Assembly: GCA_029834535.1 (NCBI GenBank)
Contig: JAQMWT010000681.1
Coordinates: 1-64,000 of the forward strand
Source: Chrysophaeum taylorii
Taxonomy: Eukaryota > Sar > Pelagophyceae > Pelagomonadales > Pelagomonadaceae
DNA: 64,000 bases
Direction: 5' to 3'
A model generated the notes under the pieces. That model saw only the letters and a list, made by a program, of their open reading frames with translations, did no database searches and was not told the DNA's origin. Of this stretch, positions 1-64,000 are shown one piece after another; position 1 is the stretch's first letter; each line of letters opens with the position of its first letter. The position numbers were made by a program, and so were the translations under genes.

Positions 1-766
1 AGAGAACGCCAACCGACAAAAAAATCACTTACTATCTACGCCTTTGGAGCAACGTATACGTTCACTGCTTCCGACACCCCGCGACCGGGACAGGTCCACT
101 ATATCTGGGGGCCTTTATGGGTTACTTGTGGATAGTCCAAGCCCTCCCCAAGTTGGCNCCNCTACCACCTATGGCACCGCCATACAAAACCTCGTGTCCA
201 GATGCGCTCTCGTGATGCCTGGCTGCCTTACCTACAAGGCCACCGACAACTCTTTTCGATTACAAGGATTATCTTTTTGCTCTGGAAGATCACCACCTAT
301 CTCATAGTCGCTATATAGGGTACCTTCGTGGAAGTGACCGCAAACTCGGCTCTAAAACCCACTCCATGCTTGCTCCATTGCCAACCGTCCGAGGGTATGC
401 CAATATTATTTTAACTCGACCCTCGCAACGGGAAATTACGCTACCCCACTCGACCGGAGTTGATTCGTGCTAACAACCACACCAAACAACAGAATCTTTC
501 CTCTTGTCTCTACGCCTGAGCCTTTGCTGTGACATGCTCAGCAATGCTCTGCCTGCCGGTACGTACAGCACTCTGTACAAGCACCTTTCGCTCATCGTCG
601 CCGATATTAATCCCGTATGTTGGACCCTACATTCCAACATACTGCTGCTGTGACGAAGAAATCCTATGTATCCATTTTCATGACCGTTGACCAAGCCCCA
701 CCACGTGCAGCACAGATACCTTTCTTTGGCACAATCTTTTATGATGTCTATTTCCAGCAACTGCTT

Positions 767-787
767 GACCGAAATGTCGTTAAACTA
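767..787 (+). repeat. Short recurrent motif, copy 1
   Basis: Copy of a 21-bp word whose core is ACCGAAACGTCGTTAAACT, here with one change (AAATGT). It is followed within 5 bases by a 9-bp-stem hairpin (tatcttcgt/acgaagata). Function unknown. Confidence 0.6.
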
Positions 788-1079
788 TATATCTTCGTCC
801 TACGAAGATACTCTCGCTACTTTCGATAATGAGGATGCCCTCCAAGTGACCCTGCTGTGCACCAGGATGACGACGCACCGCCTTCCACTGCCTAGACACC
901 GAACTCACGTTCGATGTTCGCGCAAACGGCACACTCCCGCTCATCCAATTCCTCGTAAGTCCTCGCACACGGATCCACCGAATATCTCAATGCCAAAGAA
1001 CTTCCACCGGGCGCATCACTGCCCGACAACGTCGCTGCCAAGGCCCCCAACGTACTTGCTCGCCCTGGATTCTCTGCTT

Positions 1080-1640
1080 CTGACATACCATATCGCGACT
1101 TATGCACCGACTGCATCGCACACAACAAGCGCCACCCGCACAAGCATTTCAATGCGACCAAGCCTTCTTTGAGCAAACCACAAAGCCAAAGCCGTGAAGT
1201 CTTTGCGTGCGACGGCGGCTATGTGACCATCCCATCCGAATGGGAGGCTTCACACATATCATCGTCTTCAAGGAACTCATTTCGAAATTTCTCTTGGTGT
1301 ACTTTACACGCACCACCAACGCCACGGAGTTCACTCAAGCTCTAGATTTGTGTATGACTTCTGTCGTACACCTCAACGTGCACATGCGCACCCTCTACTC
1401 CGATGCATTCAAGCCTTACTTTAGCCAGCACATTACCTCCCCGTACCGCGTCGATAAGGGCATTCAACTCATTGCCTTCCCGCCGTACATGCACCACTTT
1501 AACTTTGAAGTTGAGTCTGCCATCGGTTTCATCGCCTCCGCCTCCTCAACTCGCCTTCGTTCTCTCCTTAATGCTCACTATCGTGGCGCCAAGATCGTGG
1601 AGCCTGCTTCATGTTCCCATGGGCGGTGATACACACCGTT
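1080..1640 (+). pseudogene. Copia integrase remnant (element A)
   Basis: A zinc-binding CxxC pair (LCTDC, about 1100-1114) is followed by an Asp in a CDGGYV context (Asp codon at 1212), a second Asp in LYSDAFKPYF (about 1393-1422) and a Glu in FNFEVES (about 1500-1520). Order and spacing match the integrase of element D (52380-52800), where the corresponding motifs are MDVSYP, SSDAFSTF and FAENIIKE. A frameshift near 1225 separates the first Asp from the rest. Integrase would insert retrotransposon cDNA in the nucleus. The copy cannot give one continuous protein, so it is dead. The family call rests on motif order and alignment by eye with D. Confidence 0.65.
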
Positions 1641-2229
1641 CAAAGCTACCTAACCTTCTCCCGAACGCCACGCTCGAGCGCATTCATCATGCTATTCTGA
1701 GTCCGCAACAGCCTACCTCTACAACCAACTCAGCACTCCCCAACACGAGATGCTCAAGATTTTTTGGCGCTGAATGTTACCTCCTATTGGAGCCCCAACA
1801 CAACTGGGAACCGTGCCGCCGCAAATATCTGTATCTCTGTTGCGCCAACGCGCAAAACCCGCTCGTCTCCCCACGCGTCGACCATCTCGCTGACGTCGTC
1901 CTCAACCCTGAAAACGGACAAATTCGTGTTTCGTCCAAGCTGCAATTCCTCTACATGTTGCAGCATCCTACTCCTGATCCTGAATTAGCTCCTCCGCCAC
2001 ATGCTCCTTCCGCGCCTTTCTCGCTCACACCCCACACCACTATGCAAGATCATGTCATTCAGAGGGGACACAAACTCATCATCAGAGGGGGCACTCCCCA
2101 CCTCCTTCAGCTCCTCCTTCTTCGTCCCCTACTCCGGCCTCTTCTCCCTCTTCTGACGCTACCGCCGACGAATCTGGCTCTATGTCACCGCCGCCCTTGC
2201 TTCCTTCTTACAAAGACCTTTTTGCACAA

Positions 2230-2925
2230 GATGACCTCATTCTTGTTCCAGGTTCCAAACAGCCCTAACACTCGCAAGGCCACTTCTATGAAAACTATCC
2301 GAGCCCGGTACAAGCGTCTACTATTGGTGCTTACAAAGCCGCTGGTGGCAAGCTCGCCGATTTCCGCTGGGATCTTCGCCACCACTTTATTACGTTCAAG
2401 TCTTCCGCCCTTCATCTCCGTGGTGGTATCCTCTGGTCTGCTATCTGCTCAGAGGGGGAACATGCGTTGTTAGCTCGTCTTCTTCTCCCGTTGCGCACTG
2501 ACTTACTTGCCCGCTACCCGCACGTCGATGGTTACTTCGCCCACGCCAAGTGCGCATCCAGCATCCCAGCTGCAACCTTTTTAACTGCTGATGGTTCACC
2601 TACGTGCCCTATTCCTCAGCCCCTTTTATCTGCGTTCACTGAACACGCTGCTGCCTTCGGCACTTCTTCCTTCCAATATGCACTTCCGTACCTGGCGCCG
2701 ACCAGCTTTATTGATCACAACTCATCCGAGTTTGGCGCTACTTCTGCATCTCTGGCTGACTTGGAGGAATACCTTCTGGTCTCTACAGAGTTTATCACCC
2801 AGGTCTTACGTACCGACCCTACTATCCATATCCAACTGGAATCTGCCCCTACTACTCCTACCGACGCTGTTTCCGCTTATCCCGAAGTTGCGCACTGCCT
2901 CGACCGCAACGTCGCTAAACTATAA
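2230..2925 (+). pseudogene. Pol linker between integrase and RT (element A)
   Basis: An open stretch of about 230 codons (final ATG-initiated part 2467-2925) lies between the integrase and RT remnants, where other elements in this window have a long poorly conserved linker. It contains no catalytic motif that I recognise. It ends in the sequence CLDRNVAKL, which is the translation of motif copy 2. The 600 bases before it (1640-2230) are Ser/Pro/Leu-rich in every frame and look like decayed linker. Assignment is by position only. Confidence 0.4.
2902..2922 (+). repeat. Short recurrent motif, copy 2
   Basis: Variant of the 21-bp word with two changes (CGCAACGTCGCT). It overlaps the stop codon of the preceding open frame. 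Confidence 0.55.
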
Positions 2926-2934
2926 TTCACCAGC

Positions 2935-3672
2935 CACTGTTGATCCTGACGAATTGACGAATATAAACTTAAGTGCCTCCACGGTTTGTCGCCTGAAAAC
3001 AGACACGCCTACCTCAAGGCTATCGCCAAGGAACTCCACGACATTATCCGCTTTGGCTGCTTCAAACTTTCCTTACCCGACGGTGTCTCTCGTCCTATTG
3101 ACAGCAAGATGGTGCTGAAGATTAAAACAGACTCTGCAGGCAAATACGTTAAGCACAAGGCTCGCCTCGTACTACGTGGCTTCCTAGCATCTCTTGGCGC
3201 CGATTTCTTTGGTACCTTCAGCCCCATGGCCACTATGACCGCAATCCGGGTACTACTAGCGATTGCAGCATACAAGCAATTGCCTGTTTACCATGCAGAC
3301 GTCCCGAACGCCTTCGTTCAGTCTGACATCGATGCCAATGTCTATGTTCAATTACCAGACGGCATCAAGGTTATCGACCCCGATGACGCTAAGTACAAGG
3401 GCCGACGTCTACCGAAACTGCCGAAGTCACTTTATGGACTTGGGCAATCACCACCCCGTTGGAACAAAGAGATAGACGGCTTCTTCCGTAGCCTTGGTTA
3501 CAAACGCCTGCATTCGGACTCTTGCCTATATGCTCGAGTATCCGCACATGCTAAGTTCGTCGTATGCAGTCTGTCTGTAGACGACATTGTTATTGTGTCC
3601 AATGACGACCCTCTTCGTACTGAACTACAGGATGCCCTCCACAAACGGCATGCGTGTGTGTCGCACATCTGA
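2935..3672 (+). pseudogene. Copia reverse transcriptase remnant (element A)
   Basis: RVT_2 (copia-type RT) is recognisable. It starts with an SPENRHAYLKAI segment and continues through KHKARLVLRGF, the conserved FSPMATMTAIRVLLAIAA block, HADVPNAFVQSDID (first catalytic Asp region), LPKSLYGLGQSP, and the active-site box LSVDDIVIVS near 3570-3600, equivalent to YVDD. The frame breaks near 3645 and part of the thumb appears deleted before the next domain (TSDGSISLDVQAKLDEL in another frame). RT copies the element RNA into cDNA in virus-like particles. The core is unusually well preserved relative to the rest of this element. Confidence 0.85.
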
Positions 3673-4722
3673 CGGTTCCATTTCTCTGGATGTGCAAGCC
3701 AAGCTGGATGAACTCTTCGCTGATCACCCAGTCTTGCAACAACTGACCCCGCTTAAATATCCTATGTCATCGTCCTTCAAGTATAAAGATGGCACTCCCA
3801 GCTCTGAAACAGAGTTGTACATCAATTCGCACTTTGCCACCCTCCTTGGCAAGCTGGTGTTCATGCAAGTTGCCTGCAGACCTGACTTCTCGCAGGCCTT
3901 GGGCAGATGTTCGCGTGGTATGCATGCACCTACGTATGTTCACGTCCAAATGCTAGAGCATTTGCTTCGCTACCTCAAGAAGCCGGAAAACCGCTCACTT
4001 CGCCTCTGGTTCCATCCTAAAGGTAATGCCATTGAAGCTCACCTTCGCACCGTCTCCGCTAATCGAATTGATCTATCCACTGTGGTCGACTACCAACCGC
4101 AGGATGTATCTACTGGACAGTTTGACCCCTTAGTTGCCATGGTTGACGCTGACAATGCCCCTTCCTTAGCACAGGAAGATAGGAAATCTACCACCGGGTT
4201 TGTCTTCTATCTTTTCAACTGCCTTATTGGTTGGAAAAGCAAACTTCAACCGATTGTCTCCTGCTCAACTCACGAAGCTGAGTTGATTGCCCTCAGTATT
4301 TGTGCTGATGAAGCTGTTTGGCTACGCAAGCTGCTGTTGGAACTCTCCTTTGTCGTCAACCCCATCTTCTACGTCAACAATGCTAATGGTGAGAACACCG
4401 CTGACCCTGTTGACTTCGATGACAATGACAACCCAATTGCTGAAGATATGCGCTTCATCAGAAGCCTACCTCTTTTGTCGACAATGCTGCCGCTGTTCAC
4501 ACCTCTAATAACCCAGATGGGTCCTCTCGATCCAAGGCACTGTCGACTAGATGGTTTAAAATCCGTGAGTATATTTCGCTACAGAAAATACGAGTCCATC
4601 ATGTTCCCGGCAAGCTGAACGTGGCGGATGGCTTTACAAAACCACTTGCTGCTGAGTTCTCCACTTTTCGTTCTCTACTCGGTATGCATCATGCCTCTCA
4701 CGACAATCCTTTACAGGATTGA
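3665..4722 (+). pseudogene. Copia RNase H remnant (element A)
   Basis: The frame continues through the RT connection region (HFATLLGKLVFMQVACRPD) into a typical copia RNase H: VDADNAPSLAQEDRKSTTGF, then WKSKLQPIVSCSTHEAELIA, ADEAVWLRKLLLEL, and after a frameshift near 4440 the diagnostic end TRWFKIREYI, VHHVPGKLNVADGFTKPLAA and RSLLGMH. The stop is at 4720-4722. RNase H degrades the RNA of the RNA-DNA hybrid during reverse transcription. The frameshift and the upstream damage make it non-functional. Confidence 0.88.
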
Positions 4723-4739
4723 AGATACCTAACTCTAGT

Positions 4740-4760
4740 GACCGCAACGTCGTTAAACTA
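4740..4760 (+). repeat. Short recurrent motif, copy 3
   Basis: Variant with CGCAACGTCGTTAAACTA, 18 bases after the RNase H stop codon. Confidence 0.6.
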
Positions 4761-6770
4761 TCCCTGGCCTTACCTTCTCTTGCCACAATTTTTTTGTACA
4801 CGGGCGAGTGTTGTTCATGTCTTCTTGACACTCCCGTGGCCGTGGCATCTCTCCAGTCGTTCGAAGGACAATTCCACGCTCGCTCTCCACGGCCGAGCCT
4901 TCTCCCAAGTTGGTTCAAAAGCGACAACCCATAACCACTGTCACTCCTACTACCTCCCAGGCTGCTACTGTCTCACCGACACCAGCTGAACCTGTTTTTA
5001 CTACAATCCCTAACACTCCAGGATGGCCTCAACATGGATTTTACCCTGATTGAACGAGGATTCTCTCTTTTGAGAGCTTCCGTACTCCTGCTACGCTCTT
5101 TCTCTCTTCTGTTATGCGAGCGGAAATCTCTACGGCACTCAACTCGATATATGAATCTGCTGACTCTTTACTGTTTGTGGAACTAACGACAGTCATATCC
5201 ATGCGCCTACCCATTACTACATTTTGGGAAGCTGCTCCTGCTATTACTTCTATTGGCTGCTACAGAGGCCCCAAACGTGAACGTTTCATCCTGTCATCCT
5301 ACTGTACGCAAGCCTAGACGATTTGGGGCAGCCTACATTTCTTGCTTCTACCACATATATTTCGAAGTCACAAGCACCTAGTGAACTCCTTACTGAAGTG
5401 CTGAGTCACCTCAACACAGATGACCACAGGAAGAATGGTCATATCCCCATCTCAACTATCACCACTAACATTTTGTTGTGCTTGTCACAACACCGATCAG
5501 GCGCCCACAACCTAACGTATGTGCACGTAATGCTACTTCCTTCCAACCCTCCTGTAATGGGTGCTCAGCTGGTCATATACGCGCAACCATCATACGCACG
5601 TATCATTTGCCAAAGGAGCTACATATTTTCTTGAACAGCAATCTAACGCAACACTCGTCACTTGCTCATTTAGTCTTATCAGCAACCGATGCAGCCACAG
5701 ACTCCACTACTCAATTACCACTGGCACTGGATCTTCGGCTTATTACTCAGATGCACCTGGAGCATCTTAACTTTCTTGTAACGCTCGAGCGAACACAGGC
5801 TCGTAAAACTCAGGCTATGTTCAAACCCACCAAATACCACCATGTGATTCATACTGTTATCTGATCGCGTGTACAACATCTTAACAACTACGCATCATCC
5901 TCTGATGATACAGAACTGCCATCACTCCGGGATGTAATGTTCGGCCACACTTATGTTCAGGCAGAACATTAAGGCTTCCTGCACCCCTTTTTTTTAACGT
6001 TGACCGAAACGTCGTTAAACTACTCACACTCCACGCTAGACGCTATTCTGGAGATATCTTCGCCACCGTTACCTACGCCTTCTGCTTCGCTTGCTGATTC
6101 CGACTTCTTGTGCCAACAAGTCGACCAACTCCAGGAAACACCTCCCTGGAGAACCAGCTCTTCCATCGTACAGCCAACGCCCACGTGTTACTTATACACT
6201 GTACAAGATCACAGAGCTGTTGTCTCGCTTAATACTCACCGCTCATGATCAACATGCTACCAACTACTCCTCCCCGGACGATCACCTCCTTCATCTACGT
6301 GACAAGTTGCTCTCATGCTTCAGAGCATTCCGCCCGCTCTCATGTGAATCTGAAGACTCTTCTATCTTCGTTCTTCGTTCGCCAAGTCCAACCTTTTCTT
6401 TTTGGAAAACCAACAGGACACCTTTCAACTAGATTCTCTATCGCCATCCATACTGAATGCTCTACTTGTACTCGCCCTTCTCTTGGCACCACATCGTTCA
6501 GCTATTGGTGTTCACCACCTTACAGCAGAAGCTGACGATGATTAATAATCCTAAAACACTGTCTGTTGTATCTGTGTTTCTTAATGTTCTGTTCAAAAGG
6601 GTCAAATCGACTCTCAGTTCCACCAAGTTCAAGTCCAAGTCCTAAGACCCTTCTATACTCTTGATGCTTCGTATGTGACCTCTGTGACCATCAAGACCGT
6701 ATTCCTTCCTTTTTTTTTCATCATCATCTTTCTCAAGAGATGCTCTACAGTCGCACCTTGCGCTTAAGAC
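4760..6770 (+). other. 2 kb with no defended gene; possible gag-like relic
   Basis: No long open frame. Short open stretches at 5114-5317, 5323-5634 and 5478-5864 translate into Thr/Ser-rich peptides. One (5478-5864) holds a CNGCSAGH segment that resembles half of a zinc knuckle, hinting at gag-like origin, but this is weak. The region is pyrimidine-rich and includes runs of T near 5985 and 6710. It lies where an element should only have a 3' untranslated region, so it may be a second, very old insertion. Confidence 0.3.
6002..6022 (+). repeat. Short recurrent motif, copy 4
   Basis: Exact copy of the consensus ACCGAAACGTCGTTAAACT, preceded by a T run and by AACGTT. Confidence 0.6.
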
Positions 6771-7080
6771 ATCTCGAGGGGGTGCAGAGAAATCTGCTGC
6801 CTCTTACCCTTATCCGTCCGTTGAGAACGTGATCTCTTCCTTACCCTTCTTCTTCCTTTCTACACAATCAAATAGTCCTCTGATTTGTGCCTACGCTCAT
6901 CATCATGGTCTAGCGCGTCCCGAGGTATGTAGCACTATACAATTAACCTTTCTCGTGTAGTACTAGATGCTTCCTGTCGTGTTCTGAGGATATAGGGAAC
7001 ATAACCTTTCATTCCCCGAATTAACCTTCCAGACGTTCACGATGAGACGGGATGGTTTCCCAGGTGACTTACCACTGCTT
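6771..7080 (+). other. Putative polypurine tract and 3' LTR of element A
   Basis: A purine-rich tract (CGAGGGGGTG, 6774-6783) is followed by about 300 bases without coding potential, ending where gag homology of element B begins (about 7081). This is the expected place for a polypurine tract and a 3' LTR. The partner LTR would lie left of the window, so the borders cannot be verified here. Confidence 0.35.
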
Positions 7081-7085
7081 GCTAA

Positions 7086-8217
7086 ATGCTCGGCACCTTC
7101 GATCCGCCGTTTCAAATGCTCTCAGAACAACAAACCATCCTCGAACATGCCGAAACCATGATCTTGAACAGACATTATTCGTCTGACACCGTCGACGACC
7201 CGCGCACCCGTCAATGGCACCGCGCAATTGCCCGCATGTTCCAGCAACTCAAGTACACGTACCAAGATATCCTATTCGTTCAGAGCGGTTCTATTCGGCA
7301 TCTCTATGACTCGCTCCTCGCGCTGTCTCGTCGGACCAGCCACTGCATCCCAGGTTCTCCTCATAAAGACCTCAGGGCTCTCACCATCGCCGACTATTCG
7401 GATCACGCTTCTAATCTCCCGTAACACATTTATCTCCCGGATAGTGATACTGAGTCCCCCCCCCGATGATGAAAAGAGTGACCTCGTCGTCGACGAACAC
7501 GGCCCGCATCCCTCTACTCACGATGCGTCCGATGACGAAAATCATACACGCAACCTCATGACGGACACTCTTGATGCTCTCGTTGGCGACTCTGTGGATT
7601 TCGAAATGCATTACGGGGATACCCAGCGCCACAACAAGTAGAAACAACACGACCGCCGTGGTCATGACAAACCTGGGTCTATGTCCACTTTCGACGACCG
7701 TGTCATTCCTGGCTTAAACGTCGTCCCACATCACGACCCGCTCGTTCTCCTTCCACGCCCGCGCGCAAACAGCTTCTACAGTGATGAGGGCCGCAAACCC
7801 GGTGACCGCCATAGGCGTGACGAGCGAGACTCTCAAGCGAATCGTTTCTTCTCACGTCAGCCCCGGCGTTTCCGTGATGAAGACCCACCCGATCGAGGAC
7901 CGCACCCTCAGCCCTCGGGCAAGCTGCCGCCTGACATCGTTTCCAAAATCATGCGCAAAGCCGACAAGCTCTCCGAACTCAACAAGAAACCCCGAAATGG
8001 TCGTCGCGACAACCTTATCGCGAAAATCATTCGAGGAGTCCTGGCTCTGGCGGGCGGCAACAAAGCTAAAGCTGAGATAGCCCAATCCTACCTCACGTGC
8101 TTCGCCCGAGATCCTGGAGAAGACCCAGTTGACACGGAGGCCGCCATTCATGCGCCTCTTGCAGGCGATGAGTACGACCACGATGACGACGGCGATGACG
8201 ATCCGTCAAATTCATGA
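7086..8217 (+). pseudogene. Copia B gag, C-terminal part
   Basis: 7086-7424 aligns with the middle of the element X gag (shared stretches such as HRAIARM versus HRSIARM, and TIADYSDHAS versus TLADYSDRAS). A frameshift near 7415 moves the frame to 7415-8217. A stop at 7639-7641 interrupts it before STFDDRVIPGL, which is STFDNRVIPGL in X. The C-terminal part is basic (DRHRRDERDSQANRFFSRQPRRF) and then acidic (EYDHDDDGDDD). Gag would form the virus-like particle and bind RNA; no zinc knuckle is visible. Not functional. Confidence 0.7.
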
Positions 8218-8395
8218 GCCCTGTGCGGGCGGCTCGTACACGCAGTGCCCCACCCCACGAGCCCACACTTCTTTAGCATCCCCGCCACTCGTAGCATCTC
8301 CCGCTGCACGTAGCTCTCCTCGGCGGCCTTCTAGCTCAGTTCCAATCTGTAGTAGTTCCCTCCTTAACTCCCTCGGTACCCCTCCTCCAGCCGAA

Positions 8396-8640
8396 ATGTC
8401 TCTCAACGACATCCCCATTTTGTGCTTCACGTCTTCCATCGACCCTATGTCGCTCAAGCATGAACACGCTTTCAAGACCACCAAGCTTGTCGCCATCTCT
8501 GATACAGGCGCCACCTTCAACGTTGGCCACCCTTCGTCACCTCTTATCATTAAGGGGTCCCACCCCTGTTACGATGTCACAGGCTTCCACATCGGTCGTG
8601 GTCACCAAGATTGCACTCTCCCTGCTTGTGGTTGCAGACG
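8396..8640 (+). pseudogene. Copia B aspartic protease
   Basis: The stretch starting at ATG 8396 reads into AISDTGATFNVGHPSSPLII. DTGA is the retropepsin catalytic triplet, followed by the hydrophobic flap region. The frame then breaks near 8640 before VTKIALSLLVVADARNPDTG, which continues in another frame and in element X is joined directly to the protease. The enzyme would cleave the polyprotein. The copy is separated from its neighbours by frameshifts. Confidence 0.65.
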
Positions 8641-10850
8641 CTCGCAACCCCGACACGGGACTTGTGTATTTCGCGCTAGTACTTCTGTTGGATGACTTCC
8701 ACGAGGACCTATTTCTCCCGTCATGTGCAACTGGCCACGTTTTCAAGAGCTCATTTTCGATGCACCTTCTCCGTACGTCCCTTACGGCACTCAAAAGTCA
8801 CCCGCACTTGCTGCTCTGCCCCTGAACTATCGGGAACTTGACGCTTCAGCCGCTGTATTCACATGCGAGAAATCACAAAACGGGCTTATATAACTGCCCC
8901 TGCGGCCCTCCTCCCGCGAGTTCACGAAACTGCGTTCGTTGATCACGCACAACACCTTCTCGTTGTCCCGTGATCTCGGTCACATCCAAGCAGTTGACCC
9001 CAACCTCCGCAAACTCGCGCGTTCTGACCTCCCGTCCTCACTGTTCATGCAACAGCCGGATGATTCGCCGCACATGATGCTCTCTAGGGCTGCCTACGGC
9101 GATATCAACGGCACGCCTAAGCCCCGTACACTGGCGCTGATTTGCACCGGTGTCTCCACTGCAGGCCCCTCCCTCTTTCGAAACAACCAGACCTCCGCCA
9201 AATTCCGCGATATCTCGGTCTGCGAAGTCCCTCCTTCGACTGGCTCGACAGCGTTTCGGTCCTGACATCGTCACGTGCCCCAATGCCACGCTCATTCCAC
9301 GAATCGTTGCGTCTGGCAAGCTCAAGGTCACTGCCGACGTTACTGTGCTGTCCACGGAATGCACGTCTGAGTCCTCGCTCAAGGATCTTAACCGCTACCC
9401 AGACACCAAGACGGCCTGGATGTTCCGCTCCGACCTGCGATTCCGCATCGCACTGGCACTCCACTCCACCCGTATTCTTGAAGAGATGACACCACCCTCA
9501 ACGACGAATTTTGAGCATTTCGAACATGTGCTCGCCAAGCCCGCAAGTTCGGGTTTTATTCGTCCGCGCCCATATGTGACGCTGCCTCCGTTGGCGCACC
9601 CATCTCCAAAGTCCGATTGTTGGCCATCCATAGCACGACTCCGCTCCCACCTCTGGACATTCCTCGCACGTCTGGACTCTCCTCCTGTGTGAAACCGCTC
9701 CAACCACTTCTCCTCGCGGACAAAGCTGTCCCCCCCATGCTCGTAATTCCACGCAACGGCATCTCCTACTCAGATGCTCGTCTGCCGTGGATATCCACTC
9801 TGACCCCTCAGCGCCACGCCTTCTTCACCGCCCAGCGGGCACATCGATACCCTGACGATGTTGTGGTCCCTCCACATGCAAATCACCTATTGTCCATCTC
9901 TCGCATTGCCACGCGCTCAGCGCCTGTGACAGGGGGGTGAGAAAATGCAACACAGAAGGTCCAACTCCAACACAGTCACCACTCTAGGACTGGACAACGA
10001 CTTGTGTTCACTGCCTGCTATTATGCAAGCATCATGTCGGCTATCACATCTAGCACAAAAGCATGGTCGCTCTTACGAGAAGTTTTCTTGGACGCCGGAA
10101 TCAACGCTGGTTTATTCGTTGTACGTTCTTCGCAGGAACAACTTGAGTTGACCACACCCGAGTATAGCCATCTCGAACCTCAAGCGATTGTTACTCCAGG
10201 ATTCTGCACCGGCGGTCAGCTGACTATTGTGCCACTAAGGAATCCCGCTGGTCAACATACGCGAAAAGCCTATGGCAAGCCATTTACGTTATGCGGATAT
10301 GAAGTGTCACAGGTCAACACACGCCAGGGATACATCGTCTCTGCCCTGGCGTGCAGACCGAAACTCCCTGAGATGGGCGACCTCTCGTCAGATCTGAGTC
10401 TGAGAGTAGCTGAATTGGTCAATTTGCAGAATCCTGATGCATTCTCGCTAGGCTACCAGAAGATGACCATCTCCTGAAAGAACCTAGCAGCACGTTGTAC
10501 TCTCAGCTGCGAATGTCATTAGCTCATCGTGACGGCCATTACGAGTTACCTGAGAAGCAGACCACGCTAGGTCTACGCACCTACTTACCCTCTGGACTTT
10601 CACGCACGCTCACTTCCGATGGCAACCTGCTCATACGCAGCTCTAGGCAATACAGATACATCGCACGGGAAGAAACTGCGCGTATTTGCACGCCAGACGA
10701 CTGAGTCCTGCATGAGCGATTCTAAAATATGCCACCCGGTCGAGTGTTTAAGGAGCAAGCCTCAATGATCGCTCCTCCGCAGCTTTTAGCAATTCACGTG
10801 TCGATTCACCGCGTGACGCCCAAATACGCCGTGTCGTGTGATATCACAGA
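8620..10850 (+). pseudogene. Divergent C5-methyltransferase-like domain (element B)
   Basis: Homologous over its length to 58845-61330 (-) of element X. Readable blocks: TLALICTGVSTAGPSLF (about 9130-9180, place of motif I), ISVCEV (about 9213, motif II), LSTECTSES (about 9348, motif IV; the Cys is kept but PCQ is not), ILEEMTP (about 9475, motif VI, ENV changed to EEM), then, after ~1 kb, YRYIAREETARICTPDD (about 10655-10705, like motif IX) and FKEQASMIAPPQLLAI (about 10750-10795, like motif X). At least four frameshifts or stops. Known DNMTs use the Cys of motif IV as nucleophile; activity cannot be inferred here. The domain call relies on order, spacing and the parallel with element D, so it is an inference. 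Confidence 0.55.
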
Positions 10851-10959
10851 CTTCGTGACAGCACAACAAGAAAGCCTAAGCTCCGAAGTCGAGGACTTGG
10901 ACAAACTACTCACCAGTGCCGACGTAACAGTAGCCTGTGCCGACCAACTCATGACAGTC

Positions 10960-12197
10960 ATTGGGGATTCACACAGCCACTCTGCGTTTACCGCCGCCAT
11001 GGTCAAACGTTTCAAGAAAAGGCCACCTTAACAGATGTCCAATTACAAGATCAAAGCTCTTCGATTCACTCCTGATGCGGCTAAGACCAAAACCGCAGAC
11101 TCCGTCCCGACCCCCGACTGGCCTCCTGAGTTGCCTCCGACCCACGCTGGATTTCCCGCTAAGCACTTTAGAGTGTGTTGGTACCGCTCCATCTTCCTGC
11201 ACACGCCAGACTCAATGGAACGCAACATTCGAGCTAAACCCATTTCTGCGACTTACAGCCAGGTGATTCTCGATATCTGCGATTATTGGTTCCGGACGAC
11301 AGAATGGCAAAATACCTGGACAACTTACCGTGGTCCAATCACCTCGAGACGTATGCGCCAAACGAGCTCAGCTTCGGACAGGTCCTAGCTATGGATGTGG
11401 CAGAGTCCACGATGCCGCCAGTCTATCGCCATTATTCACACCTATATGTTGTGGTGTGTGTTAAATGCGACTTCGGTGTCGTATACCCTGCGAATCGCCT
11501 TGTCCCAAAAACCGCTCTCGCCGCCATTCTTTACGGTGTGAACTTGATGAAAGCTAGATATGACGTACGAGTACACGAGTCGTGCTTGCTGACGCTGCCA
11601 AAAAATTCCAAGCTCATGAACTGGATATCATGAAGACCGAGCTCTCATTTTAAAATTGAGACTCTTGGGGGCCATCAGCTGCATTTCATCGGGCGTCTAA
11701 CCAAACGAGCAACCATGGCACAGGAAGGCCTCCGAGGCAAGGCGGTTAAAGGGCACCAAGTCGACCCTTCGACTTACCGGGTTTTCTCTAGCCTGTTCTA
11801 CAGCACCGTGCACATCAACACCGGACGCGACTCCTTTCATGTCGTGAACGTGTTGCTCGCACACCCACATCAAGTACTGTCTCGTCAGGAGGAGATGAGC
11901 TCACAGCTCTATCCTTTCGGCTCCTGGGTACTGGCCAACAAGCCGCACCGTAACGAGCGTGAACCCAAAATGGTACGCGGCGTCTACCTCGAAAGTGTTC
12001 ATATGCTCCCGCTGTCTGCACTTTACATCGCCAATCACCGCGAGTCCCGAGTACAGATTGCCGAATGCGGTGACATCATCACCACTGGGCAATTCCAAGC
12101 CGAGGACCTCCGCCCAGACTGGCGCAAGTACCGCGCCCAGCCACTGGTGAATCAAGCGACCAGTGTCAATAAGTTACTGGACGATCCGCGCGTATAA
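10960..12197 (+). pseudogene. Copia B integrase
   Basis: Collinear with 57798-58814 (-) of X. The N-terminal HFRVCWYRSIFLHTPDSMER segment, the catalytic-core start LAMDVAEST with the first Asp retained (about 11386-11412; it is Gly in X), the YSHLYVVVCVKCDFGVV strand, and a C-terminal STYRVFSSLFYSTVH region through to 12197 can be read. The second Asp and the Glu lie in a damaged stretch around 11580-11700 with a frameshift at about 11640. Integrase inserts the cDNA in the nucleus. Dead copy. Confidence 0.6.
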
Positions 12198-13638
12198 CCA
12201 ACACCGCGAAAGACGCATCCTCGCCAGCTCCACCGGAGCCGACACCCTCACTGCTGCGACTGTCAGAATGTCCGTCTGCACCAGACGACACCGCTCCGTC
12301 CGCCGTGACGATGACCAGTCTTCCGAGTCTGAATCCGATGCCGACTCGCAGCCGCCGCCGCCTCTTCGACGCAGTACCCGGCATCTCAAGACTCTCCGGC
12401 CGGACAATCCGACTCCGCGACAACTAGCTCGCGCTCCACGCCTCGTCGTCTCTCCCATCCGATGTTGCTGACGATGTCACTCGGCCCACACGGTCCTAAC
12501 GTCACCCTCACACCGTTTACCACCGTGCTCCTCAAGCACGCGACGTGATTGAAGTCCACTGGAACGGCTCCGATGGAAAAGATATCTGGGTAGACGCTCT
12601 CATTTCGCCCACTCACTGCGACAAAATTCGACTCAAACACGCGAACGGCACCCCGATACCACCGGCGGAAACTCGCGTCATTGTCGATCTCCAATACCAT
12701 CACCGCACTCGGTACACCAAACACCTCTCTCCACGTGATCATGGTGACACCTGGCGGTATAAAGGCACCGCCACAACCCGGCCCGCTCGAAGCCCTTCGC
12801 GCATCTTGCCACCCAATCTGCAGTGGACACCATTCCCGGCGCTCACCCGGACCTGGTTGGCACGTGTCTCGACACTTGCGACGACCCTGCCGTCGACGAT
12901 GAGTACGAAAGCCTCTTGTCTCATGCCGTACGCCTCGAGGGGGTGGATTTCTCCCCAACTGCGCGAAATACCGCAAACTGTAAAGATTCCAACCTACAAG
13001 ATGCAGACGATTACACGGGAGCGCTCACCTCATTCAAGCAACACGCGTACGCGAACGCCCGCAACACGACCGAGTTCGGCGAAGTTGGAGGAACAGGTTC
13101 GGAACTGCGCCATGCTATTGAGAACCAGTTCCTGAAACTAGATCTCACCTCCGCCAATGGCTCCAAGATGTTCGAGCAACTGGCCGCGCACATTGACCCC
13201 GAGCGCACCATGATACAACACAAACATCAGGCAAAGGTTCAACTCGAGCTGGAGTCCAAAGGACTCTTTCAATGCGAGCCGACTACGTATGAGGATATCT
13301 CGCTTGCTCTCTTCAGATCCACCGACGCCGCGCCTGCAATAGACGCACTGAACGACGCGCGTGAATCCCTATTTAAAGGCTGCGAAAATGACCACCTGCT
13401 TGGGCAGCATCTTTACCCCAACAAGGACCTGCGCTCTCAGCTCCTAGACACAGACGTTAGTCAAGTGGAGGGAGTACACCTCACCTTCGACCCGCTATCA
13501 AAGCAACCTGGTGATGGTCCCGACACAAAAACTGGAGATATCGAACACTCACCTGATCAGATTCTCGAGTTAAAGGAAATGTCAGACGACGAGAAACGCA
13601 AGCATCTGGAGGTATCATCAAAGGGGTGTTCAAAATGA
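12198..13638 (+). pseudogene. Copia B Pol linker leading to RT
   Basis: Acidic and Pro-rich coding sequence; the longest clean frame is 12823-13638. It contains TTEFGEVGGTGSELRHAIENQ and ERTMIQHKHQAKVQLELESK, both well matched in X at 56405-56722. Further on, SLALFRSTDAAPAIDA corresponds to X at 46961 and below, so this stretch shows the uninterrupted state of the site where element D later landed in X. It ends with DDEKRKHLEVSSKGCSK, the point where RT should begin. Confidence 0.65.
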
Positions 13639-14450
13639 GCGCTGGACATAAACTCCGAGAGCTGCTCTCTAAACTTAATCTGGGACAACTCTCTACTAAG
13701 CGCGCCCCGCATCACTCAGAATTCAAAGACCTGCAAAAGAAGAATCACACTCCATTAACACCTATACAAGTCAAGATCAAAGACTCATTCCAGTCGATAT
13801 ATGGCTCACTTACATACTTGAGTATCACAGTCAGGCCAGACATAACGACCATACTCAACCGCCTTGCAAGTGCATGCATTCGCCCGAACGCCTGCATAAG
13901 GTTTGGTTAGACGTGACACTACTCCGGTATTTACACACAAACCCTGACCATGGACTGGTATACAAAACAGATGGCTTACCTCTGTCATCTGAAATCCCGA
14001 AAAGTGCTTTGCACCAAGTATCCAGAACCTAGGAACATTTACTCTTGCCCCGTGGTAGCATTCAGTGATGCTGACTTCGCAGACTCACAAGACCCTCGCC
14101 TGCGATCTACGACTGGTTACTGCGTCTAAGTTTTCGGCTGCCTAGTTTCCTGGTCCTCCAAGAAACAAACTGTCACAGCCAAATCAACTCTGCACGCAGA
14201 GATCATTGCTGCTGCATCCACCGCAGATGAAGCAGTATGGTTCCATACGCTTATATTTGGGCACTCTACGTGTCACGATACACCTGCCCCGATATACCTC
14301 TAGTGCCTCTGATGGTTGACGAGGGAGCTGTATCGACAGCTAACCATTCAAAGACAACACAACAAACAAAGCATATAGACATAAGAATTTTCGCATACGC
14401 GACTATCAGGGCGACTATGGTCACCCACGCCGCATATGCTGTTTCCTAAC
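13618..14450 (+). pseudogene. Copia B RT end and RNase H; RT core deleted
   Basis: Directly after the linker, the frame at 13626 reads SAGHKLRELLSKLNLGQ, which in X lies ~200 residues further on, past the RT palm. So the whole RT palm with the catalytic Asp residues is absent. The rest follows X: YGSLTYLSITVRPDITTILN, DPRLRSTTG, WSSKKQTVTAKSTLHAEIIA, DEAVWFHT, and LMVDEGAVSTANHSKTT. Breaks occur at about 13890, 14010, 14130 and 14240. The end at about 14450 is cut by the LINE tail. Confidence 0.75.
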
Positions 14451-14464
14451 TTCCAAAAAGGAGA

Positions 14465-16117
14465 TGTTTGTTTGTCTTTAAAGGTCGACTGCTAAGAGGG
14501 GGGCGTGTGTGTGGTGCATGAAGGATGTGTGTGGTTTTGTGGGGTAGAAGGGATGTGCCTGACGGGCGTAGATATGTATGCGGGACCTAGTCGGGGCCAT
14601 CGCCGAGTCGTGGGGCAGGCGAAGAGAGGACGGGCCCCGCCCGTAGGTCGCACGCATGCTGCCGCCGGACGTATGTGCGACGAAGGGTGACGTCCTGCTG
14701 GGATCGGGCGGTATGTGTGGGGCTCCCCGAGGCGGCGACATGGGTGAAGGCGGTGAGGGCACAGCGCGCCCGGCCCAATGCGTTAGCGATCCCCCACTCG
14801 CGGTAGATGTGGCGAGTTTGGGCCGCCTTTGCCTCTGTGAAGTTGGCGCAGCCGCTTTCCACCCAGGTTCGCGCAGCGATGCGCTCTGCGCATGTTTGGG
14901 CGAGGGCGTGGCACGCCGCGCTGGCCTCACCGAAGGCGCCAAAGACGGGGCCGGCGACGGTGCCGTAGCTACGTAGCCGCTGTTCGACAGGGCCCAAGAA
15001 GCCAGGCGGTGGTGCTGTACCCGGCTGGGGGATGATGTTGTCGATGCCGCGGGCGCGAGCGAGGTATTCGGAGTGGACTTGCGCTGCGCGCCGATCGACA
15101 GGCGACGGGTGGGAGGGATGGAGGGCGTGGGTAGTGTATAACGAACCCCAAGCGAGGGTTTTGAGGTCGTAGAGTTGCTCCTTGTTGTCGAGCAAGGTGA
15201 GGATGTCTGGGACGACTTGGCGTCGGGTGAGATTGCCCCGGTACCGGCCGTAGAGGCGCGTGCGAATGGTAGGGGTGACGACGTCAGCAAAGATGCCGAA
15301 AACCTCGGACAGGGCGGGGATGCCGGCCTCTTTGACGATGCAGAGGACGCACTCGAGCAGGCTGTCGTGCCAGGTGGTCCGCGCTCCTCCGCGGTTGACA
15401 AGGTTGGCCTGCGTGAGAAGCACCTTGCCGTGAGCGTCGAGAACGACGTCAGTGCCCAGAATGCGAGTGCCCACGAGGCCCGAACAAGCTGGAGAGGGGT
15501 AGCCAAAGTACTGGGCACACATCTCGGCCCAGCAGCGGTTGGGAATTTGAAGGGAGGAGCTGGGCCACGAGCTGATGAACGTAGTCGAGAAGCGCTCCCA
15601 CGAGGACGCCGCTACTCGAAGTGCATCGGTGATGGGAAGGGCGGCCGCAAGTCGCTGGAGTGCAGTGGCCCGAGGTGTCTCGCGCTGGGAGGTTAGAGCA
15701 CGCTGGAGTTGGTGTATGAGCACGGGTGTCGAGATGGTGGGGTCGACGAGGACGCCCATGGAGACGAATTCGTGGGAGAGAGGACCGTCGACGAGATGAA
15801 CGTTGGCGGGGTCGCCGGAACCAGCGCCGCCGTGGGAAGCCAGCGTGGTACGGAGATCAGCCCGAAGTCCGTCCCACGCAGTCTCGAGTGCTCGCCCCAG
15901 GCGGCAAACGGATGCGAGGAGGTGGTGCCAACGGTGCAACTCGTTACCTGTGCGAAAAGAAGTGGCACCCAGGACCGAGGCGAGGCGGGGGAGGTAGCCA
16001 GGGACCTCCACGGCACCCGTAGGATCGCGAAGGTCGACGAGGTGTGGGAGGGCCTGGGCCGCCGTGTCAAAAAAGGCGGCGGGGCAGAGGTCGGCGCAGG
16101 AGAGAATGCCGAATCAG
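14465..16117 (-). mobile_element. 5'-truncated LINE copy with REL endonuclease (copy L0)
   Basis: Minus-strand copy whose 3' end is the repeated tail found throughout this window (ctcttagcagtcgacctt then taaagacaaacaaac, 14465-14510). The body codes for the C-terminal part of a LINE ORF2. The 5' end at about 16110-16120 abuts a Pif1 fragment on the other strand. RT is absent, as expected for 5' truncation during target-primed reverse transcription. A longer tail-bearing relative is at 31516-32838. Confidence 0.7.
14587..16011 (-). pseudogene. LINE ORF2 C-terminal, PD-(D/E)XK (REL) endonuclease
   Basis: 474 codons open from ATG 16011; the frame stays open upstream to about 16115, so the true start is lost by truncation. 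A PD-(D/E)XK signature is visible: VVPD (P268-D269), twelve residues, then YDLKTL with D282 and K284, preceded by a His (H215) in TWHDSLLECVLCIVKEAGI. This matches the REL endonuclease of R2-type LINEs (PD-X12-14-D), which nicks target DNA for target-primed reverse transcription. A helical RRAAQVHSEYLARARGID segment follows. The last ~130 residues contain NFTEAKAAQTRHIYREWGIA. The RT domain is missing. The alternative is a stand-alone nuclease gene, but the multiple copies with a shared 3' tail argue for a LINE. Confidence 0.65.
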
Positions 16118-16760
16118 GGTAAGGCTCAGGTAGGCGCCAAACATTGATCCTCCAAGCCGTCTGCGGCCACCTCGCAGAGTATTTCCAAGACCCGCGGCGG
16201 CTCTTTCAGCGCGCCATTCTCACGCCCCGTCGAAACGATGTTGTCGATGCTGACAACGCGCGCATGACCGCGGTCTTTCCCGGAGACGAGGCGTCGGAGT
16301 TCTTTTCGGCCGACTAGGTTGGGTCGGAAGACGACGCCTCGCTCTTTACAGTCGAGTTTTCAACTCCCTGACAACCAACGGCATGCTGACTTTGAGCGCG
16401 AGCTTAAGGTCTTCGCAACCTCGACCCGTCGCACGGCCACTGCAACGGTACCAGATACATGATCGATCGTGTCTTGTCACCGAGGCACCTCCAACCAGTA
16501 TCCCTTAAGGCCCGCCTACGCCAAACGATCAACAAGAGCTAGGGCCAGACGCCCCGCGAGGTCGGCGTCCTCTTGCCCAGGCCCGTCTTCTGCCACGTCG
16601 AGCTCTACGTGGCTCTCTGTCGATCGGCAACCCCGAGGATATCCTCTTCTTGGTCGACGACTCCACCCTACCCCACACGTGCTGCGCAATACCGATAAAC
16701 CCCCTCCCGGCGTCTTCACGCGCACTGTAGGTGAGCTTACTGGAACCAGGTGAACTTATT
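16118..16760 (+). pseudogene. Pif1-type helicase C-terminal fragment, copy A
   Basis: Reads LFQRAILTPRRNDVVDADNARMTA, FPGDEASEFFSAD, HCNGTRYMI and TINKS(stop)GQTPREVGVLL then ALCRSATPR, all hallmarks of the last third of Pif1/Helitron helicases (RAILTPRN, PGE..Y.S.D, NGTRL, TINKSQGQ, QLYVALSR). Stops at about 16317 and 16542 and frame changes make it a relic. In Helitrons the helicase sits C-terminal to the HUH Rep; no Rep is visible in the window. The same truncation point occurs in copies B, C and D, so the fragment travelled as a unit. Confidence 0.75.
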
Positions 16761-16990
16761 GGGGTTAGAGATTTGGACTAGGTGAACTTAGTGACCAGGT
16801 GAACTTACTTGGATCAGGTGAACTTACTGGGGGTGTTAGAGTAAATTCAAAGTTTAGCGGCGTGTGCGGATCAATGCAGCTTAGATTGGCGGGGGTGAGA
16901 GCGACGGGCTCAAAGGAGAGTGGGGTGAGTGGGTGTGAGCACGAGTGGGCTTACGCCGAACTTACTGAGGTTAGAGATTGCGCGTGTACT
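16735..16990 (+). repeat. Degenerate CCAGGTGAACTTA repeats, copy A
   Basis: At least five degenerate units of about 15-20 bp containing (C)AGGTGAACTTA, spaced with GGGGTTAGAGAT. The same array, inverted, follows the helicase fragment in copies B, C and D. Noncoding. Confidence 0.7.
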
Positions 16991-17125
16991 ACACTCTGAA
17001 TATTCATGATTTGATGGACTTTTCCAGCCTCTGAGAGGCCCTTGGAAACTTCTAGAAACCTCTGGAAGTTTCCATTTCCATAAATCTCCATTTTCTTTTC
17101 CGCGCGAGTCATAAACTCCTCAAGT
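16990..17125 (+). repeat. AT-rich palindromic repeat, copy 1
   Basis: About 130 bp beginning with tgaatattcatgattt and containing several GGAAATTTCC-like half palindromes, ending in ttttccgcgcgagtca. A second copy is at 39690-39815 and a related short stretch is at 36020-36085. Confidence 0.65.
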
Positions 17126-17885
17126 AGGATTGTTGTGTCCGAAAGGCGTGCCAACGGGCCGGACGAATCGACCTGCGCTGGCTCAAGCCGGCCAGCTCGA
17201 GGTTTTCGAATACGCGCGCCCCGACGCGTGCTCGATGGCCGGAGAGGGTGACCAATACAACCCTCTCAAGTTGGCGTCCGCGAAAGTGATGTATGCGATC
17301 TGTCCCCGACAAAGAACATGTCGATTCGTTTTTGGGTTAGTCGTAGGTAGAGACACTAAAAGATTGCCGCAAGTGTACAGTCGCTCACGTTTTTGTGGGT
17401 TTCAAGGAAGTGGAATCATCCACTTGTTGGTGTGGCTGATCTGGTTGGGGTGGAGCGGTTGCTTCCATTTGGTTTCATATGATGGCGTTAGTAGAGAATA
17501 AGAGGGGAGTAGGGAGGGTAAAGGGTAAGGGTCAAGGTTGATATCACTGAATGTGTCGTTGAAGGTCGACTGCTGAGAGGGGAGAGGGTGCGAGCGGGGG
17601 CACGGGCGTTGAGGGGTTTTGGGGATAAGTAGTTTGGGGACGTGAGGGATATGCCTGGACACATTGTCTTTAAAGGTCGACTGCTTAGAGGGAATGGGGG
17701 GGGGTGCGAACGGGAGTACGCGGGGTGCGGCAGGAAAGGATTATGCGCTCTGACTTCTTACTCTGCTTCGACTGTGCCCTCGACGTCTCGAGGGTGCCGA
17801 GCGGGTTGAGGAGCGCTTCCTTCCTGTCGATCAAGCTTCAAACTGCCCACGAGCTTCAATCCGAAGACTCGTGAAATGATTTATG
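17126..17885. other. Unassigned stretch with two LINE 3'-end relics
   Basis: No recognisable coding region; an open frame at 17130-17501 (+) has no motif I know. LINE 3'-end relics (aaggtcgactgct followed by a G-rich tract) occur at about 17563-17585 and 17666-17705. The rest is G-rich on the plus strand. Confidence 0.4.
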
Positions 17886-17889
17886 GTTG

Positions 17890-18036
17890 AGATTAGTCGA
17901 TTTGAAAGGAGTAAACGCCTGGTGGCATTGCAAATACGTACGTCAGGGGTTGAAGTAGAGTCCAGTAAACAGGAAGTGGGGTAGAGAACTCGATAGAACT
18001 AGGGGTAAGGATGGCGGTGTAAGGGTTACCGCCACA
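17890..18036 (-). repeat. 3' LTR relic of gypsy-1
   Basis: Starts TGTGGCGGTAAC on the minus strand right after the polypurine tract. It shows patchy similarity to the start of the 5' LTR (aatg.accaggc.ttt...ctttc). The downstream border is not clear. Confidence 0.5.
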
Positions 18037-18065
18037 GGACTCCCCTGCTTTGATGGGAGCTGTCC

Positions 18066-19529
18066 TCAGCGACGGCGGTGGTGCGACTGACGAGAGTTTC
18101 GGCGCGGACCGTCGGAGGACGGGGCTTGAGTGCGCGTCTGATGAGCGCGTTGTTGAGCTTGGAGTTGTTCTTGTTCTTGGCGCGCGCGATGCGCGAGAAT
18201 ATCTTTGACGCGCTGGACGATCGAAGGTGGAACTGATTTCCCCTGGAGCTTGAACCGGGGAACCAGGACGTCGATCTCGCCCGGGGCGAAGTCGGTCACG
18301 CAAGGGGTGCACTGAGGTGTTAATTTCTCGGTGCGGGTGAAGCTGCGACCGAGTGCCGTCTTGAATTCCGGGCTGAGCGTGCGACTTTCGAGCGGGGAGG
18401 TCGGGCCGAAATGCGATGGGTCGTCGCGCGGGCCCAGATAGGAGTAAAAGTGGATGGCGATTCCGCCCTGAACATCATCATAATCCTCGAAAACCTCGGC
18501 GACGTAGAGCTTCTTGCGCCAATCGGGGTCTCGGGCCGACGGGATTCGGAAGATGACGAGCTTGCCGCGCTCGTACTCGTCGCGGAATTCGGGGCTCGGA
18601 CGACGGATCGTGGCATCGAGCGCGGGAGGCATCGACACTGGGGTGATCTGTTGGACTGACACGATTCGCTCTTCGGCGGCTCCGTAAACCGATCGGATCT
18701 TGTACGAAACGGGCGACAGACGCTCGGTGATGAGGAAGGGGCCGCGCCACTCCGGTCGCAACTTGTTTTGGGACTGCGGAATGTACAGTAATACGTGCGA
18801 ATTGACGTTGTATTCGACATCGACGTGATCGGCGTCGTAAGCGAGTTTCTGCGTCTTCTTGGCATGCTCATGTGCTTCCGCGACGACTTTCGAGTAGTAT
18901 TGGAAGTTTTGCTTGATCTCCAGTAACGCGTCGGATCGGGGTCGCGGCAGAACGGGATCGGGCTGAACCAACAAGGTGTAGTCCGTGGGCAACATCGGCT
19001 GCCGGTTCAGGCGCAACATGAACGGGGAGATTTGCGTGCCGGGGATGAACTTTCGGTTGTAGCAAAACGACACGTACCGGACGAAGGCCGGCCAGTCGGT
19101 GATGCTGCGACCCTCGAGGCAGGCTCGAAGGAATGCCTTGAGGAACCGATTGACTCGCTCTGCGGGGTTCGCTTGGGCGTGGTACGGTATCGTCGTCCTG
19201 TACCGGACGTCGAACTCCACGAGGAAGGCCCGTAGCAGCCGGTTGACGAACTCGCGACCATTATCGGTGAGGATCATACGCGGGAGAAATCCCTGAAGGA
19301 GGATGTTTCTCACGAAGGATTCCAAGATGGCGTCAGCATGCTTGGTGTTTATGACGTCCAAGACCAGATAGTGCGAGAACGGGTCGAACATACGAGGATG
19401 TACGTGGACTTGCCGGTACTCGGCAGGGGTCCGAAAAGGTCCATGCATAGAACGGCGCAATCGCCGTCGTATATCGGCTGCTGGAGCATCCCTTTTCGCT
19501 TTGGCTCCGGGGTTCGCGATTTTTGGCAA
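18066..19529 (-). CDS. Gypsy-1 integrase C-terminal half
   Basis: Overlaps the long pol frame and continues it after a single frameshift near 19390-19400. It carries the rest of the DDE core: MILTDNGREF (second Asp) and NPAERVNRFLKAF (Glu). The GPY/F-type module LRPEWRGPFLITERLSPVSYKI follows, then a segment WRKKLYVAEVFEDYDDVQGGI and a basic tail (NSRQSHHRRR). With the first Asp in the upstream frame (CMDLFGPLP) the triad is complete. No chromodomain is seen. Integrase would insert the cDNA. The shift inside the catalytic domain is more likely a mutation than programmed recoding. The first codons of this open frame are only the out-of-frame overlap. Confidence 0.8.
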   Translation of the reverse strand: MPKIANPGAKAKRDAPAADIRRRLRRSMHGPFRTPAEYRQVHVHPRMFDPFSHYLVLDVINTKHADAILESFVRNILLQGFLPRMILTDNGREFVNRLLRAFLVEFDVRYRTTIPYHAQANPAERVNRFLKAFLRACLEGRSITDWPAFVRYVSFCYNRKFIPGTQISPFMLRLNRQPMLPTDYTLLVQPDPVLPRPRSDALLEIKQNFQYYSKVVAEAHEHAKKTQKLAYDADHVDVEYNVNSHVLLYIPQSQNKLRPEWRGPFLITERLSPVSYKIRSVYGAAEERIVSVQQITPVSMPPALDATIRRPSPEFRDEYERGKLVIFRIPSARDPDWRKKLYVAEVFEDYDDVQGGIAIHFYSYLGPRDDPSHFGPTSPLESRTLSPEFKTALGRSFTRTEKLTPQCTPCVTDFAPGEIDVLVPRFKLQGKSVPPSIVQRVKDILAHRARQEQEQLQAQQRAHQTRTQAPSSDGPRRNSRQSHHRRR

Positions 19530-22453
19530 ACCAGGCAGCTATTGACGAAGACTCCAACCTGGTGGGACATGCGCGGCCACCAGAACCTTTCGGCGATCGC
19601 GTTGACGGTGCTATCGCGTCCGATATGTCCTCCCAGGGGCGAGCTGTGGTGGATGCGCATGATCCTCTCTCGCAAGGTTGCGGGCGCGACGATCACGGGG
19701 CGGAGGTCGATGTCGTACCGGTACAAGACTCCCTTCCAGACGTCATAGCGGACGTTGGCTCCGAATCGGCGGCGAGAATCGCTTTGGTTCATTCCTGCGC
19801 GGATACTGTCGCATAGAGGATCGTTCTTCTGGGCGTCGGCAATCTCGTCCAGTGAAATGTTGTCAGGGATCTTGTCGATGAATTCCTTTTGTAGTCCGAC
19901 GTCGGTACGTAACGGTGGCTTGCGTGCGCGTAGGGCCACTTTCTTGCGTTGTTGTGTGGCGTGCGACGCGGCGTATCCCATCGGATCGTCCGGAGGGTCT
20001 TCGAGGTCTTCGGGGATCTCGGTCTGCATCAAGTTGAGGATGACGTGACACCCGGCTTCGCCTTCGGGGAGAGGCAGCTCCTGCACGACCAAGTACGCGT
20101 GATTGAGCGGCTCTCCGAACTCGTCGGTCTCGATGACGTGATCGATCGGATTCCTCGAGAGGCAGTCGGGGATACTCATTCCCGGGGACTTGCCGGGCTT
20201 ATAACCGAGTTCGGGGTCGAAATTGGCCAGCCGCATCGCCCATCGGGCGAGCTGCCCGGTGGAGTGGGTCGTGTTACGGAGGAACGTCAGATTCCGATGG
20301 TCGGTTTCGAGAACGGTCCGGTGGCCTTCGATGAACGGGCGGAAGTGTTCGAGGGACAGGATCACCCCCAGGAGCTCTAGACGGCGCGGCTCGTAATTGC
20401 GCATCTCTTTGGGCACCGCTCGGCTCCAGTACTCGATCACCCGTTCTTCGCGACATGTGTGACCCTTGTCGTCCTGGACTTCGACGATTTGGAAGAGATA
20501 AGCTCCGAGACCGTCTTTGGAGGCATCGGTCCTGATGTGGAAGGGGAGGTCGTAATCCGGATGATACACTCCGCGGGAATCCGCCAGTGCGTCGATGATG
20601 GTGTCCCACGCTTCCTGGCACTCCGGCGTCCATTTGAACGGCACTTCCTCCAACGTCAGGCGTCGCAAGGGTTCCGCAATCTTCGAATAGTCCTTGATGT
20701 ATCTCCGGCAGTAGTTGCTCATCCCGATGAACGAGCGGATTTGCGTCTTCGGGGAGGTTTTCGGCAGCGTCCCGGGAATCGGCATCTTCCGCAGTGCTTC
20801 CGACGTTTTGGGGTTGGGCTTCAACCCGTCGGGGGTCGAGATATGACCAAGGAACTCGATGTCGTCTTGGAGCAAGTGGAACTTGGCTGTCCGGCCGCTG
20901 TATCCTTTGTAGGCCAGGTGAGAGAGGACTTCGACTAGGCACTGCAAATGATCGTGGACGTTGTCCGTTCCCATGATGATGTCGTCGATGAAGCTGACCA
21001 GATCTCGGTACATCCATTTAGCGAGGTCGGCTGTCATCTGCTTGCAGAAGAGGGCGCCTGCGGTCTTCACTCCCAGGGGCAGTCGGAGAAAGCTGTGGGC
21101 TCCGAGCGGGCTGACCATCGTCACGGCGTCCTGTGCCTGCGGGTCCAGTCGAAGGTTGTGGTACCCCCACCGAATGTCGATCGAGGTCCGGAACCTTCGG
21201 CCGGCCAGGAACGCTAGGGCGTCCTCCTGCGGCACGTTCGGCCAGCTGTCGTCAACCAACTGGTCGTTGAGCTGACGTAAGTCGACGGCCGCGCGGAAGG
21301 CGTTAGATGTTCCGAGCTCCGCACCTTTCTTCGGGAGCATCAAGACCGGGAACCCCCAGGGGGAGTCGGCAGGTCTGATGACTCCGTCTCTGCACCATTC
21401 GGAAATCTGCTGTCGAAGACATTCAATCTTGGCGGGAGTAAGACGGTACGGCGACATCTTGATGGTTTTTGGGTCCGCGTCTTTGAATCCAAGGGATACC
21501 GGTCGAGAATCTACGGGTCTCATGATGGGATCGAAGAAAGCCCAGGAGTATCGAACGCAGTGCGCCAACATGAGTTTGGCATCCTCGTCCAGGTGGGAGT
21601 TGTTCGGGATGCCTAGCTCATCGACGACCTTGTCCACTTCTTCTTTCGTGGGGTTCTTGACGACCATGGCCTCGTTCCCTTCCAGATGGTTGGGCTGTTG
21701 CGGTAGCGGCGCGCCGTCTTCGTCCCTTGGTGCGTTTTTCCATGGCACGTCAAACCGTTCCTCGTACTTGAACCGGACGGGCTCTTTGGTCTTGTCGCCC
21801 GTTGGTTTCTTGGTTGGTTTTTCGTCCCTTGGTTCGCCTTTCGAGGTTGCGTCGTTTTTGCTCGCGCGGGTACCCCCTTGGGAAGATGAGTGCATCGTCC
21901 CTGATGCAGCGGGCTTCGGAGGGGTTAAAGGAAGATCCGGCGGTTGCCATTTCGCTTTGTCCTGGAGGTCGCGGTTGGGTACCCAGTGAATTACGCGAGT
22001 CGAAACGTTCACAAGGGCGCTCCGGGGCTCGGGTGCGGTGGCTCCGTCGCGGGTGCGGTCGGAGGGGGCGCGCTCGATGATGTATGTTTCGGAGGGTTCG
22101 TCGGTGGGTACGACTACGTTCGGGCGCGCGATCCCGATGTTGCGGAGCGTGGGCGGCAGTGCGTTGTGGGCGTCGAGGACTATGTACGCCATGGAAGACG
22201 GGAGTATCACGGCCGCTAGATGCTGCATTCGGTCCGTGACTGAGAGGTTACCCCATGCGAGATCGCTCGGCATTGTGAGAGCCTCCGCCATGGAGTCGCT
22301 GCACTGAATCGTTGCAGACGCTCCCGTGCGCCCCGAAACCACTGCGGTCGTTCTGTCATTGGCCTCTCTGCCATGACCGCGCTTTGCCCGGATAATAGGA
22401 TGAATCCGAACGCTCACAGCTCGCTTGTTGTATTCTTTTTCGTCAGACGACAA
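19349..22453 (-). CDS. Gypsy-1 pol: RT, RNase H, integrase N-terminal
   Basis: 1034 codons. The first ~45 residues are leader sequence read in a non-gag frame. RT follows: KIECLRQQISEWCRDGVIRP, FRAAVDLRQLND, SIDIRWGYHNLRL, LPLGVKTAGALFCKQM and the active site FIDDIIMG. RNase H reads HIRTDASKDGLGAYL, RLELLGVILSLEHFR and LETDHRNLTFL. The integrase begins with an HHCC finger (HHSSPLGGHIGRD then CLVCQKS) and CMDLFGPLP. No aspartic protease motif is found. The protein would be a pol lacking gag and protease, so it could only move with help. The start at 22453 is simply the first ATG of the open frame. Confidence 0.88.
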   Translation of the reverse strand: MSSDEKEYNKRAVSVRIHPIIRAKRGHGREANDRTTAVVSGRTGASATIQCSDSMAEALTMPSDLAWGNLSVTDRMQHLAAVILPSSMAYIVLDAHNALPPTLRNIGIARPNVVVPTDEPSETYIIERAPSDRTRDGATAPEPRSALVNVSTRVIHWVPNRDLQDKAKWQPPDLPLTPPKPAASGTMHSSSQGGTRASKNDATSKGEPRDEKPTKKPTGDKTKEPVRFKYEERFDVPWKNAPRDEDGAPLPQQPNHLEGNEAMVVKNPTKEEVDKVVDELGIPNNSHLDEDAKLMLAHCVRYSWAFFDPIMRPVDSRPVSLGFKDADPKTIKMSPYRLTPAKIECLRQQISEWCRDGVIRPADSPWGFPVLMLPKKGAELGTSNAFRAAVDLRQLNDQLVDDSWPNVPQEDALAFLAGRRFRTSIDIRWGYHNLRLDPQAQDAVTMVSPLGAHSFLRLPLGVKTAGALFCKQMTADLAKWMYRDLVSFIDDIIMGTDNVHDHLQCLVEVLSHLAYKGYSGRTAKFHLLQDDIEFLGHISTPDGLKPNPKTSEALRKMPIPGTLPKTSPKTQIRSFIGMSNYCRRYIKDYSKIAEPLRRLTLEEVPFKWTPECQEAWDTIIDALADSRGVYHPDYDLPFHIRTDASKDGLGAYLFQIVEVQDDKGHTCREERVIEYWSRAVPKEMRNYEPRRLELLGVILSLEHFRPFIEGHRTVLETDHRNLTFLRNTTHSTGQLARWAMRLANFDPELGYKPGKSPGMSIPDCLSRNPIDHVIETDEFGEPLNHAYLVVQELPLPEGEAGCHVILNLMQTEIPEDLEDPPDDPMGYAASHATQQRKKVALRARKPPLRTDVGLQKEFIDKIPDNISLDEIADAQKNDPLCDSIRAGMNQSDSRRRFGANVRYDVWKGVLYRYDIDLRPVIVAPATLRERIMRIHHSSPLGGHIGRDSTVNAIAERFWWPRMSHQVGVFVNSCLVCQKSRTPEPKRKGMLQQPIYDGDCAVLCMDLFGPLPSTGKSTYILVCSTRSRTIWSWTS

Positions 22454-23170
22454 TTGCCGGCAGCCGCCTGACTGCGCGCTGTGCCGGTGCGCTGGACTTA
22501 CGGAAGTTTTGCCTTGCGCGTGAAGACTATGGACGGCCTGCCCGGTGCTGTCGCTCGCCGTCAGGGAGGTGGTCTGCCTCGCGCGAGCTAGGTTAGGACT
22601 TACAACACAGCCACTCAGTTACGATATGCAAAGATATGCAAAATGAGTCGTAGTGACTCCGCTCCCAGTTCGATCCGAATCACGTAAAATGAACCCCGCG
22701 GCGGTACCCATGATCCACTGGATCTTCACCCACAAATGCGTCGGCTTCACTCAACCGTTACGAACCGACTCGCCGCCGAAAAACAGGTGATCGATAGTCC
22801 GGGAGTTGGACTATCGATTCCCGTTTCTGAGACCGCGGTAGTGGTTTTCTCTCTCAGACACCCGCTCCTCTTGGCCGGACCAGGGGCCTCAACAATCCTT
22901 TCTCCCAACCCGAACCGCGGGTGAAACCACCACACGCCCGATCTCAGCGTAATACCTCACGCCATCACGAAATCGGACAATCAAATGAGGGTAATAGCAA
23001 GAAGACAGCAAGAAAGCAATACAAATGCCTGGTACATTGGGTTCAGTGAAGTACAGGTGAGGATGTCAAGATGACACCCCCCCCATAATTGCAAGGTCAG
23101 TACCAGAGCAACAATCAGGGTAAGTCGGGTGGCAGGCAGGCAAGTGGGGGGAATGGGCGTTACTGCCACA
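22440..23170 (-). repeat. 5' LTR and leader of gypsy-1
   Basis: Homologous in inverted orientation to 23171-23198 plus 25907-26490 of gypsy-2. Shared words include gtcgtctgacgaaaa.agaatacaac and ctagctcgcgcgaggcagac. It starts TGTGG on the minus strand. The 3' border with the leader was not resolved. Confidence 0.65.
22791..22819. promoter_or_regulatory. Conserved hairpin in gypsy LTR (gypsy-1)
   Basis: Perfect 11-bp inverted repeat ATCGATAGTCC / GGACTATCGAT with a 7-base loop. The same hairpin is kept in gypsy-2 at 25923-25951 and 26084-26112. Its role (RNA structure, packaging or regulation) is not shown by the sequence. Confidence 0.6.
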
Positions 23171-23193
23171 GCGGGTGTCTGAGAAAAACCACT

Positions 23194-23198
23194 ACAGT
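23194..23198. repeat. Target site duplication ACAGT, left
   Basis: ACAGT flanks the gag-only element on the left and recurs at 25902-25906 on the right. Removing element and one copy restores an LTR sequence matching gypsy-1 (aaccactac then ggtctcagaaac). Confidence 0.8.
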
Positions 23199-23416
23199 TA
23201 GAGACAGAAAATTTGATGTCACCTTGGCGGAGTCCTAGTCGCAGTGGTAGAAGTACTTGTCCTCTGTGCGTCCTGTCTCCTTCGACGCAGGGACAGCACC
23301 TGACAGTATCAGGTGACGGGCTTCTTGAGCGTGTACGTAGTAGGTTAGCGATATAGAGAGAGGGGGGGGGGGGTGGTGGGGGGGGGTCATGGCGAAAATG
23401 AAATTTTCCACCTCTA
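23199..23416 (-). repeat. 3' LTR of the gag-only element
   Basis: Begins TAGAGACAG and ends CCACCTCTA in plus orientation. It closely matches 25685-25901, with differences mainly in a G-run around 23360-23390. Confidence 0.85.
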
Positions 23417-23421
23417 CGCCC

Positions 23422-25518
23422 TCACAGAGCGAACTCGGGAGAGTGGAGCTCTGGACCAAGAAAGGTCGAAGAAGGAAAAGAGCGGGCGGCGGGGAAGTAG
23501 CCGAAGAGGTTGCGGTCGTGAGAAGTGGGTGTGGTGGCGGGCGACGGAGTCGTCCATGGAATCAGGGGAAGGGTCGGGGAAGGTGCGTTGTAGTAGTTGT
23601 GGTCTTCGTCGTAGAGGCTGCATGAGGCCGAAAGTTCGAAGCATGGGGGGTGGGTGATGCGGGTGGTGAGGTGTTGGAGGGTGGATTCGGCAAGAAGAAG
23701 GCCTGGAGGGGTGTAGGTGGTAAGGGGGCCGGGTCCGTTGTGTGGGAAGAGGGTATGTTTGAGTGGGGAGTCGGCGTAAGATGGAGGTGGGTGACATGGT
23801 GGAGGCGAAGGAATGCGGTCGGGAGGGGACTTGGGGAAAGGAGTGTCGTGTGCGGGAGAAATGAGATGGTGTGAGGAGTCCGGGGTTCCGGGTCCGGGGC
23901 CGGGAAAGTGGAAGAGGGGTGGGCCGGGAGAGAGGTTGAGGGGAGTGACGCCCTCAGGAGAGGAACGTGGGGCTGAAGGGAGAGTCGGAGCGATAGTGGG
24001 TGTGGGAGCGAAAGGGGTAGGCGGTGAAGGAACAACTTGCGGCTGTGGTGCCGGTGGGGATATGGTGTCGGTGCATGGGGGTGTACCAGGGTCGTAACCG
24101 TAGGTGGAGTAGGTGTGGGGGGTGATGCGAGGAGCATCCGGGTGTATAGGCGGTGGAAGGGAGTTGAGGATTTGCTGAAGAACAGCATCCTGGGCTCGTT
24201 GGGTGTCGTGGAGGATCGCGAAGGAGGCTTCTTGGGCGGAAAGATGAGCTGTTGCTTGGGCGAGGTCAGATTTGGTTTCGTCGTGAGCACGGGCTTCGGC
24301 GTCATGGCGCGCGTTGGCGCGGGCGAGTGCGGTTTGAGTTGCGATCAATGCGCGGTAGAGAACTTCGGGGTTCATAGAGGAGGGAGGAAGGGTGGTGGTG
24401 TCGGAGAAGTTGCCAGGGCCGTCACAACCATAGGTGGCGTAGTTGCGCGGGTGGAGGCGTTGGTCTTCTGAGAGGAGTGTGCCATGTACCGGGGTAATAA
24501 TGGCAGTGGTGTCGGAGATGGGGACTTGAGTGTGGAGTGGTGGCGGTGTGGTCGACATCGGTGGCGAGGAAAGCGAACAGGGTGATGGTGATGGGGTGAT
24601 GCCTGGAGATGCAGACGAAGGTGGGGTTGTGGTTGGGGTGACGACCGGGATGGTCGGTGGGACGATCGGAACGGTCGGTGTGGTGACCGGGGTGGTCGTG
24701 GCTTTGGGTGGTGTGACTGGAGTGGTCAGGGGTGGTGGTGGTGGTGCAGAAGCGGCGGCTAGAGTTGGAGGAGCTAGCGGGACGGTCGGTGCGGTGACCG
24801 GGGTCGTCGGGGCTTGTGGTGTTGTGACCGGAGTGGTCGGGGCTTGTGGTGGTGAAGCGGGAGCGGCGGCAACATCGGGAGGAGCTGCGGCGGCTGAAGG
24901 GGAGGTTCGGCTGTAAATGGCGTCGATCTGTTTGGCCCTCTGCTGGTGCAGCTGCTGAAGCATGGCGGTACTGGCGGCCGAGGCAGCGGCGAACTGCAGT
25001 GGGGTATGGAGCTGCTTATACAGCTGCCGATGCAGATCGAGGTGGGCGTCTACTCGGGCACGGTAGGCGGCGTAGTCCGCGGCGAGTGCGTCGAGTTGAT
25101 CGTCGTCGAGATCATCGTCGTCGAGATCAGCGTCGTCGCTGGCATGGTCGGCGGCGAAATCGTCTTCTAGGGGCGCGATCGCTTGGTGCGGGTCTTGGTC
25201 TTGCGTGCGCGACATCGTGTGCGGCGAGTCACGGGACGTGGTTGGGGGCTGTGGGTCTTGACGTGTGAGCGTGCTGGGGGTGGGGTCCGGGGCTGTGGGT
25301 GAAGGTGTACGCGCTGGAGCGGGTGCAGGAGGGGTTCCGCCGGTAAGATTGGCGAGCTGGTTCTGCAGCTGCCGAAGTGCGTCGGCTTGGGTGGCTTGAT
25401 CTTGCTGCAGTTTGTCGATAGTTCGAGTGTGATCTTGCTTCAGGTCATCGATATCTCGAGCGTGATCTTGCTTAAGTTGTTCGAATTCTCGTCGCATATC
25501 TTGGTTGCCGCGAGACAT
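23422..25518 (-). CDS. Gag-like protein of the gag-only element
   Basis: 698 codons, uninterrupted. Residues 1-60 form a heptad-rich coiled coil (QLKQDHARDIDDLKQDHTRT...). An acidic patch (DDADLDDDDLDDDQLD, ~130-150) and an Ala-rich helical region follow. Next come long Pro/Thr tracts with repeated APTTPVT units, a second helical segment (~400-460), and two related motifs RNYATYGCDGPG and HTYSTYGYDPG. No zinc knuckle or enzyme motif is present. The architecture resembles the gag of element D (N-terminal coiled coil then Pro-rich). ATG 25518 follows the primer-binding region by about 160 bases. The intact frame next to heavily damaged neighbours suggests it is young or was recently selected. 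Confidence 0.7.
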   Translation of the reverse strand: MSRGNQDMRREFEQLKQDHARDIDDLKQDHTRTIDKLQQDQATQADALRQLQNQLANLTGGTPPAPAPARTPSPTAPDPTPSTLTRQDPQPPTTSRDSPHTMSRTQDQDPHQAIAPLEDDFAADHASDDADLDDDDLDDDQLDALAADYAAYRARVDAHLDLHRQLYKQLHTPLQFAAASAASTAMLQQLHQQRAKQIDAIYSRTSPSAAAAPPDVAAAPASPPQAPTTPVTTPQAPTTPVTAPTVPLAPPTLAAASAPPPPPLTTPVTPPKATTTPVTTPTVPIVPPTIPVVTPTTTPPSSASPGITPSPSPCSLSSPPMSTTPPPLHTQVPISDTTAIITPVHGTLLSEDQRLHPRNYATYGCDGPGNFSDTTTLPPSSMNPEVLYRALIATQTALARANARHDAEARAHDETKSDLAQATAHLSAQEASFAILHDTQRAQDAVLQQILNSLPPPIHPDAPRITPHTYSTYGYDPGTPPCTDTISPPAPQPQVVPSPPTPFAPTPTIAPTLPSAPRSSPEGVTPLNLSPGPPLFHFPGPGPGTPDSSHHLISPAHDTPFPKSPPDRIPSPPPCHPPPSYADSPLKHTLFPHNGPGPLTTYTPPGLLLAESTLQHLTTRITHPPCFELSASCSLYDEDHNYYNAPSPTLPLIPWTTPSPATTPTSHDRNLFGYFPAARSFPSSTFLGPELHSPEFAL

Positions 25519-25659
25519 CTTGGGCGATGATGATGACGCGGGTAGGATCTTGGCTCGGCTTGAGTTGGGGGGGTGGCGTCGAAGTGAACTTCGATAGCCT
25601 GTCGAGGTTGGGACGTCGAACTAGCGATTGTCTCCGAGTAACGCGAGATTAAAGGACTC

Positions 25660-25684
25660 CGCGACAGTGACAAGGGCCCAAACC
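25660..25684 (-). promoter_or_regulatory. Putative primer-binding region of the gag-only element
   Basis: Immediately after the 5' LTR on the minus strand the sequence is GGTTTGGGCCCTTGTCAC. Element D has GGTATTTGGCACCAGACCC at the same place. The matching tRNA was not identified. Confidence 0.35.
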
Positions 25685-25901
25685 TAGAGACAGAAAATTT
25701 GATGTCACCTTGGCGGAGTCCTCGTCGCAGTGGTAGAAGTGCATGTCCTCTGTGCGTCCTGTCTCCTTCGACGCAGGGACAGCACTTGACAGTATCAGGT
25801 GACGGGCTTCTTGAGCTTGTACGTAGTAGGTTAGCGATATAGAGAGAGGGGGGGGGTGTGGTGGCGGAGGGTCATGGCGAAAATGAAAATTTCCACCTCC
25901 A
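25685..25901 (-). repeat. 5' LTR of the gag-only element
   Basis: TAGAGACAG...CCACCTCCA, 217 bp, partner of 23199-23416. It is followed by ACAGT (25902-25906), the target duplication. Confidence 0.85.
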
Positions 25902-26193
25902 ACAGTGGTCTCAGAAACGGGAATCGATAGTCCAACTCCCGGACTATCGATCTCCTGTTTTTCGGCGGCGAGTCGGTTCGATACGGTCGAGTGAGTGCGA
26001 AGCCGACGCATTTGGGGTGAAGATCCAGGGGATCATGGCGAAAATGAAAATTTCCACCTCTAACAGTGGTCTCAGAAACGGGAATCGATAGTCCAACTCC
26101 CGGACTATCGATCTCCTGTTTTTCGGCGGCGAGTCGGTTCGATACGGTCGAGTGAGTGCGAAGCCGACGCATTTGGGGTGAAGATCCAGGGGA
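25872..26193. repeat. 161-bp tandem duplication
   Basis: Two nearly identical 161-bp units (25872-26032 and 26033-26193). Each contains the last ~30 bases of the gag-only LTR and 130 bases of the flanking gypsy-2 LTR, including the conserved hairpin. The join lies at a shared ggggatca word. The duplication therefore postdates the insertion of the gag-only element. Confidence 0.85.
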
Positions 26194-26531
26194 TCACGGG
26201 TACTACTGCAGGGTTCATTTTATGTGATTCGGATCGAACGGGGAGCGGAGTCACTACGACTCATTTCGGCAACATAGCGTAAGACCTAAAGAGGCAGCAG
26301 AGTAAGCCCTAACCTAGCTCGCGCGAGGCAGACCACCTCCCTGACGGCGAGCGACAGCACCGGGAAGGCCGACCACAGCTTTCACGCGCAAGGCAAATTC
26401 TACCGTAAGTCCAGCGCACCGGTACCAGCGCGCAGTCAGACGGCTGCAGGCAAGTGTCGTCTGACGAAAAGAATACAACAAGCGAGTTGTGAGCGTCCGG
26501 ATTGATCGTATTATCCGGGCAAAGCGCGGTC

Positions 26532-27631
26532 ATGGCAGAAAGGCCAATGACAGAACGACCGCAGTGGTTTCGGGACGCACAGGAGCGTCTGCAACGATTC
26601 AGTGCAGGGACTCCATTTGCGTCTATTGGAAGAACACCGTTCACTACGCCCTTTCAACGGCCGGAAGCCGAGGAAAGCGGCATCAGAAGAGAGGCAAGAT
26701 CATCGGATAGCCCCCAAGCGTGATCATCCTTCCGGATCCACGCGCCAGCGAAGGGGGAGCTACGGTTGCGCCGGACGCAACTTCAAGAGCGGGAGAGCCG
26801 ACGTTCCCGTACGCACGACCCTACGAACGTGCGATGCATGCTACGGAGTCATCTCGAGCGGACCCCGAAGTCACTACTGCGATGCGTGGACCAGAGGAGA
26901 GTGCACCTCCTAGGCCACCGTCCGCGAATACGAGAGCGGCAGATTTTCGCGTGGATACCGACCCCGAGATTCTGCAGGCCATCAACGAACGATTCGAGAT
27001 GTGCCAGTCGCAGATCGAGCAAGTCCTACTTGAAATTGAGCGCACCCGCCGCGACGCGCAACAACAACGCTCAGAAGTGGAGCGGCAGCGGATCGACAAC
27101 GATCGACTTCGACGAATGGTGGAGGAATCCACGCGGGCGCATGCTCGAGGGGCACGGCCAGCCTCTCCGGATGCCACGCGTGTTACGCCCGAAGATGATG
27201 ACGCTGTATCGGCACTGACCGACGATCAGCCACCGCGAAGTCAACCGGAGACTACCCCGCAGCATCATACTGACCCCGGTTCAGCACGTCCTCGTAACGA
27301 AGAAGAGATACTTCATATCAAGAAAGGAGCTGCTGGTATGACTCGTATCACGTTTTCGCCTCTCAATGGGCAAATTACGAAGGACCGGGATGAGGTGGAC
27401 GCGTGGTGTATGCAGTTGCAGCGTAAGATGGAAGGCGAGCTCATGCCGCATGAAGGATGTGTCAACATGCAGCTAGAAGCCATTGAGGACGTTTGTCATG
27501 TGACTCTCACGGCTGCTGTTGACGAGAATGAAGTCGAGGAGGATGTCTTAAGTGACAGACCTCCTCCTGAGCCACCTCCAGATAAAGAAGTGAAAAAAAA
27601 CACCAGAAATGGAGATGGAGGCGACCGCTAA
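26532..27631 (+). pseudogene. Gypsy-2 gag
   Basis: ATG 26532 (MAERPMTERPQWFRDAQERLQ) opens a frame to 26723. The rest continues in a second frame from about 26720 to 27631, so there is one frameshift. Features: Pro/Arg-rich N-terminus, a coiled coil at about 26990-27150 (NERFEMCQSQIEQVLLEIER then QQQRSEVERQRIDNDRLRRM), and a capsid-like segment NGQITKDRDEVDAWCMQLQR. It ends with a Pro/Lys tail. Gag would assemble particles. The first ~30 codons are conserved in gypsy-1, where the remainder is deleted. Confidence 0.65.
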
Positions 27632-27849
27632 GGACCTGCTATCCAAGCATGCCTCCTTGGTTTGGATACCCATCACCTACACCTTTGTCGTCGTCTACTT
27701 TGATGGCGCTGGAGGATCAACGTTGGGTATCCGGCGATGCAACGAGCTATATGGCAGTTCATTTCGCATTGTCTTGGCTTTGGATGCTTGTCCTCAAGCC
27801 CGAGCCACCTTTGAGCTCAATTTCCCGAAGATTCCCTATGTTTAGCATG

Positions 27850-28105
27850 AATAGGGGCCGGTTGGCAGCCGGAACGTTCGCAGTGGGACGGGGTATGGCC
27901 GCGGGGGGCAGACGGAAGGTTATCGACGAGTTGGTTGTCAGTCACATCGCGGTCTCCTCGTCGCATGGCGACAAGCTTGATGATCACTCTCCGCCGACCC
28001 ACCTTTCGGCGCCCCTCGTCTACAGGCACGTGATTCCGGACTGGCTCCTGTCGGTCCGGCCTGGCTCCCATGCTCGGGAGAGGTCGGAAGTTAGTTAGTT
28101 AGTTA
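27850..28105 (+). repeat. SINE-like repeat S1 with (TTAG)n tail
   Basis: About 255 bp inserted between the two ORFs of gypsy-2, ending in gaagttagttagttagttag. It is an inverted copy of 30318-30585 and is related to 33038-33365. It lacks the first ~70 bp present in the other two, i.e. it is 5' truncated. Confidence 0.65.
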
Positions 28106-28133
28106 GGGGGAATCTCATCGTTGTACATGCGAC

Positions 28134-28934
28134 TTGGTGTTGTCGTATTTACATTCAGATTTTTGGAAGCATTCTTATTTTCACGCAAGTCCGCCGTGTA
28201 TCTATGGGTCGACTGCCAATTTGCACTACAGGGACGCACGCAAGGGTGCTACTATTACTTCTTGGGTCCTGCGTCATTTCCGCAACGCGCCTTATGTAAT
28301 TGGACGATGGACGCTTGAGCAGGAACCATCAGTGATCCCTTTCGTGCATCACCAATTTTATGTGCCGCGCATTGTCGATTTTTATAGTATTACACCCGAA
28401 TTGCTGTGCTCGCGCACGCGCCTACTTGCCTGCAATGTTCGCTTGGAACTGCCGTTATTATCGCGTGTACCACCGAATTTATGGGACCGTTTTGGGCCAG
28501 AGTTGGGATTTACAGGTGGTCACCCGCTCATTGTAGTGAACAGTTTCTCATCTACGCGCCCGGCTATCGGCCCTGCCTGCACGGTGACGCGCAATAAGCT
28601 CCACCTAGGACCTCATTTCTCGAACACCCGTCCACTCAAGTTTCAGATGCACCAGGAAATTATGACCGTCCCTGCTACGTGGCAATGGGGTGAGAAAGTT
28701 TCAGAGACAGCAGCTATGAAGATGCTTGGCAGTATGGTGCCACCCGCGACTATGACGCGGATCGCGCTAGCAGTGCACAATTCGTTTGGCCCTTCACTTC
28801 GAAATTTGGGTAAGTTGCGGAAAATTGCGACGACTACGATAGCCCAGCCCGATCACCATATTCTACGGTTTTCACCTTTTGCTGTCGAGTCGCGCATTCC
28901 AACGCTCGACCCTGCCACTCGAAGTGTGTCATGA
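28134..28934 (+). pseudogene. Gypsy-2 second ORF (protease region)
   Basis: 266 codons. The C-terminal third (VPATWQWGEKVSETAAMKML then MTRIALAVHNSFGPSLRNLG) aligns with the N-terminal part of gypsy-1 pol (MPSDLAWGNLSVTDRMQHL then MAYIVLDAHNALPPTLRNIG). By position the N-terminal part should hold the aspartic protease, but no D[ST]G triplet is visible. It is therefore a damaged or highly diverged protease region. Confidence 0.5.
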
Positions 28935-28949
28935 ATTTCGCCCGATGAA

Positions 28950-29312
28950 CTCTACTCTCCTGCGAGTCCTGCACCATCAGCTGCTGCCCCCACCACCCCG
29001 CCACCACCTTCGGTTACATCGCCTTGGACGGCTCAGTCTTTTGCAAGGGGCACCGTCGCCACTGCAGTTATGCAGAGCAATCAAGCCAACAACCAGCCCT
29101 CCGCAACTGCTGAAGAAGAAGGCACCGCGAAGGAGCGACCTACGTATTTTAATAAGTACGACGTTCCGTGGGCGGACGCGCCTCACGACGAGCATGGTCA
29201 ACCTTTACCGGTGATGCCTCCTCATTTAGCGGATCAGGAGAGCATGCAGGTCATCCCTCCGACCGTCGCGCAGGTCGAAGAGGTGATGACTGAGTTGGGT
29301 ATTACAGAGCTA
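28950..29312 (+). pseudogene. Gypsy-2 pre-RT region, truncated
   Basis: The frame at 29070-29345 contains PTYFNKYDVPWADAPHDEHG and VAQVEEVMTELGITEL, homologous to gypsy-1 pol just upstream of RT. Coding homology stops at about 29312, where the Pif1 unit begins (caagtgcaggcc). RT, RNase H and integrase are absent. Confidence 0.7.
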
Positions 29313-30303
29313 CAAGTGCAGGCCAGTAAGTTCACCTGCCAGTAAGTTCACCTAGTCCCAATCTCTAACCCCAGTAAGTTCACCTGGTCCCAGTAAGTTT
29401 CTTGAAAATTTTTTGAATAAGTTCACCTGGTCAGTAAGTTCACCTAGTCCAAATCTCTAACCCCAGTAAGTTCGGCGTAAACCCACTCGTGCTCACACCC
29501 ACTCCTTCGAGCTCGTCGCTCTCGCCTCCGCCAATCTAAGCTGCCTTGATCCGCACACGCCGCTAACCTTTGAGTTTACTCTAAAACCCCCAGTAAGTTC
29601 ATCTGGTCCCAGTAAGTTCACCTGGTCACTATATTCACCTAATCCCAATCTCTAACCCCAGTAAATTCACCTGGTCCCAGTAAGTTCACCTATAGTGCGC
29701 GTGTAGACGCCGGGAGGGGGCTTATCGGTATTGCGCAGCACGTGTGGGGTAGGGTGGAGTCGTCGACCCAGATGATTATATCCTCGGGGTTGCCGATCGA
29801 CAGGGAGCCACGTAGAGCTGGACGTGGCAGAAGACGGGTTTGGGCAAGAGGACGCCGACCTCGCGGGGCGTCTGGCCCTGGCTCTTGTGGCCCTGGCTCT
29901 TGTTGATCGTTTGGCGTCGGCGGGCCTTAAGGGATACAGGTTGGAGGAGCCTCGGTGACACGACACGATCGATCATGTATCTGGTACCGTTGCAGTGGCC
30001 GTGCGACGGGTCGAGGTTGCGAGGACCTTAAGCTCGCGCTCAAAGTCAGCATGCCGTTGGTTGTCAGGGAGTCGAAAACTCGACTGTAAAGAGCGAGGCG
30101 TCGTCTTCCGACCCAACCTAGTCTGCCTAAAAGAACTCCGACGCCTCGTCTCCGGGAAAAAAAGGCCGCGGTCATGCGCGCGTTGTCAGCATCGACAACA
30201 TCGTTTCGACGGGGCGTGAGAATGGCGCGCTGAAAGAGCCGCCGCGGGTCGTGGAAATAGTCTGCGAGGTCGCCGTAGACGGCTTGGAGGATCAATGCCT
30301 GGC
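29313..30303 (-). pseudogene. Pif1-type helicase fragment unit, copy B
   Basis: Minus strand: starts at about 30303 (ggcccgcgagccaggcattgatcc is the shared 5' edge). It codes for VYGDLADYFHDP, FQRAILTPRRNDVVDADNARMTA, NKSQGQTPREVGVLLPKPVF and QLYVALCRSATPR in fragments, then runs into ~350 bp of inverted CCAGTAAGTTCACCT repeats (29325-29700). The unit ends with ggcctgcacttgt. The shared 5' and 3' edges in copies B, C and D mark a defined ~1-kb repeat. Source: C-terminal end of a Pif1/Helitron helicase. It cannot encode an enzyme. Confidence 0.7.
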
Positions 30304-30317
30304 TCGCGGGCCTACCT

Positions 30318-30650
30318 GAACTAACTAACTAACTTCAGACCTCTCCCGAGCATGGGAGCCAGGCCGGACCGACAGGAGCCAGCCCGGAATCACGGGCCTG
30401 TAGACGAGGAGCGCCGAAAGGTCGGTCGGCGGAGAGTGACCATCAAGCTTGTCGCCATGCGACGAGGAGACCGCGATGTGACTGACAACGAACTCGTCGA
30501 TAACCTTCCGTATTCGCCCCCCGGCCATACCCCGTCCCACTGCGAACGTTCCGGCTGCCAACCGGCCCGCCCGGGAGGCGAATAGGTGCCAACCTACGCC
30601 GGGAGGGCGGATGCCCTCGCAAGGCTCAGGATCCATGAGGCACCGTCCTC
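30318..30650 (-). repeat. SINE-like repeat S2 with (TTAG)n tail
   Basis: Inverted relative of S1 and S3; its tail (aactaactaactaacttc in plus orientation) abuts the Pif1 unit. It extends ~70 bp further 5' than S1. Confidence 0.6.
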
Positions 30651-30721
30651 CATCGCAAACGCAGTCGGCGATCAGGGTAAGGGTAGGGCCTACATGATCC
30701 TTACCCTAAATCGGGGGACAA
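30651..30721. other. Junction sequence with tgatccttaccctaaat word
   Basis: Contains two inverted gatcagggtaagg / tgatccttaccct words. The same tgatccttaccctaaat word, then GGGGACAAAC, follows the Pif1 units at 38318-38350 and 39386-39415. No gene. Confidence 0.4.
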
Positions 30722-30965
30722 ACACACACCCCCCTCTTAGCAGTCGACATTTAAAGACAAACAAACAAACAGACAGACAAACATCTACTGTAGGCCACAT
30801 CTGTCGATTAGTAGTAAGGATCGAACGGCGCTATACTATATTGCCAAAAATATAATATCGTTTTCCCCCGTTTTATCCTTACTACTAATCGACAGATGTT
30901 TGTCCGTTTGTCTGTCTGTTTGTTTGTCTTTAAATGTCGACTGCTAAGAGGGGGGTGTGTGTGGG
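30722..30965. repeat. Fold-back of two LINE 3' tails
   Basis: Inverted repeat with arms of about 95 bp: left arm begins cccccctcttagcagtcgac, and the right arm is its complement ending gtcgactgctaagagggggg. The arms run through (AAAC)n/(AGAC)n tails into ctgtcgattagtagtaagga / tccttactactaatcgacag. The loop is AT-rich (~45 bp). The left arm has a 14-bp insert. It looks like two LINE insertions tail to tail. Confidence 0.75.
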
Positions 30966-31210
30966 GAGCATGAAGGATGTGGGTGGGTTTGTGGGGTATG
31001 AGGGATGTGCCTGACGGGCGGAGATAAGTACGCGGGACCTAGTCGGGGTCATTTCCGAGGCGTGGGGCAGGCGAAGAGAGGACGGGCCCCGGCCGTAGGT
31101 CGTACGCATGCTGCCGCCGGACGTATGTGCGACGAAGGGTGACGTCCTGCTGGGATCGGGCGGCCTGGGTGGGGTTCCCCGAGGCGGCGACGTGGGTGAG
31201 GGCGGTGAGT
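30919..31210 (-). mobile_element. 5'-truncated LINE copy L1
   Basis: Begins (plus orientation) with the tail gtttgtctttaaatgtcgac and carries the last ~290 bp of the LINE, ending in gtgagggcggtgagt against the tail of L2. Confidence 0.75.
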
Positions 31211-31515
31211 CTTTGTTTGTCTTTAAATGTCGACTGCTAAGAGGGGGGTGGGTGTGGGGAGCATGAAGGATGTGGGTGGGTTTGTGGGGTATGAGGGATG
31301 TGCCTGACGGGCGGAGATAAGTACGCGGGACCTAGTCGGGGTCATCGCCGAGGCGTGGGGCAGGCGAAGAGAGGACGGGCCCCGCCCGTAGGTCGCACGC
31401 ATGCTGCCGCCGGACGTATGTGCGACGAAGGGTGACGTCCTGCTGGGATCGGGCGGCCTGGGTGGGGTTCACGAGGCGGCGACATGGGTGTGGGCGGTGA
31501 GGGCACAGCGAGCCA
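31211..31515 (-). mobile_element. 5'-truncated LINE copy L2
   Basis: The same tail followed by ~280 bp of 3' body; ends in cacagcgagccag against the tail of L3. Confidence 0.75.
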
Positions 31516-32838
31516 GGTTTGTCTTTATATGTCGACTGCTAAGTCTAAGAGGGGTGTGTGTGTGGGGAGCATGAAGGGTGTGGGTGGGTTTGTGGGGTAT
31601 GAGGGATGTGCCTGACGGGCGGAGATAAGTACGCGGGACCTAGTCGGGGTCATCGCCGAGGCGTGGGGCAGGCGAAGAGAGGACGGGCCCCGCCCGTAGG
31701 TCGTACGCATGCTGCCTCCGGACGTATGTGCGACGAAGGGTGACGTCCTGCTGGGATCGGGCGGCCTGGGTGAGGTTCCCCGAGGCGGCGACATGGTTGA
31801 GGGCGGTGAGGGCACAGCGAGCCCGGCCTAATGCGTTGGCGATCCCCCACTCACGGTAGATGTGGCGAGTTTGGGCCGCCTTTGCCTCTGTGAAGTTGGC
31901 GCAGCCGCTTGCCACCCAGGTTCGCGCAGCGATGCGCTCTGCGCATGTTTGGGCGAGAGCGTGGCACGCCGCGCTGGCCTCACCGAAGGCACCAAAGACG
32001 AGGCCGGCGACGGTGCCGTAGCTACGTAGCCGCTGTTCGACATGGCCCAAGAAGCCAGGCGGTGTTGCTGTACCCGGCTGGGGGATGATGGCGTCGATGC
32101 CGCGGGCGTGAGCGAGGTATTCGGAGTGGACTTGCGCTGCGCGCCGATCGACAGGTGACGGGTGGGAGGGATGGAGGGCGTGGGCGGTGTACAACGAACC
32201 CCAAGCGAGGGTTTTGATGTCGTAGAGTTGCTCCTTGTTGTCGAGCGTGGTGAGGATGTCTGGGACGACTTGGCGCCGGGCGAGATTGCCTCGGTACCGG
32301 CCGTAGAGGCGCGTGCGAATGGTAGGGGCGACGACGTCAGCAAAGATGCCGAAAACCTCGGACAGGGCTGGGATGCCGGCCTCTTTGATGGTGGAGAGGG
32401 CGCAATCGAGCAAGCTGTCGTGCCAGGTGGTCCGCGCTCCTCCGCGGTTGACAAGGTTGGCCTGCGTGAGAAGCACCTTGCCGTGAGCGTCGAGAACGAC
32501 GTCAGTGCCCAGAATGCGAGTGCCCACGAGGCCCGAACAAGCTGGATAAGGGTAGCCAAAGTACTGGGCACACATCTCAGCCCAGCAGCGGTTGGGGATT
32601 TGAAGGGCAGAGCTGGGCCACGAGCTGATGAACGTGGTCGAGAAGTGATCCCATGAGGACGCCGCTACTCGAAGTGCGTCGGTGATGGGAAGGGTGGCCG
32701 CAAGGCGCTGGAGTGCAGTGGCCCGAGCTGTCTCGCGCTGGGAGGTTAGAGCACGCTGGAGTTGGGGTATGAGCACGGGTGTCGAGATGGTGGGGTCGAC
32801 AAGGACGCCCATGGAGACGAATTCGTGGGCGAGAGGAT
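31516..32838 (-). mobile_element. 5'-truncated LINE copy L3, with REL endonuclease
   Basis: Longest copy in the cluster. The tail is slightly changed (tatatgtcgactgctaag with a duplicated taag). It is truncated 5' in the ORF at about 32838 (equivalent to residue ~80 of copy L0), directly against the tail of L4. Confidence 0.8.
31640..32812 (-). pseudogene. LINE ORF2 C-terminal, REL endonuclease (copy L3)
   Basis: 390 codons, about 95% like copy L0 by eye. It keeps the full PD-(D/E)XK set: VVPD, twelve residues, then YDIKTL (L0 has YDLKTL), plus the His of WHDSLLDC and the RRAAQVHSEYLAHARGID helix. ATG 32812 is an internal Met of the ancestral ORF. RT is lost. The absence of stops over 390 codons suggests recent arrival. 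The REL nuclease nicks the target strand in R2-like LINEs. Confidence 0.65.
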
Positions 32839-32946
32839 GTTTGTCTTTAAATGTCGACTGCTAAGAGGGGGGTGTGTGTGGGGAGCACGAAGGATGTGGG
32901 TGGGTTTGTGGGGTATGTTTGTCTTTAAATGTCGACTGCTAAGAGG
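32839..32946 (-). mobile_element. Very short LINE copies L4 and L5
   Basis: L4 (32839-32915) and L5 (32916-32946) are tails with only 75 and 30 bp of sequence, each beginning tgtttgtctttaaatgtcga. Confidence 0.7.
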
Positions 32947-33690
32947 TATGTTAGTCTGTAAATGTCGACTGCTAAGAGGGGGGTGTGTGTGGGGAGCATG
33001 AAGGATGTGGGTGGGTTTGTGGGGTATGAGGGATGTGACCCTAACCTTGCGATCGCTAACCGTTGGTTGCGATGGAGGACGGCGCCTAACACGCTTGCTC
33101 CCTGCGGCGGCCCCGGCCGTCCCGGAGTGAGACGGTGCCTGCTCGCCTCCCGGGCTGGCCGGTTAGCACCCGGAAAGTCCGCGCTGGGATGGGGTTCGCT
33201 CGGTTGGGCAGAACGCGACGGACAGGTCGATTGTTCGTGGACCAACACGTCCGTCGCTCTGCCCCAACTGCGTGATTTTCCTCTGTGATTCCGCACCGGC
33301 TCCTGCCGGTCCGGCCTGGCTCCCATGCTCGGGAGAGGTCTGAAGTTAGTTTAGTTAGTTAGTTAGAGGGATGTGCCTGACGGGCGGAGATAAGTACGCG
33401 GGACCTAGTCGGGGTCATCGCCGAGGCGTGGGGCAGGCGAAGAGAGGACGGGCCCCGCCCGTAGGTCGTACGCATGCTGCCGCCGGACGTATGTGCGACG
33501 AAGGGTGACGTGCTGCTGGGATCGGGGGGCCTGGGTGAGGTTCCCCGAGGCGGCGACATGGGTGAGGGCGGTGAGGGCACAGCGAGCCCGGCCTAATGCG
33601 TTGGCGATCCCCCACTCACGGTAGATGCGGCGAGTTTGGGCCGCCTTTGCCTCTGTGAAGTTGGCGCAGCCGCTTGCCACCCGGCTTCCA
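32947..33690 (-). mobile_element. LINE copy L6, interrupted by SINE-like S3
   Basis: Tail at 32947, body to 33037, then S3, then body 33366-33690. The word GAGGGATGTG is duplicated on either side of S3. The coding part (33405-33690, minus) holds NFTEAKAAQTRRIYREWGIA, matching the C-terminus of the REL ORF. It ends at about 33690 in unrelated sequence. Confidence 0.75.
33028..33375 (+). repeat. SINE-like S3 with 10-bp target duplication
   Basis: S3 proper is 33038-33365 (328 bp), flanked by GAGGGATGTG at 33028-33037 and 33366-33375. It starts accctaaccttgcgatcgct and ends in a (TTAG)n tail. A 10-bp target duplication plus a simple-repeat tail is the signature of target-primed reverse transcription. 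Weak box A/B-like words are present, but their spacing does not support a tRNA origin. Confidence 0.75.
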
Positions 33691-33983
33691 ACTGGCCACT
33701 CTGCTCCTGAGGCCACCCTCGTAGCTCCCGCACTCGTGATTCTATACTGTTTTATTTCCTAGAGCCCCGCTGATGAGCGTGAGCCGGCACCGGCTGCTCG
33801 AGTTTGCGTGGAAATCCAGGTAAAAACGCATGAAAGCGAACCCAGTTGACAATGTGGTTCCTCCGAAGAACTCCTGACCAGCACACGGTGCGTAGTCGAC
33901 CATTTGGGCGGCTGGTTGGCCGTTGGCGACAGTCGGCCCGTCAATCGGCGAGCTCGTCGGTGAAAGAAAACGCCCATGTCCTC

Positions 33984-34772
33984 TTAAAAAAAGGTGCCTC
34001 CCGCCGTTTCATCCACATCCTCGTCGTATTCGTTGGTGTCGAGCTCGAAGCGCCAGGAGCCAGGTTTGGTGCCTTGAAAAAACGTCGGACGATTTGCTTT
34101 GAGCCAACCGGAGAAGCCGTCGTCGTAGCCGATGAATATCCATCCAGTCCCAAGTTTTCTGTGGCCATCCTCTGAATTCGCCGGCCTCGAACTCGCCTGG
34201 CATCCAATGGGCCCCAGGTTTTCCTCGAGCTCCCACAACACCTCGACTCGCTTGCCAACAAGAGAGTCGACAATCGAAGGCAGCTGGTCTCGTTTCGCCA
34301 CTCGCTTGCGCTTTGCTCGCTTTGTGGCCAGAGCAGCCCCAGCTTTTTCCTTGAGCTCAGCGTCGCTCACAAGGCGCCGAGCGTTCAGAGCCCTGCGCTC
34401 CTGTGTTTCCGTACCAAGCACCGGCGGCGGCCGTCGCTGCGGAACAACAGGCTCATCCGTCAACGCCCGCCTCTCCATTTTGATATTGCGGTCGATCTGC
34501 TTGAGATGCTTGGTTAAAAAGGCAACCTTTGCTTCTGAACCAGACTGGCCGACCAGTGCGTCCTTTGTCGAAGTGAAGGACTTGGGCTTGAGGTCTTCCA
34601 TGCCCATGCCGTGGGTGTCGCGAGTAATGTTGCTGACGAGCATCTTGCATCGACCACTGTTGCTACGAAGCTTGGCGAGTTCGGCGTCGAGCTTTCTTTC
34701 CAACTCTGCGAGCGTGGTTTGTCCCTCAAGCTCCTGGTTGCTGACAAGGGGCACCTTCTCGATGGCATCCAT
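33984..34772 (-). pseudogene. Transposase-like gene, C-terminal with Tudor-like domain
   Basis: 262 codons continuing, after a frameshift, the ORF 34726-35649. An N-terminal helical region (ELEGQTTLAELERKLDAELAKL) and a basic segment (TKRAKRKRVAKRDQ) are followed by LVGKRVEVLWELEENL, then GWIFIGYDDGFSGWLKA and SWRFELDTNEYDED. The last part has the shape of a small Tudor/SH3-like barrel (GKRVEVLW ... YDDG ... W). I do not recognise the family with certainty. No catalytic motif is visible in this part. Confidence 0.4.
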
Positions 34773-35900
34773 GGCCCTCGTCGTGTCGTTTACGGCTCGT
34801 TCGAGCGCCGCTGCGATCGTGTGGCATTTCGCGCACGGTGCTGGTCGATCGCTGTTTGGTGACGAGCGTCGGCTCTCGCCGTGAAGTCCTGCCGCCCCAT
34901 TCGCGCTGCTTCAATCCAGGCCGCCACAGTCTTGTCGTCGTGCTGGTCGAGATGACCTGGGGCGGATTTCCTTCACCACTACCATCTCTGTGTGTTCCTT
35001 CGGCAGCGGCGGTGGCTCGGCGCTGACGCTTGACTGTATGCGCATCGGCCTGCCGATCGAAAATGTCATATTTTCGGCACGCAACAACGCTAGCATTATT
35101 CTCCGGAGCCGTATTTGGGTAGACGCTCCCGTAATACTTCATCATACCGAACTCCGATTCCTGTCGATTCGTGTGTCGATACGTACCCGCAAACGCCGTT
35201 TGCATCGCCGAAGTCTGTTGGGAGACGGCGAGGTCTCCGTTGCCTATGTACCGCGCCCCCTGGTCATTTTGGAGTGTGCTGGCCATTCCGCGCCCCCACT
35301 CTTCGAGCAGCTGCAGTATCAATGCCCATGCGTCGCTGTCGTGGGCAGGTGAATACAGACGGTGGCGAACGATGTCGACGTCACGTAGCATCAAGGTCCC
35401 GTCCACTGACTTGCGAGTTGAGTTGGCCCGGGCATTCAGGAATTCGTCGTACTGCTTGATCGACCTGTCAAAGGCCTCGAAATTCGCCGTGGCAACCACT
35501 GCTGGCTCGGTGCTAAGTCGCTCGAACAAACCATGCGCACGTTCGACGACGGACGCCATCTGCAGCACAGACCAGCCGTCGAGATCGTTGGATGCGGTAA
35601 AGAACGAAAAGGCACAGTGAATTTGTCGTAAATAATAGCCCTGGCCCATAGCGCAACCTTGATTTCGGCGCTGCTCAGCGTGGCGAAGAGATTGTCTCGG
35701 AGCACGTTGGCATCAGCGTAAGAAGCATCGTCGAGATGCTCGATAATGAGCGGGAGGTTGGCGAACAGGACCCAAGCAGCCTCGGTGCATGCATCTTTGT
35801 GCGTCCCCTTGTCGGTTCGGTGGAGCGTCAAGTACAGTTCCCGAGGTTTCTCCTTCTCCAAGAAGACTCGCAGTTGACTGCAAAACGATTTGCCGTACCG
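34726..35900 (-). pseudogene. Transposase-like gene, central part
   Basis: Two frames join near 35600. Upstream: LRVFLEKEKPRELYLTLHRT, then HKDACTEAAWVLFANLPLII, SYADANVLRDNLFATLSSAE and ALWARAIIYDKFTVPF. Downstream: NDLDGWSVLQMASVVERAHG, VANFEAFDRSIKQYDEFL-like text, and TNRQESEFGMMKYYGSVYPN. The TNR.ES.FG block resembles a C-terminal catalytic Glu region of eukaryotic DDE transposases with an all-helical insertion. I cannot place it in hAT, KDZ or another superfamily. Several indels; dead. Confidence 0.4.
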
Positions 35901-35999
35901 ACCGACGCCCTCGCCGAAGCCCTTCGATGCCGCATGGATAATGTTGCTCGCGTCGGCTGTAAGCCGGAGGTGTTTCGTATCCTTCTATGACTCGCGTAT

Positions 36000-36330
36000 T
36001 TCCGGGAAAGTGAACAGCCGACCTGGAAATTTCCATATTTTCCCATTTCCGTGGAAATTTCCGGAAACTGGAGAGGGGATTTTCGGCCACCTGGCGGACT
36101 GAGCCCAAAGTGGCTAAAACGCTCAATAGAGACACGTGGGTGTCCACTGAGGTGTCTGCGACCGCCACCAGCGCGGGGAGTGCGGTGGTGTGAGCACGAA
36201 AGGCGCTCACTGGTTTTATGAAAATCTTTAAAAGTAACTGCTAAGAGGGGGGGGGGGGGCGAGCGTGAGCATGCGGGGCGCTCAGTGGCTTGCTTGAGTG
36301 TTTCGTTAAACTTCGATTGCAACGCTAGCA
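36000..36330. other. Noncoding break within the transposase-like locus
   Basis: Contains ggaaatttcc-type palindromes (36020-36085) and a LINE 3'-end relic (aagtaactgctaagagg followed by a G run, 36230-36260). No open frame of note. Confidence 0.4.
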
Positions 36331-36494
36331 GCGTTTCAGTCGCAACGCTTGAGGCTTTGAGAGCTGCGAACCTCCGTCGTCGAAAAGGCTGTGGTCGATG
36401 CGGCGGCGCTGGCGAGGAGTCTCGTCGACGTCGGCACCATCTAGGATAAGCGGCCGGCGGGAAGAGGCAGCAGAGGCAGAGGGGAGTGTCTTCT

Positions 36495-37080
36495 TCAGAT
36501 AGCACCAGCAACCATAGCCTTGACAGTCGGTGTTCGACTGTCGTCCACATAGTTTTCGAGTTTAAGCCCCTGCTGACAAGGCGCGTTGTTGTCCCACTGA
36601 GCGTCGGAGTTGTAGACCCGGGCCCGCGGCTTGAACTTGACCACCCTCCCGAACCACCACAGACGGCTCTCAAAGGTCGTCGTCGTCGAGGTGTAAAAGC
36701 AGCAAAGTGGAACGTAGAGCGGGATCTTTTCGTCCTCGCGGAGAAAGAAAGCCGGCTTGTCGACGAATGAGAAGCCTGGAGGAACTTCAAACTCATCGAA
36801 GTAGACCGTGCCATCTTGCTCTTCGTCTCTCCCGTCATCGTCGTCTTCCAAATCAAGATCTTCGTCGTCCTTGCCGCCATTGTCGTCATCATGGCTCTCA
36901 CCCGGCAGATAGTCCCCGGTGTTCGCGCGTTGAAACTCTAGATCACGCTGGATCCGCCTTGAGCGTCAGCTTTGTCTTGACGTTCGCCGCGACCGTTAAC
37001 TTCGACGAGGTCGTCCGCGTAAAGGTTCTAGGGGCGTCCAGCACCGCCTCCTCACTAAAGAACGCCAACACTTTCAACCC
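36495..37080 (-). pseudogene. Transposase-like gene, N-terminal-side fragment
   Basis: The minus-strand frame ending at stop 36495 reads an acidic stretch, then DGTVYFDEFEVPPGFSFVD, PAFFLREDEKIPLYVPLC and SRLWWFGRVVKFKPRARVYN. Further upstream FKVLAFFSEEAVLDAPRTFT lies at about 37000-37080. By position it belongs to the same locus as 33984-35900. No known domain is recognised. Confidence 0.3.
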
Positions 37081-37097
37081 TTTGTCTTTAAAATGTC
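37081..37097. repeat. LINE tail relic
   Basis: tttgtctttaaaatgtcgac, the LINE 3' end, truncated to its first ~20 bases and joined to the Pif1 unit C. Confidence 0.5.
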
Positions 37098-38300
37098 GAC
37101 AAGTGCAGGCCAGTAAGTTCACCTAGTCCCAATCTCTAACCCTAGTAAGTTCAGGTCTGGTCCCAGTAAGTTTCATATAAGTTCACCTGGTCAGTAAGTT
37201 CACCTAGCTCACACCAACTCCTTTGAGCTCGTCGCTCTCGCCTCCGCCAATCTAAGCTGCTTTGATCCGCACGCGCCGCCAACCTTTGAGGTTACTCTAA
37301 AAACCCTCTACTCTAAAAACCCCAGTATGTTCACCTGGTCCCAGTTTCACCTGGTCACTCAGCTCACCTAGTCCCAATCTCCAACCCCAGTAAGTTCACC
37401 TGGTCCCAGTAAGTTAACCTACAGTGCGCGTGTAGACGCCGGGAGGGGGCTTATCGGTATTGCGCAGCACGTGTGGGGTAGGGTGGAGTCGTCGACCCAG
37501 ATGAGTATATCCTCGGAGATGCCGATCGACAGAGAGCCACGTCGAGCTGGACGTGGCAGAAGACGGGCTTGGGAAAGAGGACGCCGACCTCGCGGAGCGT
37601 CTGGCCCTGGCTCTTGTTGATCGTTTGGCGTAGGCGGGCCTTAAGCGATACAGGTTGGAGTAGCCTCGGTGACAACGACACGATCGATCATGTATCTGGA
37701 CCTTAGGGTCGGATAAGAAAGTTCGTACGAGCCGTTAACTATGTTTCAGTTTGTACTAAGACATACTCAACGGATCGCTGAGCTATGTTCATTTGTACTC
37801 AAGCAGTATGTGCCGCCACGCCGCGAGATCGTCGCGATGGAACTAGTCCCCATAGTGAAGTCGGCATCCTTTCGTCCCCTCACGCAAAAAAAGGAAAAAG
37901 CCCACGCGTTGTAGGACCCGTCGTTGCGGCGCGGGCTAGTCTCGTTTTCTTATCCGACCCTAAAATTTCTGGTACCGTTGCAGTGGCCGTGCGACGGGTC
38001 GAGGTTGCGAAGACTTTAAGCTCGCGATCAAAGTCAGCATGCCGTTGGTTGTCGGGGAGTTCAAAACTCGACTCTTGAGAGCGAGGCGTCGTCTTCCGAC
38101 CCAACCTAGTCGGCCGAAAAGAACTCCGACGCCTCGTCTCCGGGAAAAAAGGCCGCGGTCATGCGCGCGTTGTCAGCATCGACAACATCGTTTCGACGGG
38201 GCGTGAGAATGGCGCGCTGAAAGAGCCGCCGCGGGTCGTGGAAATAGTCTGCGAGGTCGCCGTAGACGGCTTGGAGGATCACTGTCTGGCTCTCGCGCCT
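37098..38300 (-). pseudogene. Pif1-type helicase fragment unit, copy C
   Basis: The same unit as copy B: repeats of CCAGTAAGTTCACCT-type at 37105-37430, then (minus) TINKSQGQTLREVGVLFPKP and, beyond the MITE, AILTPRRNDVVDADNARMTA, ending near 38290. A MITE interrupts it at 37703-37963 in the position between the NGTR-like and RELKVF-like blocks. Frameshifted relic. Confidence 0.7.
37703..37963. mobile_element. MITE with 18-bp perfect terminal inverted repeats
   Basis: Ends are TTAGGGTCGGATAAGAAA (37703-37720) and its exact complement (37946-37963). 261 bp, no coding capacity. Copies A, B and D of the host unit lack it, giving the empty site (atgtatctggtaccg). The flanks share tctgg, but a clean target duplication is not obvious. 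The TAGGG start would fit hAT-type ends. Confidence 0.8.
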
Positions 38301-38407
38301 ACCTGATCCTTACTCTCGCGCCTACCTGATCCTTACCCTAAATCGAGGGACAAACAGACAAACAAACAAACAGACAGACAGACAAACATCTGTCGATTAG
38401 TAGTTAG
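38300..38407. repeat. Simple-repeat spacer
   Basis: A duplicated ctcgcgcctacctgatcctta word, then (ACAAACAG)n simple repeat and acatctgtcgattagtagtt, a word shared with the fold-back at 30800 and with 39434. Confidence 0.55.
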
Positions 38408-39385
38408 GACAAGTGCAGGCCAGTAAGTTCACCTAGCCCCAATCTCTAACCCTAGTAAGTTCACCTGGTCCCAGTAAGTTCACCTAGTCCCAATCTCTAA
38501 CCCCAGTAAATTCGGCGTAAACCCAATCTCTAACCCCAGTAAGTTCGGCGTAAACCCACACCCACTCTCCTTTTAGCTCGTCGCTCTCACCCCCGCCAAT
38601 CTAAGTTGCTTTGATCCGTACACGCCGCTAAGCTTTGAGTTTGCTCTAAAAGCCCCAGTAAGTTCACACTTGGTCTCAGTAAGTTCACCTGGTCACTAAG
38701 TTCACCTAGTCCCAATCTCTAACCTCAGTAAGTCCACCTGGTTCCAGTAAGTTCACCTGGTCCCAGTAAGTTAACCTATAGTGCGCGTGTAGACGCCAGG
38801 AGGGGGCTTATCGGTATTGCGCAGCACGTGTGGGGTAGGGTGGAGTCGTCGACCCAGAAGAGGATATCCTCGGGGTTGCCGATCGACAGAGAGCCACGTA
38901 GAGCTGGACGTGGCAGAAGACGGGCTTCGCCAAGAGGACGCCGACCTCGCGGGGCGTCTGGCCCTGGCTCTTGTTGATCGTTTGGCGTCGGCGGGCCTTA
39001 AGGGATACAGGTTGGAGGAGCCTCGGTGACAACGACACGATCGATCATGTATCTGGTACCGTTGCAGTGGCCGTGCGACGGGTCGAGGTTGCGAAGACTT
39101 TAAGCTCGCGATCAAAGTCAGCATGCCGTTGGTTGTCAGGGAGTTCAAAACTCGACTCTTGAAGAGCGAGGCGTCGTCTTCCGACCCAACCTAGTCGGCC
39201 GAAAAGAACTCCGACGCCTCGTCTCCGGGAAAAAAAGGCCGCGGTCATGCGCGCGTTGTCAGCATCGACAACATCGCTTCGACGGGGCGTGAGAATGGCG
39301 CGCTGAAAGAGCCGCGGGTCGTGGAAACAGTCTGCGAGGTCGCCGTAGACGGCTTGGAGGATCAATGCCTGCCTGGCTCGCGGGC
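38408..39385 (-). pseudogene. Pif1-type helicase fragment unit, copy D
   Basis: Cleanest copy. On the minus strand, VYGDLADCFHDPRLFQRAIL, then TPRRSDVVDADNARMTA, a frame change, ELKVFATSTRRTATATVPDT, and TINKSQGQTPREVGVLLAKP, ending in QLYVALCRSATPR. A ~370-bp CCAGTAAGTTCACCT-type repeat array follows (38415-38780). Edges are as in copies B and C. Confidence 0.7.
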
Positions 39386-39686
39386 CTAACTGATCCTTAC
39401 CCTAAATCGGGGGACAAACAGACAGACAGACAAACATCTGTCGATTAGTAGTTAGGACTGCTAAGAGGGGGGTGTGTGTGGGGAGCATGAAGGATGTGGG
39501 TGGGTTTGTGGGGTATGACAACCCTTTGTCTCTGAAAGGCTGAACCCTGTAAGGTTCACTCAGCGCCTTGTGAACCGCGGGGGCATCCCACTCGAGCGTG
39601 TGGCCCATGACACCAACACGAACGTGCGCGCCGGCGCTCTCACTAAGCGGTCTCACAGTGGGTGAACGTGGAGGGGCCTTGCGCGC
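39386..39686. other. LINE 3'-end relic and unassigned sequence
   Basis: 39386-39456: tgatccttaccctaaat, AGAC repeats and the tcgattagtagtt word. 39457-39520: LINE 3' body starting gactgctaagagg. 39520-39686: nothing recognised. Confidence 0.45.
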
Positions 39687-39815
39687 ACTACATACTGAAT
39701 ATTCGTGATTTGACGCACTTTTCCAGCGTCTGAGAGGCCCTTGGAAATGTCAGAAAATGTATGGAAATTTCCATTTCCAGAAATATCCATTTTCTTTTCC
39801 GCGCGAGTCACATAT
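39687..39815 (+). repeat. AT-rich palindromic repeat, copy 2
   Basis: Close copy of 16990-17125, starting tgaatattcgtgattt and ending ttttccgcgcgagtca, with ggaaatttcc in the centre. Confidence 0.65.
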
Positions 39816-39818
39816 CCT

Positions 39819-40265
39819 TCACAAGAAGCGAGGTCGCCAGTGTGGCGGCATAGCCAGGACCTTCTCAAGAAGCCGACTCTCGGCGGTGGCGCCACTGTCG
39901 AGAAAGGTGTTTCCGAGATGACGCTGGCAGTTTGCCGACCAGACGCGAGTCGCCTCGCTACGCTGCGACTCGGCAAGCCTCTCCCTAGCTGGCTCACACA
40001 TGTTTTGGCGTACTTCTACCGCCACTATGGTTTGCAGCTCTCGGACGCTTGCCAAGGCCGCCGCTGCGTTGTCGGTCGTCCCGACAGCACCTGCAAGACC
40101 GCTAACACCGACGTCACCAATCGCTAAAATTCCGTCCGCCGAACCACGAAGCTTCGCGTACACCCCACGGAACTGATCGAGGGCGCTCTGGATGTCGCTG
40201 AAGCGGGCTGCAATAGCCTGGGATTCGCCGTGAGCGGTCTGGTCGGCGAGCTCGGTGGCGCCCAT
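39819..40265 (-). CDS. Unknown ORF
   Basis: 149 codons from ATG 40265; the frame stays open upstream to about 40420 (…SDASPLDGKELIGTQLRIDG). It is predicted mostly helical (ARFSDIQSALDQFRGVYAKL, AAAALASVRELQTIVAVEVR), with an SGLAGAVG loop. I recognise no domain. It lies between two repeats and could be the end of an element-encoded protein. The frame is open but evidence for a real gene is thin. Confidence 0.25.
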   Translation of the reverse strand: MGATELADQTAHGESQAIAARFSDIQSALDQFRGVYAKLRGSADGILAIGDVGVSGLAGAVGTTDNAAAALASVRELQTIVAVEVRQNMCEPARERLAESQRSEATRVWSANCQRHLGNTFLDSGATAESRLLEKVLAMPPHWRPRFL

Positions 40266-40429
40266 GGTCCAGTCTCGAACTCCATGGACGCCGTCGATTC
40301 GGAGTTGCGTGCCGATGAGCTCCTTGCCGTCGAGCGGCGACGCGTCCGATTGGAACGCGCGTGTGGCGGTACCTCCTGACCCCTGAGGCTTACCCCGCTT
40401 CTTAATGCTTCCACCCGTTCAACGGAACC

Positions 40430-41130
40430 CTTTTTCTTGCTTTCCTTGTGGTGTCATGGGATTTTACCCTACTGACGTCGCCCTGTTCTCTCGATAAGAG
40501 AGTATCTTGATATCATAAATCAACTCTCCAGCCTCAAGTTGGGAGGCTTGGTGAGCTTGAGCAAGTGTTGTGGCGAGCGTAACCGACCCCGAGTCCGTAT
40601 TGACCTCGAGCAGTGAGGTCTCCGGCGTGTCGGTGAGAACCCCCTCTGTCACCCCCGGGTCGGGGACGTTTTTGCGGCCACAAGTGGTGGAGAACAGGAG
40701 ATTTGTGCGACTATATCGGTCGCCGACGAACGAGTGCCGCGTTGCACTACTATTGATTACGCGGTCCGGATCCACGTGTACGCCCTGATCAAGCGGGCCA
40801 GGGTCCAGAAGGCCGAGTTGCGTCGAGAATCTACGTTGATTTGAATTTTTCGTGCGTCAATTAGACGACGAACGCGCGTTTCGGAAGACCGACACGTAAA
40901 CCCGGAAAAAATCGTGAGGACGGCGGAGCCTGTCGAGCGTGTGAAATCGAAATCGTGAGGACGGCGGAAGCTGTCGAGCGTGTGAGTTAGCTACTCACTG
41001 CGGACGGGGAGTTCGCAACCACTGTTCCCAGGTTTGATTGGGCAGTGAAGGATCGCGTTGGAAAATATAACGCGTGCTTTAAACGAAGAGTGACGGATCC
41101 CAGCAGGACCTGGAGATTCAGCATCATCGA
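40430..41130. other. Noncoding leader or LTR-like stretch
   Basis: No supported gene. A 41-bp tandem duplication (units start at 40911 and 40952, atcgtgaggacggcgga) lies just upstream of the gag-like ORF at 41134, so this may be the LTR/leader of that element. Its partner LTR is not in the window. Confidence 0.35.
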
Positions 41131-41609
41131 AGAATGGAGAGCGCTGACGAGCACGAAGAAGGACCACATCCGATGCCTCCCGCATCCGCAGAACCAGGCC
41201 GCGAGGAAGGAGAGATTCGCGACGACGAGAATGTCGACGCTGCTGAATTGCAAGAGTTATATGAATTGGAAGAAGCGCTCCGCCAGGAAGATGCCAAGAA
41301 CGCGGCATTGCGCGAGCAGATCAATCAATTTCGGCCCCAGCATGAAGCTTGGAAAGCCAAGAACGAAGAAAGACGAGCAGCTCGACGATCGAGCAGCAAC
41401 GGACGGACCGCGAGACGTTCGAACAATTCGGATCGGGAGCACATACCACTCGCGGAGCGGACTGCCTACGCGGACGCCGACTACGACCCTGATAGGGTGT
41501 GTCGATTTCCCGGTCGCCGATGTGCTTGCGACTGCGGCGGCCACTCCGGTCATTCGAGCGCCGAGTGCGTAACCTCCCATCCGCAGCAGTTCCTGCTGAA
41601 TTCGGACCT

Positions 41610-41630
41610 GATCGTAGCGTCGTTAAACTA
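41610..41630 (+). repeat. Short recurrent motif, copy 5
   Basis: ATCGTAGCGTCGTTAAACT, in frame, followed by acgggcaaaagcaa; copy 6 is 87 bases downstream with a similar flank. Confidence 0.55.
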
Positions 41631-41696
41631 CGGGCAAAAGCAATCCAAGTCGAATAAGCTCACCCAAACCAAAATCCCCACAGGATCGGAGAATCT

Positions 41697-41717
41697 GACC
41701 GAAACGTCGTTAAACTA
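41697..41717 (+). repeat. Short recurrent motif, copy 6
   Basis: Exact consensus ACCGAAACGTCGTTAAACT, in frame (TETSLNY), followed by acgggccgaagcaa. Confidence 0.6.
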
Positions 41718-42101
41718 CGGGCCGAAGCAAACAATCGCTTCTGACCCGGTGTCACCTTCTGTGGCACGATCTGATTCGTCGTCAGCTAACACAGCCCTTG
41801 GTTTTGACGACGCACCGGAGTTATGTTTGAATTCGACTTCCGAGCCCCGTGCAGCCGATGACGCCCAAAGGAATGGACCCGCCGCCGCTACGCTCGATGC
41901 TATGAGTCTACCTCCGGACATTCAGGTGGATGACACTTCGTCTCCCCAATCGATCAACGATGCGCAGAGGATTATCTCGAATGATAAGCGCGCACCTGCT
42001 TACACGCCCATCGAACGTCGCGTGCCCTCTTATGGCCATTTCTTGACGGATGTGACGTCGGGGACGACGCCTTCTTCTTTTGCAGGGCCCCGACGAACCG
42101 A

Positions 42102-43436
42102 TTGCGGACATTTTGTTCTTTTTGCCGATGGCAGACGTTTTTGTGTGCAGACATTTTTAGTGACAGGGCGATTGCCGACATTTTAAGCGATGGCGCTGAT
42201 GATAGGCCGAGTGAAGTGGCCGAGAAAATGAATACGCAATCTGAAGAGGTGGAGAACCATATAATGCATGAACCCCCTTTAAAGCTCTGTGAAAGCCCTG
42301 GCGTATTACTCACGAACGAAGAGCTCAAAGATTTGCTGCCTGCATATGATGATGGCTATGTGATAAAGAAAGATCCCGAGCGGACTATGAGGGATGAGTA
42401 TAGCTGCCGCCCAGAATCGAATTTGGATGGGACGATCAGCACGGATAAGAGGAAGATGAGCTTACAGAAAATATGGATACGAGCTCACTGTTTCCTAAGG
42501 AAGAAACCGCCAGAGCGGAAAGAAGTGCGATTCCGACCCCGAGGCATGGATTTATTCGCCAACGGAGAGTTAATTTACGTTTGGTCGGAGTTTTGGCCAG
42601 AAGATGACGTATGTGTCGACGTTTCGATAGACGAGACGATTGAGGCAGTTTGGATAGACTTGGGGACACCTGTCGTTTACAGGGACGAAGCCGATCAAGA
42701 GAAACTGGGCCCTGCCGAACTGACACCAGCGAGAGACAAAGATAACAAGAGCCCCAGTCGAAATTCGCGCCGGCACAGACGACGCCGATCGCGCGATGAC
42801 GAATACGACGGAGGCCGATACCAATATCATTTGGGTTATTCGAGCGCTACTTTCGCGTTCCAAGCCCCGTGCGAAGCGCAGTCACCATTGGGAGTTACGA
42901 ATTACCCGAAGGCACGCTCCGCCCAACCCTCCGATGATGTTGCCGATGCCGCAGTGACGAGCAGCCATCGTTTGCAACCGGAGGAAACGACCACCAACGA
43001 TCGGATCGCTCAGTGGCCTTCTACACAGTGTGTGGAAGCAATGTCAGTCGAGGCTTTGGAATCTCCACGCTACTGGGAAGACTCAGGCTCGGAGACTGAT
43101 AAACCAACGCTCCAGGATCCAGTGTCCCCTATTCTGTCAATGTGTGCGTCGTTCAGGGACGATCGCGCTGACGACGTCATGCCAACCGAGTTGACGTCGG
43201 GGACGACGTCTTCTTTTCGTACGGACCCCCCCGAAACGGTTTTGGTCACAGACCGGACCACAGGTGCACCGATGGAGGAGACAGATCAGACCACAGGTGC
43301 GCCGATGGAGGAGAAGTGGGCAGAAATGCCCAACTGGACGGACGAGCGATTGCAGGAAACGTCCGATGAAACGAAGGAGGAAGTGAATTTACCTCCGATT
43401 GAGAAGTGTCAGAACTCGCTGCCGGTGACCGATTAG
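42102..43436 (+). pseudogene. Gag-like ORF, part 2
   Basis: 444 codons of charged, mostly low-complexity protein. It has VLLTNEELKDLLPAYDDGYV, an Arg-rich run (SRRHRRRRSRDDEYDGG), a repeated TSGTT(P/S)SSF phrase shared with part 1, and a duplicated TTGAPMEE unit (43250-43315). No enzyme motif. Probably the C-terminal gag or a gag-pol linker. Confidence 0.4.
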
Positions 43437-43493
43437 GACAGTCGAAGCGCCGATGAAGCTGAGAAGTGCGCGATTGATGGGTACGCGAGCTGG

Positions 43494-44413
43494 ATGAAGT
43501 CGTACAGCTTTCGCGGAAATAAGACAACGCGGAGCTTTCAGAAATTGTGGACGAAGGCTCCGAGCTTCCTGCTGAAGAGACCGCCGGAGCAAAGAAGGAG
43601 TCGATCGCCGAGCTGCAGCGAAGAAGCCGCGAGGAGCCGAGATACGACTGGAGTCGGTAGTGGAGAGCGACGATCCGATGGCGAGTCGATGGAAGTGTCA
43701 TGGGAAGACGAAATGAACGCCATATGGGAGAACCCAAAGGCGCCAGCGGAACGAGACGAGGAAGCCGCTGAAGCGCCGAGCTCACCCGATGTCGCGATGA
43801 AAAAGGAGAGGAAGCCACCAGACAAAGAGAGTGCGGCGGACGCTAAGGTAGAGCCAGAGACCAGACGCGCGACGCCTGAGATGGCAGCTGTGTCGATGCA
43901 GATACCGGGCGACGCGGATCTGAAGAGGCGATGCCATCATACCGCCCTGTCGCCGCGCGATGGGGGAAAGATCGAGGAAGACCTCGTCACCATCGGTTGT
44001 TTGGATACTGCTGGCATGCTTACGTTCATAGTTGGACATATTTACAAAAGACGAGACGGGCCGAAGTTCGCAACGATCATAGGTGTGGATGGAATGGCTG
44101 ATGTCGCTTATATTTGCCGCGAGATGGTCGCCAAGCTGGCGAAGGATAAGATGATCTTCGACCAAGGCGAACTCCCCGTCGAGCGCACCCTGTGCGGGTC
44201 GGGATTGAACAAGACGACGATCTACAAATGGGTTGCTTACGAATCGCTCTTGCGGACGACGTGGCAGTCCCAGTGGTTGCTATCGTAGCTGATTCGAATC
44301 AGTTATTTTTATTGGGAGCGCGCGATATTCGAGTGCTGGGGGCCGTGGTTGACTACCCGCACGATCGCAATGCGTTTCTTCGCACGCAAGTCGCATATGG
44401 CGCAAGTGGTTGA
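43494..44413 (+). pseudogene. Degenerate retropepsin region
   Basis: The frame 43494-44288 ends with KFATIIGVDGMADVAYICRE, which has the layout of a retropepsin active site (VDSGA replaced by VDGMA). The following frame 44192-44413 gives VAVPVVAIVADSNQLFLLGA then RDIRVLGAVVDY, like the second half of a retropepsin (the hydrophobic LILG-type strand). A frameshift at about 44200 separates them. The protease would process the polyprotein. Missing DSG and the shift make it inactive. Confidence 0.45.
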
Positions 44414-44648
44414 AGGTGCAGGGTCAACGAGTCGATTCCCCTATCCTAACGTTCCGATCGACTTATGAGCGCAACCCCGTAGTAGTGCCGATTTACGGTC
44501 ACCAGCACCCCGCGATGAAGCAGAGCCGGAACACGGTCGAGGATCGCGTTTTCGCTCGTTTGTGCACGATTAGAGACCTCCAGAGTCCACCGCCAGAACG
44601 AGCGGCAGTTGAAGTAACAAAACCCAGCCACCCCAGAGAGTGATTGAC

Positions 44649-45284
44649 CTAGAGGGAGCCCGTGATGAACACGGCGTTAGACATTCGAGTCGTTAATGGT
44701 AGTAAGAGACTAAGAAAAGAAGGGCTAGGGGTCACTAGTCTAGGGTTAGGAGCACTGAACACCCCTTCGAGTGAAGCTATGGTGTACGTATGTGCACGTG
44801 GCTCACTGGCATATATGTCCCAGTGATTTCGTTCGCTGACCATGTAATGACGGAGGGCTTCCGAGTCATACAGGTCGGTGAGGAGCAGGTTCGGTGGGGT
44901 CTCCAGGAACGGAGGCAAGTCAGCGCACGAAGTAGCGAGGTAAGAACCCTCGTCTTTATGTGTGATGATGTCTTTTTGTTCATTGTAGTCCACGTTTACC
45001 AGGCACCGTGCGAGTCGTGGGAAATCCACGGTGGACAGGAGCTTCGAGAAGAAGTCTGCCACATTGGCCTTACTGGGACACCAGAAACAGCGTATGCGAC
45101 GTGGGTGACCATTATCGCCCTGGTAATCGCGAATTCGGAAAAAGCGAATGTCGATATGCTTGGTCCGAGGCGTGGATTTCGGATGATTGGCTGTTGATGC
45201 AGCTCCCTCATTGTCAATCAGCAGCGGTATAGCGGGGACCTCGTGACAGGTAGGAAACCCAAACATGAAGGGGACTGATTCCAT
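44649..45284 (-). pseudogene. Copia X RNase H, C-terminal part
   Basis: Reads LIDNEGAASTANHPKSTPRT, KHIDIRFFRIRDYQ and FWCPSKANVADFFSKLL, the standard end of a copia RNase H. It is separated from the upstream ORF by a TGA (about 45294-45296) that replaces the Trp codon kept in element B (DEAVWFHT). After VDFPRLARCL it continues into a poorly conserved tail that probably overlaps the LTR. Confidence 0.75.
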
Positions 45285-45296
45285 GAGTGTGTGGAA

Positions 45297-46655
45297 TCAT
45301 ACTGCTTCATCCTCGGTGGTCGCTGCGGCAATGATCTCTGCGTGTAGTGTTGACTTGGCCGTAATGGTTAGTCTCTTGGATGACCATGACACTAGACATC
45401 CGAACACGTATACACGGCAACCAGTCGTCGATCGCAGGCGATAATTTTGTGGGTCTGTCTTCGCTAAAGGCGAGGGGCAGCGCGAGATGTTCTTTAGTTC
45501 GGGATACTTGGCGGACAGCAGCTTCACGATGTCGGATGACAAAGCTGAGCCGTCTGCTTTGTAGACCAAGCCATGGTCTGGATTTGTGTGTAGATACCTG
45601 AGCGTCACTTCTAACCAAACTACAGGTAGGCGTTCGGGCGAGTGCATCCCTTTGCAAGCACGGTTCAAGATGGTGGTGATGTCCGGTCTGACCGTGATAC
45701 TCAGGTAGATGAGAGAGCCACACACTGTTTGAAATGAATCCCGAATTTTTGCTTGCAGGGGGGTCAGCGGTACGTGGTTCTTCTTGGACAGGTCCTTAAA
45801 ATCGGCGTTGTGCGGGATGCGCTTATGCGAGAGTTGTTGCCCCAAATTGAGTTTGGAGAGGCGTTCTTTGACTTTGTGTCCTGCACTCGTTGTGAACACC
45901 CCCTTGACCGGATCATAGGTACACTTGAGACCTAGAAACGATTTAACGGCTTCTACCCACTTAACGCTGTCTCCGAATTTGTTGAAGAGCGCGTCTTTGA
46001 CTTTTTTGATGAGCGCGGTGTCTGTGCCTGTTATGAGCAGGCCATCGGCAAAGGCAGGGATTGCACACCACTGGTCCGTACTAGGGTCGTGTTTCGTGAA
46101 CAGTGTTGCGTCATTCCTGCTGCATGTGAAGCCGAGGTCGGTCATGAACTTGTTCAGATGTTTTGAGAAAAGGGCGGGTGACGACTGGAGTCCATAGAGG
46201 GCTTTGATCAGTCGGAAGCCGATCTTGCCTTTTGGATTCATCTGCCGAACTTTCTCAGTGATCTCTGGCTTTACTTGTATGCCCTTGGGCAGGTCCACCC
46301 AGATAGGCCTGTCGATGAGGCTTTGAATGAACGCCTGTGGGACATCACAGTGATGCACAGGTAGCCGATGGTGCGTGGCGACTGCGATCAGTGTGCGACC
46401 AGTGGCTAGCATTGTCGTGGGTGAGTAGACGCTGTAGAAGTCGAGTCCTACTCGGGCCAGGAAGCCTTTTACCACACATCTGGCCTTGTGCTTCAGGTAA
46501 GCACCGTTTTCAGTTTTGACCTTGAGAACAAGACGTGTAGGGAGAGCGGATCTGCCTTCGGGGACGAGAGATAGGCGGATGACGCCTTTGTCTGTGATGC
46601 CATCAAATTCTTTTGTGATACCTTCCAGGTGCTTGCGCTTCTCGTCATTGGGCAT
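45297..46655 (-). pseudogene. Copia X reverse transcriptase and RNase H
   Basis: 452 codons without a stop. RT blocks: KHKARCVVKGFLARVGLDF, SPTTMLATGRTLIAVATHHR, HHCDVPQAFIQSLIDRPIW, RLIKALYGLQSSPALFSKHL. The active-site box is AFADGLLITG, where YVDD is expected: the second Asp is Gly. Then VCGSLIYLSITVRPDITTIL, RLRSTTGCRVYVFGCLVSW and TAKSTLHAEIIAAATTEDEA. The frame is open over the whole domain but the Asp-to-Gly change should abolish polymerase activity. The next frame is cut by TGA. Confidence 0.8.
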
Positions 46656-46688
46656 TCTCTTTGGCTCTAATATCCGGTCAGGCGAATA

Positions 46689-46968
46689 TTAAAGGTCACC
46701 GGTCTTGATGTCAGGGCCATCCCCAGGTTGCGTCGAGAGCGGGTCAAAGCAAGGTGAATTGCTTCCACTTGACTGACGTCTGTATCCAGGAGCTGAGAGC
46801 GTAGGTCCTTGTTGGGGTCGTGGTGTTACCCAAACAGATGATCGTTCTCGCATCCACTGAACAGGGAGGTCCTGGAGTTGTTTGGCGCGTCCACTGCCGG
46901 CGCGGCGTCTGCGGATCCTAAGAGTGCCAGCGAGATGTCGTCGTAGGTGGTCGGCTCGCACTGGTATA
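46689..46968 (-). pseudogene. Copia X Pol linker, distal piece
   Basis: Continues the linker interrupted at the element D insertion site (QCEPTTYDDISLALL by reading through). It matches element B at 13270-13510. Confidence 0.6.
46964..46968. repeat. Target site duplication GTATA, left
   Basis: GTATA at 46964-46968 and 56408-56412 flank element D exactly. Joining the flanks gives ggactatac.agtgcgagc in the host element, matching ggactctttcaatgcgagc of element B. Confidence 0.9.
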
Positions 46969-47165
46969 TAGAGATAGAAAATCCGAATTAGCGTTAGTAC
47001 CCCCTATTCTAGGGCTAGTTCCCTTAACTTTATCACCTTTTGATTCAAGAAAACGCTGTGTTATTCACACCGGCTGTCCTCGTTCCAGGAGTCAGATTCG
47101 AGGACAGACTACCACTGTTCTCGCGCTCTGCTGAAGGGTAACACAGTTGAAATTGCTGTTCTCTA
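46969..47165 (+). repeat. 5' LTR of element D
   Basis: TAGAGATAG...TTCTCTA, 197 bp, with 6-bp terminal inverted repeats TAGAGA/TCTCTA. It carries the promoter and start of the transcript by analogy; no TATA box is obvious. Confidence 0.92.
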
Positions 47166-47184
47166 GGTATTTGGCACCAGACCC
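47166..47184 (+). promoter_or_regulatory. Putative primer-binding site of element D
   Basis: GGTATTTGGCACCAGACCC directly follows the 5' LTR. The TGG would pair with a tRNA CCA end; the tRNA was not identified. Confidence 0.4.
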
Positions 47185-47250
47185 GGTATCAGCAGAGCCT
47201 CAGGATTTCAATACGAGTTCCGCTCACTGACGTTCCTGAACCCAAGCAAA

Positions 47251-49409
47251 ATGCCAACCAATCAAGAACTCCAAAAGGAGATGCGAGAACAAGAAGCTCG
47301 CTTAGAAGCAAGGCATCAAAAAGAGATGCAAGACCAAGAAGCTCGCTTGATGGCACAATTCAATGCTCAATTAAGCGCGCTGGCCGCCCAAGTGCAAGCA
47401 ACGCAAGCACCACCACCTGCCGTCGCTGCTGCGGCTCCACCCCCCCCTCCAGCTCAACAAGATCCCAAGACCAAAGCTAACACTTTTAGTGACCCACCTA
47501 GCGCCGTTCTCAAGTCAATGGACTCGGCTCAAGTCACGCCCCAAATGCTTTCGTTTCGTGTCATGCAGTTGTTCGTTGAACATCTGATGCCTGAAACAGG
47601 CATAACCCAATATTTTTTGCAGGGCTTCTACACGTGGGAATCCGTCTTGCGCGGATCTAATGACCTCGCTGACGCTCTTCTCGGCCACTGCATCAAAGAA
47701 TACGACAAAGATCCCGACAACCACTCTACCGCCAGGAACACGCGAGATTCCCAAGCCCGTTACGTCTACTACAAAGGCGTCTACCGCAAGTTCGGCAAAC
47801 ACTTATTGGAGAACGTATACGAGCCAAAGCTCCAAGAACTTGAAGATCAAGACAAGGACCCGACCGATATGACAACAGGCAAGTTGTATCCGATCACCCA
47901 ACCTCATCTCCAAGGAAAAGAAGCCGACTTCATCGTATACCTCCGCGAGACCGTGCACCCCCTGTTTCGCCGTTTCCTACATGCCGGTAGCGACTCCGTC
48001 AAGCACCCGGCATACGACGAAATCGATGCACTCGGATCTTCCCATCCGATAGGACTCGAATTTGTGCTCCAAGCTCGCCTAGCACTCGACAAGCACACGG
48101 GCCAGAACCACGTCCACCATGCCCATTACGTATATAATGCCTTCCTGGACACGCTGTTCAACCCGGAGATCCACGAGCCTGCGCACTATATTGAATACAT
48201 GCGTCATGTCCAGCAGCAACTGCGCCAGATTACAAACGATGCTACTCTCCAACTTTCCGACCACAAGATTCTCGAGGTTTCCACCAACTGCTTCGCTTTA
48301 AGTACCCTCCAAGTTTGCCTGACACCCGCGCCCCAACACACGTCAGGGGCTTCGCGCGTCTTGCTAACTGTCTGCGCACTCCCAACGACTCGCTGTTACT
48401 CGACGAAGACAAGGAAGCCATCAACCACCTTCCCAAGCTCATCGCTCGCATCACAGTCATCTCCACTTTTGAGCGCAACTTTTGGGCTCACCTCAAGCCT
48501 CACCCAACTCTCAACTTCAAGCCTTTGCGCTTCGTCACTGACTTTGGTCGTCTGCCGACTAAAGACAAAGACAATCCACGTTTTCGCTCCCGCCGTCATG
48601 GTCTCCACTTCGCCGAAGACGATGATGACAACTCTCCCTCTGAAGATGAAATCCCTCCGGACCCCACTGAAGACACCGACCCTGTTGCTGTTTTTCTCAC
48701 CGAGGCCGACCTCGATCAAGATGACGACAACGATCTCATTCAACATCTACACGCCTATCGAAAGAAACAGGCTACACGACATCCCAAGAACCCCCCCCCA
48801 AAAAAAAAGGCTCACAATCCTCGCTCTCCGTCGTACTATGACATCAATGACAGTCCTAAGCCCAAAGCCACCCCTGTCACCCCACCGAAGAACAAGCACC
48901 GTCCCCGCGCTCCTCCTGTCACCCCCGACAAACGCGAGCACCCGCATCTTCGCAAGGTCGACTTTCCAACTCAACCTCATCCACCTAAACCATCTACTCC
49001 TGACCAGCGATTCAAGGTCCCCCTTCGTGAAGTCCGTCGCAAGCTCCAAACCATACGGAATCTCAGCCAAGCCGGTCGCCAACATACGTCCAGCTCCGAG
49101 CGCATGAGCAAGCTAATCAACCTCATCACCACCATCTCCGACGAGATACTTCTCTCCGAAGCCGATAACGATGCCGCAGAATTTCTTCAGGTGCTATCGT
49201 CCGATCCTCCGGAAGATCCACCTGATGAGGGCGAAACAGAGGAAAAAGATGACCAAGGCCATCTCGGTTTCTATGATGACCACGGACACCTGAGCCTCTA
49301 CGACGACACCATCCCCGAAGTCCACGATGAGGATGATTCCGCCGAAGATTACGCACAACGTCACAGTGACTACATGCGTGCTCTCCACCAGAGTCAGCTT
49401 TTTCGCTGA
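47251..49409 (+). pseudogene. Element D gag, one frameshift
   Basis: ATG 47251, about 85 bases after the LTR. Residues 1-50 are a coiled coil (QKEMREQEARLEARHQKEMQ), then an Ala/Pro-rich linker and a helical capsid-like body (for example EYMRHVQQQLRQITNDATLQ). A frameshift at about 48290 moves the reading frame to 48290-49409 (FERNFWAHLKPHPTLNFKPL, then an acidic and basic Pro-rich tail). No zinc knuckle. The stop TGA overlaps the ATG of the next ORF (TGATG, 49407-49411), a layout compatible with termination-reinitiation. Gag forms the particle. The gag-only element at 23422-25518 has a similar coiled-coil/Pro-rich N-terminus. Confidence 0.7.
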
Positions 49410-51565
49410 TGGTTGCCGACGACGCCTGTGCCGCCAACCACATCTTACTCAATCAGGCACCAAGCCTCACGATGACGAATTTCCCGACATCATCAACCAT
49501 CTCACCCAGAGTCGCAGATTTTCTTTGTGCAACTTACACTCCAGGCAAGACCTCAAAGAAGACTAACTCGCTGCACGGATGCAATGGACCCGGCACTGAA
49601 ACTTCATTGATTGACGGTGGCGCATCTTTTTGCTTCACACGCACAATTCGACACTTTGTTCCCGAGTCCATACGCCGGATTCCCGAACACACCATACGCA
49701 TGGGAAGAGGCACCTTGACCAGCCATTTCATCGGTGTTAAACCGTTGTACTTGCAGGCCGCAGGTCTCTCCTCAAAGGACGTCAAAGAATCCACCGGTTA
49801 CGCTTTATATCTCGTATTTCTGGTCGTCCCGCAATTCCGAAAAGGTCTGCAGGTTATCGCGACATCTCAGCTTAAAGCTCTGAACGTCCAAGCAACCGAC
49901 CCGCCATTGCCGCACGAACCATACCTCTACGAGCTTATGAACACGTCGACCGCGGATCCCCACGACTATAAGACGCTTATAGGAAAAACAGCTATAGTTC
50001 TCGCCAATCGCCAAACAAATGGCCTGTTGTCCCTGCCGTCTCATCCAAAGCAAACATTCCGCGCTGTGGTTAGTTTCCACACTGGAACACGAATGTCACT
50101 CAAGGATGAAATCGCAAACATCACACAGCATGTTGCAAAGACACGCTCGCAATCTCACATGTTAGATTTCGCTAAGCTCCAGCATCACTCCATCTTTTTA
50201 TCTGACCTCATTCGCCTCCCGCGTACCGTCGGCCAATACGCGTTTACTACCACAGCGGATCTATCTGTGCAAGCACAACCCCCTCCGCTAAAAACAGCTA
50301 TTATCGCAGGTGGACTTCACCAAGAAGGTTTTACCTCTTTTCGCAAACGCTTCGACAACCGTATTACTGTCGTGGTCACCTGCGAAATTCACCCTATTAT
50401 GCGCGCTCGCGCGCAACAACTCTTCCCGCATGCTCAGCATTATGCGGACCTCAGGAAGCTCAATGCCGCTTTACAAACCGGCAAAATCAGACTACCTCAT
50501 TTTGACTTAGCGGTTTTCACACTGCCATGTCAACATTTGAGTGTAATGAAAGAATATGACGGCTACGCCACTCCGGTGACAGCCGACCTTTTTGTCACAG
50601 AACAAATCCGCTTTGTTCGCTGCACGCTCCCGACCTACGCCATTGTCGAGAACGTCCCTCCAAACCCCCGAACTCATCACGAGTACACCCAACTCGCCAA
50701 ATGCTATCAGCGCTTAGGCTACTTCCGACACTCCGGTGTCTACAATGCCTCCGCTTTTGGTGACGTCATCAGCAAGACCCGCTATCTCGCTGTCTATGCC
50801 CGGCACCCGCTCACCGAGTACAACCTCGAGAAAAGCGCTTCTCCATGGTTAACATCTCCTCCGAGCATGGTTCCCTTTCTGGGCCCCAGCAACACTATCC
50901 CCGACGATCTCTGGATCGCCAACCCCGCCCTTCGTGGCACCGTGCCCCGCTCCACCTTGACCTACTACCAACACAAGGCCACTTTTTCCTACGCGCCCGC
51001 CAACGCCTCTAAACTCTCGATTTCCGAAAATGCCCGCATCTGCCAAATGCTCGCACGCTTCACCAAGCCCTTCACGGATCTCGGTCTAGATGCCGACGGC
51101 ACCCCCTACGCCACCATGGCGTCCATTTCCCACCTTCTGGTTTTCACATTACTGCACAACCATTTGTCGCAACACCCCACTCTCGCCGCTTGGAACACCA
51201 TCCGCTGTTTTTATGCCTCAGAGTCTCAATGTGCTTGCCATTTGGATGGAGGCATCACCCGCACCGCCGCTACTGCCGTCGCATGTAGCTACTTCCCGCG
51301 CGCCTCCCTCACCCTACATTCCAGCCCCCCTCAGATATTGGACTGTTCCCATCAACCCGCAGTCTTCTCCCCAACGCAGGCTGTTCCCTGGATGTTCCCA
51401 AGGGCACCGCCTTTCTGGTCGTCGCCTACACCACCTCCTTGGCCGCCGCTCACCGCTGCTCGCGCCCGTCCACTTGGGTCCACTAAATATGATATATTTG
51501 AATATGAATCGTTCGCATCCTGGCTTTGCCGCGATCGACCCACGAGGACGAATTACTCTCGATGA
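49409..51565 (+). CDS. Element D Pol N-terminal: protease and DNA methyltransferase
   Basis: 718 codons. Protease: SLIDGGASFCFTRT with DGGA in place of the usual D[ST]GA (residues 69-72). Methyltransferase: motif I AIIAGGLHQEGF (297-308), II TCEIHP (324-329), III YADLRKL (345-351), IV FTLPCQHLS with nucleophile Cys374 (codon 50528-50530), VI AIVENVPP (411-418), VIII SKTRYLAVYA (455-464). LSISENARICQM (536-547) is a possible motif IX. These are the standard C5-cytosine DNMT motifs in order. DNMTs transfer methyl from SAM to cytosine C5. From about residue 640 the frame departs from coding sequence, and the true continuation is in the frame of 51090-52019. ATG overlaps the gag stop. Target specificity cannot be read. 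Confidence 0.85.
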   Translation: MVADDACAANHILLNQAPSLTMTNFPTSSTISPRVADFLCATYTPGKTSKKTNSLHGCNGPGTETSLIDGGASFCFTRTIRHFVPESIRRIPEHTIRMGRGTLTSHFIGVKPLYLQAAGLSSKDVKESTGYALYLVFLVVPQFRKGLQVIATSQLKALNVQATDPPLPHEPYLYELMNTSTADPHDYKTLIGKTAIVLANRQTNGLLSLPSHPKQTFRAVVSFHTGTRMSLKDEIANITQHVAKTRSQSHMLDFAKLQHHSIFLSDLIRLPRTVGQYAFTTTADLSVQAQPPPLKTAIIAGGLHQEGFTSFRKRFDNRITVVVTCEIHPIMRARAQQLFPHAQHYADLRKLNAALQTGKIRLPHFDLAVFTLPCQHLSVMKEYDGYATPVTADLFVTEQIRFVRCTLPTYAIVENVPPNPRTHHEYTQLAKCYQRLGYFRHSGVYNASAFGDVISKTRYLAVYARHPLTEYNLEKSASPWLTSPPSMVPFLGPSNTIPDDLWIANPALRGTVPRSTLTYYQHKATFSYAPANASKLSISENARICQMLARFTKPFTDLGLDADGTPYATMASISHLLVFTLLHNHLSQHPTLAAWNTIRCFYASESQCACHLDGGITRTAATAVACSYFPRASLTLHSSPPQILDCSHQPAVFSPTQAVPWMFPRAPPFWSSPTPPPWPPLTAARARPLGSTKYDIFEYESFASWLCRDRPTRTNYSR

Positions 51566-51925
51566 CCCCAAGAGACTCATAATGTCCAAAGCACGTCCCA
51601 CTTACGCGGACTATGTCGGCCACATCGGAGACACGCTTCAGAAAAGCACCAAGTGTTACTCGGTCACTGGCTCGTACACAACCAACACGAGCTACTCCAA
51701 CGCCTTGCTGCTGACCTCTCCAGACCACATCCGCTATGCGACCCTCAACGAAATCGCAAAGTTTGGACACCACTCGGACCCGGAACTGCTCCGTCTGTTC
51801 CAACAGCACCCGCCGTACTTCGCGTTTAAGGCACTGGCCAACGCCGTCCCGCACAATATGCTGCAGGCAAAGTACAGCGCTGTTCTCGCACTCCACGAAT
51901 CGCACCACCACGTGAACTTTCACAT
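51300..51925 (+). pseudogene. Element D methyltransferase C-terminal part
   Basis: In the frame of 51090-52019 the protein continues with ITLDDPKRLIMSKARPTYAD, then SPDHIRYATLNEIAKFGHHS (motif IX-like) and FAFKALANAVPHNMLQAKY (motif X-like, GNAVP changed to ANAVP; about 51820-51870). The stretch between motif VIII and here (about 350 residues) would be the target recognition domain plus an insertion. A frameshift near 51330-51480 and the 23-bp duplication at 51922 bound this segment. Confidence 0.6.
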
Positions 51926-51966
51926 CGAATGGGCAACAATACGCACATCGAATGGGCAACAATACG
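51920..51966 (+). repeat. 23-bp tandem duplication
   Basis: cacatcgaatgggcaacaat followed by acg occurs twice in direct succession, changing the reading frame between the methyltransferase and the integrase. Confidence 0.85.
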
Positions 51967-53326
51967 CAATGGCATCCCCAGCCCAGGAGACATCACCCAG
52001 TTTGCAGACTTCTTCATGAGCATCACCAGCCGTCTCTTAGCCGAGGTGGACCTCAACCTCACCTCCCTCTTCATTGCCATAGCAGATGCTCACCATTATG
52101 CAATCCGCAAACCAAGCAAATCGAAAAATATCGAGACGCTTCTTGCAGAGGCAACCGTTGCTAAAATCCGAGTCGACAAGCGACCCAGCCCACCTAGCGC
52201 TTCGACTGCCGCTCTGCCTCCCTTGCACAAGCCCGGCACCATTCAGCACGCCAAAAGAGTGCATTTGGTCACTCGCTGGCACCGCATACACCACCAGCAA
52301 CCAGAGATTCTTCGCCGCACGATTGCCGCCAATGTAACGAATCTCCGCCCAGGTGATGATCGGTATCTGCAAGACTGCAGTGAATGCAAGCGCTGCCAAT
52401 CGCATGTAAGCTTCAGTCACAAGAACAATTCCTGGTCACAGGATGAACTGGCCTATGCTCCTGGCCAACACCTCCACATGGATGTATCATACCCGAGCAT
52501 CAGCAAGTGCTACGGCGGATTTCGCTACATCATGCACTTTGTGTGTATTATCTCAGCACACAAATGGGTCTATTTCCTGCGGAAATTAGACGCACAGGAT
52601 GTTCTGGCCGGCATCCTCTATGTGGTCAATGTGATTAAGGTCGAATTCGATGTCAATGTGAAAATCATCTCGTCTGATGCATTCTCGACTTTCCTCTCCG
52701 AAGCTTTCCACCCGCTCAAGGTGCAACTTGGCATCCAGTTTCAAATCCTTGGTCACCACCTCCACCAGCGGAATTTCGCGGAAAACATAATCAAGGAAAA
52801 CACCCGAGGCATTGTAGTTCGCCTCCTCGACCTTCGCAGTGTACGCATCGAAGGAAAGTCTATTGCCGCTGAGTATTATCACCCAATTGCGCTACTGCAT
52901 AAGATCCAAGCCGACAACCAGCGCTCTCATGGACTGCCCTCGCGCACAAACATGGCATGCACCGTCCCCCGGCGCATCATGTCACCCATGGCACCGCTCT
53001 TGAAGCTCCTTCCCTTTGGTGAGCCTGCCACCTTTGTCTACCCTCAAAGTCACAAGCTGGAACCCTCCAGCGTCTCCGCCTCCTACTTCCATAGTAACAA
53101 TTATCTCCCGAACCTCCCCGGCACGGACCGATTTATCCGTGATGTTCACAGCTCTATCCTGCTTGTACATCAAGGGCGATATGGAAAAATCGTCACCTCT
53201 AACGACTTTCACGTTGACGCATACATGCCAGTCAACCGCAACAAGGAGATCGAACGGATCAAAGCACTCGCACAGATCCCAACAGAGGCACGACAAGAGG
53301 ACCCGCTACCAGCTATAAGCGAATAG
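51929..53326 (+). CDS. Element D integrase
   Basis: 465 codons. An HHCC-type finger (RWHRIHH, H118 and H122; DCSECKRC, C150 and C153) is followed by the catalytic core with Asp185 (HLHMDVSYP), Asp250 (IISSDAFSTF) and Glu285 (RNFAENIIKEN), i.e. close to DD35E spacing. The C-terminal part is long and ends in TEARQEDPLPAISE before UAG (53324-53326). The next ORF starts two codons later in the same frame (UAG CAA AUG). The first ~10 codons come from the duplicated 23-bp unit, so the natural protein is a continuation of the methyltransferase frame. Integrase inserts cDNA, giving the 5-bp duplication seen here. Confidence 0.8.
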   Translation: MGNNTHIEWATIRNGIPSPGDITQFADFFMSITSRLLAEVDLNLTSLFIAIADAHHYAIRKPSKSKNIETLLAEATVAKIRVDKRPSPPSASTAALPPLHKPGTIQHAKRVHLVTRWHRIHHQQPEILRRTIAANVTNLRPGDDRYLQDCSECKRCQSHVSFSHKNNSWSQDELAYAPGQHLHMDVSYPSISKCYGGFRYIMHFVCIISAHKWVYFLRKLDAQDVLAGILYVVNVIKVEFDVNVKIISSDAFSTFLSEAFHPLKVQLGIQFQILGHHLHQRNFAENIIKENTRGIVVRLLDLRSVRIEGKSIAAEYYHPIALLHKIQADNQRSHGLPSRTNMACTVPRRIMSPMAPLLKLLPFGEPATFVYPQSHKLEPSSVSASYFHSNNYLPNLPGTDRFIRDVHSSILLVHQGRYGKIVTSNDFHVDAYMPVNRNKEIERIKALAQIPTEARQEDPLPAISE

Positions 53327-53329
53327 CAA

Positions 53330-54802
53330 ATGCCGGAAGCTAGACAGGAATCGACAGATGAGGGCGAGACTCAAGATGACGACCATGAGGATAAACCGGA
53401 AGATGACGACGAGCACAAAGAACCGGATCCAACTCCCGCTGCCGATCCAATTCCCGTCAGCGACGAGACACCCGAACAGAATTTTTCGTTCCTCGACCGG
53501 CCGCCCCCGCCGGATGGTAGCATTCCGATGCCCAAACGAAATGACCGATTAGAGGTTGTTCTCGACGATTCAGGTTTTACTCCAGTTCTCGTGCATCGCA
53601 ACCAAAGCGACAAACTCAAAGCAGATCTCAAGGACGAGCGCGGATTCCGCATCCCTAAAGATCAACTCTATATCGTGAAACGTGTCGACGATGGAAAACT
53701 TTTCACCAGACGCATTATCGCTTCAGAGTATGGTCGCAACTGGAAATACCAGCAGGAGCAATCCACGGCTCGCGCCACAGCCAACATGTCCAGCACATTG
53801 ATGTTCCTCATCAGTGTCAGCGCTCTGCACCAGGGCCAAGCTGTTAGCATCGCATCTGATCTCAACATTAGAAGAGATGCTAAGCCGCCAAATGATGTCC
53901 CGAAAGGATGTCTCCTAGCAAATACCACACAAGACTATGGTATCATGGGCGGCACTGCACTGGATCTGCAGAGAGAAACCGACGCAGACCTCGTGTGTGT
54001 CGACTTCCCAAGGCAGCCGTACCATTCATTTGTATCGGTCGACCACCTGGAAAACGACAACTCTGTTCTCGAGAACTATGTGTGCCACGACGAACTGTCA
54101 CCGGCAGAGTACTATGCGCGTCAATGGAACCAAGAATTCTGTTGTATGGGCTCCTCCCTTATGTGGGACATCTCCGTGCATCAGCACTACCACTTAGCTT
54201 CTCGTTACAGGCATGCCTTCATGCATGATTCTGGCGAACTCGGACACCTCTTCCTAAGTCAAAGTGATCCGAATCAAGATATTCCCCAAGAAGCCATGGA
54301 CTATGACTTGCAGCACATCGATCACGTCGTGTTGCAACTCGTGACTGCTGAAGATATTGTCTATGAGCTTGAGAAGATTGTCGAACTCAAAGGACTCAGC
54401 GAAGAAGATAAGTTAAAGCATATCGCTTCGATTCGCAAAGAAATAGAAGACCTGTGTTCCAGCGGTGTATCTGAGCTTGAACCTTTACCGCCAGACCGTT
54501 CGTCTATCTCGACGAAACTCGTGCTGAATATCAAGTATTTTGCTGGTGGCACCCCAGACCGCTACAAAGCTCGTATAGTTGCCCGAGGTTTCCTGGCACG
54601 TGTAGGCATTGACTTTTATGCCACATCCTCACCAACCGCAATGCTCGCCACCAACCGGTTATTGCTCGCCATCGCTGTGAAGCACAAACTCCCGGTCGCA
54701 CACGCGGACATTCCGCAGGCATTTATCCAATCGGCACTCGATCGCCCGGTGTGGATTGACTTACCTCGAGGAATACGTGTCTCGCAAAATCTTATCCAGT
54801 AG
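53330..54802 (+). CDS. Element D Pol linker and RT, N-terminal part
   Basis: 490 codons, in frame with the integrase ORF but separated by UAG. The first ~60 residues are strongly acidic. The middle has a long linker (DRPVWIDLPRGI near the end). RT starts with ISTKLVLNIKYFAGGTPDRY, KARIVARGFLARVGIDFYAT, SSPTAMLATNRLLLAIAVKH and HADIPQAFIQSALDRPVW. It stops at a TAG (54800-54802) in the middle of RT. Downstream the same frame continues (LRLVKARYGLEQSALLW), so the stop is an inactivating point change. Confidence 0.8.
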   Translation: MPEARQESTDEGETQDDDHEDKPEDDDEHKEPDPTPAADPIPVSDETPEQNFSFLDRPPPPDGSIPMPKRNDRLEVVLDDSGFTPVLVHRNQSDKLKADLKDERGFRIPKDQLYIVKRVDDGKLFTRRIIASEYGRNWKYQQEQSTARATANMSSTLMFLISVSALHQGQAVSIASDLNIRRDAKPPNDVPKGCLLANTTQDYGIMGGTALDLQRETDADLVCVDFPRQPYHSFVSVDHLENDNSVLENYVCHDELSPAEYYARQWNQEFCCMGSSLMWDISVHQHYHLASRYRHAFMHDSGELGHLFLSQSDPNQDIPQEAMDYDLQHIDHVVLQLVTAEDIVYELEKIVELKGLSEEDKLKHIASIRKEIEDLCSSGVSELEPLPPDRSSISTKLVLNIKYFAGGTPDRYKARIVARGFLARVGIDFYATSSPTAMLATNRLLLAIAVKHKLPVAHADIPQAFIQSALDRPVWIDLPRGIRVSQNLIQ

Positions 54803-55300
54803 ACACAGAAAAACCACCCAGAGTCGAAGCTCGCTCTCCGACTCGTCAAGGCTCGCTATGGCCTCGAACAGTCAGCTTTGTTGTGGAATATCAAACTCGA
54901 CTCGTTTCTTCGACAACATGAGTTCGAACGCTCACAAGTCGACACTTGCCTCTATATAATTTGAGATCGATATATCAACAAATGTGTTCAACTATCCGTT
55001 TCGGTCGATGACCTATTGATCACTGGTACCAACACTGCCAAAATTACATCTCTTCGCACTGCTCTGGAGAAGGAATATGGCAAAGGTACATGGCATGACA
55101 ACATCAGATCCTTCCTTGGTATCGATGTCCACTACAATGTCTCCGCTGGTCATCTCACTATGAATGTAGCAGCGAAGATCACCAAGATGCTTGCTGAGCA
55201 TAAGCTCAACCTACATAATATGGACGTCCCCTATTCGGACATCCTCATTCAAAAACCATCTGTAAACTTATCTCAGACTTGGCTCCTACCTTAGACGTAT
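54803..55300 (+). pseudogene. Element D RT, C-terminal part
   Basis: Continues RT: LALRLVKARYGLEQSALLWN, a TGA at about 54961-54963 (after CLYII), then KCVQLSVSVDDLLITGTNTA with VDD of the active site and NIRSFLGIDVHYNVSAGHLT. A frameshift near 55270 joins it to the RNase H frame. Confidence 0.8.
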
Positions 55301-55352
55301 TACGCCAACATCTTCCTCACTACTGTGGCACTAGCATTTACTTGTCTGTCAC

Positions 55353-56168
55353 ATGTCGCCTGACATCACCACTTTGTGCAACAAATGCTGCAAGGGCATG
55401 CACAACCCAGATCAGACCCATCTTCTGCACTTGTATGTTTTACTTCGCTACTTAAAGGGTACTCCGAATGATTCACTCGACTATTCATCCGACAGCCCCT
55501 CTATTACGCCCTTTATTCAGCATCTGATCAGCCGCTATTCTGAACTGCATCACCTTCGTTCACCCATTATTTGTTTTACTGATGCAAGTTTTGCTGACCG
55601 TTCTGACCCTCGCTTGCGATCCAATTCTGGTGCATGTATCTTCGTCTTTGGCAGTCTCGTATTCTGGTCTAGCAAACGCCAAACTCTTACTGCCAAAAGC
55701 ACCATGGAAGCTGAACTCATCGCCGCCAGCGCAGCCGCCGATGAATGTCACTGGTTTCACCAGCTATTCTCCTCCCACCCTTATTTATTTTCGTGTGATC
55801 AAGCTCACGCTATTCCCCTGCTTATTGATAACGCTAGCGCATTACATGTCGCTAATCACCCTAAAGTCAGTGCTCCTTCTCGTCATATCAATTTACGAGA
55901 ATTTCGCATTCGTGACTACCAAGCCAACTCGGTCATTCGTCCTCTCTGGTGTCCTACTCACTACCAGGTCGCTGATCATTTTTCGAAGCTCCTACCACGC
56001 AATTTATTTCACAAGTTCAAAAACGCCTACGGTGTTCACTCAACCTCCTCTTCACCGCCATCTCGTCAAGTTGCTCTTTCAGTTACTCTTTCTGCTACTC
56101 TTCCACCGTACGACTCTGTCCATAACACTCTCTATGTTCTTGTCGATGGTAAGACGCTTCCTGCTTAG
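55353..56168 (+). CDS. Element D RNase H
   Basis: 271 codons. RPD/SPD start, CKGMHNPDQTHLLHLYVLLR, then ICFTDASFADRSDPRLRSNS, WSSKRQTLTAKSTMEAELIA, ASAAADECHWFHQLF, LLIDNASALHVANHPKV, INLREFRIRDYQ and LWCPTHYQVADHFSKLLPRN. All RNase H acidic residues (D of FTDAS, E of MEAE, D of IDNA, D of VADHF) are visible. It ends 43 bases before the 3' LTR. Out of frame with the preceding RT part. Confidence 0.85.
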   Translation: MSPDITTLCNKCCKGMHNPDQTHLLHLYVLLRYLKGTPNDSLDYSSDSPSITPFIQHLISRYSELHHLRSPIICFTDASFADRSDPRLRSNSGACIFVFGSLVFWSSKRQTLTAKSTMEAELIAASAAADECHWFHQLFSSHPYLFSCDQAHAIPLLIDNASALHVANHPKVSAPSRHINLREFRIRDYQANSVIRPLWCPTHYQVADHFSKLLPRNLFHKFKNAYGVHSTSSSPPSRQVALSVTLSATLPPYDSVHNTLYVLVDGKTLPA

Positions 56169-56189
56169 TTTGATCCAGATTTCGCTCAC

Positions 56190-56210
56190 CGAGTTCGATC
56201 TGTGAGGGCG
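56190..56210 (+). promoter_or_regulatory. Polypurine tract of element D
   Basis: CGAGTTCGATCTGTGAGGGCG ends exactly at the 3' LTR start. The gag-only element has the same sequence with one change at its own 3' LTR. Confidence 0.7.
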
Positions 56211-56407
56211 TAGAGATAGAAAATCCGAATTAGGGTTAGTACCCCCTATTCTAGGGCTAGTTCCCTTAACTTTAGCACCTTTTGATTCAAGAAAACGCTG
56301 TGTTATTCACACCGGCTGTCCTCGTTCCAGGAGACAGATTCGAGGACAGACTACCACTGTTCTCACGCTCTGCTGAAGGGTAACACAGTTGAAATTGCTG
56401 TTCTCTA
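56211..56407 (+). repeat. 3' LTR of element D
   Basis: 197 bp, TAGAGA...TCTCTA; followed by GTATA (56408-56412). Confidence 0.92.
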
Positions 56408-57861
56408 GTATAGTCCCTTGGATTCGAGTTCGAGTTGAACTCTCGCAGGGTGTGTGCGACGTAGCATGGTGCGCTCGGGGTGAATGAGGGCAACTAGCTG
56501 CTCAACCATATTGGAGCCGTTGGCGGAGTTGAGATCCGGTTTTACAAGTTGGTTATCGATAGCGTGCCTTAGGTCCGAGGCAGCTCCTCCAAGCTCGCTG
56601 AACTCTGTCGTGTTGCGGGCGTTGGCGTATGGTTGTTGCTTGAACCTTGTGAACGCTTCGGTATATTCTTCTGCTTCTTGTGGGTGTTCTGCGTTGGTGT
56701 GCGCAGTTGGGGAGAAATCCACCCCCTCGAGGCGTACGGCATGACTCTAGAGGCTTTCGTACGCGTCGTCGACGGCAGGGTCGTCGCTGGTGTCGACGCA
56801 CGAGGCGACCAATGTCGGGTGAGTGGCAGCGATGGTGTCCATTATTGATTGCGCTGCGAGGTGCGCGAGCGACTTCGAGCGGGAGCGGGTGGTGGAGGTG
56901 CCTTTGTACCGCCAGGTGTCACCACGATTACACGGGGAGAGGTGCTTGGTGTACCGGGTGCGGTGCGGGTCTTGGAGATCGACGATCACGCGAGTGTCCT
57001 CCGGAGGTATGGGGGTACCGTTCGCGTGTTTGAGCGGGGTTTTGCCGCGTTGGTTGGGGGCGATGAGGGCATCTGCCCAACTATCGTGCCAATCGGCACC
57101 GTGCCATAGGACTTCGATGACGTCGCGAGTTTGGGGGGTACGGTGGTACACGGTACGAGGACGACGTTGGGACCGAGTAGGGCCAAGGGCGTCGTCGGCA
57201 ACATCTGGGGGCGGCGTTGCACTCGGAGCGGAGGAGTTGGCGACCGTGGGCGAACGGGACAGGGGAGCGTCGGGTGCGTTCGGTGGTGCCGGAGTCGGGG
57301 AGACTTGGCGGCGGCGAACTCCGGGGAGGCGACGAGGCGGGGTGCGTCGGGCTGGTGGGTGTGGGGTTGGGTTTGTCGGCGGCATTTTGAGGTTTCGCGT
57401 GCTGCGTCAGGGAGGCGGTGTCGGGGATTCGGCATCGGACTCGGACTCGGACGACTGGTGGTCATCGTCGTCTTCTGGCGGAGCGGTGTCGTCGGGGACA
57501 GGCCAGCAGCCGGGCAATCGCAGCGAGGGTGCTATCGCCGGGAGAGACTCTGGCGGAATTGGCTGGATGCTTCTTGCGCGGTGTTGGGTATGACGCGTGG
57601 ATCTTGCAGGGAGCGGTTGGCGTTGGTGGCTTGGTTCACCAGTTGCTGGGTGCGGTATGCACGCCAGTCGGGGCGGAGGTCCTCGGCTTGGAACTGCCCA
57701 GTGGTGATAATGTCACCAGTGTCAACAGTTGGATGAGCGACTCGCGGTGATTGGCGATATGCAGCGCATGCAGTGGGAGCATGTCGGCGCTTCCAAGCTA
57801 TATGCCGCGCACGGTCTTGGGTTCGCGCTTGTTGCGATGGTGTGGGTTGATCAACACCCAC
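56405..57861 (-). pseudogene. Copia X Pol linker
   Basis: Read in three frames (57532-57861, 56747-57385, 56405-56722). Recognisable by homology with B: GDIITTGQFQAEDLRPDWRA, VIVDLQDPHRTRYTKHLSPC and TTEFSELGGAASDLRHAIDN. It ends at ELESKGLY, exactly where element D is inserted. Pro/Arg-rich, no enzyme motif. Confidence 0.65.
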
Positions 57862-58814
57862 GAGCCAAAGGGGTAGAGCTGGGAGCTCATTTCCTCTTGT
57901 CGTGGGGACAGCACCTGGTGGGGCGTGTGGTCAACATGTTCACGACGGGAAAGGAGTCGCGACCCTGTATTGTTGTGCACGGTGCTGTAGAACAAGCTCG
58001 AGAACACCCAGTAAGTTGACGGGTCGATTTGGTGACCCTCGACCGTCTTGCCGCTCAGGCCGTCCTGTGCCATGGTGGCGCGTTTGGTGAGACGACCCAT
58101 GAAATGCTCTGCTGGACTGCCATAGTGCAGCTGATATCGTCCAAGCGTCTCAATTTGCAGGGAGAGCTCGGTCTTCATGTTGTTCAGCTCGGTGGCCTGG
58201 ACCTGTTTGGCCGCGTCAGCGAGCACTACTCGCACTCGTATGTCGTACCTGATTTTCAACAGGTTCACACCACAGAGGATTGCAGCGAGGGCGGTCTTGG
58301 CGTCTTGGCGGTTAGCGGGGTGTACAACGCCAAAGTCGCATTTCACACACACCATCACGTAGAGGTGAGGGTAATGACGGTACACCGAGTGGATCGTCGA
58401 CTCGGCGACACCCAGAGCGAGAACTCTGCCAAAGATAAAGGAAAGCTCATTTGGAGTGTACGTCTCGAGATTTTTGGTCCACGGTAGGTTGTCCAGATAC
58501 TTGGCCATCCTGTCGTCTGGGACTAGAAATCTCAGGTACCGAGAATCACCGGGCTGTAGGTTGCAGACGTTGGGGTTGGCTCGGATGTTGCGTTCCATCA
58601 TATCAGGTGAGTGCAGGAAGATGGACCTGTACCAACTGACTTTGAAAAGCTTGGCGGGAAAGCCATGATGCGCTGGAGGCAACTCGGGGGGGCATGCTGA
58701 CGTCGGGATGGAGTCCGCTGTTTTGGTCTTTGCTGCTGCCGTTGAGAACCGAACCGCCTTGATCCTGTAATCAGGCTTTTGCTTAGGTCGCCGCTTCTTT
58801 TGATGCTTAACCAT
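57798..58814 (-). pseudogene. Copia X integrase
   Basis: 338 codons open. SWYRSIFLHSPDMMERNIRA, then LQPGDSRYLRFLVPDDRMAK in the finger region, where the paired Cys of D are not conserved. Core: ALGVAESTIHSVYRHYPHLY (the first Asp is Gly; element B keeps Asp), VVLADAAKQV (second Asp) and SPAEHFMGRLTKR (Glu). Missing first Asp should abolish strand transfer. It runs into SSLFYSTVHNNTG and FGSWVLINPHHRNKREPKTV. Confidence 0.65.
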
Positions 58815-58844
58815 GGCAGCTAGCGCAGAGTGGCTGTGAGAGCC

Positions 58845-59946
58845 CTAAATGGCGATCCGGACTGATCTGCACATGCCGCTGTGACGTCGACACTGCATAG
58901 CAGTGTGTCTGCGTCTTGGACCTTGGACACCGGTGGGTTGCGCGGTCGCAATGTCAGTGATATCACATGACGCGAAGTGTTTAGTCGCTACACGATGGAG
59001 CGACAAGTAAAGCGCCAAGAGCTGCGGGGGGGCGATCATGGATGCCTGCTCCTTGAAGACCTGTCTGGGTGGCATCTTACGCCATCGCTCGTGCAGTGCT
59101 GCGTCGTCCGGAGCGCAGATACGTGCCGTGCGGTTTCCTCAGGTGTGACGTAGCGGTATTGATGAGAGCTCATGCGTACCAATATAATATATATATATAT
59201 CTGCCGTCGGAGGTGAGCGTACGTGCGGGTCCAGAAGGCAGGCAGGTGCGTAGACCTAGCGTGGTCTGCTTCTGGGGTAGCTCGTAATGCCCGTCACGAT
59301 GAGCCAGAGACATGCGCGTCTGGGGATACAGCGTGTTGCGTGGGTCGGGAACGGCGATGGTCTCCTGTTGGTAGTTGAGCGAGAAAGCCTGGGGGTTCTG
59401 CAAGTTGATCAGTTCTGCTACTCGGAGACTAAGTTCTGATGAGTGCCTGTCCATCTCGGGGAGCATTGGTCGACATGCAAATGCAGCAACAAGGTGGCCT
59501 TGATGTGCATCGAATCCTGATACGGCATGACCACATAGCTTAAATGGCGCACCATAGGCATTTCGCGTGTGTCGGCCAGTGGGCTTTCGTTGCTGCTCGA
59601 GGGTCGGTTGTCCGCCTGTGAAGAAGCCGAGAGTAACCAGGGCGTCCGGTCGGAGGTGACTGACTTCCGCGGTGGTGAACTCGAGCGGATCGTGCGAGGC
59701 GCGTACAACGAAGAAACCAGCGTTGATTCCAGCGTCCGAGAACGTTTCCCGGAGTAATATCCACGTTTTCTGAGCTAGATGCGAGAGCCGGCACGATGCT
59801 TGCATTATTGCAGGCAGAGAGCGTAAGTCCTTGTCCAGTCCCAGGGTGATGGTGACTGTGGACCGTCTCTGTTGTTTGGTTTCACCCCCTGTGTCAGAAG
59901 CGTGGGGCGCGTGACACCGCAAGAGAGGAATAGTGTGGGAGACCAA
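58845..59946 (-). pseudogene. Copia X methyltransferase-like domain, C-terminal part
   Basis: 59170-59946 reads QRRSTVTITLGLDKDLRSLP, AGINAGFFVVRASHDPLEFT, NAYGAPFKLCGHAVSGFDAH and QKQTTLGLRTCLPSGPARTL. After a frameshift, TARICAPDDAALHERWRKMP (motif IX-like) and VFKEQASMIAPPQLLALYLS (motif X-like) follow. The first 200 residues occupy the target-recognition position. I do not recognise them as any known domain by sequence. Confidence 0.45.
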
Positions 59947-61330
59947 ATGGTTGGCATGTGTGATGCGACGGCATCATCTGGGTATCGATGGGTCCTCTGG
60001 GCTGCGAAGAACGCGTGGCGCGGTGGGGTCAGAGTCGAAATCCACGGCAAGCGGGCATCTCGGAACGCGAAGCCGGCGCGGGGAATGACCAGCGAGCGGG
60101 GAACAGCGGGACCCGAGAGAAGGAAATTTTGCTGCGGCGTTATCGAGGAGGACAGTCCCGACATGCGGGGAAGGTCCAGAGGTGAAAGCGGAGCTGTGCT
60201 GTGAATCACGAACCATCGAATCTTAGAGACGGGGGCGCCCACGGAAGCAGCGTCGCAAATGGCTGCAGAGGAATAGAAACCAAAATTGCGGGCTTGAGCG
60301 AGGACGTGTTGGTGGTGCCCATGATTCGTCTCTGAGGGAGGGGTCATCTCTTCGAGAATGCACGTGGCATGGAGGGCCAGGGCGATGCGAAATCGCAAAT
60401 CGGAGCGGAACATCCAGGCCAAGCGGGCGTCAGGATAACTGTTGAGATCCTTGAGTGTCGACTCCGAGGTGCATTCGGCGGAGTACATGACAACGTCAGC
60501 AGCGACTTTGAGCTGACCACAAGTCACCAGACGCGGAATGAGTGTAGCATCGGAGCACGTGACAATGTCTGGGCCAAAACGCTGACGAGCCAGTTGCAAG
60601 AGGGATGGTTGTTTTTCGCATACGAACACAACGCGGAAGTTGGCGGCGAAGATGCGGTTGTTGCGGAACAGAGAAGAGCCTTCAGTCGAGACACCGGTGC
60701 ACACGAGCGCGAGGGTGCGGGGCTGAGGCGTGCCGCGAAACTCGCCGGAGGCCGACATGGAGAGTATCATGTGCAGCGCGCCCGAGGACTGTTGCGTCAG
60801 TATAACGGCGGGTAAGTCCGAGCGGGCCAGTTTGCGCAGATTGGGGTCGACGGCTTGAATGTGGCCGAGATCACGAGACAGCGAAAAGGTGTCGTGCGTG
60901 AGGAGGGACCGCGGGGTCTTAAACTCGTGAGAGTGGCGCAAGGGGAGCTGGATGAGCCCGTTGAACGTTTTCTCACACGTGAAGACAGCGGCGGCGGCGT
61001 CGATTTCGCGATAGTCCAGCGGGAGAGCGGCAAGTCCGGGCGACTTGGGGGTCCCGTATGGAACGTGCGGAAGGGGCGCGTCGAAAATGATCGCGTTGAA
61101 CAAGTGACCAACTGCCGATGAGAGGAGAAAGAGATCCTCTCGAAAGTCATCCAACAGGAGGGCCGGCGCGAGATACACAAAGCCTGTGTCGGGATTGCGA
61201 GCGTCTGCAACCACGAGTAAGGAAAGTGCAATCTTGGTGGCCATGACCGACGTGGGGCCCTGTGAGATCTTGACAGGGGTAACGTCGACGTGGGACCCCT
61301 CGATGACGAGAGGTGACGACGAGTGGCCGA
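59805..61330 (-). pseudogene. Copia X methyltransferase-like domain, catalytic part
   Basis: 479 codons from the internal Met at 61244; the frame is open from ~61330, where it is fused to the protease (GATFNFGHSSSPLVIEGSHV). Putative motifs: I RTLALVCTGVSTEGSSLF (176-193), II VFVCEKQ (206-212), IV YSAECTSES with Cys258, VI CILEEMTP (295-302), VIII SKIRWFVIHS (340-349). Compared with canonical DNMTs, PCQ is AECT and ENV is EEM, so the domain is highly diverged. The open frame over 480 codons, longer than anything else in X except gag, is striking. It could be a degenerate DNMT or one repurposed for another role. Confidence 0.5.
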
Positions 61331-61480
61331 AGTTGAAGGTGGCACCGTATCCGAAATGGCGACGAGCTTTGTCTTGGGAGCGCGGTCGTGCTTAAGCGAC
61401 ACAGGGTCGGCGGAGGATGAGGAGAAGCACGAAAAGGGTATGCCGTTGAGGGACATTTCGAGGGGATGGGGAGTGGTGAA
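61250..61480 (-). pseudogene. Copia X aspartic protease
   Basis: VSLKHDRAPKTKLVAISDT is followed, after a one-base frameshift, by GATFNFGHSSSPLVIEG, reconstituting the DTGA pattern also seen in element B (SDTGATFNVG). The Met at 61456 (SLNGIPF) corresponds to 8396 in B. It would process the polyprotein; broken by the shift. Confidence 0.65.
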
Positions 61481-61909
61481 GGAGTACAGGAGAGAGCTAG
61501 TAGGGGAACCTAGGGATGAGGAGGTAGGGAGCTGCGGGAAGAACTACTGGCAGCGGAAGAGGCGTATACGGGAGGAGAAGCCAAAAAGGTGTGGGCTCGT
61601 GAGACGAGCACACTGCGTGTACGAGCCGCCCGCGCAGTGCTCAGGGGTTTGACGGGCCGTCAGCTCCGTCGACATCGTCATCCGGCTCTTCGGCTGCAAT
61701 GAAGGCATCCACGGCGGCCTCCGTGTCGAGCGATTCTTCGTCGAATTCGCGGGTTAATTGGAGGAGGTAAGACACGGCCGTATTGACTTTCCCTTTGCTG
61801 CCACCCGCAACAGCTCGGACTTCCTGGAGGATGGTCTCGATGAGTTGATCGCGACGATCACACTGGGGCTTTTTGAGGAGGGCCGAGACTTTCTGGGCTT
61901 TCTGTATGA

Positions 61910-63484
61910 TTATGGAGACAACGTCAGACGGAAGGCTGCTCGAGTGCGGGGTTTGCGGCGCGAGATCGGATGGGGCGCCACCACGGATACGACGGTGTTT
62001 GTGGGAATACCGCTCCGGGGGTTTGGCGCGAGGCCGAAGGCACCCGGGTTGCGTGGGGGGTCTTCGGGTTTGCTAGGTTGGTCTTGACGCAGATACGGGT
62101 GGAGAAGCTGCTTGCGGACATGCGGAGCGTCGGGCGGTCGTTTTGGGGGACGACGAGGGGTCAAGCCAGGGATGACCCGATTGTCGAACGTAGACGTGGA
62201 CCGGGGCTTGTCGGAGCCGCGATGGGGACGACGGGTCGGCTTGCGTTGATGCTTGGCGTTCCCGTAATGCAGCTCGTGGTCAGACCCGTCATCAACGAGA
62301 GTCGCCAAGGCATCCTGCAGGAAATCGCTGATCTGGGCTTCTTCCTCATCTTCATCTTGGATGGCGGGGTGCGCCTCGTGGTCGTCAGCGTGATCACTAG
62401 CTGAACCATCCGAGGGAGACTCCGGTCCCCCGAACGTAAGATGCGCCTGATGCGGCGAGATGGAGGCACGATCCGAATAATCCGCGAGAGTGCGAGCCTT
62501 GAGGTTGGGGTGAGGTGCGGTTGGGGTCGCGTGATTGGTCCGACGAGACAGCGTAAGGAGCGTGTCGTAGATCCGGGAGACGGACCCGCCCCGCACGAAC
62601 GGATGATCGTGGTATGTACCCGGGCACGTGAGCTCCTGGTACATGCGAGCGATGGATCGATGCCATGGGTGAGCGTGCGGATCTTCGATAATGTTGGGGG
62701 GGTAGTGGGTATTGAGAATGACGGTGTCGATGTGCTGGACGATCTGGGCTTCAGTGAGGCGTTGAGCTGGTTCGAAGGACTCCATCAGCTTGAGGATGTT
62801 TAGAAAGAAGCCGACGTGGTGAACAATGTCAATTGTGCGAGGGTCATGCGTGAGCGCATGGTGCTTGACGTTGCGCACGAGCTGTGTCATGTTAGCTGGG
62901 ATATGGGCTTCGAGGAGCTTGACCGTCGCCGCGAGCCGTTGAATAGCCGGCGCATTGGACGCCGCTATGGACTTGATAGACTGCAAGATACTTATGTGCC
63001 CGCGAGCAGGATTCTTGGGCGTCAGGTGTGAAATGAGGCCATTGAGAAGCCCATCAGCAGCCAGGTTCAAGTCAGAGGGAGTGTAGTACTCCTCGGGTCG
63101 AAAGAAAGGGTGATATCGGTTAAGGTGCGAAACCAACGGGATGGTGGCACCGATCGAGTTCAGCATTTTGCGGTATGCTTCGAGAAAACTTGGCAAAAGG
63201 CGGAAGACACGACCGCCATGTATGACCTCCGGGCAGACGTTGGAGGTGACGTGAGCGAGGTCTCCGGGCTCAGGGTGGTCTTGGGTGTACCTGTGCATGA
63301 AGGAGAGCAGCCTGGCGTCAAACACATGCGATTGGCGCTCATACGCGTGGTTCGTCTCAAACAGAAGCTGATTGAGGCGGCGATGCGGGAGCTGGTTCAG
63401 CAATTGTTCCCAGTTGTGCTCGAAGCGGAGAGTGGAGTCCCAGGAGTTGTCGCGACACAATTTCCGGAACGTACTACAGTCCAT
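61910..63484 (-). CDS. Copia X gag
   Basis: 524 codons, open. Largely helical (TFRKLCRDNSWDSTLRFEHN, FLEAYRKMLNSIGATIPLVS, LRNVK-type segments, SIARMYQELTC), consistent with a capsid. An acidic stretch (IQDEDEEEAQISDF) and a basic C-terminal tail (HQRKPTRRPHRGSDKPR) follow. No zinc knuckle. ATG 63484 is chosen as the first Met after an in-frame TAG at 63529-63531. Element B retains the C-terminal half. This is the best preserved gag of the X/B family here; the end after ~62050 shifts to a Pro-rich frame and may include an indel. Confidence 0.7.
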   Translation of the reverse strand: MDCSTFRKLCRDNSWDSTLRFEHNWEQLLNQLPHRRLNQLLFETNHAYERQSHVFDARLLSFMHRYTQDHPEPGDLAHVTSNVCPEVIHGGRVFRLLPSFLEAYRKMLNSIGATIPLVSHLNRYHPFFRPEEYYTPSDLNLAADGLLNGLISHLTPKNPARGHISILQSIKSIAASNAPAIQRLAATVKLLEAHIPANMTQLVRNVKHHALTHDPRTIDIVHHVGFFLNILKLMESFEPAQRLTEAQIVQHIDTVILNTHYPPNIIEDPHAHPWHRSIARMYQELTCPGTYHDHPFVRGGSVSRIYDTLLTLSRRTNHATPTAPHPNLKARTLADYSDRASISPHQAHLTFGGPESPSDGSASDHADDHEAHPAIQDEDEEEAQISDFLQDALATLVDDGSDHELHYGNAKHQRKPTRRPHRGSDKPRSTSTFDNRVIPGLTPRRPPKRPPDAPHVRKQLLHPYLRQDQPSKPEDPPRNPGAFGLAPNPRSGIPTNTVVSVVAPHPISRRKPRTRAAFRLTLSP

Positions 63485-63499
63485 CGGATTGAAGGAACA

Positions 63500-64000
63500 C
63501 CACCCGCGCGGCTGCCACCTCTGGGACTATTCCAACCCGCCGCCCTGGGGGGTCGGCGGCGACCGGAGAACCAGACGCTCCGGACTCCCCGACGTCGTCC
63601 TCTACCAGCACCGGCTCTCCGGCGCCGATGGAGGAAGATCTTCCGCCAACGGCAATGCCGGGAGAGAAACGGCCCGCGCACCCGACGCCGGCCAAGGGAC
63701 CGCAGAAGGATGCACCGGCGCCGGCGCCTGCTCGCGACCCCAACGCCGTTCTCAAGATGGGCAAGATCCCTACCGGCGAGGTATCGCGCCTGGTCAGGGA
63801 GAACCAGCTCCTGAAGGACGCTATCGAGTGCCTGACCGCAGATCTATAACATGTCAAAAATGAGCACTCCGAGACTCAAACGGCGCTCTCCGATGCCGAG
63901 GCAACCTTTGTCGACTTGCGCAATCAGCTCTTCGAAGCGTGGTCCAACATCGCCGCCTACGAGGAACGCGACGCCACCATCGACAAGCAGCGCGTGGTCG
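63500..64000 (+). CDS. Partial ORF with coiled coil, runs off window
   Basis: Plus-strand frame (ATG 63628) reading MEEDLPPTAMPGEKRPAHPT, a Pro/Ala-rich part, then GEVSRLVRENQLLKDAIECL. A TAA at 63847-63849 interrupts it, after which the same frame continues with EHSETQTALSDAEATFVDLR, NQLFEAWSNIAAYEERDATI, a coiled coil up to the window end. It resembles the N-terminus of gag proteins of mobile elements. Family unknown. Confidence 0.35.

Follow-up and report, generated by a model that had tools for sequence, protein, structure and literature searches.

The element at positions 46969..56407 of the window (the whole 64,000-nucleotide stretch of Chrysophaeum taylorii DNA analysed here) is a Ty1/Copia retrotransposon, denoted family A, in which a C5-cytosine methyltransferase (DNMT) is built into Pol between the protease and the integrase; for this anatomy we regard the assignment as near certain. 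The LTRs and internal features lie on the forward strand. Two 197-bp LTRs, located at 46969..47165 (5' LTR, with ends TAGAGA...TCTCTA) and 56211..56407 (3' LTR), differ by four mismatches without gaps and are bordered by a GTATA target-site duplication that can be read directly at 46964..46968 and 56408..56412, in agreement with the preliminary description of this DNA. The usual, non-defining TG...CA ends are absent: when four further LTR pairs were compared with the window element, all eight of their LTRs started with TAGAGATA, seven ended in TCTCTA and one in TTTCTA, so that over the five elements the start is shared by 10/10 LTRs and the two ends occur in 9/10 and 1/10, respectively. The LTRs of these four copies show 4/194 (plus 3 gap positions), 10/196, 6/196 and 10/197 mismatches, and an exact 5-bp target duplication is found at three of the copies, the remaining one being off by one base. 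A candidate primer binding site, TGGCACCAGACCCGG, was read from the sequence at 47172..47186, and GGGCACCAG occupies its position in 3/4 other family A copies. The purine-rich tract GTGAGGGCG (56202..56210) lies immediately 5' of the 3' LTR, and identical letters precede the 3' LTR in all four other copies.

Between the LTRs, a gag-like region (47251..49409), consisting of two overlapping frames without a Pfam family and named by position only, is followed by an aspartic-protease-like region (49595..49897) that has no profile match and is recognised by its position and by the motif IDGGAS, which we take to be an aspartic protease signature. Next come the DNMT domain (50285..51920), identified by profiles, motifs, predicted fold and copies; the integrase (51938..53323, with its core at 52466-52900 and an rve match of 3.1e-4, below the cut-off); the Copia-type reverse transcriptase (RT; 54314..55207, RVT_2 2.6e-16); and a region named RNase H by position (55359..56072). 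Stretches inside 55275-56072 align with the proteins P0001, P0002, P0003, P0005 and P0006 from other records. The order PR-DNMT-INT-RT-RH that had been proposed holds, with PR placed by motif and position and RNase H by position. Assignment to Ty1/Copia, likewise proposed earlier, is borne out by the integrase lying 5' of the RT, by the RVT_2 match, which reaches 9.5e-28 in the family A copy L052, and by the paired LTRs with their short target duplication. The element had also been called complete and its coding region a single polyprotein. The LTRs, target duplication and domain order agree with the former, but the window copy is broken: relative to the open frame of L052 it changes frame near 51.4, 51.5 and 51.94 kb, it contains in-frame stops at 53324-53326 and, within the RT, at 54800-54802, and more breaks occur further on. 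In L052 (contig C314), the protease-like region, the DNMT, the integrase and the first part of the RT form a single 1868-aa frame.

The DNMT domain was identified with several profile libraries. The frame at 49370-51562 matched PF00145 in hmmscan (2.4e-8; 34.2 bits versus a cut-off of 22), the profile family against which the earlier reading was to be checked. TIGR00675 was matched at 2e-8, but its 34.3 bits fall below the cut-off of 100.65. Two PHROG methyltransferase families (phrog_116 and phrog_363) match the domain, the better at 9e-11, and tblastn against phage records found the methyltransferase of phage vir335 at 9e-6. Under the customary motif names, motif I is located at 50294-50332, the catalytic Cys codon of motif IV at 50528-50530, the ENV of motif VI at 50648-50656 and the Arg codon of motif VIII at 50780-50782. 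The motifs listed in the preliminary description, which correspond to I, II, IV, VI and VIII, are present, and the domain extends beyond the last of them to about 51.9 kb. A long insert follows motif VIII (about 50828-51590) and motif X, LANAVP, lies at 51834-51851. An alignment of eight copies with a frame open through the domain, together with five relatives, showed that past motif VIII the DNMT continues through a (P)T.T...N sequence and a motif-IX-like segment to motif X. The latter reads LANAVP in family A, IANAVP in P0002, P0005 and P0006, IAQAIP in P0001 and IASCIP in P0003, and here has ANAVP instead of GNAVP. Relative to P0005, whose Pfam match spans 48-320 of 324 positions, and to P0006, the family A insert amounts to about 200 aa.

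The catalytic Cys (IV), Glu (VI), Arg (VIII) and motif X that mark a C5-methyltransferase are therefore all present. A methyltransferase fold is predicted for the catalytic half only, and a single-sequence fold prediction of 321 aa, with a pLDDT of 32, was too poor to be informative. In a profile search of the PDB with a profile of the wider group, the best matches were the DNA enzymes M.HaeIII and M.HhaI, and DNMT2 structures were matched as well (1.5e-5). The same search with the window domain alone returned one unrelated weak match and nothing else, while the family A sequences by themselves retrieved just two methyltransferases, at an E of about 0.1; the significance thus comes from the wider-group profile. 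Three profile libraries, the PDB search, the fold and the copies together rule out a chance resemblance to a DNMT. Sequence, motifs and predicted fold all identify the domain as a DNMT, with a putative enzymatic activity.

A survey of the genome (70.8 Mb, 697 contigs) revealed at least 73 stretches matching the PR-DNMT frame, a lower bound since 61 of 795 candidates were scored. Family A accounted for 48/50 of the fetched loci, some of which overlap one place. A PF00145 search gave 57 matches, and among the 30 loci fetched those outside family A were a DNMT2-like and a DNMT5-like gene. An integrase search listed 99 places (86 of 942 candidates scored), and the best 30 were examined for the DNMT. 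A listed DNMT match lies just upstream on the same strand at 21 of them, and each of the other nine, once fetched, proved to contain DNMT sequence: part of motifs I-VIII at eight places, and no more than the later portion at the ninth; a clean DNMT-less form was not seen among these best 30 of the 99 listed places. Many other genomic copies thus carry the DNMT at the same place, and the possibility entertained in the preliminary description, that no further copy would do so, does not apply. A single copy or an assembly chimera is ruled out by the copies on many contigs.

The family A DNMT is under purifying selection. Pairwise dN/dS, calculated as a ratio of sums among as many as 33 family A copies and raised by the inclusion of dead copies, was 0.13 for the protease (345/372 pairs), 0.15 for the stretch preceding the DNMT (333/404), 0.17 for the catalytic half of the DNMT (517/527), 0.24 for its middle insert (396/406), 0.32 for the motif IX-X stretch (265/292; median 0.18), 0.35 for the N-terminal part of the integrase (149/152) and 0.085 for the integrase core (77/78). 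Among 17 aligned family A copies, chosen for having no stop in that stretch, PCQ is present in 17 and ENV in 15. In a separate alignment of six members, the catalytic Cys, motif-VI Glu and motif-VIII Arg are kept in 6/6.

The family A element lies within a second Copia element of the opposite strand, family B, which extends over 44934..63526 and is interrupted by 46969-56407. Its parts comprise a gag-like region named by position (61910-63526), a DNMT-like region (59808-61391), an integrase (57774-58733) and the RT/RNase H (44934-46739). The sequences flanking the insertion adjoin in another family B copy in the window (8.5-14.4 kb), at 2561-3266 and 3271-3624 of the piece searched, with 77% and 75% identity, which indicates that family A inserted inside family B. 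The two RTs share 48% identity over 146 aa. The family B frame at 59808-61391 aligns to the family A DNMT (BLASTP 4e-15; hhalign probability 96) and gave no match to Pfam. Motif IV reads ECTSE at four family B places (two in the window, C560 and C214) and KCTSES at L061; at L056 a Gly replaces the motif IV Cys, beside a stop. Motif VI is EEM and motif VIII S(K/R)(I/V)R. The second DNMT-like region of the family in the window (8504-9871, forward strand) also has ECT and EEM. A more distant Copia, family C (L063, on contig C526), carries a DNMT-like domain with ECYSET and EEA. The family B domain is likewise under purifying selection, with dN/dS of 0.10-0.32 in nine pairs with dS >0.3 and 0.61 in one very close pair; five pairs with L063 were saturated.

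Other features were observed in the repeat-rich window. A third Copia-like stretch (1243-4704, forward strand), best matched by P0005 and P0006, is truncated by the left end of the window, so any DNMT part would fall outside. Gypsy-like Pol frames were recognised by eye at 18066-22618 on the reverse strand, and a repeated element is represented by two frames, each some 400-500 aa long and much alike, at 14587-16113 and 31640-32860, both on the reverse strand. Elsewhere in the genome, the two fetched loci outside family A were L021 and L022. L021 (C634) is a DNMT2-like gene (PF00145 4.1e-19) containing PPCQPHTR, presumably the DNMT2 motif, with a chlorophyll-binding protein gene adjoining on the other strand. 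The gene of L022, read in L051 (C621), combines DNMT and SNF2 domains as in DNMT5, and is therefore called DNMT5-like. One light-harvesting gene suggests that the host is an alga with a secondary plastid.

Relatives were found in other records when the RT region of L052 was compared with 5.8 billion proteins (526 matches, 120 listed). Kin in this collection came only through the RT-region search; the PR-DNMT frame or the DNMT alone retrieved no relatives at the thresholds used, in searches that need shared 5-residue words. Viral and prokaryote contigs searched by short peptide patterns gave no match. P0001 (2428 aa) and P0005 (3103 aa), both ena records, carry PF00145 and RVT_2 in precomputed Pfam annotation. 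A family A profile was applied to 129 proteins, made up of the 120 listed ones, three of families B and C, two host DNMTs and four phage methyltransferases, as well as to 129 shuffles. It matched P0001, P0002, P0003, P0005, P0006, the three family B and C proteins and 3/4 phage methyltransferases, with no match in the other 115 listed proteins, the shuffles, the two host DNMTs or the fourth phage enzyme. The profile is narrow, as it misses the DNMT2-like and DNMT5-like host genes and one phage methyltransferase. The DNMT precedes the integrase in these relatives, as does a diverged version of it in family B. Residues of motif IV or VI are changed in families B and C and in several relatives, whose motif VI reads IEM, NEM, LEI or SEM.

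In a quick RT tree without an inferred root, whose 54 rows comprise nine chosen sequences and 45 retained on thinning 111 others and do not include family C, two family A copies, family B, P0001, P0002, P0003, P0005, P0006 and P0012, the last represented by a frame beginning at the integrase, stand apart from 45 ordinary Copia sequences with an SH-aLRT of 99. A DNMT tree of 16 rows joins family B to family C, P0001 to P0002 and P0005 to P0006. It places the Copia DNMTs in one clade in 27% of bootstrap trees, and such a clade is not rejected (p-AU 0.305); given this low support, a single capture remains a "perhaps".

Long-lasting CpG methylation of the copies should show as CpG decay. In 32 copies compared as 471 pairs, transitions at CpG occurred at 1.17x the rate of other C/G positions when third positions were counted and at 1.24x when all were; the ratio was 1.10 in 92 close pairs and 1.03 in family B (six pairs of four copies). 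Rates of C/T change by three-base context ranged from 0.036 to 0.129, GCT and ACG being highest and none standing far out. The CpG observed/expected ratio was 1.04 in the window element, 0.97-1.09 in six other copies, 1.11 and 1.05 in the family B stretches, 1.16 in the Gypsy-like stretch, 1.12 in window 26-44 kb, and 1.26 and 1.44 at host gene loci. Neither the transition ratios among copies nor the observed/expected values gave a clear footprint of CpG self-methylation, and together they point to a weak CpG effect at most.

The best explanation as a whole, to which we give an even chance, is that the enzyme is made in Pol and acts on the element's own new nucleic acid. An ancestor of the group would have captured a DNMT gene, perhaps once, and the methyltransferase would since be produced as part of Pol. 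Its substrate may be the freshly synthesised nucleic acid inside or next to the virus-like particle, most likely cDNA before or at integration, and the new copy would then resemble host or silenced DNA, or be protected from defences against foreign DNA. As CpG decay is not clearly seen, the data point to a mark that is transient, lies outside CpG or is placed on RNA.

That last option leads to the strongest alternative, in our estimation unlikely: the enzyme would modify RNA, in the way that DNMT2 modifies tRNA. The target would be the genomic RNA of the element or the tRNA that primes it, and the effect an adjustment of reverse transcription or of RNA stability. A clear CpG signature in DNA is absent, the wider-group profile matches DNMT2 structures, and the domain would be packaged with RNA, as Copia protein generally is; against this, the best profile matches are the DNA enzymes M.HaeIII and M.HhaI, and motif IV of family A is LPCQHLS versus PPCQPHTR in the host DNMT2-like gene. 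Somewhat less probable is that the main role of the domain in Pol is now structural or lies in binding nucleic acid, with catalysis secondary or lost in several families. The ECT/ECY and EEM/EEA that replace PCQ and ENV in families B and C, the altered motif VI of the relatives and the continued constraint on the family B domain would agree with such a role, but family A keeps PCQ and ENV almost throughout and the three catalytic residues persist in the six members aligned. We consider it more doubtful still that host DNA is the target, the enzyme working in trans to silence competing elements or to shape the methylome of the host. Dozens of copies exist, further Copia and a Gypsy-like element lie close by, and only the DNMT2-like and DNMT5-like genes lie outside family A among the PF00145 loci fetched; the encoding copy, however, would gain no obvious advantage. 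A chance gene capture or assembly chimera devoid of function, to which the broken window copy might point, is highly improbable given that nearly all fetched loci belong to the same family, that the domain occurs on many contigs and in proteins of other records, and that it is under purifying selection.

We hold it to be an evenly balanced proposition that this Copia lineage is old and perhaps widespread, with the DNMT a core Pol domain like the integrase, captured once before the families (RT identity about 39-50%) diverged. On that reading, every round of retrotransposition in the lineage would regularly include DNA modification, which would be no late oddity. The copies examined retain the DNMT, and its association with Copia seems to be an old one. 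Of the branches with non-canonical active sites (PCT/IEM, TCQ/LEI and ECT/EEM), at least family B evolves under purifying selection, which would suggest a changed modification or target. A further retrotransposon class and a new domain order would join the elements that acquired DNA methylation. A small genome with many copies and with both canonical and altered active-site branches makes it testable why a parasite carries the enzyme used to silence it.

Among known systems, DNMTs have been described in LINE, DIRS and Gypsy elements, the SymbioDIRS enzymes methylating CpG de novo in yeast, and the same paper states that Symbiodinium Copia elements lack any DNMT domain (de Mendoza 2018; PMC5890265). 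Cytosine methylases in Ty3/Gypsy and DIRS also appear in the accessible text of PMC6338049. One sentence of PMC12344493 (2025) lists LTR Copia and DIRS as DNMT3-carrying retrotransposons; its section 5 specifies neither an element nor a domain order or host, and refers to the 2018 paper, in which the LTR-type element belongs to Gypsy. A Copia with the order PR-DNMT-INT-RT was not found in the accessible parts of PMC9998398, PMC12477816 and PMC11453091. Such an element may therefore be undescribed, as the preliminary description had supposed, within the open-licence literature, which is no proof. Family A resembles KnitGypsy-Dnmt3 of the charophyte Klebsormidium nitens, as presented in the available text of PMC5890265, in having terminal repeats, a C5-methyltransferase in the Pol frame, several copies and purifying selection; unlike that element, which is Gypsy by domain content with DIRS-like repeats and a DNMT3-type enzyme, it has a Copia RT, plain 5' and 3' LTRs, a DNMT between protease and integrase, and PCQ at motif IV. 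With SymbioDIRS-Dnmt3 and SymbioLINE-Dnmt of Symbiodinium (same source) it shares many-copy retrotransposon-encoded DNMTs, but those elements are DIRS and LINE. The family A RT, being Copia, belongs to none of the LINE, DIRS or Gypsy classes of the earlier DNMT-carrying retrotransposons. DNMT3 enzymes have PCN at motif IV and differ, when compared by motif alone, from the PCQ of family A. The closest profile and fold matches are M.HaeIII, M.HhaI and the phage C5-methyltransferases (phrog_116 and phrog_363); in contrast to these free-standing enzymes, the family A DNMT resides in a polyprotein and bears a long insert after motif VIII.
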